A DNA stretch of 64,000 bases. It comes from Hanleya hanleyi. Its lineage: Eukaryota; Mollusca; Polyplacophora; Lepidopleurida; Hanleyidae. Position numbers and translations under genes: made by a program. Each line of letters begins with the position of its first letter. Positions within the stretch are counted from its first letter, which is position 1. Positions 1 through 64,000 of this stretch are shown here, piece after piece. The notes under the pieces were generated by a model that had not been told where the DNA came from, searched no databases, and saw only the letters and a program-made list of their open reading frames with translations. The stretch is from assembly GCA_036873755.1 (NCBI GenBank), contig JAVTVY010006821.1, positions 248,001 to 312,000 on the forward strand, written 5' to 3'.

Positions 1-1004
1 GGGCGAGGTTGATAGCCAGCCCACTCAGGCACCGGAAGTGGCGTAGGAGATGGTGGAGGAGGCATCAACATGTCACGCTGTAGGGCTGCAAAATCAGCAG
101 ATAATCTATTAAACCTATCAAAGAGGCTGGCAGGAATAGATGTTGCTGGAGGGCACTGCCTATCAGGAGGAGGAAGTAAGGCAGAACCGGAAGCAGCCGC
201 ATATTGTGACATCGCAGGCCTAGCTGGGTATCTAGGCAGATGTGGGTGAGCAACCCTCACTTGCCGTCTCGGTATAGGCGCATGATATGGCATAGCATAT
301 CTGACAGGCCTAGGAGAAGGAGAACGGAAGTAAGCACCCGATGTACCGGAAGTCGGTCGTGTAGGAATACGTGCAGTAGGAAACACTCGACGGGGTACAT
401 CAAAAGGTCGGGCTACAGAAGCCACAGAAGGGTACGATGTAGGCCTATACACTACACTACGTACAGGAAGCGGAGAGTACGGAGGTGCAGTATAGGGAAG
501 AGCCGGACTGCTATACACCGATGACGTAACCGGAAGTCTGTTCATAGATGACGTAACTCTAGTACCATACATCGATGAATGACCCGGAACCCCATAACCC
601 GATGCATGAGCAGGAACATCATACGCAGAGGCAGTCCTATAGTAGGATGTAGTAGCCGACGTCGGAGCATGCGCAGAAAAAGCAGCGGAAGTTCCGATGT
701 GAGACGATGATACCGGAAGGTAAGACGATACCGGAAGGTATGAAGTCAGTGGTTGCATATAAGCATCCGATATAATCGGAGCTACCGTTGGCCGGAAGTC
801 ATAACTGGACACAGGCATATGTTGACGCTGGTCCGGTTGAGTAAGCTGAGGGGGTGCCGATAACGTTTGTTGTAAAGGCGCCCTGGAAAGTCTCGGAACA
901 TTCAATAGGGAATGGCCAGACGCAGCAAAACCGGAAACGGGTGTAATAATCACCGTAGACTGCACTGGGCGAGGTGATATTACGGTCGCTGGAACAGCTT
1001 GCAT
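1..1004 (-). CDS. Pro/Ser/Tyr-rich protein, partial (runs off left edge)
   Basis: Seen: reading the minus strand from the ATG at 1004-1002, 334 codons are open to the edge of the window; the frame is also open upstream to about 1170, where a TGA closes it. An uninterrupted frame of about 1.17 kb is unlikely by chance here. The product is rich in Pro, Ser, Thr, Tyr and Arg, with near-repeats of SYLPVSS, and looks disordered. Only the part encoded around 70-127 looks helical (SLFDRFNRLSADFAALQRD). I see no known domain, no Cys/His cluster and no signal peptide. The ATG at 1004 is the first Met in the longest frame, but an upstream exon is possible. Inference: a gag-like or accessory ORF of a mobile element, or a disordered host protein; I do not recognise it. 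Confidence 0.5.
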   Translation of the reverse strand, partial: MQAVPATVISPRPVQSTVIITPVSGFAASGHSLLNVPRLSRAPLQQTLSAPPQLTQPDQRQHMPVSSYDFRPTVAPIISDAYMQPLTSYLPVSSYLPVSSSHIGTSAAFSAHAPTSATTSYYRTASAYDVPAHASGYGVPGHSSMYGTRVTSSMNRLPVTSSVYSSPALPYTAPPYSPLPVRSVVYRPTSYPSVASVARPFDVPRRVFPTARIPTRPTSGTSGAYFRSPSPRPVRYAMPYHAPIPRRQVRVAHPHLPRYPARPAMSQYAAASGSALLPPPDRQCPPATSIPASLFDRFNRLSADFAALQRDMLMPPPPSPTPLPVPEWAGYQPR

Positions 1005-1142
1005 CTTCGTAGCTAGTGTAGACGTTGATGAGCTGCGCCGAGATGACGAAAGATTCTCCGGAAGTGACGGGTCCTTGACTAGGGTGGAAGTCACAGTCTC
1101 CGGATTGACAATTCTGAACAGGGGACCTTCAGTCGGAAGTGA
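29..1142. repeat. Cluster of CCGGAAGT (ETS-type) words
   Basis: About a dozen copies of CCGGAAG(T/C/G) or close variants lie in 1.1 kb, all in the same orientation on the plus strand (near 31, 187, 325, 346, 529, 687, 712, 730, 791, 934, 1058, 1133). The last is followed by TGACGTCA. The word falls in different reading frames of the overlapping minus-strand ORF (read as LPV, TSG, SG or FRP), so it is constrained as DNA rather than as peptide. ACCGGAAGT is the known consensus of GABP/ETS factors; a regulatory role here is an inference. Confidence 0.45.
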
Positions 1143-1160
1143 CGTCACAGATGTGGGATC

Positions 1161-1242
1161 AAGGTGGGGTAGCCGTCAAGGTCAAGGGCGTCCCGTGCAA
1201 TAGCTTACCTACGGGACGACCGCCATCTTTGTTCCCCACCTT
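1161..1242. repeat. Nested inverted repeat (hairpin)
   Basis: AAGGTGGGG at 1161-1169 pairs with CCCCACCTT at 1234-1242, and CGTCCCGT at 1189-1196 pairs with ACGGGACG at 1211-1218, giving a two-part stem just upstream of the minus-strand ORF. Function unknown. Confidence 0.5.
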
Positions 1243-1324
1243 GGTCCCTGAAACAGAATTAGTACATGGAGGAGGAGAAATTACAAGCGTCTAGTCCGTC
1301 ATTCATAATCCAGCCGTCGTCCAT

Positions 1325-1665
1325 TAGAGAATATCCGCGTCCATAATCCAAAGACCTATTCCATTTCCATATAACAGTATTAGCACCAAATTCAAAAAGA
1401 CAAAGTATACATAAACATAGGCTTGTTTCCTGCAAGAGAGAAGCGGTCAACAATTTTCAATGATGCCGGCAAGACATCATGATGTTCCAAAATATCAAAT
1501 CCGTATCGCTGATCAGTATTCTTAATCCATAATATTCGTTGTAAAGTCGTCATCTAAAGAATGGTGTATCTCAGTCACGCTTTGATTGTGACTGTTTATA
1601 TGAGCACCATGAGGATCTTGAAGTACATGGGTTCATACGGCCCCTAACCCCGGGTTAAGCGGAAT
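1325..1665. repeat. Dispersed repeat family, copy 1
   Basis: This stretch resembles 41515-41830: both have a rCGTCCATAATC block, a GGTCAACAnTTTTCAATGATGCC block, a TCTCAGTCACGCTT block, a GTGACTGTTTA block and a gCCCCTA block in the same order. Shorter versions (TATCTCA..CGCTTTTA..TGTTCATnTGG..GGCCCCTAGCAC) occur at 15410-15540 and 16905-17065. It is probably a non-coding transposon or SINE-like family; ends were not determined. Confidence 0.5.
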
Positions 1666-1725
1666 TAGACACAAGTTACGAAACGTAACGCCATAGATCT
1701 TGCACGCTACGCTCGTATTTTGCTA

Positions 1726-3205
1726 TCAGCATGCGATATGTATCGCCAAATTTGAAAACTTTGAGTGAAGGCGCTTAATGGTGTAGCCCTGTTTTATAAG
1801 TTTCTGCAACAATGTTTTGTGGCGTTGATTAAAATCGTCACATTTAACACAGGATCTAGCAAATGCTACTAGGCGTGATATGTATACGCCATATGCAGGT
1901 CCCACTGGAATATTACTGTCCAGAAAGGGATAGTTTACGATATCGAAATTGTAATCATCTCTTTTGTCATAAAGTCGACGAGAGAGAATGCCCGCTTCAT
2001 TTTTATAGAGGTAAAGATCTAAATAAGATGTGCCTGTAGGGCTATCTGTAGTTTCCTTCAAATCCAGTGAAGGTGGATATATATCCTTCACTGCGTCATT
2101 TATATAGCGATTATCCACAGCGAGAAGATCGTCTATATAGCGTTTGGTGAATGAGAAGGAACGGGCTTTGAATGGATCGGTTTTTGAAAGCGCCTGCATA
2201 GTCATATTCATAAGAGAACAGATACAGGTCAGCCAACAGGGGTGCACAATTAGTACCCATTGGAATACCTATATGCTGCTGATATATTGTGTTGCCAAAT
2301 TTCACATAGATATTTTTAATGAGAAATTCAAGCAACTCTATAAACAAAGAAACATCCATGAATGATATCTCTTGTATGTAGTCGAGCTAAAGAATGCTTT
2401 ATGGCTTCCGACATTAATATATCTACGATCAGTTTTCATGAACACAGATACTATTAATGAACGTATACGGTCAATAAGGTCCTCATGAGGGATTGTAGTA
2501 TAGAGAGTCGAGAAATCCCATGTGGATACATGTCTGTACGGTATGTGACCTTTAGCATCAAGTTCTTCCGTAAGACATTTTGAGTTTTCAATATCCACAT
2601 ACATTCAACGCCAGAGTTCTTGAAAATAGTGGCGCAATACCTTTCCCAAAATGCTTTTACCTCCTGAAGGGCCCTCGTCAATAGGGTTGAAAGAAGCTTG
2701 GTGGTGCAGCTTCTAGAACCAGCTATGAATATAGCTTTGTATGGTGATTTATGCATTTTGGGAGTCCAGTATATTTTTGGTATGTCGCTATGATTGGTTG
2801 GAAGACAAATACCTCTTTCCCTGAGAAACTTTTTGTGATTGTTAAATAAATCTTCCCGAGTAAATGCAGTTTGGGAGTAAGTAGACGTATTTGATGAAGA
2901 TATGTCTACACTCAATTCTTTAACCAGCACCTGGTAATAGTAATATTTACATATGAATATTATATTATTCGGAGCTTTGTCTGCTGGGATTATGACGAAT
3001 TTACTCTGGAGATTTGCTAGAACTTCTTGCGAATTGAGGTTTCTCAGTACTTGTTTTGCTAGGGGAAGAGAACTTCTGTCAATATGGCGGATTGTTTCAA
3101 CGACCTTGCTCTTGGTGAGGTCCAGCCAATCAGCGAGTACTGTAGGTTCAACTTTTTCTCGCTTAGACCAATCAATAACGTACTGTTCTAATTCGGCAAT
3201 TTATT
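1726..3205 (-). pseudogene. Penelope-like reverse transcriptase, frameshifted
   Basis: The minus-strand frames together spell a reverse transcriptase of the kind found in Penelope-like elements. In order: an N-terminal block with FVIIPADKAPNN (about 2970-3010); PKIYWTPKMHKSPYKAIFIA (about 2730-2790); DFSTLYTTIPHEDL (about 2480-2520); GIPMGTNCAPLLADL (about 2225-2270); YIDDLLAV, the catalytic YxDD box (about 2120-2145); then YLDLYLY and KLYDKRDDYNFDIV-type motifs down to 1726. The frame changes near 2600, 2350 and 2170, and again near 3195 where it meets the Cys-rich ORF, so no intact protein can be made. Family assignment is from motif order and wording; DIRS or another RT class is less likely because no tyrosine recombinase or RNase H is visible. 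Confidence 0.75.
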
Positions 3206-3511
3206 AGATGGAGTTACATTCATATCATGCGTAACGGACATATCAAGAGAGGCAGACTCGTCCGGCTCGTTCACAGAAGAGCGAGACGGAGAGTCGACCA
3301 AGCTCTCGGCACAATCGAAGCCGGGCGGGGGCAAAACTTCACTGGCATATGAACCGACAAGATATTGTTGGAATACGTTGTCGGGCCACAGCTCGCATTC
3401 TGCACATTTGGCAAATTGATCGCACCAAACCCCTCTACACGGCGGACAAGCTGAGTGCGGACCCGTCGTGGGGTTTGATCGTCCACAAACAACACAAAAG
3501 ACGGACGCCAT
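3188..3511 (-). CDS. Cys-rich N-terminal ORF of the Penelope-like element
   Basis: From the ATG at 3511 the frame gives a short protein beginning MASVFCVVCGRSN with CxxC pairs (CVVC, CPPC, CAEC and further Cys) in the first 45 residues. It looks like a small zinc-binding module, followed by an acidic Ser-rich linker. Its stop lies directly where the reverse transcriptase frame opens, so it is probably the 5' part of the same ORF separated by a one-base frameshift near 3195. The open frame extends upstream to 3637, but the ATG at 3511 fits the Cys module best. Confidence 0.45.
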   Translation of the reverse strand: MASVFCVVCGRSNPTTGPHSACPPCRGVWCDQFAKCAECELWPDNVFQQYLVGSYASEVLPPPGFDCAESLVDSPSRSSVNEPDESASLDMSVTHDMNVTPSNKLPN

Positions 3512-3639
3512 CTTTATTATGATTCGACACGTATACTTCCTGACGTTATTGAAGTCCAGGTAGGAGTCTCGAATCCAGGAATTTGGTAATATTCCCCTTC
3601 TCTCTAATATCCCAGGAAATCTCCTTAGGTAATCCAAGG

Positions 3640-4040
3640 TAACGAGTAAGGAATATCGTGGTATTACAGATGTAGATCTTGAAACTTTTACGGGAGCACT
3701 TAGAAACTACGTCTGACCGCTACGATTGTAGAGGAAAGAAGGAAGTGACGTGGTCAGACAGAGAGTGTTCTGGGTACTCGCGCATGGGCATTGGGCATTA
3801 CAGGGACTATTTTCTTTTGGTTCTGTGGTAAGGTTTTACAATGGGGCAATCGCGTAGGAACACGATAGCAATAAGGTATGTGAAGGTAAGTTTTACAGCG
3901 CAAGAAATATACATTTTCGGCTGCTGATGATATAAGTATGTTTCATTATGAAACTTTTTGTTACATTTGTAATTTAAAAAGAACTTTGTTCTATTTTCTC
4001 TAGTAGTCCACATAGTGTAGATACATTTGTATAAGTTACG
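3640..4040. other. No gene seen
   Basis: AT-rich sequence between the Penelope-like remnant and the inverted-repeat element. I see no supported ORF, RNA gene or repeat here. Confidence 0.5.
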
Positions 4041-4047
4041 ATACAAA

Positions 4048-4117
4048 TGTATTCGAGAGCGTTACTATTGTATATATAAGATATAACAAATTTGTTACAT
4101 AATTGCCACAATATTGT
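4048..4117 (-). repeat. Inverted-repeat arm (partner 5761-5818)
   Basis: The reverse complement of this stretch matches 5761-5818, including ATATTGTGGCAATTATGTAA and ACAATAGTAACGCTCT. A more diverged copy lies at 5525-5630. The pair encloses LINE debris and could be ends of a non-autonomous element about 1.8 kb long. Confidence 0.55.
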
Positions 4118-4452
4118 CAGCAGATGTCAACTCATACAAAAAAGATAGGACTTTTCTATAATCTATTGCTCAGGGTGATTGCAAGATTCAACATACTAAT
4201 AACATCATCTACTGTTCTCAGTTGAGTGCAAGAATAAGTTATGTAATTTAAGGAACCAGATAAAAACGAAAAAGACTTAAGTAAGAATCCAAAACATCTG
4301 GGACTACAACAGAAAATTCAAAGTTATGCACACAAAGTTACAACTTTAGTCTTCTTGAAATCAACGCAGCCAAGGGGGTACAGGTAAGGTCCAGGATTAA
4401 ATGAATTGAACAGAGGATTATTTTTTTTTTTACTTTTTTTTTTAATTTAGAA

Positions 4453-4620
4453 ATGTCTAGAGCTGTGCAAAAAACTATGACACAACTTAAAGATGAAAAA
4501 GAGTATATTATTTCAGATACTAATAAAATACTTGAAACTCAGTATAATTTTTATCATAATCTCTATTCCAAAATGAGCGGGAAAACTTTGAAAACTTCTT
4601 GGGTCCGTGTAACACTTGAC
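4453..4620 (+). pseudogene. LINE ORF2 fragment (endonuclease-RT linker)
   Basis: The frame reads KDEKEYIISDTNKILETQ and then YNFYHNLYS, which has the pattern I know from the region just before the reverse transcriptase of L1/Tx1-like LINEs (a DTxxILexQxxFYxxLYs block). It is cut off after about 50 codons and followed by short tandem repeats. Only the motif pattern supports the call. Confidence 0.5.
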
Positions 4621-4625
4621 AATTC

Positions 4626-4765
4626 AGCTTTCCATCTTGCAAAATTGAAAGTAGAAAGATGGAAAGGTCTACATCGCTCCCGTGTTCGAGCTTTCCATCT
4701 CGCAAAATTGAAAGTAGAAAGACGGAAAGCTCAGCATCGCTCTCGTATTCCAGCTTTCCAAAATG
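4626..4765. repeat. 64-bp tandem repeat with internal hairpins
   Basis: Two full copies and a partial third of a unit starting AGCTTTCCATCTYGCAAAAT. Within each, CTTTCCATCTT pairs with AAGATGGAAAG to form a hairpin. Confidence 0.6.
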
Positions 4766-4872
4766 AGTTTATTTCATATAGAAATACGAGAGCGATACTT
4801 TATTAAAAAAGATTTCTCCAAACTTACAAAATGTGCATTTACTACAAATATGTGCGTGTAACCTTGCACAGT

Positions 4873-5095
4873 TTAATTTTCGTTTTTTTTGTTTTTTTTT
4901 TTTGTTTCGCAAAATCAAAAATTGAAATTTGACCGTCAATTTTCAATTTTTGTCTTTCGTTTTTGGTTTCTCAAAATCAAAAATTGAAATTTGACATTCA
5001 ATTTTCGTTTTACTTCGCCCAAAAATGAAAATCAAATATTGAAAATTGCCTCGACTTGTCCGTTTTTCGTTTTTCGATTTTAACTTTGACGCGTC
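4873..5095. repeat. Imperfect AAAATCAAAAATTGAAATTT repeats
   Basis: Recurrent AAAATCAAAAATTGAAATTTGA blocks and their reverse complements (TCAATTTTCAATTTTTG) alternate here, giving a low-complexity, hairpin-prone stretch without coding potential. Confidence 0.5.
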
Positions 5096-5146
5096 AATGT
5101 TAACTGCGCACGCGCAAGGCTTATGATGGAGCTCACGGACTAGCGT

Positions 5147-5356
5147 TTTATTGAACATTTTTTTGTACAATGTAAACAAGTCAAGGACCTCTGGTCAGAG
5201 AATACAATAGCGGCACGTACCCAAATTAGAATTAAGCTCAATCCAACTATAATTGTATTTGGTATAAAAGAACTTGATTATGATGCACTTAGTACTCTAC
5301 AGGTTGACGAGGTTAATCACATTATTCTGATAGCAAAAATGGTCATTAGTAAATAA
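5147..5356 (+). pseudogene. LINE ORF2 C-terminal fragment
   Basis: A 69-codon open frame begins FIEHFFVQCKQVKDLW and ends NHIILIAKMVISK before a stop at 5354-5356. A HlFfxC..vk.lW block followed by a hydrophobic NxIILxAKxxI tail is typical of the extreme C terminus of L1/Tx1-type LINE ORF2. Together with 4453-4620 on the same strand it looks like one insertion whose centre was lost. Confidence 0.5.
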
Positions 5357-5760
5357 AAATATGGAAATTATCATCAAGCTATTATTTGAATACGAAATAA
5401 ATTTGAGGAAGACATTTCTTAATTTTCTGTAACCTGTATAGCCGAATATTATACTTTTCATGTTCGTTCTATATTTGTATACCAAAGTTTTAGTCCTATC
5501 TTTGTACTAGTTGACATCGGCTGGCAATATTGTAGCAATTGAGTAACAAATCTGTTATCATTTTAACAATTGAGTAGCAAATCTGTTATCATTTTAAAGT
5601 TACAACTGTAACGCTTTCCATCATGATTATACAATAATTGATACAAATGATCTTTTATACCTAACAGGTGCCTTCAAATACAAAGAAGCAGAAAGTATCA
5701 AAACATATATTAGCATGTATACAATGTAAAATGTCAGCGGCGTCGTTATAGTTAGCATTA

Positions 5761-5818
5761 ATATTGTGGCAATTATGTAACAAATTTATTACAATAGTAA
5801 CGCTCTTCAATACATTTA
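5761..5818 (+). repeat. Inverted-repeat arm (partner 4048-4117)
   Basis: Right partner of the arm at 4048-4117; the two read the same on opposite strands over about 58 aligned bases. A second, diverged copy in this orientation sits at about 5525-5630 with a duplicated GTAACAAATCTGTTATCATT segment. Confidence 0.55.
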
Positions 5819-6174
5819 TATCATAAGTGTTCGAAATGTATCTATTCTTTGCAGACTAGCAGAGAATAGAGAAGACAGTCCCTACAAATTAAAAGTAAAT
5901 GTAAGTAATAGTTATTGTATGGCATTATCTTGTTATGTGGCTGCAGACCATGGGTTAACAAAAAGTATCGACCGGAAACAAAAATTTATCGTAAGTAGCC
6001 GAAAGCATATTCTACTGAAGTCAGTTACACTGATGTTTAAATGGGTGTCGTGTATTCTTCGCTTTTTGGCTATATGGCAAATAAATGCACAGTGGTTAGT
6101 CTACTGTTCTCAAAAATGTCGCTATGTTTCTTTCTGTCAGAAAGCTGAACTAATTCGTATTTATTAACTTACTG

Positions 6175-6385
6175 ATAACAAGATTTAATCTGATAGCTAA
6201 TACTTTTGTCAAAATTTTGTAATCGGTGTTAGTTAAAGTGATAGGCCGTCAGTTATTTCTTGATGGCCCATTTCCTTTATGAAGATGTGTAATAATCCCT
6301 CTTCTTTATGAAGAAGACATTGATCCTTTCTCATTAGCTGAGTTCAAGGAGTTGACAACCATGTTCTGTATTTTACCCCAGAAAA
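6175..6385 (-). pseudogene. LINE reverse transcriptase fragment
   Basis: On the minus strand this reads RPITLTNTDYKILTKVLAIR, preceded by a GIITHLHKGNG-type block. These are the first conserved RT blocks of L1/Tx1-like LINEs (RPIsLlNtDYKilsKvLA.R). Stops interrupt the frame, so it is a dead fragment. It is on the opposite strand from the LINE pieces at 4453-5356. Confidence 0.65.
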
Positions 6386-6504
6386 CTTGAAAATTGAACA
6401 GTTAAATCATCTGAAATTCGGTGTAAAACTTATGTGGCATCTCCAACATTTTGTCGGGAGACCAGATAGTGTGACCATCCCCATTTTCAAGACTTGTCAT
6501 GGTT

Positions 6505-6930
6505 TTCTGTGCAGCTTGCAGCACCAGACTTGGTACACGACGTATACTACGAGACAATACCTACATGATGGTACCATTAGTTCCACGATTCACCGCTGGG
6601 GGACGAATAGTGAATTGTCATCTGATCAAGTAACTGGGCTCGTAGACACCCCTTTATGTGGTTTAGAGTCACCAAACCTGGTACACATATACTACTAGAC
6701 CATAACTTCATTATGGTACTATTAGTTCCACCATCCACCGGTGTGGGGGGGGGGGGACGAATAGTGATCTGGCATCTGAATAAGTAACTGGACTGGTAGA
6801 CACTCCTATAAAAGGTTTTGAGCCACCAAACTTGGTACATACTACGAGACAGAATGCCTACCTATACATGATGGTATCATTAGTTCCACGATGCACCGCT
6901 AGTGGGCGAATAGTGAACTGGCATCTGATG
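6505..6930 (-). repeat. 145-bp satellite, inverted arm (about 3 units)
   Basis: About three units of the 145-bp repeat in the orientation opposite to the main array (phase marks near 6512, 6657 and 6802). They contain TGGTACACATATACTAC and GGGGGCGAATAGTGAA-type blocks. A 12-base G run near 6747-6758 interrupts one unit. Confidence 0.75.
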
Positions 6931-6933
6931 TTA

Positions 6934-7830
6934 CCACTTACAGGGGTGTCTACCAGTCCAGTTACGTATTCAGATGCCAGTTCGCTATTCGCCCCCTAAC
7001 GGTGGATCGTGAAACTAATGGAAAAATCATGTAGGTATTGTCACTTAGTATATGTGTACCGGGTTTGGTGACTCTAAACCACATGCAAGAGTCACTACGA
7101 GCACAGTTACTTATTCAGATGCCAGTTCGCTATTCGCCCCCTAGAGGTGGATCGCGGAACTAATCATACCATCATATAGGTATTGTCTCGTAGAATATGT
7201 GTACCGAAGTTTGGTGGCTCTAAACCACTTGGAAGGGCGTCTGTCAGCCCAGCTACTTATTCAGATGCCGGTTCACTATTCACCCCCTAGCGGTGGATGG
7301 TGGAACTAATGGTAACATCATGTAGGTATTGTCACGTAGTACATGTGTACCAGGTTTGGTGACTCTACACCACTTGCAAGGGTCACTACGAGCACAGTTA
7401 CTTATTCAGATGCCATTCCGCTATTCGCCCCCTAGCGGTGGATGGTGGAACTAATCATACCATCATGTAGGTATTGTCTCGGTAGTATATGTGTACCAAG
7501 TTTGGTGGCTCTGAACCACTTACAGGGGTGTCTATCAGTCCAGTTACTTATTCAGATGCCAGTTCACTATTCGCCCCCTAGCGGTGGATGGTGGAACTAA
7601 TGATTCCATCATGTAGGTATTGTCTCGTAGTATATGTGTACCAAGTTTGGTGGCTCTGATCCACTTACAGGGGTGTCTATCAGTCCAGTTACTTATTCAG
7701 ATGCCAGTTCACTATTCGCCCCCTAGCGGACGATCGTGGAACTATGGTAACATCACTACGTGACAGCTATTGTCACGTAGTACATGTGCCCCAGGTTTGG
7801 TGACTAAACCACTTGCAAGATTATTTACGG
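6934..7830 (+). repeat. 145-bp satellite, main array (6 units)
   Basis: Phase marks (CCACTTnCA) at 6934, 7079, 7225, 7370, 7516, 7661 and 7808 give a period of 145-146 bp. Each unit carries CTTATTCAGATGCCAGTTC, GCCCCCTAGCGGTGGAT and GTAGGTATTGTC blocks. The units are well conserved but not identical. Orientation flips at about 6932 relative to the left arm, so the whole array is a large imperfect palindrome. Confidence 0.85.
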
Positions 7831-7954
7831 CCGTTATAATACTTTGAATCGTGAACTGTGAACCGCGAACTGGCATCTAGCTTCACAACCGAATAGTGAA
7901 CTGTGAACCGTGAACTGGCAGCTAACTTCTCGAATATGCAAAATACCTCTTCCG

Positions 7955-8275
7955 GTCCAACTCGAAAATCCAATATGGCCACCAGGCGCCCATCTTGGAT
8001 TTCCCCATGAAACTTTGTTATCGTGATTTCTCAAGAAGTACTTCATGGATCTTCCTCAAATTTGATACACAGGTTTCCCTTGTGGTCCAGTTGTGCAAGA
8101 TACCTTTTTTGGTCCGATTCGAAAATCCAACATGGCCGCCAGGTGGCCATCTAGAATTTCCCCTTGAAACATTGTTATCGTGAATTCTCAGGAACTTTCT
8201 GAAATTTGGTACACAGGTCCCACATGGGGCCTAGTTGTGCAAGATACCTGTTTTGGTCCGATTCGAAAATCCAAG
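7955..8275. repeat. About 150-bp tandem repeat with GAAAATCCAA-ATGGCC core
   Basis: The block CGAAAATCCAANATGGCCNCCAGG recurs at about 7961 and 8118, with a third truncated start at about 8262. Each is followed by GTTATCGTGANTTCTC and preceded by TTGTGCAAGATACCT. Dispersed fragments with a similar GGCCGCC core appear at 37220 and 61260. Confidence 0.6.
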
Positions 8276-8538
8276 TTATACGGTATTCCCGGGTTGTGAC
8301 GTTGCATCACAAGAGTCGGCGGATCAAACGGTGGGGCATATTCTATATATTGACTATAAAGAATATCCATACTTTCACCTTCCATATCAAGGAGTTCAAA
8401 TAATTCGGAATTAAAATGTATTTCTTCAACTTTTAAATCAGTTTTCTTTAGTCCATGCAGTTGCAAGTGAACTGCCCCACCGTTTCGTCTGCCCACAGGT
8501 CGGCTACATGAAGGGATGTCACTCTTGTGACACGTCAC
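8260..8538 (-). other. Coding-looking minus-strand fragment, unidentified
   Basis: The minus-strand frame between the repeat edge and about 8538 encodes an acidic, non-repetitive stretch (for example KVEEIHFNSELFELLDMEGE and DILYSQYIEYAPPFDPPTL) that looks more like protein than the neighbouring sequence does. I recognise no domain, and no clear splice sites or start define it. It may be an exon or transposon remnant. Confidence 0.2.
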
Positions 8539-8544
8539 AACTCG

Positions 8545-9290
8545 ACAACTGTAGACTACTGCGTGTTTCGATCCAAGGGAGATAATCAGGATTCAGACAC
8601 TTTCAAAGTTTCAACATTACTGCGTGGATCCCTTCAGTATTAAGTATTGTACCATCTTACTATTTTCGAGCATGGTATCTTAAAAGAGATATCTCAAACT
8701 AGCCCAGTAAACAAAACAGAATTAGTATTCGTTCATAATTATAAAATCTTAAGTATGTTTCATAGCTCATGCCAAAGTGTCAGAGAGATTTGTCTTCGCT
8801 TCCAGTACCCAATGATGACACGTGCAAAAAAAAAAATACTACAAAACGAAGACGAATGATCCCCCGGACATTCACTTTCAGACTAAATTTGCTCTTTTCT
8901 CTTTTACTATAACAACTAGCATAAGTACAGTTTCTAGAAATCTTGAAACCCCTGAAACTTGGAAAGATGATATCTTGGTGTTTTCGATCAGATGCGAAAT
9001 TCTGTTAACAAAATTAATGAAAGTACTCAAAGAGTACTATTGTCTGGAACAGTAATGGATGTGCAATATCGATTCGTTGCTTCAGAATAGCGTACATCTA
9101 TTTCGATTTTCGGGAGCTTCCGAATTGTCAGCGTAAGAGTTATTTTGCCCCTGCCCGCTAGTGGTGACTCGAGTCAGGGAAGACAAAATATGTACTCAAT
9201 AACATGAAAAGATATAGGGTGCAATAAGCGTTTTCGCGGTTACAAGAATCGGGAGTGATCTAGAGTTCGCTGTGTGAAATGAGTTACCCG
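8545..9290. other. No gene seen
   Basis: Unique AT-rich sequence without a convincing ORF, RNA gene or repeat. Confidence 0.4.
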
Positions 9291-9297
9291 TATCTCT

Positions 9298-9507
9298 TTA
9301 TTCAGCATTACAAAGGCATGAGAACAAATACGGTTTGCCATACACTGTCGCAGAGAATACTTGAGCTCCTTGATGAAAGATACCATGAACAATCTTTGTG
9401 CTGCTAATTATATGGGCAGGAGGCCCAGGATTTGTTACAACGTCATTTGCCATTGTTATGAGAGCCGGCAAATAATACCTATACATACAAACAATTGCAT
9501 AATCCAT
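9298..9507 (-). CDS. Short ORF with 2A-like (NPGP) leader, copy 2
   Basis: From the ATG at 9507 a hydrophobic stretch of about 20 residues leads into NDVVTNPGP (NPGP encoded at 9421-9432), followed by about 40 residues to the stop. The 2A/CHYSEL consensus is D(V/I)ExNPGP, where the ribosome skips the Gly-Pro bond; here the Glu is Val, so skipping may be weaker. Known hosts of such leaders are picornaviruses, some non-LTR retrotransposons and some invertebrate immune genes, where the peptide can double as a signal sequence. This copy is a tandem duplicate of the one at 9456-9770, about 272 bp away, and the two may be alternative first exons or transposon 5' ends. Confidence 0.5.
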   Translation of the reverse strand: MDYAIVCMYRYYLPALITMANDVVTNPGPPAHIISSTKIVHGIFHQGAQVFSATVYGKPYLFSCLCNAE

Positions 9508-9770
9508 AAACTGGCAAAATAAGAACAGTTAGACCTGGAAGCTTCATCCTCACTATAAAACCTGTAGTTTACTGTGACCTTTGAATACACAATCGGAAGC
9601 ATGAGTGTTGCTAGCTTCACCTGATTGCCTCGTAATACAATAGTTGCTGAAAAAGTACGATGGCATGGCTGTAAACATGATTCAGGTGAAGAAGGGCCAG
9701 GATTAGTTTCTATATCATTCGCTAGGCATATCAAAGTGGGTAAATAATACTTGCATATGAATAAATGCAT
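9456..9770 (-). CDS. Short ORF with canonical 2A-like leader, copy 1
   Basis: From the ATG at 9770 the protein begins with a short hydrophobic stretch containing KYYLPTLICLA, directly followed by NDIETNPGP (NPGP at 9693-9704). This matches the canonical 2A-like motif DxExNPGP at every fixed position. The ORF continues about 80 residues past NPGP and ends inside the next repeat copy. A CAG/GTGAAG sequence about 60 bases after NPGP could be a splice donor, in which case this would be a leader exon. No downstream ORF that it would be fused to is evident. Confidence 0.55.
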   Translation of the reverse strand: MHLFICKYYLPTLICLANDIETNPGPSSPESCLQPCHRTFSATIVLRGNQVKLATLMLPIVYSKVTVNYRFYSEDEASRSNCSYFASLWIMQLFVCIGIICRLS

Positions 9771-10049
9771 AATCCATCAACTTACAAAGAATGAACACCT
9801 GGATCTGACCTCTTCTGCATTGCTATAAAACCTGTAATTGATGGTAACATTTGTAATCCAATTATGTAAAAAGGCAAAGATCACTGGCAGCAAGAGTCTG
9901 GCCAACTTTGCTTGTTGAATTTAGCAATTTATGAAATGTTTGCCAATTTTCTGTCTGTACTGATAACAGAAACATCAGAGGCCAATTTTCAAGATTCTAA
10001 ATTTGTTTTGTACAGTATACCAGTACCTGATAGCAAGTAAGCAAAATAA

Positions 10050-10475
10050 TCAATTCCAAAATTGTCAACTCCAAGATATTCAACTCCAAGATATTCAACT
10101 CAAAGATAGATATTCAACTCCAAGATAGATATTCAATTCCAAGACAAATATTCAACTCCAAGATAGATTTTCAACTCCAAATTATTCAACTTAAAGATAT
10201 TCAACTCAAAGACAAATATTCAACTCCAAGATATTCAACTCAAAGATAAATATTCAACTCCAAGATATTCAACTCAAAGATAAATATTCAACTTAAAGAT
10301 ATTCAACTCCAAGATAGATATTCAACTCAAAGATAAATATTCAACTCCAAGATATTCAACTCGAAGATAGATATTCAACTCCAAGATATTCAACCAACTC
10401 CAAGATATCCAACCAACTACAAGATATTCAACTCTAATGTATTCAACTCCAAGATATTCAACTCCAAGATTTCAC
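10050..10475. repeat. Minisatellite of TTCAACTCCAAGATA units
   Basis: More than 25 tandem units of roughly 13-17 bp, variants of ATTCAACTC(C/A)AAGATA with some expanded to AAGATAGATATTCAACTC. Ends grade into unique sequence. Confidence 0.9.
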
Positions 10476-10479
10476 AGCT

Positions 10480-12110
10480 CAAGACAAACGTGAATTGCAG
10501 GACAAAAATCACAATTCAGACAAAGAGAACAGCGCCTTCTTGAGAAATGATCAGATGACAGTTATGAATGTAGGAAACAAGGATCTATTGATTCTTCTCG
10601 AAGTAAATCACTCAGTCATGAGCAATACAAGAAATTATCAAACATAGCAGAAAATCTCACGAGAAAGAATCGTAAAAATTATCCGATGAATTACAACAAC
10701 AACAACTCGTGTTGCCATGTAACCGGAGTGCTGTGACCCAGTTCTCCGCGAAAAGTTCATGTCACGTCTAGAATGTATTCTGTGTGTAGGCTTGATATAA
10801 TCACCAGGGTATGATTTTATAATTTGTGGTAAGTGTATGCAATAAAGGACACAATAAAGAATCCCGAATAACGTATCTAAAATTCAGTGCTAGTTTGCTG
10901 TTGTCCGTCATCTCGATGAAGTTTAGAGGCCTATCCCGTTTCCAGGTCACACACCGACATCTTGGAACTTGCCGACCGTTTGCTCGCTGGCCCTTGGAAG
11001 ATCAAGCTGGACGACTTTGGGAATAAGGTACGGCGAATCACCGCCGAAGGAAAAAAATACATACAAAACATAATCCCATTTAAAGTTAGCCTAAAGATAT
11101 TGGTACGACAATACTGTCACTATTTCTCACTTGAAGTATCATTATTTCTACAGTTCAGAAAATCGGCGTGAAGACAGATTACATGTTGATGTCGACGGTT
11201 GATAATGAGTTAAAAAATGTGAAATTGTGGATTTACTTTCCTTTGACCGCATCACTCGTTGGCTGGCCTAATCACACTCATAAGCTGACCAGATGGCTCT
11301 GCGCAGTTATTGGGTCAGGGGTCAGCCGGATATAGTGCATGTACCAGTGTTGGCAAGCAGCCAAATTTGCTGTACGACAACAGAGTCTGGGAATAGGGCT
11401 TCGCCCTGTTCCAGACAAAAATGCGACCAGTGATTAGGATTTCACATACTGAACATCATTATGTCTTCTTGATATCATTCAAAACTGTTGATCGATTCTC
11501 TCTTGTAAGAAACCATCTTGTATTTTTTTGTCAGTTTTATTTGATACACATTTGGTATTGGTGTTAACTGTCATGCAAAATAGATCTTTCGATCATTGAC
11601 GCGGAATTCTTTTATGAACGATGGCTGAATATTAAATGTCGGATCTGACGCTTGCTGTTTGATATCAATGAGAGTTCGTAAAGATCACTTGCGGTCAAAT
11701 AAACGTGATTCTTCAAATGCGCTGCTGCAACTGATTCTAGCGCTTGAAACTGAGATAGAAGTGAACCCAAATCGAAGGAGGATTGCCTTCATAACAGATC
11801 ATAGCTGGCATGATTAATTTGTCCATGAAGCTTAGCGTGGACATTTATGCACATATGCCTGCATTTAGCTATGATGAGTGATTTTGATAGACGTGTGCTT
11901 TGAAATAAAATACCCTGAACTTAACACAGAAGATCATAAAGAACGCCAATTTTATATGACCTCGTATGGTCGCCATATCGTATTTTTCCTTGGTGCTGTA
12001 CTCCCAGTAGTAGACTATTCTGTTATGACATAAAAAGCTTAATATAAATATCTGTTAGTTCGTAGCTGTTAGGTATATTCTGTTCTTGACTGTGAGTATA
12101 ATTTAGCTAA
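10480..12110. other. No gene seen
   Basis: Unique sequence. Short ORFs here have no domain, promoter or repeat support. Confidence 0.4.
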
Positions 12111-12117
12111 ATCATCC

Positions 12118-12187
12118 GGAAATGACCTTTGACCCTGCGTATGCGCACAAAATCGGTTGCGCATGGTCAAAGGTCACTTCCGGCTAC
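12118..12187. repeat. Near-perfect hairpin with CCGGAA ends
   Basis: CCGGAAATGACCTTTGACC at the left pairs with GGTCAAAGGTCACTTCCGG at the right, with inner TGCGCA arms and a loop of about 8-10 bases. Arm identity is high. The arms contain both the CCGGAA word and TGACCTTTGACC, a direct-repeat nuclear-receptor-like half-site pair. Confidence 0.75.
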
Positions 12188-12189
12188 AT

Positions 12190-12500
12190 GACCGGAACCG
12201 AAAGTGACTTCACAGAGGTCATATGCAAATTGTTTAGGTCAAATGGTATAGAGATGCCCTTTTACTTGGACCCGATCACGAAACCTGGCTCCTAATACCA
12301 CGGTTCAACGACCGTGTGTGATATGTGTCGCACATCATTCTCCGTGAATCGGTTTTGTCTGCGTGCCCTCAAAGGTCATATGCAAATTTCCAAGGTCAAT
12401 ACGACCGAATTAGCTCTTTGGGGTTACACGTCTATTAGAATAAAGTCATGGAGTGTATCTCCCCTCCACTCTCTGTATAAATACCCTTGCAAGTGGGTGA
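12190..12500 (+). promoter_or_regulatory. Promoter-like cassette: ETS/CRE, octamer, TATA
   Basis: In order: CCGGAACCGAAAGTGA, AGGTCATATGCAAATT (octamer ATGCAAAT) at about 12217, a second AGGTCATATGCAAATT at about 12372, and TATA box TATAAATA at about 12476. A similar set recurs at 13430-13500 upstream of the ORF at 13909. Downstream of this TATA box is only an 18-codon ORF (ATG at about 12541) and AATAAA at about 12605. Confidence 0.45.
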
Positions 12501-13064
12501 AATATTCAATACACATAACCAAAAGTTATTATAACGAGTCTATGATCAGGGCGACCACAGGTTCGAGTGTTTCGTGTCAAGTATCTCTCCGTAATTAATA
12601 AACAAATAAAATGGCGGCTCTTGTTTTGTGAATTCCTCTTTTGACATCGATCGTGCTGCCATCTGGGCGCGAGGAAGACAAATCTGACTGCGCGAAAACT
12701 CCGTGTTATCTCCCTTATTCAAACAGTGTCGCTCCTGAATCGGTACGAATTTGCCTTTGAGTTACTTCAATGTTAAAATGTCCGGACATGTCCGGTGACG
12801 TCACGTCCGGGTCAAGGGTCACGCCTCTTGATTAATAGGCCTCCAGATTCTCTGAAGTTGATTGACCGGGAATGCATGTTTGGGGTAGGAGTATTCGGGT
12901 AAGGGTGGTCCTTTTCATCTTGTTGATTTTACTATGGGGTGTGGCACCTTGTTTTGTCTGTCTCACCCTATTCAAGGCGATGGGAGGGGTATTGTGGTCA
13001 TGGGGTGAATTTCGTTGAAAAGTTCTGACTGAGCGTGCATAGTACATACATGTAGGCAGGCCTG

Positions 13065-13400
13065 TGGTGGATGTTTTAGGGTCGAGGTGGCCCACTATTG
13101 GTCCCATTAGGCCGTGGGGGATGCCATAGTGAAGTACTCGTGATGGAGCATCCGACTGGATGGATGGGGATTGAAACTGACGTCATTCTGCGCATGCGCA
13201 CTAGAAAAATGGCATGGGAATGAATGTTTTTGGGTCGAGGTGGACTACTATTGGTCCAAATGGTGAAGCACTCGTGGAGTAGAGTCCGACCGGATGGAGG
13301 TGACGTGGAACTGACGTTCATCTGCGCATGCACAGACAGAGAACTGTGGAAAAAAGGCATTGCAGTGACCAATCGGGGTCGAGATGGTCTATCCTCGCTC
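13065..13400 (+). repeat. 156-bp repeat family, left cluster
   Basis: Units start at a TTTTNGGGTCGAGGTGG core (13071, 13225, and a degenerate one at about 13375). They continue with CTATTGGTCC, GAAGCACTCGTG, GTCCGACYGGATGGA and TGCGCATGCGCA. Spacing is about 154 bp. Confidence 0.75.
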
Positions 13401-13419
13401 CTAATGGTAATGCGCATAG

Positions 13420-13505
13420 GTCACTTCCGACCACGTTCCCGGAACCGGAAGTGACGTCACAAAGGTCATAGGCAATTGCATAGGTCGATACGCGCAAAAA
13501 TCCCC
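13420..13505 (+). promoter_or_regulatory. ETS/CRE cassette upstream of the 13909 ORF
   Basis: CACTTCCG, then CCGGAACCGGAAGTGACGTCA, then AAAGGTCATAGGCAATTGCA and AGGTCGATACGCGC: the same order of elements as at 12165-12260. The CCGGAAGTGACGTCA composite also ends the word cluster at about 1133. Confidence 0.4.
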
Positions 13506-13847
13506 TTTCAAAGTGTCAAGAGGCGTCTCCGTGCCCTTTCGGAGCCTGACGTGGAGGTTGAGCAAGAGTTATCTGACCCTGAATACGACTTTATATCCTT
13601 CAGTTACTCCAATGTTAATTGACATCTCCCGGAATGCATGCCATCAAACATGGCCCCGACAATATCACCAGCTATATGACCAGCATAAATGGGCAAGTGG
13701 GGAAACCTAGGTTCCCCACATCTCCTATGCAGAGAACCAGAGACATGGGAATTGCACCAAATGAGTGACTTGGTCCCAGCCTTCCGTCGCTGGGGTAGTG
13801 TGGGGTGAACAAATAGGGCTGGTCATGCGCAACCGGACGAGCCAATG

Positions 13848-13858
13848 CACTATAAATA
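13848..13858 (+). promoter_or_regulatory. TATA box
   Basis: CTATAAATA about 55 bases upstream of the ATG at 13909, leaving room for a short leader. It is the best promoter candidate for the 131-codon ORF. Confidence 0.5.
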
Positions 13859-13908
13859 CGACGGTCGGTGACGGTATGGGTTATTCATCACGCGTCATTT
13901 CGTCGACC

Positions 13909-14304
13909 ATGTCGCCAGTCCTACGAGCGCTCCTTCCCCTTACACCCGAGGTGGGGTTACACGCCTATGACGGTAAAGTCACCATCGTAGAAGACCGGGA
14001 TGTTTGCGGGTCGGGCCCTGAGTCCACATCAAAAACGGTTACGCTACACCGTGACACCCTGAAATTTGAACGGGTGTTGAGCGGTGAGTTCGATGGGGAC
14101 CTCATCCACGTGGAGAATGCCATCTATGTACACCGTGGGTCATGCTTCGCACGCCTGGAGCGTTGCCAGGACCCCACTCGAAGCTTCACCTTTGAACCTG
14201 ATTTATGGACGGCGTTTGAGAAATTGGTGCCTATTGTGGACCAGCTGTTTACACCGGACGAGCGGTCAGCCGTCCAGTGGGCCTTGTCTCGTGCGACTGG
14301 GTAA
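13909..14304 (+). CDS. Hypothetical intronless 131-residue protein
   Basis: The ATG at 13909 has a good context (ACCATGT) and sits about 55 bases after a TATA box, so I prefer it to upstream in-frame starts near 13765. The 131-residue product starts MSPVLRALLPLTPEVGL, is acidic and non-repetitive, has a VTIVEDRDVCG segment and a C-terminal helical part (WTAFEKLVPIVDQLF). No domain, signal peptide or membrane segment is apparent. It stands between two clusters of the 156-bp repeat and behind an ETS/CRE cassette; no AATAAA follows nearby. It could be a gene of an uncharacterised mobile element or virus-derived sequence. I do not recognise it. Confidence 0.4.
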   Translation: MSPVLRALLPLTPEVGLHAYDGKVTIVEDRDVCGSGPESTSKTVTLHRDTLKFERVLSGEFDGDLIHVENAIYVHRGSCFARLERCQDPTRSFTFEPDLWTAFEKLVPIVDQLFTPDERSAVQWALSRATG

Positions 14305-14884
14305 TAGTTATAAGAGCGCAAATTCCTTAGTATTGAGGCTAAGGTTGATGACGTCACGCGGCGTGACGCGGCGATGACGTCACGGATGACATCACTTTCG
14401 GCGACATCCGAGTCACAGGTCATTTCCGGATCGAAGGTCACCTTCGGTCACGTGACTGCCCAGGAAGAGTTATCTGCCCTTACATAAGACCCCAGTGACC
14501 TCCATTGTCATTCTACAAGGAATGCATGTATGGGCTAGAAGTATTGGGGTGGTCATTTTTTTGTTGTTGTGGATTTTACTATGGGGTGTGACACCTTGTT
14601 TTCTTTGTCTCGCGATGTAGAACACGATTGGAGGGGTCTCGAGGCCATTGGTTGAATTTCGCTGAAAACTTCAAGCAGGTATGGGGTGGACATGTTAGGT
14701 CCTTCTTGGTGTACTGGACAATGTTAGTCCCAATGGAGAACCCACTCATGGACACTTGTAGTATGGGGTGTGGCACCTTGTTTTCTTTATCTCGAGCTGT
14801 AGAGCACGATGGGAGGGGTATCGAGGCCATGCGTTGACTTTTCTTGAAAAGTTCTGATGACGCATGCGCAGTAGGCAGGCAGAT

Positions 14885-15300
14885 CGAGGTGGACGTTTTG
14901 GGGTCTAGGTGGACCCATAGTGGTGTTATTGGGTCGTGTGATGTGCCATAGTGAAGCACTCGCGGGGTAGCGTCCAACTGGATGGGTGTGGGGTGGGAAT
15001 ATCGTCTATCTGTGCATGCGCAGTAGAAAAAATTGTATTTGAATGGACGTTTTGGGGTCGCAATGGACCAATATTGGCTCGATTGGCTGCGGAAGATATC
15101 AAAGTGAAGCTCTCGGAAAGTGGCATCCGACTGGACTACTGTGTTGTTCGTTTTCAACATTCTGCCCATGCGCAGGCAGGGAATTATGGGGAAAGGGCAT
15201 TGGAGGGGACGTTTTGGGGTCGAGGTGAACCCATAGTGGTCCGAATGGGTCGGAGAGAGTATACATGTGGAGCGCTCCTCCAACCCGATCCATTACAACA
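14885..15300 (+). repeat. 156-bp repeat family, middle cluster
   Basis: Cores at about 14894, 15050 and 15208 (GACGTTTTGGGGTC), spaced about 156-158 bp. Each is followed by ATAGTGGT/ATATTGGC, GAAGCWCTCG and a TGCGCATG-type block. A TATA-like ATATAAGG lies at about 15302, just after the last unit. Confidence 0.75.
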
Positions 15301-15409
15301 CATATAAGGGAAGTGGGAAGAGGTGCCGACATACTGACAGAGCCACATGACTTCACAGTATAGTCTTCCGGTTAACCTATTCTAAAGCACATACCAAGAA
15401 TCTAACGAT

Positions 15410-15540
15410 TCGTGAAATGTGTTGTATCTCAGGTACGCTTTTACTGTATCTGTTCATGTGGCAACTTGGATGATATGACCTCACGGCCCCTAGCACCGGC
15501 ATAATCGGTATTAGATACAAATCCAGAGAGCTATGATGGA
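15410..15540 (+). repeat. Dispersed repeat family, copy 2
   Basis: Contains TATCTCAGGTACGCTTTTA, TGTTCATGTGG and CGGCCCCTAGCACCGG in the same order as copies at 1325-1665, 16905-17065 and 41515-41830. Confidence 0.45.
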
Positions 15541-15734
15541 AATACTCTGACAACTCGTATATTGGTAATTGGTGAACTGTTTCGCTGTAACAACTCGTAC
15601 ACTGAAGATCGTGAGCTGTATCGTCGTCAGATGAAAATGACGGCATTTAACACAAAAGACTAGTTTGTAAGGCCCGATGTCTACCGAGCATCAACTTCCC
15701 ACAGATGCCAACATATATCAAAGACCAAAAGGTC

Positions 15735-15920
15735 ATGGGTGGGCGGATGATTTCACAGAAAGACTTTAAACCTGGTGAATCATAGAATTAGGAATGTTGT
15801 TGTTGTTGTTGAGATAGTGTGGTCTATCAATTTCTGGGAAGTAAAAGTCAAGGAAAGTATGCAGTTGCCCCTTAGTAGTAGAGAAAACAGAAACCCAGTA
15901 TATTTGCCCTGTGACCTTTG
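15735..15920 (+). repeat. Fold-back arm (partner 17000-17345)
   Basis: TTTCACAGAAAGACTTTA, ATGTTGTTGTTGTTGTTGAG, CAATTTCTGG and AACAGAAACCCAGTATATTT all recur, reverse-complemented and in matching order, within 17000-17345. The right arm is longer because of an internal insertion. Confidence 0.7.
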
Positions 15921-15929
15921 TGGATAGTT

Positions 15930-16055
15930 TTACAGTAACGCCTTAACGCCTTATCTGAATGCCTGAACGCCCTGTCTTAACGCCTTATCGTAACGCCTTA
16001 GCGCCCTATCTTAACGCCTTGAGGCCTTATCTTAGCGCCTTATCGCCCTAGCATA
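15930..16055. repeat. Short tandem repeat, TAACGCCTTA units
   Basis: About nine variants of (C/T)(T/G)TAACGCCTTATC in tandem, lying in the loop between the two fold-back arms. Confidence 0.75.
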
Positions 16056-16059
16056 CCAC

Positions 16060-16900
16060 TGTTTGATCTTTTGCACGAGATTGTACAATGCTATTGTATA
16101 ATACTAACGCATCGACAAGGTGTATGTATCAATCCGTTCATACCAGGGAATAAAACGTGGCGGTCCCCGATGATGTCATCGCTCTACACCGAGACATTGT
16201 ACGGGGTGTTTAGCTGGGAAAACCCGTGTTTTGTAGGTCATCGCTTTATATGTCAGGATAAGAACCCTGTTCTATCTAGAGATTACTCGGGAGAAGTAGA
16301 GAAAGGGGAGTTTCGGAGGGGCGATAGAGCTTTTGGGGAAGATGAGGGTCTTGTTTTATCCAGCTACCTGGCGGAGTTACCTGTGTGTGCGTGTGTGAAG
16401 GAGGAGTGAGAGGAGGAATGGGGTTAACGCCCTAACGTCTTCTATAGCTAATCCCTTACGGCTTAATGCCATGATGCAGGCAGTTGAGAGAAACAAAGAT
16501 CAATACGTTTTCATATAGTTTATTGTCCCCTCGTTCACATTATACCCACGCTGGGGAGCCGCATTGGGTACGTTTACAATTCTCGTAGGCTCTTATCCAA
16601 TCAAAACCCCAATTTGGGGCTGCATCTGTCATATTCGTTCTTGTCCGTTAGATGTATTCTCGGCTGCTCTTGTCCAATCAGAAACCGTCATTTCAGAAAG
16701 TTCAATCTTCGGTCATGTTCACTCTGATCCGTTTGTTATAACCCGGGTAGGCCGGGATACTGTAACGGCAATATATTGGAGCGATTTGCAAGAGGTGGGA
16801 AAAATTGACGACGTCTGGCGACTAAAGAGCAACCATATGACTCTACAGGAAAGCTTCCCTCGGCCCCTCACACTCAGACCCGAGAATACGATGGAATCTC
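16060..16900. other. Loop of the fold-back region, no supported gene
   Basis: Two plus-strand open frames (16071-16409 and 16564-16908) have no domain or start support. The stretch has two direct CCAATCA motifs (about 16598 and 16675), which may be CCAAT boxes, but nothing ties them to a gene. Confidence 0.35.
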
Positions 16901-16904
16901 GGAC

Positions 16905-17065
16905 GTAGCTTAAGTATCTCAACCGCGCTTTTATTGCTGCTGTTCATATGGAGACTATGAAGTATCCACATGGCCCCTAGCACTGGCTTAAGTGAACTTA
17001 GATATATACTGGGCAAATAGACTGGGTTTCTGTTTCCTCTAATTCTGTGGAATTAGATACGCTAG
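16905..17065 (+). repeat. Dispersed repeat family, copy 3
   Basis: Contains TATCTCAACCGCGCTTTTA, TGTTCATATGG and TGGCCCCTAGCACTGG, in the same orientation as the copy at 15410 although the surrounding arms are inverted. Confidence 0.45.
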
Positions 17066-17345
17066 TTGGGAGCTGTGATGATAGATCAGCTCAAAGCAAT
17101 AACTGATCTGATGTTAATGTATGAGCATCAAGAACGTCTGATGGAGTAAACGCCTCAACATAGGGTAAATGCAAGGATACAAAGAAAAACTAACCTGTAG
17201 TGCCCGACGTCGTACGGCTTAAATTTCCCACCAGAAATTGAGAGACAACACTGTCTCAACCACAACAACAACATCCCCATTTCTATGACTCACCAGATGT
17301 AAAGTCTTTCTGTGAAAACATGCACCCACCCATGGCTTGATCGAG
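17000..17345 (-). repeat. Fold-back arm (partner 15735-15920)
   Basis: Reverse-complement partner of the left arm; an extra segment at about 17065-17215 has no counterpart on the left. Confidence 0.7.
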
Positions 17346-17349
17346 TTGG

Positions 17350-17600
17350 AGGAGCGCTTCACATGGATACCTTCCCCGACCAAGTACGCCCACTATGGGC
17401 CCACCTCGACCCCAAAACGTCCATTTCAATGCCCTTTTCCCACTTTTCCCTGTCTCAGCATGCGCACCATTGCGCTACTTTTACTCCATACTAGTGCTGT
17501 TGGACGCTACACAATGAGAGCTTCAAACTGATACCCCATACGACCCATTCGGACCATTATGGGTCCACCTCGACCTCAAAACGTCCCCTCAAACGCCCTT
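17350..17600 (-). repeat. 156-bp repeat family, inverted cluster
   Basis: Two units in reverse orientation, with CCCACCTCGACCCCAAAACG at about 17400 and CCACCTCGACCTCAAAACG at about 17565. They mirror the cluster at 14885-15300 around the 15.9-17.0 kb loop. Confidence 0.75.
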
Positions 17601-17624
17601 TTCACAGAAGAATTGTCACGTTTT

Positions 17625-18400
17625 TCCGGGATGACAGTATAAGATGTTTTGACCGTAAAATGCACGGTTATGGTGTTCTATTTGGGCCAAGTTTGCGTCG
17701 CGTGGCGACTTTTAGAAACTCGCCACTCGCCACGCGCCGTGGTAAATGTCCCTATTTATGTAAACAGTCAGAGCAAATGTTGGTCTTGCTCAAGACAATG
17801 CAATAGTTGATAACATACAAATATTCTGACAATTCCTTGTTTTACATGCAAACTTTTGCATCTGTAACGAAAGTGCAGGGTGACAACGACCCCTTGGGAT
17901 CCCCTTTAATAAATCACAGCTTCTGAATGATACGTGACTATGTGAAATCGAAAGTTACATTGTGTTTATGTGTGCGGTTCACTTACCTGGTGGAATCCAA
18001 CGCTGTAATTCTCCTAGAATGAACTATGATAATCCGGGAGACAGACAATGCCTCGAAATCCCGGTGAAGTTATCTCAAACGATCAGTTGGGACGGTGAAA
18101 GGGGCCCTGGTGGACCTCGCTCGCTTCGCTGTAGATGACGTCAGTCAGGAATCCGGAAGTCGGTTTCAGAGAATATGCAGATTAGGACAGTGAACTTTGC
18201 GGTCGTCGTATGAATTAACTAGAGGGAGTTGGAAGCTGAGATTTACCAGTTACGTCCGTTATGAATTATGGTGTGTTCCTCCATAGCCATATTTATCCAG
18301 CGAAGTCCAGATAAACTGATCGGGAAGTGTTGTAATTTGACAATAAAGAGGGCGCTGGTATCTTCGACGTCTGTTTCTACCTTTATCCACAGAAGAGCGG
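17625..18400. other. No gene seen
   Basis: Unique sequence with one small hairpin near 17700-17745 (CGCGTGGCGA against TCGCCACGCG). No coding support. Confidence 0.4.
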
Positions 18401-18406
18401 TAGCCC

Positions 18407-18414
18407 TATATAAG
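18407..18414 (+). promoter_or_regulatory. TATA box with downstream splice-donor-like site
   Basis: TATATAAG in CCTATATAAGCCGG, followed about 45 bases later by CGAGGTGAG, a good splice-donor match. It looks like a core promoter with a short first exon; no coding exon is evident downstream. An LTR promoter is possible, but I could not find paired LTRs. Confidence 0.35.
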
Positions 18415-18505
18415 CCGGACTCCCGCTGAAACGACAGAGACCAGCAGAAACATCGAGGTGAGAGCACACGCAAAATCTATTGGGGAGAAGAAATCCAATA
18501 CATTG

Positions 18506-18587
18506 CCGGGCCGCGACCAGGTCGCCGAATTGAAGAAGTACCGCCGCCGGGCCGCGACCAGGCCGCCGAATTGAAGAAGTACCGCCG
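18506..18587. repeat. 41-bp tandem duplication
   Basis: Two copies of CCGGGCCGCGACCAGGYCGC plus 21 further bases, differing at one position. Confidence 0.9.
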
Positions 18588-19150
18588 CCGAATCCTATAG
18601 CATCATTGCATACATTTACACTCACTTACAATCACACGTCCGGGCTGTGTTTACTCTACTTCGATCTCTACCTATCTCAACCGTAACGCACAGTTGTGTG
18701 GGTATTGCGCTGGGAGTTAGAGTATAGACACTTATCGCCAACGGTCGTTCCTATCTCTACTGCACGCTAGTGCAGGCTCAGCTCTGGGAATTACCTAACG
18801 GCGTTAGTGTTGATAGCACTGCCATACCTTTATGGTATCGATTAAGCTGTATCCGATAGGAGACGGTGGTCTCTGTGAAGAGGATACAGCTAGGCAAAAC
18901 ATACACAGTTCCTACCTAAACAATTATGCATGCACACACGTACTTAAATACACACAACCTACGGGTTGAAATACATTCACGCTAACACCCACAAGCTATA
19001 GGTTCGAGCCTATAGCTTGATAAATATACATCTGCCCAGTCAATCGTACGATAAACGATTATCCATTCACGCCTCCATAAACATAGTCTCTCACCACCCT
19101 GTACATATATTGAGTAATTCACGGCCAATCATAGATTACTACTGTCTCAT

Positions 19151-19400
19151 ACAGTAGTATATAAAGGGGGAATCCTTGACCAGATGCCCATCTATTGCGG
19201 ATGACCCTACAGTAGTATAGAGAGAGGGTTCCCATACCAGTTGACCATATAGTAGTATAGAGAGAGGGTTCATGGGCCAGCTGATCATACAGTAGTATAG
19301 AAGGAGGGTTCCTATATCAGTTGACCCTATAGTAGTATAGAAGGAGGGTGCCGATTCCAGGTGCCCATACAGTAGTATAGGAAGAGGGTTACTAGACCAG
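19151..19400. repeat. 40-bp tandem repeat
   Basis: Units marked by AGTAGTATAG at 19211, 19251, 19291, 19331 and 19371 (exact 40-bp period), plus an offset first unit at 19152. Each has an (A/G)GAGGGT(T/G) block and a GACCAT/GCCCAT block. Confidence 0.9.
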
Positions 19401-19684
19401 GTGCCTACCCATCCACCGTGTGTTATCGATGTCCGATCCTATGTGGACCGTGTAGCCGTGAACTCTAGCCTTGATGATTCGTCCTTGTAGCGAGGCCGCG
19501 GAGTGAGTCGCCGTGAGCGGGGTCGCTGAAGCCTGGGGGTGTATTCCTACGAGGGGTGCCGTCTGCTGCTGTGGTGAGCCGTGCAGTTGAATAGTCATGC
19601 GGTGTTACAGAGAGACGGGCCGGTGCCGTAGAAGCCTTTGTACTGTGATAGTACTGTCGTGCCCTGTCGTACTGACGGTTATCA

Positions 19685-19975
19685 ATGCTTGAAGGGGCCT
19701 AGTCGTGTAAGACGAGACACGACGACGACGAGAAGTCCATACCACCCGAGGGAAGAAGACCGGGGGAAGGAAGACACACGTCGGACATAACCACGGAGGG
19801 GCCTAGTCGTGTAAGACGAGACACGACGCAGTGTTCATCCATACGGGAGTGAACGAAGACCTGGGGAAGGAAGACAGACGCTGGACCTTACCACGAAGAC
19901 CTGGGGAAGGAAGCTAGACGCTGGACCTTACCACGAATACCTGGTGAAGGAAGATAGAAGCTGGACCCATCCACA
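19685..19975. repeat. Nested tandem repeats with hairpin GTCGTGT-ACACGAC
   Basis: GGGGCCTAGTCGTGTAAGAC followed by GAGACACGACG occurs at about 19693 and 19799 and forms a short hairpin each time. GAAGACCTGGGGAAGGAAG followed by a GCTGGACC block recurs four times down to 19975. Confidence 0.75.
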
Positions 19976-19999
19976 AGAGAACCGGTCGTGACCAGACTG

Positions 20000-20925
20000 T
20001 GGCTGTGACCAGGCCTGAACGCGATATAGCTAGGGCTATATATTTTGTATATATTTTCTATTATATTGAACTTCGGTTAAAGATAACTATAAGAGTACAG
20101 ATAATTCATAGAGTAGGGATCTTCTTTGCAGGGATTGTACGCTACCACGATTTGAATCCTGTATACCTGCTCAAAGAATTATATGTCAGTATTGCATTAA
20201 TTTGCTTTGGTTGTCATTACAGGTCTTCCTTTCCAACCTCCTTGATCCAGACAAGGTGACAGGTTGAATCGAACTCCCTCGTTGGCCCGAGTGCGTTCCC
20301 AGTAGCCTGACAGTTTGTCTTGGGGACCCTGCGCACTCTGTGGATCTGAAACATCCATTATCCCGCGTATAGAAGTAAAAACGTTTCACATCCAAGGTGG
20401 AAATAATTCAGGGACGCAATTCAAACGGTATTCATTGGCTACATCCATTCGTGTGTAAACACATGTGATCTGAAAATTCTCCACCTACAAGTTGGGGCTA
20501 AACATTCCTGGGAAACTGTCCAATGTCTAAACTGTCTTATGCATAGAAAGGGCGCTGAATATGTCGCCCTTCCAACTATTTCCTGGAAAATGTGTTTTAG
20601 AACTCTGGCTTCTGACAAAAGAGTTTTCAAAAACAAATATCGGGAGAAAGTACTGAAATATCCACTCTAACAAACAGTTGTTTCCTCTGTATAGAGCGAG
20701 TCTCTGAACACCGAGAGAGCCGGAACCTCGCACTAATCATGTAGGACGAGCTTAGGCTTGCCATCGTATGTAGTGTCGTATATCATTCAATGTGTAGACG
20801 CGTCCTCGTCCAAAACGCATGAGTCCCTAAACATGAATCTCTTACATATCTGGTAAGCTATAACATGTTTGAGTCTAAACATGTGTCCAAAAGGAACCTC
20901 AGATATGCGTGTATGACCTAAACGC
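20000..20925. other. No gene seen
   Basis: Unique sequence up to the start of the segmental duplication; short frames have no support. Confidence 0.4.
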
Positions 20926-20928
20926 GCA

Positions 20929-23900
20929 TTTCAATGTTTCCCCGTAGGAATAGTCTGTGAGTATAGGAATGGTCAAATAATGAACCCACAATCCCCCACT
21001 TGCACAAAAACTGCTCCGTTATCACCGGCAGGTGCATTGAGACAGCGGTTAACAGCGGTTCGTTCAACCACTATCTTTAGTATCTCTTTAACATGGGCGG
21101 TGTTTTTAACTATTGATACCTGATATAAATATTTATGGATCAAATCATCGTGCTATTCCAAGAAAGGAACATTATGCTTACATTTATCATAATTTTGACA
21201 ACTTCAGGTCGAAAAAAGTCCAGTTATCATTGATTGAAGTATTTTCTAGTTTAAAGAGATAGGAAAGAGACTGGGTGAACGAACCAGTGCGAACCGCTGT
21301 CTCAGTGCACCTGACGGTGCTATCGAAACAGCTCCATTGTTAATAGATTAATTTGAATTTTGTGTAAATGAGCGATTTGAGGGTTTTCCCGCTAATATAG
21401 CCTTCGAGAATAAACAAATTTGGATGACTGTCATTTGTCTTCACTCACCTTGTAACAATTCCAGTGCAACAACATCTGAATGGAACCTCATATGCAATAC
21501 CAACAATACAGTTAAGATAACTCTCATGTTATGTTGCATATCTGTTTGAGATCGTTCTGGTGGTCGAATATCAGCGTGAACGGAGATGATACGAACTTGA
21601 CGTTTTATTCCGCTTAATCTACTGTGAAGATCACCGATCTTGTCTATAACCTATTTTACCAAGTGACATTTTGACTAATAACGGGAAAGAGGACAGCGGG
21701 GAGTCAACCTGGAAAAAGAAATTGGGGAAGAAATAGATAAAACCCTATACAAATATTGAGAAAACTAATTAGCTGGATAAGATAAATACCACTAGACCAC
21801 GATCAGCGCAAATGGAAAATATTTTCTACACTGCTTGAAACGGCAAGTTTCCATTTCCGGGAACGTATTGGAAACTCGCTTGAAGATTTTCTTATAGGTT
21901 TCCGTAACTGGAGACAAGAGCCCTTCAGACATTGATAATGTCATTCGGAAGCTTTCTGCAGTAAAACATTAAACACATGTTACAGTTTGTTTGTTTTTTG
22001 CCATTCACAATAACATAGCAGGAGTCCGAAATGCCATCTATACTTTTCATGTAAATCCTCCGAGTAATTAACGTGTATACAGGCAATATTCAGGCTTCTC
22101 TTCGCAGTTTGGTATTTTTGATTAGTGGGATTCCCCTAGAGCAATGCATGATGGGTATTTCCGCTGCTGATGTGAAACACCTTCAGTTCGCCTCAGGTAA
22201 AACTCGCCGCTGTTCGCGTTGAAAACATACCAAACTACACTGGAATCACTATTTTTTTGAGAGGGCAAACTGCGTTCTGTGGCGAGCATATTTCAGCGGC
22301 CATTGCCGATCACGTGGGCATCCGCGTTGTTGGATTGTACATATCCTGTTTCCGTTCATATCACAGAGTCGCCAGTGTCACAACAATAAATAGCAACATC
22401 CACAACAGGCGGAACCCCTAATAGTTAGTCATAATATTATTCAATAATAATACAACTGAGCATTTAGTGCGGGATATTCTTACCAAGAACATGGATCTTT
22501 GGAGGAACTGACGTCATTTAATACATAACCTACAGCCTAGGTGATCACTGACGTATTGTGATCAAACATAGCATCCGAGAATTATTGATCTGCTTTCAGT
22601 AAAGTAGGTTTGCTTAAATTAAGCCGTGCCATTCAACGAGGCCAGGGATAGGGAAAATAATAAATTATTTGTAACCTACAAATGCTAAAATATGTATTAA
22701 AAACATTCTGATCTAAAACTGGCATCTTCTGGCCCCATTTGAAATACCTTTCTAGAAATTAGAATAAAATGAAATATGAGTCCATAGTTTCAAGAATTAA
22801 AGCATTCAAATTATTTCTGATTCATTTGATGAACAACTTTTTTTGATTGAATATGTTAGTCAAGAAAATGGGTGGACCATTTTTATTTATGGAAAGATAT
22901 TTTATCTTTAACAATGATAGAAAGCAAACATGTTTTTATCTATACCATCACTATTCTTTCTACTTAAAGTTATCGATACACCGTTTCCTGCTTTTGTCTG
23001 GCAAAAATAATTCATAGACTCTGTTGTCCACATTTTGTCTTTTGTCTGTCCATTATAATTGTACCCACGTGCATTTCGCTTTTGGTAGTATCCTCATGAC
23101 CAACCAGAAATGCACTATTGTATATTCTGTTTTGGATTCACATTTGGCAATTTTCATATCAGCCTGGTAGAATCTGACATTATATCGATAGAAATTTACA
23201 ATTTCTGTTTCGACCGGTGGAATCTCCTGATTGTGTCATTTAGGTGGTGGATATGAACCTCTTTCATACAGTTTCTGCTAACAAAATATGAGATTCTATC
23301 CGATTGGTGTTTCTACCACGACATATATGCATGACATTTCTGAAATATAATTTGTTTTAATTTTTCACCCCAAAACCTGTTTCTCCAATATCGTTTAGAC
23401 TATTTCAATTTTTTTTCACCTTCCGGTTTAGTATATTGTTTCATTGCTGCTGCGTATCAACAATCGAACATAAATTTTACATGGGGATACTCCTAATGAG
23501 ATTATTCAGTGATGACGTCATTGTATCGCCGTTAAGCCATATTAGAAAACTCGAATTTGTTTATATTGGGTTTTCGCGGAAAAGAGTTAGTTGGTTCGTT
23601 AGGACAGGCGATTTATTACTGTTATCATTGTTCAGCAAATATATAGCCATACGGATTTTTAATATTTAGTGATTTATGTCCTCCGAGATTTTTGTTAATG
23701 CCAACGCGGATACAAATCACTAAGCGAAAAAAACATTATGACGCGCTCACTATTTGACCTGGGAATGTATAAGAATTTAAATGAATGACAATATTTTCAG
23801 ATAAAGTCATATAGATAATCAACTCTACAATCGAATTCTCTGCGTCATTTATTTCAAATTCATGGTAAACTATATGTACGTAATAAAACTTGGATATAAA

Positions 23901-24067
23901 ATTCGCATGGTCCACGGGACAGCTTGGAATAAGCCTGTAGTATTTTCAGTATAGTGTTAATGAGATTGAACGATTAAAGATCGTCGAAGGTGTGAAATAT
24001 TTGAGACAATTAGGTACAAGTACTTTTTCATTTATTATATCAGACGGGGTAAGTCTATACAAAACAA
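20929..24067. repeat. Segmental duplication unit A (3,139 bp)
   Basis: Starts at TTTCAATGTTTCCCCG, and the same sequence restarts at 24068. A and B are nearly identical. A keeps an 84-base block (about 23010-23093) that B lacks. The second half (from about 22265) also matches the corresponding halves of units C and D, while the first half does not. Confidence 0.95.
21013..21335. mobile_element. Fold-back/MITE-like element inside unit A
   Basis: Arms GGTGCATTGAGACAGCGGTT (left) and AACCGCTGTCTCAGTGCACC (right) are inverted over roughly 80 bases, enclosing about 160 bases. The outer GCTCC and AGCTCC edges are not clear TIRs and I see no target duplication. Confidence 0.6.
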
Positions 24068-27000
24068 TTTCAATGTTTCCCCGTAGGAATAGTCTGTGAG
24101 TATAGGAATGGTCAAATAATGAACCCACAATCCCCCACTTGCACAAAAACTGCTCCGTTATCACCGGCAGGTGCATTGAGACAGCGGTTAACAGCGGTTC
24201 GTTCAACCACTATCTTTAGTATCTCTTTAACATGGGCGGTGTTTTTAACTATTGATACCTGATATAAATATTTATGGATCAAATCATCGTGCTATTCCAA
24301 GAAAGGACCATTATGCTTACATTTATCATAATTTTGACAACTTCAGGTCGAAAAAAGTCCAGTTATCATTGATTGAAGTATTTTCTAGTTTAAAGAGATA
24401 GGAAAGAGACTGGATGAACGAACCACTGCGAACCGCTGTCTCAGTGCACCTGATGGTGCTATCGAAACAGCTCCATTGTTAATAGATTAATTTGAATTTT
24501 GTGTAAATGAGCGATTTGAAGGTTTTCCCGCTAATATAGCCTTCGAGAATAAACAAATTTGGATGACTGTCATTTGTCTTCACTCACCTTGCAACAATTC
24601 CAGTGCAACAACATCTGAATGGAACCTCATATGCAATACCAACAATACAGTTAAGATAACTCTCATGTTATGTTGCATATCTGTTTGAGATCGTTCTGGT
24701 GGTCGAATATCAGCGTGAACGGAGATGATACGAACTTGACGTTTTATTCCGCTTGATCTACTGTGAAGATCACCGATCTTGTCTATAACCTATTTTACCA
24801 AGTGACATTTTGACTAATAACGGGAAAGAGGACAGCGGGGGGTCAACCTGGAAAAAGAAATTGGGGAAGAAATAGATAAAAACCTATACAAATATTGAGA
24901 AAACTAATTAGCTGGATAAGATAAATACCACTAGACCACGATCTGCGCAAATGGAAAATATTTTCTACACTGCTTGAAACGGCAAGTTTCCATTTCCGGG
25001 AACGTATTGGAAACTCGCTTGAAGATTTTCTTATAGGTTTCCGTAACTGGAGACAAGAGCCCTTCAGACATTGATAATGTCATTCGGAAGCTTTCTGCAG
25101 TAAAACATTAAACACATGTTACAGTTTGTTTGTTTTTTGCCATTCACAATAACATAGCAGGAGTCCGAAATGTCATCTATACTTTTCATGTAAATCCTCC
25201 GAGTAATTAACGTGTATACAGGCAATATTCAGGCCTCTCTTCGCAGTTTGGTATTTTTGATTAGTGGGATTCCCCTAGAGCAATGCATGATGGGTATTTC
25301 CGCTGCTGATGTGAAACACCTTCAGTTCGCCTCAGGTAAAACTCGCCGCTGTTCGCGTCGAAAACATACCAAACTGCACTGCAATCACTATTTTTTTGAG
25401 AGGGCAAACTGCGTTCTGTGGCGAGCATATTTCAGTGGCCATTGCCGATCACGTGGGCATCCGCGTTGTTGGATTGTACATATCCTGTTTCCGTTCATAT
25501 CACAGAGTCGCCAGTGTCACAACAATAAATAGCAACATCCACAACAGGCGGAACCCCTAATAGTTAGTCATAATATTATTCAATAATAATACAACTGAGC
25601 ATTTAGTGCGGGATATTCTTACCAAGAACATGGATCTTTGGAGGAACTGACGTCATTTAATACATAACCTACAGCCTAGGTGATCACTGACGTATTGTGA
25701 TCAAACATAGCATCCGAGAATTATTGATCTGCTTTCAGTAAAGTAGGTTTGCTTAAATTAAGCCGTGCCATTCAACGAGGCCAGGGATAGGGAAAATAAT
25801 AAGTTATTTGTAACCTACAAATGCTAAAATATGTATTAAAAACATTCTGATCTAAAACTGGCATCTTCTGGCCCCATTTGAAATACCTTTCTAGAAATTA
25901 GAATAAAATGAAATATGAGTCCATAGTTTCAAGAATTAAAGCATTCAAATTATTTCTGATTCATTTGATGAACAACATTTTTTGATTGAATATGTTAGTC
26001 AAGAAAATGGGTGGACCATTTTTATTTATGGAAAGATATTTTATCTTTAACAATGATAGAAAGCAAACATGTTTTTATCTATACCATCACTTCTTTCTAC
26101 TTAAAGTTATCGATACACCGTTTCCTGCTTTTGTCTGCCAAAAATAGTATCCTCATGACCAACCAGAAATGCACTATTGTATATTCTGTTTTGGATTCAC
26201 ATTTGGCAATTTTCATATCAGCCTGGTAGAATCTGACATTATATCGATAGAAATTTACAATTTCTGTTTCGACCGGTGGAATCTCCTGATTGTGTCATTT
26301 AGGTGGTGGATATGAACCTCTTTCATACAGTTTCTGCTAACAAAATATGAGATTCTATCCGATTGGTGTTTCTACCACGACATATATGCATGACATTTCT
26401 GAAATATAATTTGTTTTAATTTTTCACCCCAAAACCTGTTTCTCCAATATCGTTTAGAGTATTTCAATTTTTTTCACCTTCCGGTTTAGTATATTGTTTC
26501 ATTGCTGCTGCGTATCAACAATCGAACATAAATTTTACATGGGGATACTCCTAATGAGATTATTCAGTGATGACGTCATTGTATCGCCGTTAAGCCATAT
26601 TAGAAAACTCGAATTTGTTTATATTGGGTTTTCGCGGAAAAGAGTTAGTTGGTTCGTTAGGACAGGCGATTTATTACTGTTATCATTGTTCAGCAAATAT
26701 ATAGCCATACGGATTTTTAATATTTAGTGATTTATGTCCTCCGAGATTTTTGTTAATGCCAACGCGGATACAAATCACTAAGCGAAAAAAACATTATGAC
26801 GCGCTCACTATTTGACCTGGGAATGTATAAGAATTTAAATGAATGACAATATTTTCAGATAAAGTCATATAGATAATCAACTCTACAATCGAATTCTCTG
26901 CATCATTTATTTCAAATTCATGGTAAACTATATGTACGTAATAAAACTTGGATATAAAATTCGCATGGCCCACGGGACAGCTTGGAATAAGCCTGTAGTC

Positions 27001-27122
27001 TTTTCAGTATAGTGTTAATGAGCTTGAACGATTAAAGATCGTCGAAGGTGTGAAATATTTGAGACAATTAGGTACAAGTACTTTTTCATTTATTATATCA
27101 GACGGGGGTAAGTCTATACAAA
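24068..27122. repeat. Segmental duplication unit B (3,055 bp)
   Basis: Tandem copy of unit A with few substitutions and an 84-base deletion after about 26145. The shared 77-codon open frame (23436-23669 and 26494-26727) is conserved only because the duplication is recent. Confidence 0.95.
24152..24474. mobile_element. Fold-back/MITE-like element inside unit B
   Basis: Duplicate of the element at 21013-21335, carried along with the segmental duplication. Confidence 0.6.
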
Positions 27123-29880
27123 ACATTATCATAAATCATTTCATGGTTCATCCCTTTAACAAAATATTAATTGAGCACGTCTGAAATGTTTTGATAGCCT
27201 GCTGTTCAAATTCGCCAGAAGACTAGATTGATTCATTTCCTGTCGACAATCTGCCTTTCCTTTAAATAGCAGAATAACTCTGATGTTGGGCACAGTTGTA
27301 TTTGGTCTTCTGGACATAATCAATTATACCTGCTCATTGAGAATTTACAAATATACACCAAATCGCCACTTCAATGGATAACGCCCGAAGCTACGATCTA
27401 TTCAGCTCTCATCAGATGGACTTCACTTCGATATTCCGATTTGCCAGGAAAGAAGCTGATTCATGTATGTCGGGCAGTCAGGTTAGCCCGCCATCATCAG
27501 AACCCCCAGTCTTCAACACCTGGTCCTGGATGTTAACTGACGAAGACATTTCTGCCTCGAGAAATAAGGAAGCAACGAGTCCATCGAACATTGCGAGCCC
27601 GTATGGGGGATTCTGGACACAGGACGACGATACAGACACCAGACATTCTGTTCGCGTTTTCTGCAAGAAGAATGGAGAAACCCTGTCTGTCTACGGTGGG
27701 CACGTGCTGAGAGATTCCATGGCAACAGTTACCTGTCCTGTCCTCCGTCGGTACACTTGTCCTATCTGTGGGTCAACCGGGGAAAAGGCGCACACCGTCA
27801 AGTATTGTCCATACAAGCCCAACAGTCTGCCTTGAGGTAAACCCAACTCTTCTGTGAATTCTATATACACCTGGGCAGTTATTACAAAGCATGAAAACAC
27901 ACTTCACCATTACCTTAAATATCAAGATATTTCTGTTTATAATAAATTCACAAGCATACAGTTTCAAAATACAATTGTCTTTTTTGACGTTTCAAATTCC
28001 CTTTTTCATACGGTATCATTTCTATTTGAATTACAGATGGCCATCCCGATAGCTCGATGTCCGGCCATGTCGACCGTCCAGTGTGTTACCTTCCATTCAG
28101 CCCCGACATATTGATAGAAAATCAGAGCATGTTGGAGCCCAAGTAGAAGAAGATATCCGGTGATACTGGAAGAGCGGAAATCTGGACTAGCAGACCCAGG
28201 AATCAACTGCTTCTCCAATTATCGTGTTCGACATTGACTCACAAATGATCGGGAGGAAATATATCTGATAATGATAGATCCGAACACTCGCTGACAGCTC
28301 AAGATATTAAATGTAGGCACATGCTACATATAGCTATGTTTATAATGTGTCAACCGTCGTTGTTGAGAACGCAAATTGTATTCTGGGACGAGTTCTTTTC
28401 ATCAGTCATGGCTAATCACGTGGACGTCGCTGTTGTTCTAAAATTCTGGGTTGTCATAGTCATAAATTTTTTATGTCACTGAGAATAAATCTCAACGTCG
28501 ACAACATGCGGAACCCACTAAAACCTAGCCATGATATTATCCTATAATAACACAACTGAGCATTTAATGCGGAATATTCTTACCACGAACATCGGCCTTT
28601 GGGGGAACAGGCGTCATTTAGTACATTTTAACCTACAACCATAGCATCCGGGAATTATTGGTCTGCTTTCAGTAAAGTAAGTTTGTTAAATAAAATCAGG
28701 TCTTTGAACAAAGTCATGGATAGGGAAAATAGTTAGTTCCTTTTAACCTACAAATGCTAAAAATGTGTAATAAAGAAATTCTGGTCTGAGATGCCCATCT
28801 TTGAAGCTCATTTGAAATACCACTTTTTTTAGAAATTAGTATAAATCAAAATCAAATTATTTCTAATTGATTTGATGAACATCTTTTTGTGATTGAATAT
28901 GTTAATCAAGACATTGGGTGGACCTCGTCTCTCTATTCCTCAACCATTATTGTTTTTAATTATATGGATAGATAGAATGAAAACATGATTTTATCTTTAT
29001 ACCATCACTATTCTTTCTACTTAAAGTTATCGATACACCGTTTCTTACTTTTGTCTGGCGAGAATAATGCATAGACGCCATGGTGTCCACTTTTTGTATG
29101 TCCATCATAATTGCACCCACATGCATTTCGCTTTTGATGGTATCTTCATGACCAACCAGAAATGCACTATTGTATATTCTGTTTTGGATTCACATTTGGC
29201 AATTTACTTATCAGCCTGGTAGAATCTGATATTATATCGATAGAAATTATATCGTATCAGCAATCGAACATAAATTTTACAAGAGGATACTCGTAATGAG
29301 ATTATTCAGTGATGACGTCATTGTATCGTCGTTAAGCCCTATTAGAAACACGAATTTATTTACATTGAGTTTTCGCGGAAAAGATCGACTTTATCCAGAG
29401 AGTTAGTTGGTTCGTTAGGAAAGGCGATTTATTACTGTTATCATTGTTCGGCAAATATATAGCCATACGGATTTTTAATATATAGTGGTTTATGGCCTTC
29501 GAGATTATATGTTAATGCCAACGCGGATACAAATCACTAAGCGAAAAAAAATTATGCCGCGCACAATATTTGACCTGAGAACGTATAAGAATTTAATAGA
29601 ATGACAATATTTTCAGATAAGGCATATCGATAATCAACTCTACAATCGAATTCTTTGCATCACTTATTTCAAATTCATGGTAAACTATATGTACGTAATA
29701 AAACTTGGATATAAAATTCGCATGGTCCACGGGACAGCTTGGAATAAGCCTGTAGTCTTTTCAGTATAGTGTTAATGAGCTTGAACGATTAAAGGTCGTC
29801 GAAGGTGTGAAATATTTGAGACAATTAGGTACAAGTACTTTTTCATTTATTATATCAGACGGGGGTAAGTCTATACAAAA
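27123..29880. repeat. Segmental duplication unit C (nanos head plus shared tail)
   Basis: The head (27123 to about 28370) carries a nanos-like gene in place of the A/B head; the tail (about 28370-29880) is a diverged copy of the A/B tail and ends in the same GTAAGTCTATACAAAAC sequence. The next unit starts 2,756 bp after this one. Confidence 0.9.
27374..27835 (+). CDS. nanos: Nanos-like zinc-finger protein, copy 1 (first zinc ligand lost)
   Basis: The 153-residue ORF ends in a nanos-type zinc-finger pair: second box C129-x2-C132-x7-H140-x4-C145 intact, first box x2-C97-x12-H110-x10-C121 with Arg94 where the first Cys should be (CGC; the other copies have TGC). Nanos proteins bind target mRNAs with Pumilio through this domain and recruit CCR4-NOT to repress them in germ cells. 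An N-terminal FNTWSWML (residues 47-54) resembles the CNOT1-binding NIM (FxxW...L). Compared with copy 3, this copy lacks 111 in-frame bases before the fingers. The ORF is intact, but loss of a ligand should destabilise finger 1, so it is probably non-functional. An AG-ATGGCC acceptor-like site at 28036 may mark a 3' exon. Confidence 0.85.
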   Translation: MDNARSYDLFSSHQMDFTSIFRFARKEADSCMSGSQVSPPSSEPPVFNTWSWMLTDEDISASRNKEATSPSNIASPYGGFWTQDDDTDTRHSVRVFCKKNGETLSVYGGHVLRDSMATVTCPVLRRYTCPICGSTGEKAHTVKYCPYKPNSLP

Positions 29881-32635
29881 CATTATCATAAATCATTTCA
29901 TGGTTCATCCCTTTAACAAAATATTAATTGAGCACGTCTGAAATGTTTTGATAGCCTGCTGTTCAAATTCGGCAGAAGACTAGATTGATCCATTTCCTGT
30001 CGACAATCTGCCTTTCCTTTAAATAGCAGAATAACTCTGATTTTGGGCACAGTTGTACTTGGTCTCCTGGACATAATCAATTATACCTGCTCATTGAGAA
30101 TTTACAAATATATACCAAATCGACGCTTCAATGGATAACGCTTGAAGCTGCGATCTATTCAGCTCTCATCAGATGGACTTCACTTCGATATTCCGATTGC
30201 CAAGAAAGAAGCTGATTCATGTATGTCGGGCAGTCAGGTTAGCCCGCCATCATCAGAACCCCCAGTCTTCAACACCTGGTCCTGGATGTTAACTCACGAA
30301 GACATTTCTGCCTCGAGAAATAAGGAAGCAACGAGTCCATCGAACATTGCGAGCCCGTGGGGGATTCTGGACACAGGACGACGATACAGACACCAGACAT
30401 TCTGTTTGCGTTTTCTGCAAGAAGAATGGAGAAACCCTTTCTGTCTACGGTGGGCACGTGCTGAGAGATTCCATGGGAACAGTTACCTGTCCTGTCCTCC
30501 GTCGGTACACTTGTCCTATCTGTGGGTCAACCGGGGACAAGGCGCACACCGTCAAGTATTGTCCATACAAACCCAACAGTCTGCCTTGAGGTAAACCCAA
30601 CTCTTCTGTGAATTCTATATACACCTGGGCAGTTATTACAAAGCATGAAAACACACTTCACCATTACCTTAAATATCAAGTTATTTCTGTTTATAATAAA
30701 TTCACAAGCATACAGTTTCAAAATACAATTGTCTTTTTTGACGTTTCAAATTCCCTTTTTCATACGGTATCATTTCTATTTGAATTACAGATGGCCATCC
30801 CGATAGCTCGATGTCCGGCCATGTCGACCGTCCAGTGTATTACCTTCCATTCAGCCCCGACATATTGATAGAAAATCAGAGCATGTTGGAGCCCAAGTAG
30901 AAGAAGATATCCGGTGATACTGGAAGAGCGGAAATCTGGACTAGCAGACCCAGGAATCAACTGCTTCTCCAATTATCGTGTTCGACATTGACTCACAAAT
31001 GATCGGGAGGAAATATATCTGATAATGATAGATCCGAACACTCGCTGACAGCTCAAGATATTAAATGTAGGCACATGCTAGATATAGCTATGTTTATAAT
31101 GTGTCGACCGTCGTTGTTGAGAACGCAAATTGTATTCTGGGACGAGTTCTTTTCATCAGTCATGGCTAATCACGTGGACGTCGCTGTTGTTCTAAAATTC
31201 TGGGTTGTCATAGTCATAAATTTTTGATGTCACTGAGAATAAATCTCAACGTCGACAACATGCGGAACCCACTAAAACCTAGCCATGATATTATCCTATA
31301 ATAACACAACTGAGCATTTAATGCGGAATATTCTTACCACGAACATCGGCCTTTGGGGGAACAGGCGTCATTTAATGCATTTTAACCTACAACCATAGCA
31401 TCCGGGAATTATTGGTCTGCTTTCAGTAAAGTAAGTTTGTTAAATAAAATCAGGTCTTTGAACAAAGCCATGGATAGGGGAAATAGTTAGTTCCTTTTAA
31501 CCTACAAATGCTAAAAATGTGTAATAAAGAAATTCTGGTCTGAGATGCCCATCTTTGAAGCTCATTTGAAATACCACTTTTTTAGAAATTAGTATAAATT
31601 AAAATCAAATTATTTCTAATTGATTTGATGAACATCTTTTTGTGATTGAATATGTTAATCAAGACATAGAGTGGACCTCGTCTCTCCATTCCTCAACCAT
31701 TATTGTTTTTAATTATATGGATAGATAGAATGAAAACATGATCTTATCTTTATACCATCACTATTCTTTCTACTTAAAGTTATCGATACACCGTTTCTTA
31801 CTTTTGTCTGGCGAGAATAATGCATAGACGCCATGGTGTCCACTTTTTGTATGTCCATCATAATTGCACCCACATGCATTTCGCTTTTGATGGTATCTTC
31901 ATGACCAACCAGAAATGCACTATTGTATATTCTGTTTTGGATTCACATTTGGCAATTTACTTATCAGCCTGGTAGAATCTGATATTATATCGATAGAAAT
32001 TATATCGTATCAGCAATCGAACATAAATTTTACAAGAGGATACTCGTAATGAGATTATTCAGTGATGACGTCATTGTATCGTCGTTAAGCCCTATTAGAA
32101 ACACGAATTTATTTACATTGAGTTTTCGCGGAAAAGATCGACTTTATCCAGAGAGTTAGTTGGTTCGTTAGGAAAGGCGATTTATTACTGTTATCATTGT
32201 TCGGCAAATATATAGCCATACGGATTTTTAATATATAGTGGTTTATGGCCTTCGAGATTATATGTTAATGCCAACGCGGATACAAATCACTAAGCGAAAA
32301 AAAATTATGCCGCGCACAATATTTGACCTGAGAACGTATAAGAATTTAATAGAATGACAATATTTTCAGATAAGGCATATCGATAATCAACTCTACAATC
32401 GAATTCTTTGCATCACTTATTTCAAATTCATGGTAAACTATATGTACGTAATAAAACTTGGATATAAAATTCGCATGGTTCCTCGGGACAGCTTGGAATA
32501 AGCCTGTGGTCTTTTCAGTATAGTGTTAATGAGCTTGAACGATTAAAGGTCGTCGAAGGTGTGAAATATTTGAGACAATTAGGTACAAGTACTTTTTCAT
32601 TTATTATATCAGACGGGGGTAAGTCTATACAAAAC
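29880..32635. repeat. Segmental duplication unit D
   Basis: 2,755-bp tandem copy of unit C, with high identity across both the nanos-like head and the tail. Confidence 0.9.
30130..30589 (+). pseudogene. nanos: Nanos-like copy 2 (nonsense plus two frameshifts)
   Basis: The start ATG at 30130 is followed by TGA at codon 5 (a CGA-to-TGA change relative to copies 1 and 3). One base is missing near 30197 and two near 30357, which together restore the original frame. The zinc-finger part itself is intact, with all eight ligands: CVFC, H, C and the second box CPIC, H, C. It shares with copy 1 the 111-base deletion between the N-terminal part and the fingers. The FNTWSWML motif is kept. The early stop makes a normal protein impossible. 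Confidence 0.85.
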
Positions 32636-33966
32636 ATTATCATAAATCATTTCATGGTTCATCCCTTTAACAAAATATTAATTGAGCACGTCTGAAATGT
32701 TTTGATAGCCTGCTGTTCAAATTCTGCAGAAGACTAGATTGATCCATTTCCTGTCGACAATCTGCCTTTCATTTAAATAGCAGAATAACTCTGATTTTGG
32801 GCACAGTTGTACTTGGTCTCCTGGACATAATCAATTATACCTGCTCATTGAGAATTTACAAATATACACCAAATCGACGCTTCAATGGATAACGCTCGAA
32901 GCTACGATCTATTCAGCTCTCATCAGATGGACTTCACTTCGATATTCCGATTTGCCAAGAAAGAAGCTGATTCATGTATGTCGGGCAGTCAGGTTAGCCC
33001 GCCATCATCAGAACCCCCAGTCTTCAACACCTGGTCCTGGATGTTAACTGACGAAGACATTTCTGCCTCGAGAAATAAGGAAGCAAAGGGTCCATCGAAC
33101 ATTGCGAGCCCGTATGGGGATTCTGGGCACAGGACGACGATACAGACACCAGACGTTCCCGAGAGTCCGTACGACCGGCCTACCAATCCGATGGATGGAG
33201 CCACCAGACATACTCGGTTGTCGGACATTCTCCACTGCCAGTCCGCCCGGAAGAAATGCGCGCACATTCTGTTTGCGTTTTCTGCAAGAAGAATGGAGAA
33301 ACCCTGTCCATCTACGGTGGGCACGTGCTGAGAGATTCCACGGGAACAGTTACCTGTCCTGTCCTCCGTCGGTACACTTGTCCTATCTGTGAGTCAACCG
33401 GGGACAAGGCGCACACCGTCAAGTATTGTCCATACAAACCCAACAGTCTGCCTTGAGGTAAACCCAACTCTTCTGTGAATTCTATATACACCTGGGCAGT
33501 TATTACAAAGCATGAAAACACACTTCACCATTACCTTAAATTTCAAGTTATTTCTGTTTATAATAAATTCACAAGCATGCAGTTTCAAAATACAATTGTC
33601 TTTTTTGACGTTTCAAATTCCCTTTTTAATACGGTATCATTTCTATTTGAATTACAGATGGCCATCCCGATAGCTCGATGTCCGGCCATGTCGACCGTCC
33701 TGTGTGTTACCTTCCATTCAGCCCCGACATATTGATAGAAAATCAGAGCATGTTGGAGCCCAAGTAGAAGATATCCGGTGATACTGGAAGAGCGGAAATC
33801 TGGACTAGCAGACCCAGGAATCAACTGTTTCTCCAATTATCGTGTTCGACATTGACTCACAAATGATCGGGAGGAAATAGATCTGATAATGATAGATCCG
33901 AACACTCGCTGACAGCTCAAGATATTAAATGTAGGCACATGCTACACATAGCTATGTTTATAATGT
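32635..33966. repeat. Segmental duplication unit E (head only)
   Basis: Third nanos-bearing head. Similarity to C and D stops after GCTATGTTTATAATGTGT at about 33966, so the shared tail is absent and this is the right end of the array. Confidence 0.9.
32885..33456 (+). pseudogene. nanos: Nanos-like copy 3 (one-base frameshift in a G run)
   Basis: The N-terminal frame is open from 32885 to 33331 and the zinc-finger frame from before 33256 to the stop at 33454-33456. The two are offset by one base. The G run at 33116-33119 has four G where copy 1 has five; that one-base difference is the whole offset, and the second frame is free of stops from that point. This copy alone retains the 111-base linker (33155-33265). 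All eight zinc ligands are present; one Gly between the second-box Cys pair and the His is Glu. If the missing G is a sequencing error, this is a complete nanos gene of about 190 codons; if real, it is a recent pseudogene. Confidence 0.8.
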
Positions 33967-36790
33967 GTATATTCATGAATCGTCGAAAGGCATTGACAAT
34001 AACTCTTGTATATACTGAGAAGGAACATTTTTGATAACTGTCAAGCCACGGGATGTTTCCCATAACAATGGATGGCGCTAACTTTTGCCGAAAGCCTACA
34101 TCTGCCTGATGATATACATGTAGGGCTTTCCTTTATATAATTATGTCAGGAATATGCAGAGTATATAAACTCGTGTCGGTTTTCACATCCGACCAGGCTG
34201 CCATACTATAAAGTCTACGAAACTTCGTACTCTCATTCACTGCATTTATCTCCATGATCCTATCAGACTTTTGTATATATTGACATATTTGATGTTGATG
34301 GATTATAACCATGTTGGATATTGTAAAGAAATACCGGTCGTTCCTATATTCACACAATCTTGTCTCCAGGCCATCGTTTTTATTCACAATCTATTATCAC
34401 ATAAAAGTAAGACATTGCTGTATCATAAATGACATGAATTGAATTGCCTGAATATTGGGGATATTTGAGAAGACAAATGGCACGTTTCAGTATAGGAGAC
34501 TATAACCCCTAGTATCTTAACTTTCTTTAAGCTGGGCTATAATATTGTTACCAGCGCCGTTATCACATTATAAGCTTTATTATTGAAATGGCAAACATTT
34601 GTGGATTTCCCCTTACTTTCACTTACCTGGGAGGAAAGATCACCTATTCGGCCTGTCGAGCAATGTTCGTATCGGTACCCTGAATATATCGAACTATGGG
34701 ACAGGCAGCCTATACGATTGGTTCATATTCAGATAATATGCTGGTAGCTGGAAACCGCTGAGCCCGAAATATCCTCTGTAATTTTCATGTAAATCCTCCG
34801 AGTTATAAAAGAGTACTGACAATATTTACGGCGGGTGGCATTTCAGTATTGTCTTCAACAGGAAGTAGTAAAAATGTGCCTTGTTTCAGTCAAATTAGGA
34901 CTGGTTGACGCCGTCTTTTCATACAAGCAAAGTGCATCAGCCGTAGGCCTATAGAGTACGATGAATATGAGAAGCAGCAAAGTATCAAAGCTTCAGCGCG
35001 CCTTTAGAAAATTTACCTCCCTGTATTTTAATCTAAAACACGCCAGTGCTGGAAATACCATGCAGGTCAATTTTTCAATACCCTTCTCTGAGAAACGGTA
35101 AAAAAAAACCTGTGGTTTTTGCAAATAGTGCTGGTCAACTGCAGACGTGTTAATCAACTGAACGTTTCATTTATGAATACATCATTCTGTGATTTATTAT
35201 ATCCTATTTGATTCTGTGCAGCGACTCTAAACAAAGCAACATGGAAAAAAATCCGATTTAAAGGTCAGAAATAATTAATCATTTTTCCTGTATTAGACCA
35301 TCCTATATGACTTGGCTCCATCACCATAATCCTACGTTACATACTCCAGACGAATAAATCCAGGTTGACCGGAACTGATTACAATATATAAATAATGTAT
35401 CAATACACAGTGTCAACCAGTACCAATTTGATCCATAACATGCTGATTAGGAGCGACCATTTTTGCATGCTGCCGAGCTGTAGGAAATACTGAATTTCCA
35501 TTGGAAGTAAATATTAACAGTTTTCTAAAATCGCTTGGGTGACTTACCTAAAATATTAAAATAATATTTGAGACATTCTCACCGATTTCCAGTCACTGTT
35601 ACTATATCTTGATATTAACCAATCACAGAGTTAGATGTCGCCACACTCCATCATACTCCCTTTTTGCCTAAAAGCTGAATCTATTTCATTACCGTAGCTG
35701 AAGAACAGCACCGCAAAACAATTTAACGGCTCGCAAAACAATTTAACGTCTGGTAATTTACAGTCTCCACATTCTACCAAAATGTTAACTCTTCAAATGA
35801 CACATTCAGATTTGTTCGGCACTCAAAGAGCCAGGGACACCCGGGCACACATCCGCTTTCAAAATGAGGACCTTTCTGCTTTCACCTGTCAGAGCGCGAA
35901 CAAATATTTTACCTTTATCACTGGAGAGATGTGCAAAACGAGATGGGAAACAGGTTCACAATCTTGACCAAACGGGGGACGTCTTCGGTTGGAGGTGTGT
36001 CTTATGTATGAAGATGTGTATTCATATCAATGTCCTCACTTTGAAATTTTTTATCTCTGATGTAGACTCTAAATGCATACTTTCCTGCTGAGTCCGTGTC
36101 CAATTTCTCTGTTATGAGGTTATTTTTTCTCTGTATACTCTGTAGATGATACCGTTTCACGCTATAGACTACTATGATACTGCGAAAACATTATACAAAG
36201 TACCGATACATTCTGTAATGGTAATCGGGTAAATATGTGGCTTTTATATACGGATATGGAAAGGCAAATGTCCAGCTAATCAGAAACCCGCAGGTATCAA
36301 GCCGAAACCCTAAGTTTTCTAACAAAGAACTCACGTTATCAAAGAGAAAACCGTGGTTTTCGAATCGAGAACTTGAGTTAACGGTCGAAAACTTGGTTAT
36401 CTACCACACAACACTGAGTTTTTATTTACGTGTCTCGAGTTTCTGTTCTCAACACTGAAAACCGCAGTTGTCGGTAGATAACTTACGATTATTATTGGTT
36501 CCTCAATTCAGCCATTTGATGTAGACATTCTCCCATCGTCAGATTTTGTAACCTCCTAACTGTCGGTGTAGATCGGACAGAAGGACTTTACAATTTGATG
36601 CCATGAGAATGTCTATATACAGTCAAATGAAAAGTGCCCAAATATTTACAGGCCTAGTTTTAAATACCGTTAACCAGTCTGCTGATAATCTAGCTCTTGA
36701 CTGCTTGTACAACAGAAGGTCATAAACCACTAAATAATCGCCTTACTTTATATGTAGTAAATTGGCAGAGCACATCTTGAGATAGCTACA
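33967..36790. other. No gene seen
   Basis: Unique, AT-rich sequence. A weak inverted pair lies at about 36395-36480 (GGTTATCTACC against GGTAGATAAC). No coding support. Confidence 0.4.
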
Positions 36791-36792
36791 TT

Positions 36793-36804
36793 CCCTAATG
36801 TTCA
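36793..36804. repeat. SINE target-site duplication, left
   Basis: CCCTAATGTTCA, repeated exactly at 37050-37061; the leading C residues are ambiguous with the SINE tail. Confidence 0.8.
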
Positions 36805-37049
36805 GGGGGCCCTCGGTGGCCGAGTGGTCTAAGGCGCTTCGCTGGTGACCGCTATAGCCTCACACCGCTGAACCGGCACGGGTTCGAGCCCAGCTGGTCC
36901 ATGTGTGAAGTTTGTCAGTTACTTGCCGAAGGGCGGTGGTTCTCTCCGGGTACTCCGGCTTCCTCCACCAACCAAACTGACTGTCACGATATGAGTGAAA
37001 CAAACTTGAGTGTGACATTAAGCCAAATTCCCTCCCTCCCTCCCTCCCT
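36805..37049 (+). mobile_element. tRNA-derived SINE with (TCCC)n tail
   Basis: The head is tRNA-like: A box TGGCCGAGTGGTC at about 36818 and B box GGTTCGAGCCC at about 36881, with spacing suggesting a Leu/Ser-type tRNA ancestor and so an internal Pol III promoter. The body has GGTTCTCTCCGGGTACTCCG and CTTCCTCCACC, a central block I know from several invertebrate SINEs. The 3' end is a run of TCCC units rather than poly(A). A 12-base target duplication flanks it exactly. At about 245 bp it is full length for the class. Mobilisation would depend on a partner LINE. Confidence 0.9.
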
Positions 37050-37061
37050 CCCTAATGTTCA
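37050..37061. repeat. SINE target-site duplication, right
   Basis: CCCTAATGTTCA, the exact partner of 36793-36804. Confidence 0.8.
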
Positions 37062-40000
37062 TCGCGACAAATGACCCACCACACCAGGTAGCCTGGCCTT
37101 TCCGCTCAAAAATATAAAAAAAATTCAGCATACATTTTTTTCGAGATAAGACCCCCAGAAATAGAGCCATCCAGCCCAACACAAGTATATTTGCAGACCT
37201 CGAGATCTTTACAGATTTTTTGCATAAATTCAAGATGGCCGCCAAACCCATCGATCAATAAAAAATAGAACGTCAATGTTTATCTTACACAGCCTGATGT
37301 ACTTTCCTGAAGATGGAAGTGATACATCAAGTTTGAATTTTTTTCTGCTGGCGTTTAATACGATGAAGTAATTTTCGGCCCCGAAATCATTATTTTTGGC
37401 ATCGCCGTGTCCGACAACATATACACGGCCACTTTTCCCGTCGAAAATTTCCCTCAATTATGGATCAACTCCGAAAGAGCTAAATTAGAGATATTTCGAT
37501 CTATTGATCAGGAGTTTCGTTTCGATCGATTCAGTGGTTCCGGAGAAGTAGATCTTGGCATAGATTTTGGCTTACATCCAAGGTAGCCAAGGGGGATGTC
37601 GACCAATCGGCTTCATTAAGGCATATACATTACATTTCATTGAAACCTAATCACCATGTGAAGTTACAGCTTCATCGATCTTGAGGCGTGAAGCCAGCGA
37701 TGGTGAAATATCTGGAGGAAAAACACCTATAATAAGAGATTTCCAGCCAATGGCTTGCAGCCCTAAAACAGAATACTACCATTAATATTAGGTGACTTGG
37801 TCCTCTAATAATATATTTTTGTGTTCAGTCGCTATAAGTAAAACCGTATAATTAACCTGTGTTAAACAATGTGATACACAATGTCCATGCGATCTAAACT
37901 TTTCTGCAAATGGCGGGATGACATGACCTTCCCATACTACGACTACTGTAGCCAGAGTAGCCGTGTCGTACATCCAGGGTCTTAGAGACAGTGTGGGCCG
38001 GAGACCACAGGAATCAATCAAAACCTGTGAATTTTTAACATCCTTGTTTAAAAAGACTATCATTAATAGTTTTAATTCACAACATTCACGTACCATTCAT
38101 GGCCTGGGAGAACAATTCTCCCAATATAGAACTTACCACATAGCACAGGAACAAACACAAATTGAGGGCTTTTTCCTCTTTAAACCTACTTGCACATAAT
38201 GCTAGATGCAACGGATCATGGTCAATTTCAAGAGACATGGGGTCCTCAAAATGTGTGTTTCAACTTTTAGGTTTGACTGGTTTCCATCGTCTTGCACAGT
38301 TAACGTTGAGTCGATTAATGCTAGTCAGCACGAGCAGTGGGTGAGGTACTTGTCTACGTTTCGATGAACTAAATTCGTCAAAAAGAAAATTTGGACAGAT
38401 ACTCTTGTCTTATGCACCAGAACTCATACAAGATCAACACTATGACTTGAGCTACTCAACTTTTAGAAAAAAGATTAAATGTTTAGCTACCAGACAAATT
38501 TTCGACATAACTCCGTCATGGAGTTCATGAGAAAAATAAAAATGTCACCCATGAGAGGTTATCAGAAATGTTCTTTTCTTAAGAGTTTCGGCGTTGGTCT
38601 GATTCCAAGGAGAGAAAAATGCTTCCTGACGTATGGCGTTAGTGCGATATGTCGCCCAGGCCAGATTGAACTAATTTAGTCGCCATTTAACCAACCACAT
38701 ATTTAGTGTATAGTTAGAAATGCGACCAACAGTATACAACTAATGAGCTCAACCATAAAACCACCACATTTGACCGTGTCTGAGATAACTCAAGCCTATC
38801 ATCGTCTTTAAGATTTGGATACAATGTTACCGATTTGCAATTGTAATCAACCACAAAGCCCAGTATCTATTGAAGTTTACGAAAATGGAAATCGCAGCCA
38901 TGGATGGGAAACTTTTTTTGCGAATGACGATTGACAGTCGTATAGCAGCTAGATGGTTAGTATGTGTTACTAGCATTTCCAACATCTCCAAAACACATCA
39001 ATAGTGTCCAGTTTTGCATCTGCTACTCTGAAAACATGGATCAAGCACTGGAGTGCTGAATATAATGTACTCTAGGATCCCAAATGGTTCAGGGTTCGCA
39101 ACTCGCAGGCAAAGTTTTACACCTCTGCGATACTGTTGTGAATTCCTCTAAAGTACAATCGAAACAATGGTCAGGAATATATTTGATGACGCTGAAACCA
39201 TGATACGTTTGGCTTTAGCAAACACTGATACGGAATTCATGTTTCTGATTGGCATCGGTGCTGCTGAAGGAATCTACGCACAAATAGCCGGCCCATCCCA
39301 ATTGTTTTTGGTCGTGTTGATACTTTCTACGATGCTATCCATAAGAATTATAGAGTGTGGTTTTTTTTTATTCGAGGTAACACGGTATTCTTGCGATATA
39401 TCCTTCAATATACGCTAACACTTACCTGTCAAAAAAGCAGCGTTATCGTAATGAGTTTGAAGCAAAATCACAGAAGGATCTTCGTCGAATCCGAATGGGA
39501 AATCCGCCTGACGATCGGTAAAGTAGAATGGCTGTCAATAATATAGAAACAAAATATGTGTGTTGGTATGATGGAGTGGCTCAATCAGAAAATTGCAAGT
39601 CACAACTAGGTGGTTCTATCTCGGTCTTACTTGGTGCGAATCTCTTAGAATAAGGCATCTGAAGTGTAATTTACAATCATTATGTCGGTTGTCCAATTCC
39701 AAGTAGCTGAGAAAGTGGCCTGTCCACCTGTCCAGTCAGCATATTCATGCTTTCGTTTTCTATCGGTCAGTGAACCAGCATAGTCAGCATCGAGTCCATC
39801 AATGAAACGTAAATAATCTATGAGACACCCAACTCTATCGCTGAAGTTGACATGTTTCACCGCAGTTAAATTCATATTTATATTTAAACCTTGTCAAAAA
39901 GTTTGATATTATTTGGCAAATGCGTCCGTTCATAAGTGGTGAAGGCGGCAAAAATATATTCGCTGGATGCTTCTTTTTCGCCGTTTCGGAAATGACAGAT

Positions 40001-40200
40001 TGTTGTTCTTCTTTCCTAGTTTTATATTACAAAATCGCAAGAAAACGATTCTCAGTAACATATGCCTTAATTAAAACTTATGTTCTAAATAAAACACCAT
40101 CACTCGGATCGTATACCTCGCCACCTATAGCACACGCAAATATGGCTGAAAGGCACGATCATCACAGGAATGTCCTTGACCAACGGTTTCATTGCTCACA
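37062..40200. other. No gene seen
   Basis: Mostly unique sequence. A minus-strand frame at 37018-37251 with an AAGATGGCCGCC block resembles dispersed repeat sequence. Short plus-strand frames at 37963, 38479, 39167 and 39920 have no domain, promoter or splice support. Confidence 0.35.
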
Positions 40201-40211
40201 GGTGGATAACA

Positions 40212-41155
40212 GGCATGCAGAAGGATGTGATGGACCAAGGGTTCGTGTCTAGGTTGGATCACTGGCTCAAACTATTGAGAAAAGTGAGAATAGTACAGGC
40301 ATATAGAAGGATGTGATGGACCAAGGGTTCGTGTCTAGGTTGGATCACTGGCTCAAACTATTGAGAGAAGTGAGAATAATACAGGCATATAGAAGGATGT
40401 GATGGGCCAAGGGTTCGTGTCTAGGTTGGATCACTGGCTCAAATTATTGAGAGAAGTGAGAATAGTACAGGCATATAGAAGGATGTGATGGACCAAGGGT
40501 TCGTGTCTAGGTTGGATCACTGGCTCAAACTATTGAGAGAAGTGAGAATAGTACAGGCATAAAGAAGGATGTGATAGACCAAGGGTTCGTGTCTAGGTTC
40601 GATCACTGGCTCAAACTATTGAGAGAAGTGAGAATAGTACAGGCATATAGAAGGATGTGATGGACCAAGGGTTCGTGTCTAGGTTCGATCATTGGCTCAA
40701 ACTATTGAGAGAAGTGAGAATAGTACAGGCATATAAAAGGATGTGATGGACCAAGGGTTCGTGTCTAGGTTCGATCATGGCTCAAACTATTGAGAGAAGT
40801 GAGAATAGTACAGGCATAAAGAAGGATGTGATAGACCAAGGGTTCGTGTCTAGGTTCGATCACTGGCTCAAACTATTGAGAGAAGTGAGAATAGTACAGG
40901 CATATAGAAGGATGTGATGGACCAAGGGTTCGTGTCTAGGTTCGATCATTGGCTCAAACTATTGAGAGAAGTGAGAATAGTACAGGCATATAAAAGGATG
41001 TGATGGACCAAGGGTTCGTGTCTAGGTTCGATCATTGGCTCAAACTATTGAGAGAAGTGAGAATAGTACAGGCATATAGAAGGATGTGATGGACCAAGGG
41101 TTCGTGTCTAGGTTCGATCACTGGCTCAAACTATTGAGAGAAGTGAGAATAGTAC
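40212..41155. repeat. 86-bp minisatellite, 11 units
   Basis: Unit contains AGGATGTGATGGACCAAGGG and TCGTGTCTAGGTT, with starts at about 40221, 40307, 40393 and so on, every 86 bp (one unit of 85). Variant order shows a three-unit higher-order repeat: GATAGACC, ATAGAAGG, ATAAAAGG units at about 40560-40815 repeat at about 40816-41072. Confidence 0.95.
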
Positions 41156-41159
41156 ATTT

Positions 41160-42457
41160 ACATTATATCCATGCAGCTACACGTATTAGACGATGTGGGA
41201 TGGAGTGTGACCTCTTGAAAGAGTTCATTTGCAGCAGTAAAATAACTTTCTCGTATCACACTATTATCCCAGTTAATGAACACATGATAGTTTCTTTCAA
41301 GGAAGGAGAAGAACGATAGACAATTTTCAGCGATGCAATTAAGAATAGTAGGCTCCCATCTTCAAATCCATACCAATGACAAGAAATTTTCTGACAGAAT
41401 CAATTTCCTGGTCGATTTTTACATTTGGTTACGTTACATTTTAGATTATGACTTTTCATTTCGACATCATGGATAAAACATAAGTCCGATATACAGTAAT
41501 GAACCTTCAATTAATATAGAATTTCCGCGTCCATAATCTAAAAACCTTGTTCATACGACAGATTTAACGCCAAATTTCCAGATAAATGTACACATAAACT
41601 GGTTCCCGAAAGTGAGAATCGGTCAACATTTTTCAATGATGCCAGAAAGATTTCACGATGTTTTGATTATCAATGCACATGGGTGGTAAATTTTCTAATT
41701 TCCAAAAGATTTTCAAGAGTCGTCTTCCAAAGTATGACGTATCTCAGTCACGCTTCGAATGTGACTGTTTACATGAGCAACATGAAGTTCTGAAGGTTCA
41801 TGAGGTTCATACGTCCTCTAGCCCCTGGGTTCCTTTTTTCATGGGAACTCCTTTTCCTGTTTAATCATCTGTACTTCATTAAATGTTTGAGAAAATTCCA
41901 CACTCAACTGGCTAATGTTCGAATCTACTGCCAGTTCGATCTCTTTCTTGGAGGAGTCAACTTTACGTAACAGTTCATCCAACTTTTCCGTTATGGATTG
42001 ATTATCCATATCAACTTATGCCAACCACATCCAACAAAGCTCAATAACATATGATAAACGCGGCTATGCTCCGATAAATCCCAGTAATTTTAACTCAAGA
42101 AGTACAGATTCCGCCAGTACCGCAGAAGAGAATGGTCTATACTGCCTAAACAAGTACTATTCAAGTCATCAAAGTCGCGAATACTGTGCTAAAACAAAAA
42201 ACTCTACCAAGCGCAATATACTTTCTGAACAAAACACTAATCAATCCATGAAAAAGGCGCGACTACAGCTCACAACAATGAACTCTTTGTACAAGTTTTT
42301 GGGCTTGGATTATGTAGTCACACTTTGAACATTTTAGGCGTTCCCTCCATGCTATCCGCGCTGTTGTTCAGTCCCTTCATCCCATGCTAATTTCCCATGG
42401 CAGGTAGAAATGTGGGCCATGTGCTCCCTGAATGATTCATTGAAGATATCTGAAGTT
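41160..42457. other. No gene; dispersed repeat copy 4 at 41515-41830
   Basis: Contains the fourth and longest-matching copy of the dispersed family seen at 1325-1665, in the same orientation. The rest is unique up to the Polinton target site. Confidence 0.45.
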
Positions 42458-42463
42458 AGCTGT
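42458..42463. repeat. Polinton target-site duplication, left
   Basis: AGCTGT, immediately before the TIR; repeated at 56324-56329. Six-base duplications are diagnostic of Maverick/Polinton integration. Confidence 0.95.
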
Positions 42464-42935
42464 AGTAGAATGTAATAGGGGGGTTCGAGGACAGGGAAGC
42501 CGGGAAGCCGATGACGTCATAAGTAGGTCGAGGTGACGTCATGAATAGGTCGAAGCCGTGCGGTGTTCGTCTATCGATAGTGTCACGAACATAGCCCAAG
42601 GGGGTTGTAGGTCAACGTCTGTTCACTGGTAAAAAATAAATTAAAAAACAATTAAAAAAAGTAGGTCAATATACGAGGACAGTTCTGGGACAAAAAACAA
42701 ATTAAAAACAATTATAAACGTGTTGCGAGGTTGTAGGTCTGTTCAGCGGACCGTGTCTATAGCTTTTTTGCGGTATGGTCTATTTATGGAGCCATACTTA
42801 TAGCCCGAAGGTGCGGTGTTCATCGTCTATATATAGAGCTATAACCCGGAGGTGCGGTGTTCACCGAACCGTGACTATAGCGTGTGAAGTGTTCGCGGTG
42901 TTCTATATCCGTTCAGCGGTCCGTGTTTATAATTA
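42464..42935 (+). repeat. Polinton left terminal inverted repeat
   Basis: 42464-42629 matches the reverse complement of the right end with few differences. Matching resumes at about 42860-42935 after about 230 bases of extra, repetitive sequence not present on the right. It includes TGACGTCA twice. Confidence 0.9.
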
Positions 42936-43143
42936 GCGATGGAGCGTGACTAATGAAAGCCCGCGGCTAATTCGAGAAGTTTGCGTATAGAACACGGTGA
43001 TTACGTTCCGCACCACTCGACGTCTCATCTTACACATCTGGTAATCAATCAAACTAAGAATATACTCGTAGTCTATAGTTAGAAAAAAAATATATATATA
43101 AGGACAATTCTGAAACAGGGAAGCCGGGAAGCCGATGAAGTAG

Positions 43144-43557
43144 ATCGGTGGAGCGTGACTAATGAAAGCAGGCGGCGTTCCATATCTGTTCAGCGGACCG
43201 TGTCTATAGCCGGAGGACATATATGGCATTGTTTGACTATTATAAAACGACACTACGTCTCGCACGAATGATTTTAATTATTACTGTCACTCATCTTCCA
43301 CACTGGTCATAAATTCCTCGCGGAGTTCTCGAATCATCTATTTGCCCTTATCGATGGAGCGTGACTAATGAAAGCAGGCGGCGTTCCATATCTGTTCAGC
43401 GGACCGTGTCTATAGCCGGAGGACATATATGGCATTGTTTGAGTCTATTATAAAACGACACTACGTCTCGCACGAATGATTTTAATTATTACTGTCACTC
43501 ATCTTCCACACTGGTGATAAATTCCTCGCGGTGTTCTCGAATCATCTATTTGCCCTT
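43144..43557. repeat. Subterminal tandem duplication, about 205 bp x2
   Basis: A unit starting ATCGRTGGAGCGTGACTAAT recurs at 43144 and 43350. Each carries a TIR-derived GTTCAGCGGACCGTGTCTAT segment and a block ending CATCTATTTGCCCTT. A further partial copy begins near 42938. Confidence 0.9.
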
Positions 43558-43559
43558 TG

Positions 43560-44410
43560 AAGGTGACATCAGCTCTATTTTTAGACTCAACTAATGGTAT
43601 ATTTAAGGAGCTTGATAACACCTTTCTCTTAATATAAAATAGCTTGTGACAACGTCGAAAAGACATACGTACATTAAGAGGATGAACTGAGGACTACCTT
43701 CAAACGATTATTATGGGTAAGCTTTTCAGCACATTTGGTTTTCCTCATAGGTTAAGAGCCTATTGCTAAACTTATGCTATGTGGAGTTTTTCCTTACATG
43801 GGTAGAGGACATTTCCTTATTTACATAGGTAGAGTATCCAAACGGACATCCTCCGCGGCTTATCCGTAAAGTTAATTCAATTTAAGGTGAACCGCTTTGT
43901 TGACTAAGATCTCTCACTCACCGGAACCGTGAAAAAGGGTTCAGTGTGGATACCAATTTCGACATACCCCCTGACGTCATAGCGAAGTCAGCCAACTAGG
44001 AGCGCGATTTATAACCTTATGATGCTTTTGATACTCAGTCATACGAGACGACGAATGATTTATAACATATCTAGGTGACATACCATACTAGTCTTCCAGA
44101 TATTCACATCATTATTATCAAGCGGACGATATATATATATGTAAGTCCAAACACGCTTTAATCATAATCAGGACGTGTATGACACCATTCTCAATGCGAC
44201 CTAAGCAGTCAAGCGAATTACGACTAGATATATATTGCAAAGGTATGTAAGGTATAATGAGTGTTACAAGGATACACTTCGTCACGCACGAGTGGTTGTA
44301 GCCCGAGGGCAACTGCGGCGATGTTTGATATATACTTCGTCACGCACGATTGGTTGGTTCACTGAGGCGGCTATGTTTTCCCGTAAACTTCATTAAGATA
44401 TACTCGATAA
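43560..44410. other. Polinton left non-coding region
   Basis: No long ORF. There is a TATA-like TATATTTAAG at about 43598 and, at 43713, ATGG followed by GTAAGC, which could be a first-exon start with a splice donor. No matching downstream exon was found; read through without splicing it gives only an 18-codon ORF starting MGKLFS. Confidence 0.35.
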
Positions 44411-44417
44411 ATAGACA

Positions 44418-45250
44418 GAATCCGTAATTATACGCCTAAAGCCTAGAAATTTCATTTCAGACCAAAACAATTTTTCGATTTTTTTTTTCTTTTTGACTCG
44501 ATTTTCGTCGAATTTTCCATAAATTACCCATGGCGATATCTCGGGAACTAAGAATGATAGCGACTCGCGGCTTACGGCGTCGTATTCCTCTCGTATAGAT
44601 GCGCGATAAATGTCCTATGCAATTCTATCGCCCGACGGTAACTTTCGCCGCAATTAGACGATAATGGGTGTCACGTGATTCGGGGATTTCTCGAGAAATA
44701 AGCGACATACGGGCTCATGGTTTGCAGCGTTGTATTCCTCGTATAGGGGTCTACCGTAAAGGTCCTATACGAACTTATCGTATCTCCGTAAGTTTCGCCG
44801 CTATTCGGCGTCGAAATATGCTCTGTTTACTAGAATCTGTAAATGTACGCCTAAAACCTAGAAATTTCGTTTTCGACCAAAAAAAAATTCCGTTTTTTTT
44901 TTATTTTTTTTTTTTTTTTTGGACGACCGATTTTCGTCGAATTTTCCATAAATTACCCATGGCGATATCTCGGGAAGTAAGACGCATACAGACTCGCGGC
45001 TTACGGCGTTGTATTCCTCTCGTATAGATGCGCGATAAAGGTCCTATGCAATCCTATCGCCCGGCGGTAACTGTCGCCGCAATTATGCGATAATGGGTGC
45101 CACGTGATTCGCCGATTTCTCGAGAAATAAGCGACATACGTGCACGCGGTTTGTGGCGTTGTATGTCGAGATCTACCGTAAAGATCCTATAAGAATTTAT
45201 CGTATCTCCGTAAGTTTCGCCGCTATTCGGCGTCGAAATACGCTCTGTTT
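44418..45250. repeat. 415-bp direct duplication with internal half-repeats
   Basis: 44418-44832 and 44833-45250 are homologous (GAATCYGTAA, CCTAGAAATTTC, a poly-T tract, TTTTCGTCGAATTTTCCATA, and so on). Each half again contains two diverged units of about 165 bp marked by GATATCTCGGGAA / GATTTCTCGAGAA and TTTCGCCGC, so the block is an ancestral unit repeated four times. It lies directly upstream of the polymerase gene's first exon. Confidence 0.85.
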
Positions 45251-45412
45251 ACTTACTTATCCCGATATGGCTTCTATAGAATTTATACCATAAGAATGTC
45301 GACGAGAAAAATAGGACGACCGGAAGTGACATCTATAAAACAGAAAAGCCTCCATAAAGGCGGTCATTTGACAGTCATACGTCATTATCACCTCCATATT
45401 TCAGCGAACAAC

Positions 45413-45785
45413 ATGGATGATTCCAGTCTCGAATCCTTTACCAATGTTGAACATCTTAACGCTTGGGCTGAAAGATATGGACGTTCGAACGATGATGCCG
45501 TCAACCTTCGACGAATTCAACTGCTGGCGGAATCACTCGGTCGTCTCGTCCCCAACACAACGGCCACCAGAATCCAGTGCGATCTTTGCACTAAAACATT
45601 TACCGGTAGGAGGAACATGCTACAGCATAAACGTAGGAACCACGGCAGTCATTCACTGTTGTGCACTGTATGCTGTAAAACGTTCTCCCGACAGGATAGA
45701 CTAGAAGAACACCAGCATGTTCATTCGAGGAAACGCCATGCGGAAACAACCAGCCATGACGGGGTGAAATGTCCGAGGAAAAACG
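45413..45785 (+). CDS. Polymerase gene exon 1: two C2H2 zinc fingers
   Basis: The ATG at 45413 opens MDDSSLESFTNVEHL; the upstream in-frame ATG at 45296 is possible but adds a basic stretch of low quality. Two C2H2 fingers follow: CDLCTKTFTGRRNMLQHKRR with a further H, and CTVCCKTFSRQDRLEEHQHV with a further H. The exon ends at a GTAAG donor at 45786. The ATPase gene in the same element starts with a very similar finger, suggesting exchange or shared targeting. If read through without splicing, the frame ends at 45826. Confidence 0.7.
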
Positions 45786-46012
45786 GTAAGTGTAATATTC
45801 ATTCTTACAGGAAGTTACTTCGGTAGCATAAGTTCCATGCACATTCAGGGTCCAAGGTCGTAAGAAGGAGCACTATAAGCATCTATACCACCAGACACTC
45901 CGAATAATTAATCTACTCGCAGCGCCTAAAACAACACTGTACATACTATATGTCGTTAGCGGTCATCAGTTATACGTTTCACCACTCTATGGTATATATT
46001 TATTTTAATCAG

Positions 46013-46078
46013 ATCAACTTGCGGTGGCATCTTGTTCGTCGTCCTGTGGTTCAGATCTCCAGCCAGCGCAAAATACAG
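46013..46078 (+). CDS. Polymerase gene exon 2 (66 bp)
   Basis: A small exon with acceptor ATTTTAATCAG before it and donor GTAACTTA after it. It is free of stops in the phase set by exon 1, and it delivers exactly the phase used by exon 3. It encodes a Ser/Cys/Gln-rich linker. The agreement of phase at both ends is the main evidence. Confidence 0.6.
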
Positions 46079-46420
46079 GTAACTTACCGGGGATACTAAC
46101 GTCTAACGATAGGGTTCATTAGCTATACCTCTCAACCCAGAGGAGAGGAGAAACTAATAGTTCTGGTCGACTAACCCACTCTCGAATTTGAACTATGATT
46201 GATGAATAAATATCGAATAGCATAACATACGAATAGCAAATATATAGCATCGCTTGAATTTTAACTATGCTCATTTCGATAATCATGGTTATATAGCATA
46301 ACTTCGAGATATGTTCACGAAGGAAACTTTACTACCTACTTCATGAAAGTAGCTCGGCGGCTTGTGGCTGATTGAACGTGACGATTATCAAATATGTAAC
46401 ATTCACAATTATATCTCCAG

Positions 46421-47145
46421 GTCAACCCGCTCGACTGGCCAAATGTAACTGGTGCGGGAGATTCAAGTGTTTGTTACCCGGAAAACAGTTCTGCGAGGAG
46501 TGTTCTAGCCGAGGTCGTGAGTGTTCTGCCTGCCATCGACCACTACCCGAGCGATTTTACACTACTCACCCACAGCATTGCGACAGTTGCCACGGCAAAC
46601 AGTCGGGAGGGGCGAAATCATCGTCGTCCGCGCTGAACGGAACTCTGCACACCCACACTATTCCACCTACTAGAACGACCAGTTCAGACATTCTACATTT
46701 TTTTAATAGCAACGAAAACGCAGTTCGTCAACTGCTGACGACAACGTTAAACGAGCAACGCGGAATCAAGTGGTACGTCTCCCTACAACTCCGCCTCGCT
46801 CGAACGAACAGTGAGGGTGAGACCATTTACTCCGAACCCCTGTTCAGAAGTCTTAATTTCGTTAGCACAAACCTATCTCAGCTCGAACAGCAGCTCGCCG
46901 AGCCCTTCCAAAAAATACATTCTAGCTTCCAGGAGTATCAGCGAGAGGGAAGCGCGTGGGTCTTGGACGAAATTGTTCACCTACAGGTGCATATCGCACA
47001 ATATGTGCCCTTTCAAGGCAGTAGCTATATTCCCACACCAAAGAATCTGCGTAAAAAGATGGCGATTGTCAATCCGCAGAACACGGATCAGTTTTGCTTT
47101 CTCTGGTCAATTCTTGCGGCCTTACACCCCGCGAAGTATCACCGG
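46421..47145 (+). CDS. Polymerase gene exon 3, Cys-cluster and N-terminal domain
   Basis: Begins after the ATATCTCCAG acceptor. A treble CxxC cluster comes first (CNWC, CEEC, CSAC, CDSC; 46434-46600), probably two structural zinc sites. A Ser/Thr linker follows, then the conserved N-terminal part of Polinton polymerases, with SAWVLDEIVHLQVHIAQY, GSSYIPTPKNL and [13 protein letters not shown]. The frame is lost at about 47142, right after this last block, and resumes in the next frame. Confidence 0.7.
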
Positions 47146-49487
47146 ATCGGATTCAACGTTATAAACCGTACTTGAACGAGTTAAACATCGACGGAATCGA
47201 TTTTCCTATCCCTTTATCTCAAATATCGAAGTTCGAAGCTCTTAACGATATTTCCGTGAGCGTGTTCGGTTATGACGAAGGGGTTTTCCCCCTGCATATA
47301 AGCGAACAAAAGTCCGACAGACACGTCGATCTTTTACTCATCTCTAAAGATGAGAAGAGACATTTCTGCTTGATCAAGAACATGAGCCGATTGTTGGGGG
47401 ATCGTACAAAACATCGTTGTGCTCAATTCTACTGTAATTATTGTTTGCACGGGTTTTCTACTCGACAGTTGCTAAACGATCACATTCCTCACTGTTCTCG
47501 ACACGGGCCGCAGCGAATCAGACTCCCGGAAACCCCCGAAGAACAGTGGTTGGAATTCAAAAATATCAAGAAACAGTTACGCGTTCCTTTCGTCATTTAC
47601 GCCGATTTCGAGTGTTTTACGCGTAAAATCCACTCCGAATCCGGGGCTGCCACCAAATACGAGCGTCACGAATCGTCAGGGTTTTGTTATACCGTAGTGA
47701 GTACAATGTCTGAACACAGTAAGCCCGCTGTGGTATATAGGGGTCCCGATGTCGTAGAAACTTTTCTGGAAAAACTCGTAGAAGAAGATAAACGAATCTG
47801 CGATATATTAGAGTGTATCAAACCTATGCAGATAACCCGGGAGGAGGAAAACTCCTTTAAAGCGGCGACGCATTGTCATATCTGCGACAAAGAACTAGGC
47901 GCCGACAGGGTACGCGACCATTGTCATTTGACGGGGAAATACAGGGGTCCCGCTCACAATCACTGCAACTTACAGTATAGGTTCAGGAGGTCTACCAAGC
48001 GAGAAAAGCGCCAGTTCTTTATACCCGTCGTTTTGCATAACACTAAGGGCTATGACGGTCATCTCATCTGTAGCGTTATGGGAAAATTCAAGGGTCTGAA
48101 AATAACGTGCATCCCGAATAACATGCAGAAATACATCTCCTTCTCTCTGGGTAATTTAAGGTTCCTCGATTCCCTACAGTTTCTCAATGCCTCCCTCGAA
48201 ACTCTAGTCGACAATATGTCTAAGGAAGGCGCTGAAAAATTTCACCTGCTCGGGCAACATTTCCCGAACCCTAACCACCGGCGTAAAATGTTGAGAAAGG
48301 GAGTCTACCCGTACGGCTATATGTCCGCCGAAAGTAAATTTTCGGAACGCCAACTTTTACAAGCGTTTTACAACGATCTCCGCGAAGAGCCTATTTCCGA
48401 CCAAGACTATGCCCACGCGCAGTCGGTATGGTCGGAGTTTGGAATTCAAACTCTAGGGGATTACCACGACCTCTACCTGAAATCCGATGTCCTACTACTA
48501 GCCGATGTATTCGAAAATTTTCGCAACATTTGCATGAACTACTATCATCTCGACCCGGCTCACTACTATACCTCACCCAGTCTGTCATGGGACGCCATGT
48601 TGAAAATGACCGGTGTGCGTCTACAATTGCTGGGCGATATAGATATGCACCTAATGATAGAACGGGGTATCCGCGGAGGTATTTCAATGATCTCTAACAT
48701 GTATAGTAAGGCGAACAACCCGAACATGGTCGATTATAATGTCGACTGTCCCACTAAGGACATCACTTATCTGGACGCTAATAACCTATACGGGTGGGCT
48801 ATGTCGCAACCTTTACCCCTACGGGACTTCGCGTGGATGACCGACGAACAGATCCAGTCGCTGGACGCGACGGAGATAGGGGAAATTGAAGATGATACCG
48901 AAACGGGTTATATTTTCGAAGTCGACTTACAATATCCCTCGTCACTTCACGAGGCGCATAGCGACTATCCTTTCTGTCCGGAACGAATGACGGTGACGGA
49001 TGACATGCTCTCGCCTCATTCAATCGGATTGAAGGAAGAGCTAGAGATTAAAGGCAAACCCACGGAAAAACTAGTTCCCAACCTTCGCGACAAATCGAAC
49101 TATGTGATACACTACCGCGATTTGAAGTTCTACCTGCAACAGGGGATGCTTTTGACTCGTATCCAGCGCGGGATAGAGTTCACGCAGTCTACATGGCTGC
49201 AGCCGTATATCGCATTCAACACGGACAAACGTAAGGCCGTTAGGAATGACTTCGAGAAGGACTTTTTTAAACTGATGAACAACTCCGTGTTCGGGAAAAC
49301 GATGGAGAATCTTAGGAAACGTACCCGGATAGAGCTCGTCAACTCCAAACGGAGACTTCAGAGGATGGTCGCCAAGCCCTCTTTTCAGGCTTTCAAAATT
49401 TTTAACGAGGATTTAGTCGGCGTCAATCTAAAGAAAATAAAATTTTATTTTTTAACAGATCCATCTACGCCGGCTTCGCAATTCTAG
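47094..49487 (+). CDS. Protein-primed DNA polymerase B, exonuclease and palm
   Basis: Longest frame of the gene. Visible in order (codon numbers in this frame): C2HC finger 114-134; ExoI DFE 171-173; an HNH-like zinc knuckle CHIC...[11 protein letters not shown] 261-284, typical of this polymerase group; Exo[11 protein letters not shown] 315-323; Exo[21 protein letters not shown] 457-474; motif [13 protein letters not shown] 559-570; motif [15 protein letters not shown] 726-739. Both the 3'-5' exonuclease and polymerase metal ligands seen here are intact. The first about 15 codons are out-of-frame overlap; the true frame joins at about 47142. It stops early at 49485-49487 through a frameshift at about 49463, before motif C. 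Confidence 0.93.
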
Positions 49488-50052
49488 ACCTCTCGAAGCT
49501 ACTGATATACGACTTCCACTATAATGAAATGAAGCGAAAATATGGCCAAAAAGCGAAGCTGCTATTCTCTGACACGGATAGTTTGTGTTATGAAATCGAG
49601 ACGGAAGATTTGTACGGCGACATGGCGCGAATCTGGCTTTGTTCGACACCAGCAACTACCCGAAAGACCACCACCTCTATAGCGCTACCAATGCCAAAGT
49701 ACTTGGCAAGATGAAAGATAAATGCGGCGGTACCCCTATAGAGGAGTTTGTGGGTCTTAGGCCTAAGTTGTACAGCATTCTTTTCGGAGGAGAAGAGAAG
49801 AAAACGGCGAAGGTAATAGCTAAATACGCTATAAAGAAAAAACTTCGACATATCATGTATAAAGACTGTTTATCTCAACACAAAATTGTGAAAACGACGA
49901 TGAGCCAAATTCGCAGTATTGACCACCAGTTATATAGTCATACCGTTGAGAAAGTAGCGTTATCCGCCTTCGACGATAAACGGTATGTACTAGATGACGG
50001 TATCAATACTGTGGCGCACGGCTTCGTCGGATCTCTGACTACATCATACTGA
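49464..50052 (+). CDS. DNA polymerase B C-terminal part (motif C), frameshifted
   Basis: Downstream of the second frameshift one frame gives [12 protein letters not shown] and then motif C SDTDS (catalytic DTD at about 49571-49579). A third frameshift at about 49628 moves the rest to another frame, which runs to the TGA at 50050-50052 and holds [30 protein letters not shown] and [12 protein letters not shown]. These are the usual order and content of the C-terminal end of Polinton polymerases. All three metal-binding Asp of the polymerase (motifs A and C) are therefore still encoded, but not in one frame. Confidence 0.85.
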
Positions 50053-50087
50053 AAACAAATGATGACTAATTTTACAATCCATGTATG

Positions 50088-50099
50088 TTTATTAATAAA
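50088..50099. terminator. Bidirectional poly(A) signal palindrome
   Basis: TTTATTAATAAA is a perfect 12-base palindrome. It supplies AATAAA on the plus strand for the polymerase gene (stop at 50052) and AATAAA on the minus strand for the ATPase gene (stop at 50111-50113). The two genes converge with only 58 bases between stops. Confidence 0.7.
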
Positions 50100-50110
50100 A
50101 TGCGTGGAAT

Positions 50111-51313
50111 TTATTCATCGTCTTCGTAAAGTTTATCGAACAAGTGTTCCTTCATTTTAACGCTTTGTTTCATCGCTTCCTCATAGCTCGCGTTGTAGGA
50201 CTTCTGAAGGTCATCGCAGGTCTTCATGATTTCCTCGTGAATTAGGTCGCTCTCCAGAGCTTTTATACCCAAGATCACATCGAGATACATCCGGCGCAGC
50301 GTCTTCATCATGTGAGGCATGTATTCAGTTATTGCCCGGACCTCAGCCTCCTGCTTCGTACAACTATTCGTTATGAACTCTCTAGTCTTCATTTTGATAT
50401 CATCGTTGAATTCCATACGCGATGCTCTACCGAACATGGTTTTCCACGTGTCGTGTTTCACGGTATGGGACGCTTTATAGGCATCCGATTTCACACGACT
50501 CCCTTCTCCCGTTTGTTCCCTATACCAAGAAGGTATTGCCTTTGTATATAGACCTTGTCCGGTCTGTGTGGGTGCATCCAACCTCAGTCTTAGCCTTTGG
50601 CTTTGCGGTGTAGTCGACTTCAAATCGATTATTAGGTAACCGTAAGGCTTGGTGGTGGCTTCTTCGTACTTTTTCGTGAAATAGTCTATGTTTTGAGGAT
50701 ACATGCGTCTTCCGAAGAGTTGGACCTGATGACGATCGATGGGATTGTTGAAAAGCACGAAGTATTGGCAGTTCAAGGTGATGTCTCTGGACGCCTTACC
50801 TTGGGGGAAGAGATTCTGCGTCAAGTAAATTACGGACAGATTCCGATGGTGAGAGCCTTTGGTAAACAGATCCGCGACTTGTCCGTCTGATTTAGCTTGA
50901 CTCATCATATCGTCGAGCACCACAATATTGATCTGCGCAGGGTCGAAGTAATAGGTCTCCCCGATATCGTGCGGGATTCCGGGAACGAAGCTCACATTCT
51001 TTAATCGTGTATTCTCGTAGGCGGGCTGCCATTGACCGTAACACCAGACAATACGCGTGGGAGAAGGCTGAATGTCGGTCCCTTCCAAGCGTTTCAACAC
51101 CCATGACGTCTTTCCACACCCTGTCGGACCGCTAACAGTCATGGTAAAGGGATGTTGAAAGGCTGCATTCGCAGTCTTCGTTCCGGATACCTGTTCATCC
51201 GTAATGACATCGCGTATCATTGTAAGCCGTCCCCCGTGATGTGACTCGATATGTTTGCGCAGGTTTTCGATTCTCGTAAACGTCTTAGCGCATAAGCTAC
51301 ACGCATAAGTCAT
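50111..51313 (-). CDS. Polinton FtsK/HerA-type packaging ATPase with N-terminal C2H2 finger
   Basis: From the ATG at 51313 the protein has 400 residues. It opens with a C2H2 finger (CSLCAKTFTRIENLRKHIES plus H), then Walker A GPTGCGKTS, Walker B INIVVLDDMM and a sensor-like VIYLTQNLF, the pattern of A32-type genome-packaging ATPases of Polintons and related viruses. C-terminal third is a helical, charged region. The frame is open upstream to 51409, but a minus-strand TATA box (CTATATAAG at 51391-51398) lies there, so the transcript must start downstream and 51313 is the right start. The gene is intact. Its finger resembles those of polymerase exon 1. Confidence 0.92.
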   Translation of the reverse strand: MTYACSLCAKTFTRIENLRKHIESHHGGRLTMIRDVITDEQVSGTKTANAAFQHPFTMTVSGPTGCGKTSWVLKRLEGTDIQPSPTRIVWCYGQWQPAYENTRLKNVSFVPGIPHDIGETYYFDPAQINIVVLDDMMSQAKSDGQVADLFTKGSHHRNLSVIYLTQNLFPQGKASRDITLNCQYFVLFNNPIDRHQVQLFGRRMYPQNIDYFTKKYEEATTKPYGYLIIDLKSTTPQSQRLRLRLDAPTQTGQGLYTKAIPSWYREQTGEGSRVKSDAYKASHTVKHDTWKTMFGRASRMEFNDDIKMKTREFITNSCTKQEAEVRAITEYMPHMMKTLRRMYLDVILGIKALESDLIHEEIMKTCDDLQKSYNASYEEAMKQSVKMKEHLFDKLYEDDE

Positions 51314-51390
51314 GATATACTCTAGGAAAATAGACGTTAATATAACAAAAGCTTCGTGTAGAGTGCGCTCACCGCGCTGAAACTTGCACT

Positions 51391-51398
51391 TATATAGG
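51391..51398 (-). promoter_or_regulatory. TATA box of the ATPase gene
   Basis: CTATATAAG on the minus strand, about 80 bases upstream of the ATG at 51313; fixes the start choice. Confidence 0.6.
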
Positions 51399-51435
51399 AG
51401 ATATCCCAACGCTGATTCAATACATCCGGCTACAG

Positions 51436-51466
51436 GGTGCAGGCTGCAGGCTGCAGGCTGCAGGGT
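51436..51466. repeat. GGCTGCA heptamer repeat
   Basis: About four tandem GGCTGCA/GGGTGCA units between the ATPase promoter and the integrase 3' end. Confidence 0.8.
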
Positions 51467-51641
51467 GTCGAGCTTAGATCGACTCGATATCTTCTACCGG
51501 CACCCAACTGGCGAATTTAATGGGCCAGCCCGTGTATTTAACTAATTTCTCAACTCTGCCTCTCCTCCGTCGTGTTTTGAGAACCTTTTCAATACGCCAT
51601 AACGCGTCAGGGTCTTTCCTCACTCGTTGTAGTTCCTGCTG

Positions 51642-51860
51642 TTAAAATGTTCCCTGTACCCCGTCGTCCATAAAATCCTTGAGTTCGTATATCGCGGTGC
51701 CTCTTCTCCGGAATCGTCGGAAAATTTTGAATAGTTCCTCCGTCCATTTGGCTTGATAGTCTCTTTGGAAGGCGTACCTCACGTGAGAGATTCTCACGGT
51801 ATCGCCGATGTTTAATTTAAACGGTTGTTTACGGCCTTTTATCGCCGTGTCGACATACAT
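51642..51860 (-). CDS. Integrase C-terminal SH3-like segment
   Basis: Contains FKLNIGDTVRISHVRYAFQR and WTEELFKIFRR, the DNA-binding barrel region that follows the core in retroviral-like and Polinton integrases. It ends at the in-frame TAA 51642-51644 where related proteins continue into the chromo domain. Confidence 0.75.
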   Translation of the reverse strand: MYVDTAIKGRKQPFKLNIGDTVRISHVRYAFQRDYQAKWTEELFKIFRRFRRRGTAIYELKDFMDDGVQGTF

Positions 51861-51944
51861 TTCTCTCCAGAGGAGAGCCTCATTCCCTTCATTAACATCG
51901 GAAGGACTTTGTTGCGCAAAGATGCGTGCGGTCGTTGCTTGTAA

Positions 51945-52568
51945 TTACAACAGGTCTTGTAAGACGTCTAAATAACGGTAGGTCTGCTTATGGGTGAAAT
52001 ATCTATACATACTATTTTTCATCGTCCTTATAACTCTCTCCGCGTAATTAGCCTTCTTTTCGTTATGGGTGACGTAGAAATGAATTTCTTTCTTCTTCAA
52101 ATAAGCTTTCACCCATCGGTTGTTGTACTCGCTTCCTTTGTCGAAGCGGAGATACTTGGGTTGTCTCCCTTCAATCAGGATTTGATCGAGTCCCGAGATT
52201 ATAGCCTTATGCTGTTTATTGGGAAGAGGGATAATCCACAGAAATCGCGAGAAAACGTCTATGACGAAGAGGAGAAATTGCACGCCATCGTTGTACTCGG
52301 ATACATTGGACACATCGGCTAGATCTGTATCCCAAAGATCGTCTATGCCCGCAGTGACGACCCTGCTTCTCTTAAAGGTATAACGAACTGGCTTTTGTAA
52401 ACTATAAGCGTCCTGGTCGCTCAACCACTGCGGTAGCTCTTTACGCGCTACATTATATCCATCGGGCTTTAATAAGGCGTGTAATTTAGAAGGCCCGGTG
52501 AAGCTGATAGGGTTTTTCGGGTCGAAATAGGTTCGCGACAAGTACGTTTTCCACCCTTTCCCATCCAT
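51945..52568 (-). CDS. Integrase catalytic core (rve/DDE)
   Basis: 207 codons from the ATG at 52568. An N-terminal YFDPKNPISFTGPSKLH block, typical of Polinton integrases, precedes the core. Catalytic residues: Asp82 in WDTDLADVS, Asp143 in LRFDKGSEYNN and Glu177 in KKANYAERVIRT (33 residues between the last two). Integrases of this family insert the element with a 6-bp stagger, in agreement with the AGCTGT duplication. The frame ends prematurely at 51945. Confidence 0.9.
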   Translation of the reverse strand: MDGKGWKTYLSRTYFDPKNPISFTGPSKLHALLKPDGYNVARKELPQWLSDQDAYSLQKPVRYTFKRSRVVTAGIDDLWDTDLADVSNVSEYNDGVQFLLFVIDVFSRFLWIIPLPNKQHKAIISGLDQILIEGRQPKYLRFDKGSEYNNRWVKAYLKKKEIHFYVTHNEKKANYAERVIRTMKNSMYRYFTHKQTYRYLDVLQDLL

Positions 52569-52609
52569 ATCTACGAACTCGAATGATGAAAACGGTGACG
52601 CACACCTCT

Positions 52610-53584
52610 TTAAATAAATAAGAAAACAAACAGTGTGTTGAAGTGTTGAAAGTTTAGGGGGTTCTTTTTATAATCCCCGGCGACGGCTTTGGACGATACG
52701 AATCCTATCACCAGTCTGCTGGGGTAGACGGATAAAAACATATTATCCCAGCGGAAGAGGGTCTGTCCCGTGGCTAAGGAAGCCATTTTGGTCTCCGTTC
52801 TCACGTACGGATATTTGGCCGATGTATTTTCCAAGGTTTTGGCGTGTCCCAAAATCACGCCGGGGTTTACGCGAACTTTCTCGACTTTCAGGCTGATATC
52901 TTGTATCACCAGTTTATACGCCGGATTTTCCTCACCCGACATCATGATGAACTGCGGTGTGGAGCGATGCATTTTGATGTATACGTCCACGTTATTCAGC
53001 AAGTAGCGCTGTTGTTTGAAAACATCTTGCATGAAGTTTCCTTCCATTTCGAATACATTACTCTCAGCGATGAATTTCCTTCTCTGCGTAAATCCGGCAT
53101 TTTGACCCGATGCGGCATCCGCGGTATCCAAATTAATACCCTCGTCGGCTACATACAGTTGGGGCACTAGCTGAGTGGTTTTAGCGTCTTCACCGAAATT
53201 CATTAGCGTTTGAATGTAGGCTTTATAGGGGTAACTGTTGTCCATGACCGTCATAAGCTTACCCTGCATGGAGACGTCTATCTGAGACCACATAGTTTGA
53301 AGGAGTAAATTGATAGGGCCGCATTTTTCGTCCTTGATCAAAGGGGTGCCATCTCTGCGGGTTATTTTAGCCTTAACGTAGAGTCTGGTGGATTTCAAAT
53401 CGACGTAATCCGAGCCTTGACCGGATATCAGGAATTCGACGGGTGCATCGACCGAGATTTGAGAAGACGGGCGAACGTCGATAACATAGCGACTTTCAAC
53501 CGCTGTTTGCGTAGGGGGTAATGAGAACAACGATAATTCGCTAGGTTGACCATCGGTGAATCCTTTGTCTGTGAGGAGTGCCAT
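52610..53584 (-). CDS. Polinton major capsid protein (double jelly roll), 3' truncated
   Basis: From the ATG at 53584, 324 residues. The sequence has the features I know from Polinton major capsid proteins (often annotated in invertebrates as F54H12.2-like): ESRYVIDVRPSSQIS, GSDYVDLKSTRLYVKAKI, MWSQIDVSMQGKL, YPYKAYIQTLMNFG, and RWDNMFLSVYPSRLVIG followed by NPLNFQHFN. After NPLNFQHFN the reading departs into seven unrelated hydrophobic residues and a stop. From family knowledge roughly another 100 or more residues are expected. The integrase start codon lies only 42 bases further on, so a deletion has probably removed the capsid 3' end. The gene starts one base after the previous stop (TAACATG). 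Confidence 0.9.
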   Translation of the reverse strand: MALLTDKGFTDGQPSELSLFSLPPTQTAVESRYVIDVRPSSQISVDAPVEFLISGQGSDYVDLKSTRLYVKAKITRRDGTPLIKDEKCGPINLLLQTMWSQIDVSMQGKLMTVMDNSYPYKAYIQTLMNFGEDAKTTQLVPQLYVADEGINLDTADAASGQNAGFTQRRKFIAESNVFEMEGNFMQDVFKQQRYLLNNVDVYIKMHRSTPQFIMMSGEENPAYKLVIQDISLKVEKVRVNPGVILGHAKTLENTSAKYPYVRTETKMASLATGQTLFRWDNMFLSVYPSRLVIGFVSSKAVAGDYKKNPLNFQHFNTLFVFLFI

Positions 53585-53585
53585 G

Positions 53586-53957
53586 TTATAACTCGAAGAG
53601 ATGCGATCTTTTGGTCCGCGCTCTCCGTTTATCGGCGGGTGAACTGACGGTAGGAAGAGAACGCTTCCTATTTATGGGTTCCTGTTGACGCGTTCTCGAG
53701 ACTTCAGACTTGGCTTGTTCGACCACTTGTTGAGAGGGGGCCGTAAGCTGAATAGCCGGCGTCTTGGATTTCTTCTCGCTGACGTTTTTAGAATGAGGGT
53801 CGACGGGAATAATGTAGGATTCACCCGTCTTACCGCCGAGTCCTCCACCTTTCTGCTTCTTAAAATATGTCGAGGGTTTATGGACAGACTTTGCCTCGTT
53901 CCGATAAAATCTGATCCATTTATTCACATCGGGGATGTACAACGGTCTCCCGGTCAT
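53586..53957 (-). CDS. Small basic Polinton protein with GG sites (unknown)
   Basis: 123 residues, starting MTGRPLYIPDVNKWIRFY. It is Lys/Arg-rich, has a GGGLGGKTG segment at residues 37-45 and a basic C terminus (KRRARTKRS). It lies between the minor and major capsid genes; its ATG overlaps the upstream TGA as ATGA. A small basic protein with GG pairs next to capsid genes suggests a virion core or membrane-lytic precursor cleaved by a protease, as in adenoviruses, but no protease is visible in this element, so this is an inference. Confidence 0.7.
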   Translation of the reverse strand: MTGRPLYIPDVNKWIRFYRNEAKSVHKPSTYFKKQKGGGLGGKTGESYIIPVDPHSKNVSEKKSKTPAIQLTAPSQQVVEQAKSEVSRTRQQEPINRKRSLPTVSSPADKRRARTKRSHLFEL

Positions 53958-54373
53958 AGCTGTTTCACGTGGAGCGTTACGATGACGGATTCGGTGAGAA
54001 ATGTCGCCGGTTCACCTTGTTCGTCGGTTATATCGATTTCTAGATAGCGTACGTCGCTTAAAATGATGGGTAGGTAATACGGCGTGGGGTATATGCTAGA
54101 TGCCGGTTTTTTCTGGAGTCCGGAGGCCTCGACGTAGCGTAGTAGAGGTACTTTCGTCTCGCCTACGAAGGAATCTCCGCATATATTACAACACAGGCGT
54201 AGAAGAGATCGCGATTTAACCTGCGGTTGTCTTTGGATGAATATTTCTGCTAAGGCTACGACCCAAGACTCGTCGAAATGGATGCTATTCAAGCTGACGC
54301 GAAATTTGTAAGGTCGATTCTCGGGGAAAAGCGTCTTGTAGTCCTCGCTGTTTACGACGATGTACTTATCCAT
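53954..54373 (-). CDS. Polinton minor capsid (penton-like) protein
   Basis: 139 residues from the ATG at 54373. It has the pattern of Polinton minor capsid proteins with a single jelly roll: F...NRPYKFRVSLNSIHFD, WVVALAEIFI, a CCNICGDSFVG block, LLRYVEASG, and a C-terminal IDITDEQGEPATFL then SVIVTLHVK strand. These proteins occupy the particle vertices. The open frame extends five codons upstream through a non-ATG codon; the ATG at 54373 follows a minus-strand TATA-like CTATATAAC at about 54421-54429. The stop overlaps the next gene (ATGA). Confidence 0.8.
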   Translation of the reverse strand: MDKYIVVNSEDYKTLFPENRPYKFRVSLNSIHFDESWVVALAEIFIQRQPQVKSRSLLRLCCNICGDSFVGETKVPLLRYVEASGLQKKPASSIYPTPYYLPIILSDVRYLEIDITDEQGEPATFLTESVIVTLHVKQL

Positions 54374-54400
54374 TCGACTGATTCGCAATCAACTGTCTCC

Positions 54401-54604
54401 TTATAGGCGTTCGTATAGCGTTATATAGTAATCCCAAATTTCAACTTTCAACGTATCGGAAACATCCTGACACACTGAATATGTATAGATACGTAGTAAA
54501 ATTAGGCGGCCTCTATTTACTACGCCGTCTTCAAACATGCTATGGATGATAGATTTGTAGGCGTGTAAAGAGGTGACGGCATTCACCATTTGATTCCAAT
54601 CCAT
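54401..54604 (-). CDS. Small Polinton protein, unknown (67 aa)
   Basis: 67 residues, MDWNQMVNAVTSLHAYKS onward, mostly helical in appearance with many aromatic residues. No domain recognised. It begins two bases after the preceding gene's stop and ends 27 bases before the minor capsid gene, so it belongs to the compact late-type block. Confidence 0.5.
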   Translation of the reverse strand: MDWNQMVNAVTSLHAYKSIIHSMFEDGVVNRGRLILLRIYTYSVCQDVSDTLKVEIWDYYITLYERL

Positions 54605-54606
54605 CG

Positions 54607-55080
54607 TTAAATTTTATTTTCTAGCAGGTTATGAATAGCTGTATCGATGAGACGGGTTGGAGCTTTGAGTAATGTCCACTGCATGTAGTTCAAGACCATG
54701 CCCTTTATAGTGGCGTTGTCGTTGATAAAATAACGCAGATCAACCATCAATAACTTGGCGTAGATGCAAACAGTAACCCGGAAATGTTCGTCGATAATAA
54801 CTTGTTGCATCGGTGTACATAGCGTTCTGTTGGGAATGACGGTTATATCGCCCGATGGTATTTCGAAAACACGCGGTGTATCTTTGCCGGTGTGGTACGC
54901 GCATGAAGGACAGGGTGTTCGTTTCGTGGTCAATACGATGAGTGGTATAATTAGGAGCAATATAGCTCCTATAGAAAGAACTTTAAGTATGACGAGCTTT
55001 CTCTGGTATTGATCCATACCGCTCGATGTCCGACTTCGGAATAAGCGGAAAGGTTTTAAAGGCATATTTATAAATATCAT
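54607..55080 (-). CDS. Polinton membrane-anchored protein, unknown
   Basis: Up to 157 residues. Starts are possible at 55080, 55065 (MPLKPFRLF) or 55017 (MDQYQRKL). A basic N-terminal tail precedes a single strong membrane segment (VLSIGAILLLIIPLIVL, about residues 33-50 from the first Met). A CPSC pair and further Cys (CTP, CIY) follow in the presumably luminal or external part. I know no function; type II membrane topology and a structural or entry role would be speculation. Confidence 0.55.
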   Translation of the reverse strand: MIFINMPLKPFRLFRSRTSSGMDQYQRKLVILKVLSIGAILLLIIPLIVLTTKRTPCPSCAYHTGKDTPRVFEIPSGDITVIPNRTLCTPMQQVIIDEHFRVTVCIYAKLLMVDLRYFINDNATIKGMVLNYMQWTLLKAPTRLIDTAIHNLLENKI

Positions 55081-55108
55081 AGTTCTTAAATTTTGGTTGA
55101 CCTCATTC

Positions 55109-55687
55109 TTACATCACCGCGTTTAAGATACTGTATAGACGGATTTTAAAGGCAGGGGTCTTGAGGCTGGCGATATTCTCTGGTGATAGATGAGTATTCA
55201 GGATTTCCGGAGAATGTTTATTGTGGGCGTTGAGACGATGCTTAGTCTCTTCGACAATATCGCATTCCTTTAGCGTGCTGAAGGCTGTGATGAAGTGCAT
55301 GTCAACATGTTGACAGCTTTCGAGAGCTAGACAGGGATGAACGCTGCTACCGGTGGCGCACCCACAACATGTTTCCGCGATCAGATTATTAATTCTGTCA
55401 ACCATGTAACGCGCGTAGACTTCCAGCAGAGCATCTTCAATGATATCCGGTGTGAGCGTTGCAGTATGTGGAGTGGGTGTAGCTGAGGCGCCTAGTGGTG
55501 TAACAGCTTCCTCGTTGAGTGTCTTCTCAGATTCGGGGTATATTAAAGTGGCTAAGGTATTGTTTCCCGTCTTAAGCAAAGATTCCACGAATGCGTCAAA
55601 TGCTTTAGGACCTCGTCTAGGTAGTACGTTTAACAAATGACGGACTCGCGCAGTTCTCGTCTTCTCCGCCATGATGTCTTCATACAT
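55109..55687 (-). CDS. CARD-containing Polinton accessory protein (open part)
   Basis: 192 codons from the ATG at 55687. Residues 10-50 match the second half of a caspase recruitment domain (helices 3-6): AEKTRTARVRHLLNVLPRRG and PKAFDAFVESLLKTGNNTL, very like CARDs of caspase-2/CRADD-type adaptors. A Pro/Thr linker follows, then a C-terminal region with VDRINNLIAETCCGCATG, HPCLALESC and a helical tail; a Cys/His block of this kind recurs in small proteins of related midsize viruses as far as I recall. In the same frame upstream the sequence continues to an ATG at 55804, with one in-frame TAA (55703-55705) between. A decoy or inhibitor of host apoptosis or inflammatory signalling is the natural hypothesis. 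Confidence 0.75.
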   Translation of the reverse strand: MYEDIMAEKTRTARVRHLLNVLPRRGPKAFDAFVESLLKTGNNTLATLIYPESEKTLNEEAVTPLGASATPTPHTATLTPDIIEDALLEVYARYMVDRINNLIAETCCGCATGSSVHPCLALESCQHVDMHFITAFSTLKECDIVEETKHRLNAHNKHSPEILNTHLSPENIASLKTPAFKIRLYSILNAVM

Positions 55688-55804
55688 TTCCGCTGATAAT
55701 ACTTAACTTTCTCGCAATATCGCGCATATGCTGCATATGCCTATCATCTCCTCGGTGAGAATTGTAAAATTTAAGCGAATAGTTTCCCGGTTTGTTTCTT
55801 CCAT
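55688..55804 (-). pseudogene. 5' part of the CARD gene with in-frame stop
   Basis: From an ATG at 55804, 33 codons are open in the same frame as the 55687 ORF, then TAA at 55703-55705, then five more sense codons to the Met at 55687. The upstream codons begin MEETNRETIRLNFTILTEEM, the length and pattern of CARD helix 1, and the codons after the stop read LSAEMYEDI, a good match to CARD helix 3. A minus-strand TATA (TCTATATAG at 55869-55877) lies about 65 bases upstream of 55804. The gene therefore probably started at 55804 and acquired a nonsense mutation, or it is read through. Confidence 0.65.
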
Positions 55805-55868
55805 GTCGTTATCCTTTGAAGTCAGTGGGATGTTCGAAAATATTGTAGGTCTCACCAACGTTTCTGTA

Positions 55869-55877
55869 CTATATAGA
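55869..55877 (-). promoter_or_regulatory. TATA box of the CARD gene
   Basis: TCTATATAG on the minus strand, about 65 bases before the ATG at 55804. It supports 55804 as the ancestral start. Confidence 0.5.
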
Positions 55878-56089
55878 GCGTCTTTCTTAGGCGGAGTGTT
55901 GTGTATAGTTCGCTAGCCCGCCTCCGAATGAAGCGATCGTTTATCGCGGGATAATATATATGTGCATAATCTACGCGGTTATGCGTGAGCGGGGTGCTGT
56001 CATTAGTCAGTCCTATCCCCGCTGTGGGAATATCTCTGAATCCTCATACTTATTAAGCAGAGATCGTTGTCTCGGAGTATATACACCGC

Positions 56090-56323
56090 AAAAAGCTATA
56101 GACACGGTCCGCTGAGCGGACATAAAACACCGCAAACACCTCGGACTATTGTCGCGGTCCGGTGAACAGACGTTGACCTACAACCCCTTGGGCTATGTTC
56201 GTGACACTATCGATAGACGAACACCGCGCGACTTCGACCTATTTATGACGTCACCTCGATCTACTTATGACGTCATCGGCGTCCCGGCTTCCCTGTCCTC
56301 GAACCCCCCTATTACATTCTACT
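56090..56323 (-). repeat. Polinton right terminal inverted repeat
   Basis: Reverse complement of the left TIR, ending CATTCTACT. The inner part (GTCCGCTCAGCGGACCGTGT) also matches several internal subterminal copies near the left end. Confidence 0.93.
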
Positions 56324-56329
56324 AGCTGT
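56324..56329. repeat. Polinton target-site duplication, right
   Basis: AGCTGT, identical to 42458-42463. Confidence 0.95.
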
Positions 56330-57570
56330 TCATATAGGATGCGATGAGAATCAAATTGGGGGCCTGTCTGCTACCTGGTTCTAGTTTGTCCATATTCTCG
56401 TGCATGAAAGTCTAGGGCGTAGAATCATTGTGGTATGAGGATAGGGTTGCTACTCCTTGAATCTTATTACTCTTCATTTTTTTGCCTTTTATGCTGTTTC
56501 CTGGATGACTTATTCAGTGATCGTTTTATACCTTTCTTTTATAGCCAACTGAAAATGTCTTTGCACCTATTGTTTATACTGTCACTGAATATTTTGACTT
56601 CTGTTAAATGTCAGTTTGATCACTGGACCTACTGTTAATTCCATACAGCACGTCCCAGATAATCCCTGAATAATATATGTCTAATAATTGTTATTATTTT
56701 TCAAGAAATAATATCATACTCAAGTTGAGATTCAGGACCATGTGGTTTTTAGGCTGTTTACTCCCTGAAGACTGATGTTTATTGCCATTGCTTTTACAGA
56801 GACTAGTGAAATCAGTTTTCACAGCTGGCTCCAACTGGGTTATCTCCCTTTAACTGTTTAGGAGAGAATACCCACAAGATAGAATCACAGAATATGATTA
56901 TATCTGATACGCGTGATAAGTGAGTGAAACACCAATAAAAGGAAAATAAATTTGATAGAATACTTTATTGTTGAATAAATTTTAAAGTTTGTGTTACAAT
57001 TAATCAAATATTGAGTACAAATACAACATTTCTGCTTGTCATAACATGACCGTATATAATATAATGTATATAATATCTTTATTGTGAATGAGAGAAAGCT
57101 AATATTATTACTGGTTATTCTTGAATAGTCTAGCAATTTAAGAATGCCAAGATTTCTAACTCCACTTCTATTCTATCATGTAGGTATAACAGAACTATTA
57201 CATCATAGGTGGCTGTGTGCAAAAGTTACCCATACAAGAGTGAGCACATAAGACTGGCCAGGGACTGGTTAATAAGTGCAAACGGTAATGGCAGTTGGAA
57301 AACTGGTCAGAAAGTTTATATTGATAATGTCACATTTCCCAAGGTTTTGCTATGGGTAATTAACCTGTTTGGTATGGAGAAATTATTTACTTCATTGTAA
57401 CCTCTAATATCACTAAGATCAAGCAGCTCTGAAAGGGAATACCATTGCTCTAAAAATAAATTGGCCTTCGATAGCGCTCTGTATGAAGTGGCGTCATGAT
57501 TCAGCCTTTGGCCAACGAGTGTCTGTTAGGCGCTAGTCAGACTGTATTAGGGTACCGTCTGCCCTGGAGA
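56330..57570. other. No supported gene
   Basis: AT-rich host sequence. A plus-strand frame at 57209-57400 containing YKSEHIRLARDWLISANG follows an acceptor-like CATCATAG and could be an exon, but nothing else supports it. Confidence 0.3.
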
Positions 57571-57579
57571 TTAAGTTTT

Positions 57580-57862
57580 AGTACGTTCATAAAGTTAGAC
57601 CGCGGTTCGCAGTTCGCAGTTCATTATTCGAGGAGACCAGCAATTATTTCCTCAGATATGGAAATCTGTATTTTTTTATTATGAGTACTTTGAGCTCCAA
57701 ACTCTGCATAGCAAGAGAGAATGTCATGCTCTATATCTTTGCATATTCATATCCCAAATCTGACGCCAGGGGGCGCTGCTAGGGGCGCTGTTATGAGTCG
57801 CTGAATGACTGGCCCCGAATAATGAACTGCGAACCGCGATCTAACTTTATGAACGTAGTTTT
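57580..57862. mobile_element. MITE with about 50-bp terminal inverted repeats
   Basis: Left end TTTTAGTACGTTCATAAAGT then TAGACCGCGGTTCGCAG; right end is its reverse complement (CTGCGAACCGCGATCTAACT, then TTATGAACGTAGTTTTA) with few differences; the left arm has a duplicated GTTCGCA. About 285 bp, no ORF. The GTGAACCGCGAACTGG-like motifs at 7855-7915 look related. No clear target duplication was identified. Confidence 0.75.
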
Positions 57863-57864
57863 AG

Positions 57865-59810
57865 TCCACACACATTTGAGGACACTGTATATTTGTACAC
57901 TGAAACTAAGTTACGAGGTAGTTGATAGTTACGAGGTAGTCGAAAAACGTTAATCATGACACGTGAGAATGGCTATGAATGACATACCGACATTCGGCAA
58001 CATATTGAATAGTGTTAGTTACATTAATGTAACCTGTTTTTAAGTGCCGATTCGCTCGTGCGTAGATACTAGTCAGGAGGCAGAAGTCAGAAAAGCCATA
58101 CAATTGTGTTAGTTAAACCCTCTCTAACATCAGGGATACATACATCCCCTACTAATGTTCATGTGTATTCATTCAAGCTTGAGAAAACCTTCGCAATGCC
58201 CATACTCTGTCTCCCCCTGTGTTTCTATTATAGTTCCATAAGTTTTCATGAGAGCTACGATTAACTCCAGAAATTAATGTGTAAGTTGCTTCACGAAGAA
58301 AATACACACTTATGTTTTATATATACTGCCATTTTGTTGTTTATAAAACTATATTAGCGAAAAACTGCCTGAAGATCTGTGTGCCATAAAAGGGTTGTTG
58401 TCTAAGCTCTCTCGACGTGTGTATTTGCTTTTGATTGTATGTGAGAGTGTATGTTCGTCATAAATACATTTGTTTGAAATCTGAGGTGTCAAGAGTCCTT
58501 AGTGATTTGGTGAAATTATAGGGTACCATCAATGTTCAGCCCCAAGCAGTCGCATTTCCGGATTACCTCTCTCGTTGATATAATATGACTAAAATTAATA
58601 TTCCTGTATGTTGAATTGTGGTGAATTTTGTTTTATTTCGAATTCAAATATGAATGTATTCTAATATTCTCTCTCCGCGAGTTCTTGATATAGATGTGGA
58701 AGTGAATTTATTGAAGCTGGCGACCAATCACCCTTGGCCTGAGGCTCTAGATTAAGTCTATTTCTATTTCACGAGCAATATAATTCGGATGGTTTTGTGT
58801 TAAAAAGTGTCCACATAAATGATTTCTCCGCATCAAAAGTTCCAGGGTGTACAGCCCGTTAAATAAGCTGAAATAGAACCACCATCATACATTGAATGTT
58901 TATAAAAACAGGTTAGCCCAATCATAGGTATAACGAAGAGGGGAAGGCGGTGCAGGGTATATGTAATGAAGGGTAGAAGAGAAAGAAGTCTGCATATTAC
59001 AAATCATGGGAACCTCAAGAAATATGATCACATAAATGCTCATTGGCGAAAATCAGATGGAAATTTCCTTCTGTCTTGTCCGATGTAAATCATAACCCAT
59101 AAAGTAGGTTGAAGCCTGACATCATTATTATCAAAATATTCTCAATGGTTAATATCTAATACAACATACTGACGCAGATATACGGTACCCAGGTATGAAT
59201 AGCAGCCTCCCGCAAGAATTTCGTTCTTTCGCAAACAATAACAGGGTATTTTAATAATTTGTCTAAATGTTATCTTGTGAACAATATAGCTCAATCATTC
59301 AACGTATATGGGCATGCTGTCGTGCAGAGGATTTATTTTTCGACAGATAATGCATATATCATCTATAGATGTACAGATTACGCCATAACCACTGCCACAC
59401 ACAACAGTCACATACCAGAACCCCAACAAAGCAAATTCCCATCCTGACGACCTCCACAACATCATAGCATATCACCACCATCTCACAACATCACCGCATA
59501 ATGCTACGACCATCACAGCTATATACACCAGCCATTACGATCACGCATCATCAGCATCACCGCCGTCAAAGGCACAAGTATGCTCCTTTTACATCATGTG
59601 TAAATATAGTTTGTCGTATATTCTAAGCTGCGCGAAGAATCTCTTGAGTGCGCCTGTATCTATGTTAAAGCAAAATAATGCTTTATGTGAGACAGCACGA
59701 GAGAGAGAATCATACTCTCCTTCTTAAAGCGTTCCTCTTCAATTTTCATGGTGGGGATGTATGAAGCTCAACTGAAGTAAGAGGTAGTGGTTGGGGTTCC
59801 TGATGGCATA
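57865..59810. other. No gene seen
   Basis: Unique AT-rich sequence, with a CAT/CAC-rich low-complexity patch at about 59455-59570. Confidence 0.4.
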
Positions 59811-59814
59811 ATTT

Positions 59815-60540
59815 ATTCCTTCACTTCACAGCGGTCTACTCATTTAGCGGCTTTCTAAAATATTTACCTCCAGTTGGTAGCGGTGTTCTCATTTAGTGGC
59901 ATTCTGAAATTCTTTCATTTCTGAAACATCCAATGCTCGGCCTTGACTGGGCCTGTGAACAACCACTATAGTTGCGTATTCTCAGCTTTAGCGACCTTCT
60001 AAAATCTTTACCTCCAGTTTCCAGCGGTATCCTTATTTGGCGGTGTTCTAAATCTTGACCTTGATGTTCAAAATGGCCATCTTCTGGAGCGGCCTATTAA
60101 AATCTATCCTTAGCTTATATTTCACCTTCATTCGGAAGAGGATTTCTTAAATTGTATTTTTTTTCCTTCACTATACAGCGATATTCTGCTATTGTGGTTT
60201 TCTAAAATCTATATCTTGTCAATTACCTCGCCTTTACCTTCGTCAATTGTCGACCAATTTGGGCGCTCATTGCAAAGCAAAGCCACTGGTCAATAATATC
60301 TGCTCTTAGAACTGTGACAGCCTGTATAAGTAATACTGACTGCTAAAGATAACAGTTACCTCTAAATTTCACGTTCATTCGGAAGCGTCTTACTTATGCA
60401 GTGGTCATCCTAAATCATGTTCTCCTTCAATATACAGCGGCATTCTCAGTTAGCGGCTTTCTAAAATTCTTACTTCCATTTGTCGGCGGTGTTCTTATTC
60501 AGTGGTCTTCTAAACCTTTTACCTCTGCCTTGTTATACAT
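59815..60540 (+). repeat. Fold-back array of diverged short repeats, left arm
   Basis: Recurrent blocks of the form CCAGTTGGTAGCGGTGTTCT, TCATTTAGTGGC and TTCTAAAATCTTTACC at about 60-120-bp intervals. They are the reverse complement of blocks in 60830-62460. Confidence 0.6.
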
Positions 60541-60829
60541 GAAGGCTCTTGCTCCGACCAGACTGGTGCTGTGACCAAGCACTTCAGGTTGGTTTGTTTT
60601 CATGCCAATTGTCGACCAATGAGGGCGCGCAATGTAATGCTAGTCATTAGCCAATCTGTTACAATTTTGACAGTCTGTGAAAGTAGATTCATATCACTTA
60701 TATGGACTGTTAAGTATCCCCACAAGACAGGCCATGATTAGCTAATGCTGATACAACCGTGCTTTCTATCAAGTGCTCTCACTGGTTCGATGCAATATCC
60801 AAATGTTGCGAAAGGAGCTCTGACCTCTC

Positions 60830-62460
60830 TTTTCAGAAAGCCGATGAATAACAAAACCGCTGCAAGGCAAAAAGTCGCATTTTACAAGGCCACACAATAA
60901 GGAGGCTGTTGAAAACTGAACGTACAGATTTAACGCTTTCAGGCCTGGGGGGAGGGGTGCAAAATGCCCCCCTCCCCACTACCAAATTTTCTGCGCTATC
61001 TCCGGAACGACAAAAAATTGAGAGCTGACACCCCGTTACTTTACCAGAAAAGTGATGTTTTCGTCGTTTTCCTTCAAAGTTTTTGCTTTTCCACGATGAA
61101 AAGTGGGCAAAAACTATTTTGTTTTACATCTCACTAATATTTACTAATTTATCAGCCATTTTTTGGCGGAAAAATTGCATAAATGAAAAATTAGAAAAAT
61201 TTGCCCGAAAAACCGACCAAAGATGCCGTTTTTGAAAATGACGTCATTATGATGTCAGGGCGGCCATCTTGGATTTCTTACATTTGCTGGTAGAGCTTGA
61301 CCGAAGGGTATACTTCGGTAAATTTAACCCCAAGGGATAAAACAAATAATTATGGGGGTCATCTCGCCCCCAGGTGTAGACAGGTCCAAAAAAGCCCAGA
61401 CCAGATAGGGTTAAGAGGGCCGACTGAATAACAAAACCGCTTCAAGACAATGATGCATTTTAAAAGGCCATTCAATCGAAATGCAGTTCAAGCTCAAGGT
61501 AGACTTTAACGAAAATCGCTGGATAAGAAGATCGCTGCCAAATAGATATAATTTCAGCAAGATCGGTGAATAACAAAACTCCTTGAGCCAAGGCGACATT
61601 ATACAAAGCCGCTCAATAGAAAGACCGCTGCCAACTGAAGGCTAAAATTAAGAACACCGCTGAATAAGTAGGCCACTACCAAGTGAAGGATCATTTTATA
61701 AAGCCGCTCCATATAAAGGCCGCTGTTAACTGTGATCGCTTTTTAAAGACGGATGAATATCAAAACCGTTGCAAGCATAGAATTCATCTTAGAAGGCCAC
61801 CCAATAAGGAAACTCTTGCAATGTGAATGTACAGATTTAAGAAAACCGGTAAATGAGAAGACCGCTGCCAACTGGAGTAAAGATTTGATAATATCGCTCA
61901 ATAAGAAGTCCTGTAATATTGAAGTAACCTTTTATAAAGCCGTTCTATATGAAGGCTGCTGTTAACTCTGAATACTGCTTTTAGAAAAACGCTGTATAAC
62001 AAAACCGTTGTAAGTCAAGAATACATTTTACAAAGCCAATAATAAGTAAGAAGACCATTGGCAACTGAATGTACAGATCTGAGAAGACCGCTGAAGGAGA
62101 AAGCCGCTGCCAACTGGAATAAAGAGTTTACAATACCGCTCAATAAGAAGATCGCTATGAACTGAAAGAGTATTATAGTCCGCTCTATATGAAGGCAGCT
62201 ATTAACGCTGACCACTATGTAGAATACCGCTGAATAACAAAAATGCAGCAGCCCAGGGGAAATTTCACAACGCCGCTCAATGCGAAGGCTGCTGCCAACT
62301 CTGACTATAACACTTGAAATACCGCCCATTAACAACACCGCTGCCAACCAGGATTACAATTTCAGAACACCACTGAAAGATTTTCGGATACCATATTGCT
62401 CAATTTTTGGAAACAACCTGCAGGAACATTTTATAAAGCCGCCACATAAGAAGGCGTTTG
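60830..62460 (-). repeat. Fold-back array of diverged short repeats, right arm
   Basis: At least 20 variants of GAATAACAAAACCGCTGC, AAGACCGCTGCCAACTGGA and TTTATAAAGCCGCTC, with many indels and spacing of about 40-60 bp. The orientation is opposite to the left arm. An unrelated insertion-like stretch with an ATGACGTCATTATGATGTCA block lies at about 60930-61400. Confidence 0.65.
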
Positions 62461-62464
62461 TTAA

Positions 62465-62945
62465 GTGATGCAAAAGATTTTATGATTTCGCATGCATGAC
62501 GCGCAGATTTCAGTCAGTCACAACATTTCACCTTCTACAGCTGTATAAAGTCTCTGACAATAGATCTTTACAGTATCGACCCTATTTCAGCTGGCGCTAG
62601 ATCGGACAGAGATACAATATTGAAGTACAGCCTTTTGTAATTTCGACGCGAACAGACTTGTGATTGAAGGTCAACTTTGGCTTTCACCTTCACACGTGTC
62701 CCACGGTTGTCTTTTTCCCTACCATTTCTGACACCCTTACTTAAAGGATGTTACATACATGTAACTGTACAGTTTATTCAGATATTTTGTATGCTTCTTT
62801 AGTACATGTATATAATTTTGTACACTTACATAACGCACTCGGCAACACATATCTATGCTATAAAAGGAGTCAAACGTTTATGTCTGCGTCTGTGCGCAAC
62901 GTTACAGTTCGATGTTGTAATGGAAATGCGATTGTATCATAACGT
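62465..62945. other. No gene seen
   Basis: Unique sequence between the fold-back array and the LINE fragments. Confidence 0.4.
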
Positions 62946-62954
62946 CACATGAAA

Positions 62955-63482
62955 TCCTATTCAATTTCAAGAAACTTCTTCAGGCAACAAACTTAGAACT
63001 TACCAGCTTTTTAAATCACGTTTCGTTCTGGTACCATACCTTTACTCTGGCTGCAATTCTGAACATCAGAGAACGTTAATTCGTTTTCAGATTAGTGCTC
63101 ATGGTCTCAGTATTGAACGGGCAGATATTGTAACATGGATATTATTAATAGAAAATGTATTTTTTGTGATGTAATTGAAGATGAAGTTCATTTAGTAATT
63201 AGTTGCCAAGCTTATGCAGATATTAGATTATCTTTATTCACTACTGCAAGCAAAATATCAGTAAACTTTATCACTTTGTCAGATGTTGACAATTCGTTGT
63301 CAGGGGATGGTATTTGTTTGTATACTTCCAATTGTTCAGATTTACTGAGTTTGTGTTGTATGTACACGTCGTGGTTCCATTTCATTTTGCACTCTACGGT
63401 ATCCACTAATTGCTCTGTATTTTTAGGGGTATGGGTATATTTTACTGTTTCAATAGAGCTTCAACGTAGCTATACCAGTTAA
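62955..63482 (+). pseudogene. LINE ORF2 3' fragment (plus strand)
   Basis: Reads KLRTYQLFKSRFVLVPYL, RTLIRFQISAHGLSIERA, then after a frameshift near 63120 INRKCIFC...EDEVHLVISC. These are the C-terminal blocks of a LINE reverse transcriptase ORF, ending in the CxxC...HxxxxC zinc knuckle. The open frame runs to 63482. 5'-truncated at about 62955. Confidence 0.7.
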
Positions 63483-64000
63483 CTTTTCCTTGTTGGTGAA
63501 GATGCAAGAGGGGATTTATGCCGGAGTCTTCCAATCTGACACAGTATTTCAATTTTGCTTTATTGATATCAAATATAAGAGAGACTCTGTTCAATTCAGT
63601 TTTGCAAGCAAAATTGGTTGTATATTTGTTCACATGTATATTAAGTTTGCAAAATGTTGTATGTGCCTTTTCAAAAGGTTCCCTATCTGTTAGCTCGAAA
63701 TAATGACAGATATCATGGTTTAGTGTTCTGGAGATTTGCTCAGCTGCTCCCCATATTTCCGTATCATACAACAGGATGGGTTTGATTAGTGTGTTGAACA
63801 GTTTGATGTACAGAGCAGTAGAGGGATTAGAACCATTAACAGATTTATGTTTTTTAAAAAGAGCCTTTATTGCTTTCTGGTACAGGTTCTCTCTGGTTGG
63901 TGTAAAATTACCTTGTGTGTTCAAAGTGAATCTCAAGTATGTATATTGTTGAGTTTGTTCTAATTTGGTCGAGTTAAATGAAAAGGGATATGTTTCTGTT
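63442..64000 (-). CDS. LINE ORF2 reverse transcriptase fragment, partial
   Basis: Minus-strand frame open from the right edge to the stop at 63442. It contains YTYLRFTLNTQGNFTP, KAIKALFKKHKS, LFNTLIKPILLYDTEIWGA and RLEDSGINPLLHLH, the thumb/post-RT blocks that come just before those in 62955-63482 in a normal LINE. The two pieces point toward each other and meet at about 63450-63480. So either an inversion occurred or two insertions abut. Extends beyond the window. Confidence 0.75.
   Translation of the reverse strand, partial: TETYPFSFNSTKLEQTQQYTYLRFTLNTQGNFTPTRENLYQKAIKALFKKHKSVNGSNPSTALYIKLFNTLIKPILLYDTEIWGAAEQISRTLNHDICHYFELTDREPFEKAHTTFCKLNIHVNKYTTNFACKTELNRVSLIFDINKAKLKYCVRLEDSGINPLLHLHQQGKVNWYSYVEALLKQ

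Follow-up and report, generated by a model that had tools for sequence, protein, structure and literature searches.

Animals use the caspase-recruitment domain (CARD) to trigger cell death, and CARDs bind other CARDs. Viral CARD proteins, as well as homologues of anti-apoptotic genes in adintoviruses, are already known from the sections consulted of the respective papers. Grouper iridovirus is described, in the portion of the source consulted, as having an anti-apoptotic CARD protein and, alongside it, a Bcl-like one, and its GIV-CARD inhibited apoptosis in cells (PMC4457926). Adintoviruses are defined, in the consulted part of a second paper, by a PolB with an OTU-like N-terminus, a hexon recognisable by BLASTp and an integrase with a C-terminal chromodomain (PMC11071296). 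In the literature searched, neither a Polinton with a CARD nor a CARD joined to a PC4-type domain was found described, and PMC11071308 and PMC9952930 hold no relevant mention; the founding adintovirus paper (Starrett 2021), which lies outside the literature covered, may mention related genes. A CARD gene in such an element bears on the question whether Polintons are animal viruses or were so until recently. Genes for the control of cell death make most sense for something multiplying in living cells, constraint on the codons, seen over many copies, offers a testable sign of a virus-like phase, and a combination of CARD and PC4-type domain would connect the DNA of the element with the caspase machinery.

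The window analysed here is a stretch of 64,000 nucleotides from the chiton Hanleya hanleyi (contig JAVTVY010006821.1, positions 248,001 to 312,000). A nanos gene at 27374-27835 on the plus strand (PF05741, 1.2e-22) shows that the host is an animal; two further plus-strand frames, 30142-30594 and 32885-33331, share the first part of this gene without a zinc-finger match, and the nanos frames are apparently tandem copies, some of them truncated. Further downstream, the window contains a Polinton with the following features.

42458..42463, no strand: target site duplication AGCTGT, left, flanking the element
42464..56323, no strand: Polinton element, 13,860 bp, a decayed copy, delimited by inverted ends and a 6-bp target duplication
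42464..42603, plus strand: left TIR (arms 42463-42603 and 56184-56324, 141 nt, 96% complementary)
45413..50022, plus strand: gene for a DNA polymerase B of the protein-primed type, broken (PF03175, 3e-15)
50111..51409, minus strand: packaging ATPase candidate with a C2H2-like N-terminus (Pox_A32, A32-like, 0.0028, below cut-off)
51945..52568, minus strand: integrase (PF00665, 8.7e-9, 36 bits, cut-off 32.6)
52610..53584, minus strand: major capsid candidate (by eye), apparently truncated, no family match
53586..53957, minus strand: ORF of 123 aa, no family match above cut-off
53954..54388, minus strand: minor capsid candidate (by eye), no family match
54401..54604, minus strand: ORF of 67 aa, Bcl-2-like, with a BH1-like stretch (PF00452, 1.1e-4, below cut-off)
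54607..55080, minus strand: ORF of 157 aa with a hydrophobic segment and a weakly PC4-like C-terminal part, syntenic in 19 of 19 copies
56184..56323, minus strand: right TIR, pairing with the left TIR
56324..56329, no strand: target site duplication AGCTGT, right, flanking the element

The element thus shows the hallmarks of Polintons/Mavericks, namely TIRs with a 6-bp target duplication and a family B polymerase together with a retroviral-type integrase, although the polymerase is broken: its gene lies in pieces in tblastn frames 2, 1, 3, 2 and 1, and this split over several frames indicates that the whole element copy is decayed. Among the 120 listed of 7975 matches at 0.001, the named relatives of the polymerase come from scallops, pearl oyster, oyster, abalone, sea anemone, corals and a snail, with best identities of 59-60%. 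Short repeats occur in three copies in the left terminal region (42723-43416) and in one inverted copy at the right end (56090-56135). A first-pass annotation of this DNA had placed a CARD gene inside the TIRs and next to capsid genes. The position inside the TIRs is borne out, with AGCTGT on both sides of the element, and the element ends together with the target duplication rule out that the CARD gene is flanking host DNA. The neighbouring capsid genes are candidates named by eye only; neither 52610-53584 nor 53954-54388 has an above-cut-off match in Pfam, NCBIfam or PHROG or a significant match in PDB. A protease gene was not noticed in the element.

The CARD gene occupies the minus-strand frame 55804-55109, which contains the motif LLNVLPRRGPKAFDAF as the annotation had claimed, and is made up as follows.

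55870..55875, minus strand: TATA-box-like TATATA, 71 nt upstream of the CARD-gene ATG; putative promoter, by position only
55706..55804, minus strand: opening 33 codons of the CARD gene (first CARD part), from the register test and tblastn; same frame in 19 of 19 copies
55703..55705, minus strand: in-frame TAA breaking the CARD of the window copy, absent at that codon in 19 of 19 inspected copies
55532..55702, minus strand: remainder of the CARD domain (PF00619, 9e-12, 45.3 bits)
55109..55531, minus strand: linker and Cys/His C-terminal region in the frame of the CARD gene, aligning with the Cys/His tails of family members

Reading starts at the ATG at 55804, runs for 33 codons to the TAA and is then open until the stop at 55109, which agrees with the ATG and the single TAA described before; the TATA box proposed ahead of the ATG is likewise present, as a matter of position only, as TATATA at 55875. 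The piece directly after the TAA matches positions 30-81 of the 85 of the CARD profile, with 45.3 bits versus a curated cut-off of 23.9 bits, and the ORF 55112-55687, read from the ATG at 55687, matches with an E-value of 4.2e-8 (33.5 bits). An interrupted gene predicts that CARD similarity extends upstream of this second ATG up to the TAA, and this is what was observed. The profile check that the annotation had proposed therefore came out in favour of a CARD, and neither an absence of CARD similarity nor an origin in flanking host DNA was found. The window copy has no whole six-helix CARD in a single frame, with the TAA inside it; other copies do, for example the locus L008, which covers positions 1-83 of the 85 of PF00619.

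As a control for chance, the solved CARD of RAIDD, the closest solved CARD to that of the window (6.6e-4), was compared with all 2134 stop-to-stop pieces of the window of at least 20 aa. The CARD piece ranked first at 2e-6, with the runner-up at 3.6, and the best E-value among the reversed pieces was 2.1. The upstream piece (32 or 33 codons) by itself has no Pfam or PDB match. When aligned with RAIDD residues 1-33 in the register set by the downstream piece, it outscored 98.98% of 20,000 shuffles and 99.93% of the 25,619 window stretches that are free of stops; this register was the best of 13 offsets. In addition, the upstream piece matches the CARDs of all eight sister loci L008-L015 at 36-39% (tblastn, E 2e-5 to 6e-4). 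The structure predicted for the window CARD ORF had a pLDDT of 43.6, and the model was discarded. Judged by these sequence comparisons, the CARD domain of the window gene is real. About 140 residues, including a conserved Cys/His region, lie beyond the CARD; this region (55109..55531) has no Pfam match above cut-off.

Splicing past the TAA was considered and rejected: the sole GT(A/G)AG donor-like site in 55600-55950 precedes the ATG, and no CARD-preserving intron was found on reading the window sequence. Ordinary translation of the window copy cannot yield an entire CARD, and this copy is disabled. The host genome (2.48 Gb, 52,793 contigs) was then searched for uninterrupted copies of the window gene type with CARD and Cys/His region, here called class A. 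With 150 of 3890 candidates scored, at least 27 further places match the window ORF at 91-98%, each covering 179 or more of its 192 residues, and 25 of these 27 class A places have no internal stop. In the best 19 of the 27, which were inspected, the first 33 codons invariably lie in frame, exactly one codon ahead of the remainder, and the codon that is TAA in the window is never a stop; the CARD gene is free of any stop in 17, and two have a different stop. Among the copies examined, only that of the window is interrupted at this codon. Genes joining CARD and Cys/His region without the stop, which the annotation had suggested seeking, are hence present in other copies of the same genome. Of its proposal that a captured host CARD was fused to a Cys/His region, the fusion inside a Polinton stands; capture from this particular host and a block of apoptosis or inflammasome-like signalling are hypothetical.

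The surroundings of the gene are also conserved in the 19 inspected copies, with the TM/PC4-like ORF and the Bcl-2-like ORF in 19/19 and the minor capsid candidate and the 123-aa ORF in 17/19 each; within the short stretch examined, TIR sequence of at least 90 nt is found in 10/19. In nine of the 19 class A copies an upstream frame again resembles the Cys/His region (about 28-30%), and the one such paralogue that was scanned, L046 2761-3576, combines Cys/His with a PC4 stretch (1e-4, below cut-off).

The second gene downstream of the CARD gene, the 67-aa ORF on the minus strand, matches the Bcl-2 profile at 23.1 bits, below the cut-off of 31.4, with the same score in L042. It also matches NCBIfam TIGR00865 at 0.024, and seven of eight PDB rows at E ≤10 belong to the Bcl-2 family (best 0.15). 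All 67 codons are open in 17 of the 19 copies; in one copy only the first 11 codons are on the contig. Its predicted model (pLDDT 73.7) has three helices and no match at 0.001 in BFVD or PDB by Foldseek; BAX (rank 5, E 4.1) and BCL-XL (rank 22, E 6.4) were dismissed as fold relatives, their E-values being meaningless. If real, this ORF would encode a very short relative of Bcl-2. The element CARD might alternatively promote death or an immune reaction, for instance for particle release or the exclusion of rival viruses. CARD proteins are able to activate as well as to inhibit, and Polinton-like viruses of protists have been considered as antiviral systems, in the part of the source consulted (PMC12220804). 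However, the CARD proteins of the window and of the elements at sister loci have no caspase or nucleotide-binding domain by Pfam, and a Bcl-2-like neighbour points to death control, in whichever direction; a death-promoting role is considered highly improbable.

To the wider genome, a CARD profile search was applied. At least 150 CARD matches above cut-off exist in the host genome, with about 4000 first-look candidates; all 150 scored of 4025 candidates were above cut-off, 145 of them without an internal stop, and six stop-free frames at other loci reached 61.9, 62.1, 57.6, 72.1, 45.1 and 68.4 bits against PF00619. The CARD thus seems to be widely repeated in this genome through these elements. 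Class B consists of 281-aa open frames in which the CARD (4e-20 in L008) is followed by PC4 (PF02229, 1.9e-7, 30.9 bits, cut-off 25), and a further, first PC4-like stretch matched solved PC4 at 0.02-0.04. It comprises 17 loci: L008-L015, the best eight CARD matches chosen irrespective of their neighbours, of which 8/8 have TIR sequence of the window element and 7/8 its ATPase, plus nine that were added for showing ATPase and TIR. Among the blastn matches listed (to L012), 5/5 loci have portions of the window element's left arm or left TIR region directly ahead of the CARD gene, indicating that the class B gene has a different position in the element from the class A gene. The frames of class C, 403-620 aa long, combine CARD, PC4 and a Cys/His tail. 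In three scanned frames its CARD matched at 5e-17 to 1.3e-15, and its PC4 at 5.8e-6 in L028 (26.2 bits, above the cut-off of 25) and at 1.4e-5 and 1.9e-5 in L026 and L033, just below. The PC4 cut-off was thus reached in L008 and L028 and missed in L026, L033, L046 and the window ORF 54607-55080 (0.11, 12.4 bits). The closest solved CARDs are those of RAIDD for class B (1.6e-6) and of CED-3 (1.8e-9) and caspase-9 (4.6e-8) for class C.

These fusions suggest a DNA-related task in addition, which is counted against a role as a decoy for host CARDs. The CARD might be the element's own self-assembly module, polymerising on element DNA for replication, transcription or packaging without taking part in cell death. 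PC4 is of a single-strand DNA-binding type and stands behind the CARD in classes B and C, the first PC4-like stretch of class B matches solved PC4 as well, and the paralogue upstream of the window gene type carries a PC4 stretch, below cut-off, with its Cys/His region. Yet the class A protein of the window has no PC4 part, a Bcl-2-like ORF lies nearby and the CARDs are closest to those of death pathways; we regard such a module as possible, on the doubtful side.

Not every CARD match of the genome has the setting of the window element. Of 20 stretches of 7.5 kb taken from CARD matches, nine contain the window element's ATPase and TIR sequence, one (L035) contains its TM/PC4-like and capsid-candidate genes, and ten lack all of its genes other than the CARD. 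Two of these ten were extended by 4 kb each way: L028 showed an integrase (37% identity, 1e-45) and a piece of ATPase (2e-7, L058), placing it in or beside a second, distant element lineage; L026, extended likewise, showed no integrase and no ATPase. Some CARD matches of the profile search may be host genes. RING-finger frames lie beside class C CARD genes at L026 6058-6864 (minus strand, PF13920, 9.6e-8) and L033 878-1627 (plus strand, 1.2e-6) and are possibly further element genes. Two-lobed PC4-like frames, alike by eye and with no Pfam match at 1, occur in the window at 13765-14304 (plus strand) and close to class C loci at L056 3209-3988 (plus strand) and L058 1639-2358 (minus strand); they might indicate that the window contains the remnant of a second element.

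Beyond this genome, a protein search with the 192-aa CARD ORF gave no relative at 1e-3, and one with residues 55-192 none at 10. Scans of viral contigs with the CARD gene or other element genes gave no CARD relative; five pattern matches there proved on reading not to be CARDs. Two viral contigs with distant PolB relatives, L006 and L007, show nothing that matches the CARD ORF at an E-value of 0.1 or below, and the 10 ORFs scanned of the 23 listed there contain no CARD family. The CARD family is consequently shown in one genome only. These two contigs carry a GIY-YIG nuclease frame (L006 2359-2859, plus strand, PF01541, 3.5e-7) and a phospholipase A2-like frame (L007 4031-4471, plus strand, PF08398, 1.1e-14), respectively.

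Codon constraint was compared between the classes. For 13 class A copies (13 of 20 loci; three were left out for indels or frame ends and four for a differing anchor motif), dN/dS of the gene was 0.40 (0.42 when the window copy is excluded) and that of its CARD part 0.31 (0.34 on the same exclusion); for 10 class B copies (10 of 18 loci; three had shorter frames and five were not found via the motif) gene and CARD part gave 0.30 and 0.24, all values being computed without a tree, lowered by the choice of copies by protein score and raised by decay after insertion. A dN/dS of about 0.3 is moderate, and the values point to a protein that was in use while the elements multiplied. A captured CARD gene that was merely multiplied along with the elements, without being needed, would fit the broken CARD and polymerase of the window and the other stop in two of the 19 sister copies, but position, length and frame are kept in 19/19 copies, the CARD part has a dN/dS of 0.24-0.34 and CARD genes occur in three architectures, which makes a mere passenger quite improbable.

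Taken together, these data suggest that the elements interfere with, or borrow, the host cell-death machinery. The best explanation, to which we give about even credence, is that the element-borne CARD acts as a decoy or cap restraining host CARD-caspase signalling. It is favoured because the domain is a CARD by profile (9e-12) with uninterrupted, syntenic copies and a CARD part at dN/dS 0.24-0.34, because the closest solved CARDs are those of RAIDD, CED-3 and caspase-9 and a Bcl-2-like ORF adjoins in 19/19 copies, and because the anti-apoptotic CARD and Bcl-like proteins of grouper iridovirus, as given in the consulted part of that report, provide a precedent (PMC4457926). The below-cut-off Bcl-2-like match, the moderate and downward-biased dN/dS and the restriction of the family to one genome weaken it. 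The locus is a decayed copy of a high-copy animal Polinton with the CARD gene in its right arm. Under the decoy reading, uninterrupted elements would produce a CARD protein of about 231 codons, with CARD and Cys/His region, from their own promoter just inside the terminal repeat. By binding host CARDs, of either the initiator-caspase or the adaptor type, this CARD would serve as a decoy or cap, the death platform would fail to assemble, and time would be gained for replication; the small Bcl-2-like protein might act one step earlier on the same pathway. An element making particles in living cells would gain from such a delay. Expression, CARD-CARD binding and inhibition of death by the element CARD are what we infer here. 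Owing to the PC4 fusions, the self-assembly scaffold is the main rival of the decoy, and the two can be combined: in a modular family of CARD, PC4-type and Cys/His parts, element DNA might nucleate CARD assemblies that sequester host CARD proteins. This combination is tentative and rather unlikely; if true, DNA binding, the replication compartment and death control would meet in one protein, a parasite's DNA-triggered CARD platform.

Compared with known systems, the element CARDs are closest by sequence to those of RAIDD, CED-3 and caspase-9, but these belong to host proteins that carry a death or protease domain; by Pfam, the element proteins have neither. The Burro giant LTR retrotransposons of planarians are likewise mobile elements with apoptosis-type domains (BIR, BCL2-like), but are LTR retrotransposons and have no CARD in the text examined (PMC6431247). 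Adintoviruses are likewise animal Polinton-type viruses with homologues of anti-apoptotic genes, and the main text of the paper, in the version consulted, does not contain the words CARD or caspase (PMC11071296). The CARD-only proteins of ranaviruses and iridoviruses (GIV-CARD 027L and FV3 064R) are likewise CARD genes of DNA viruses, according to the sections consulted (PMC4457926). In the same sections, GIV-CARD is a CARD-only protein of 91 aa from a large DNA virus, with no other domain (PMC4457926), whereas the proteins described here have a Cys/His or PC4 extension beyond their CARD and are encoded by Polintons.
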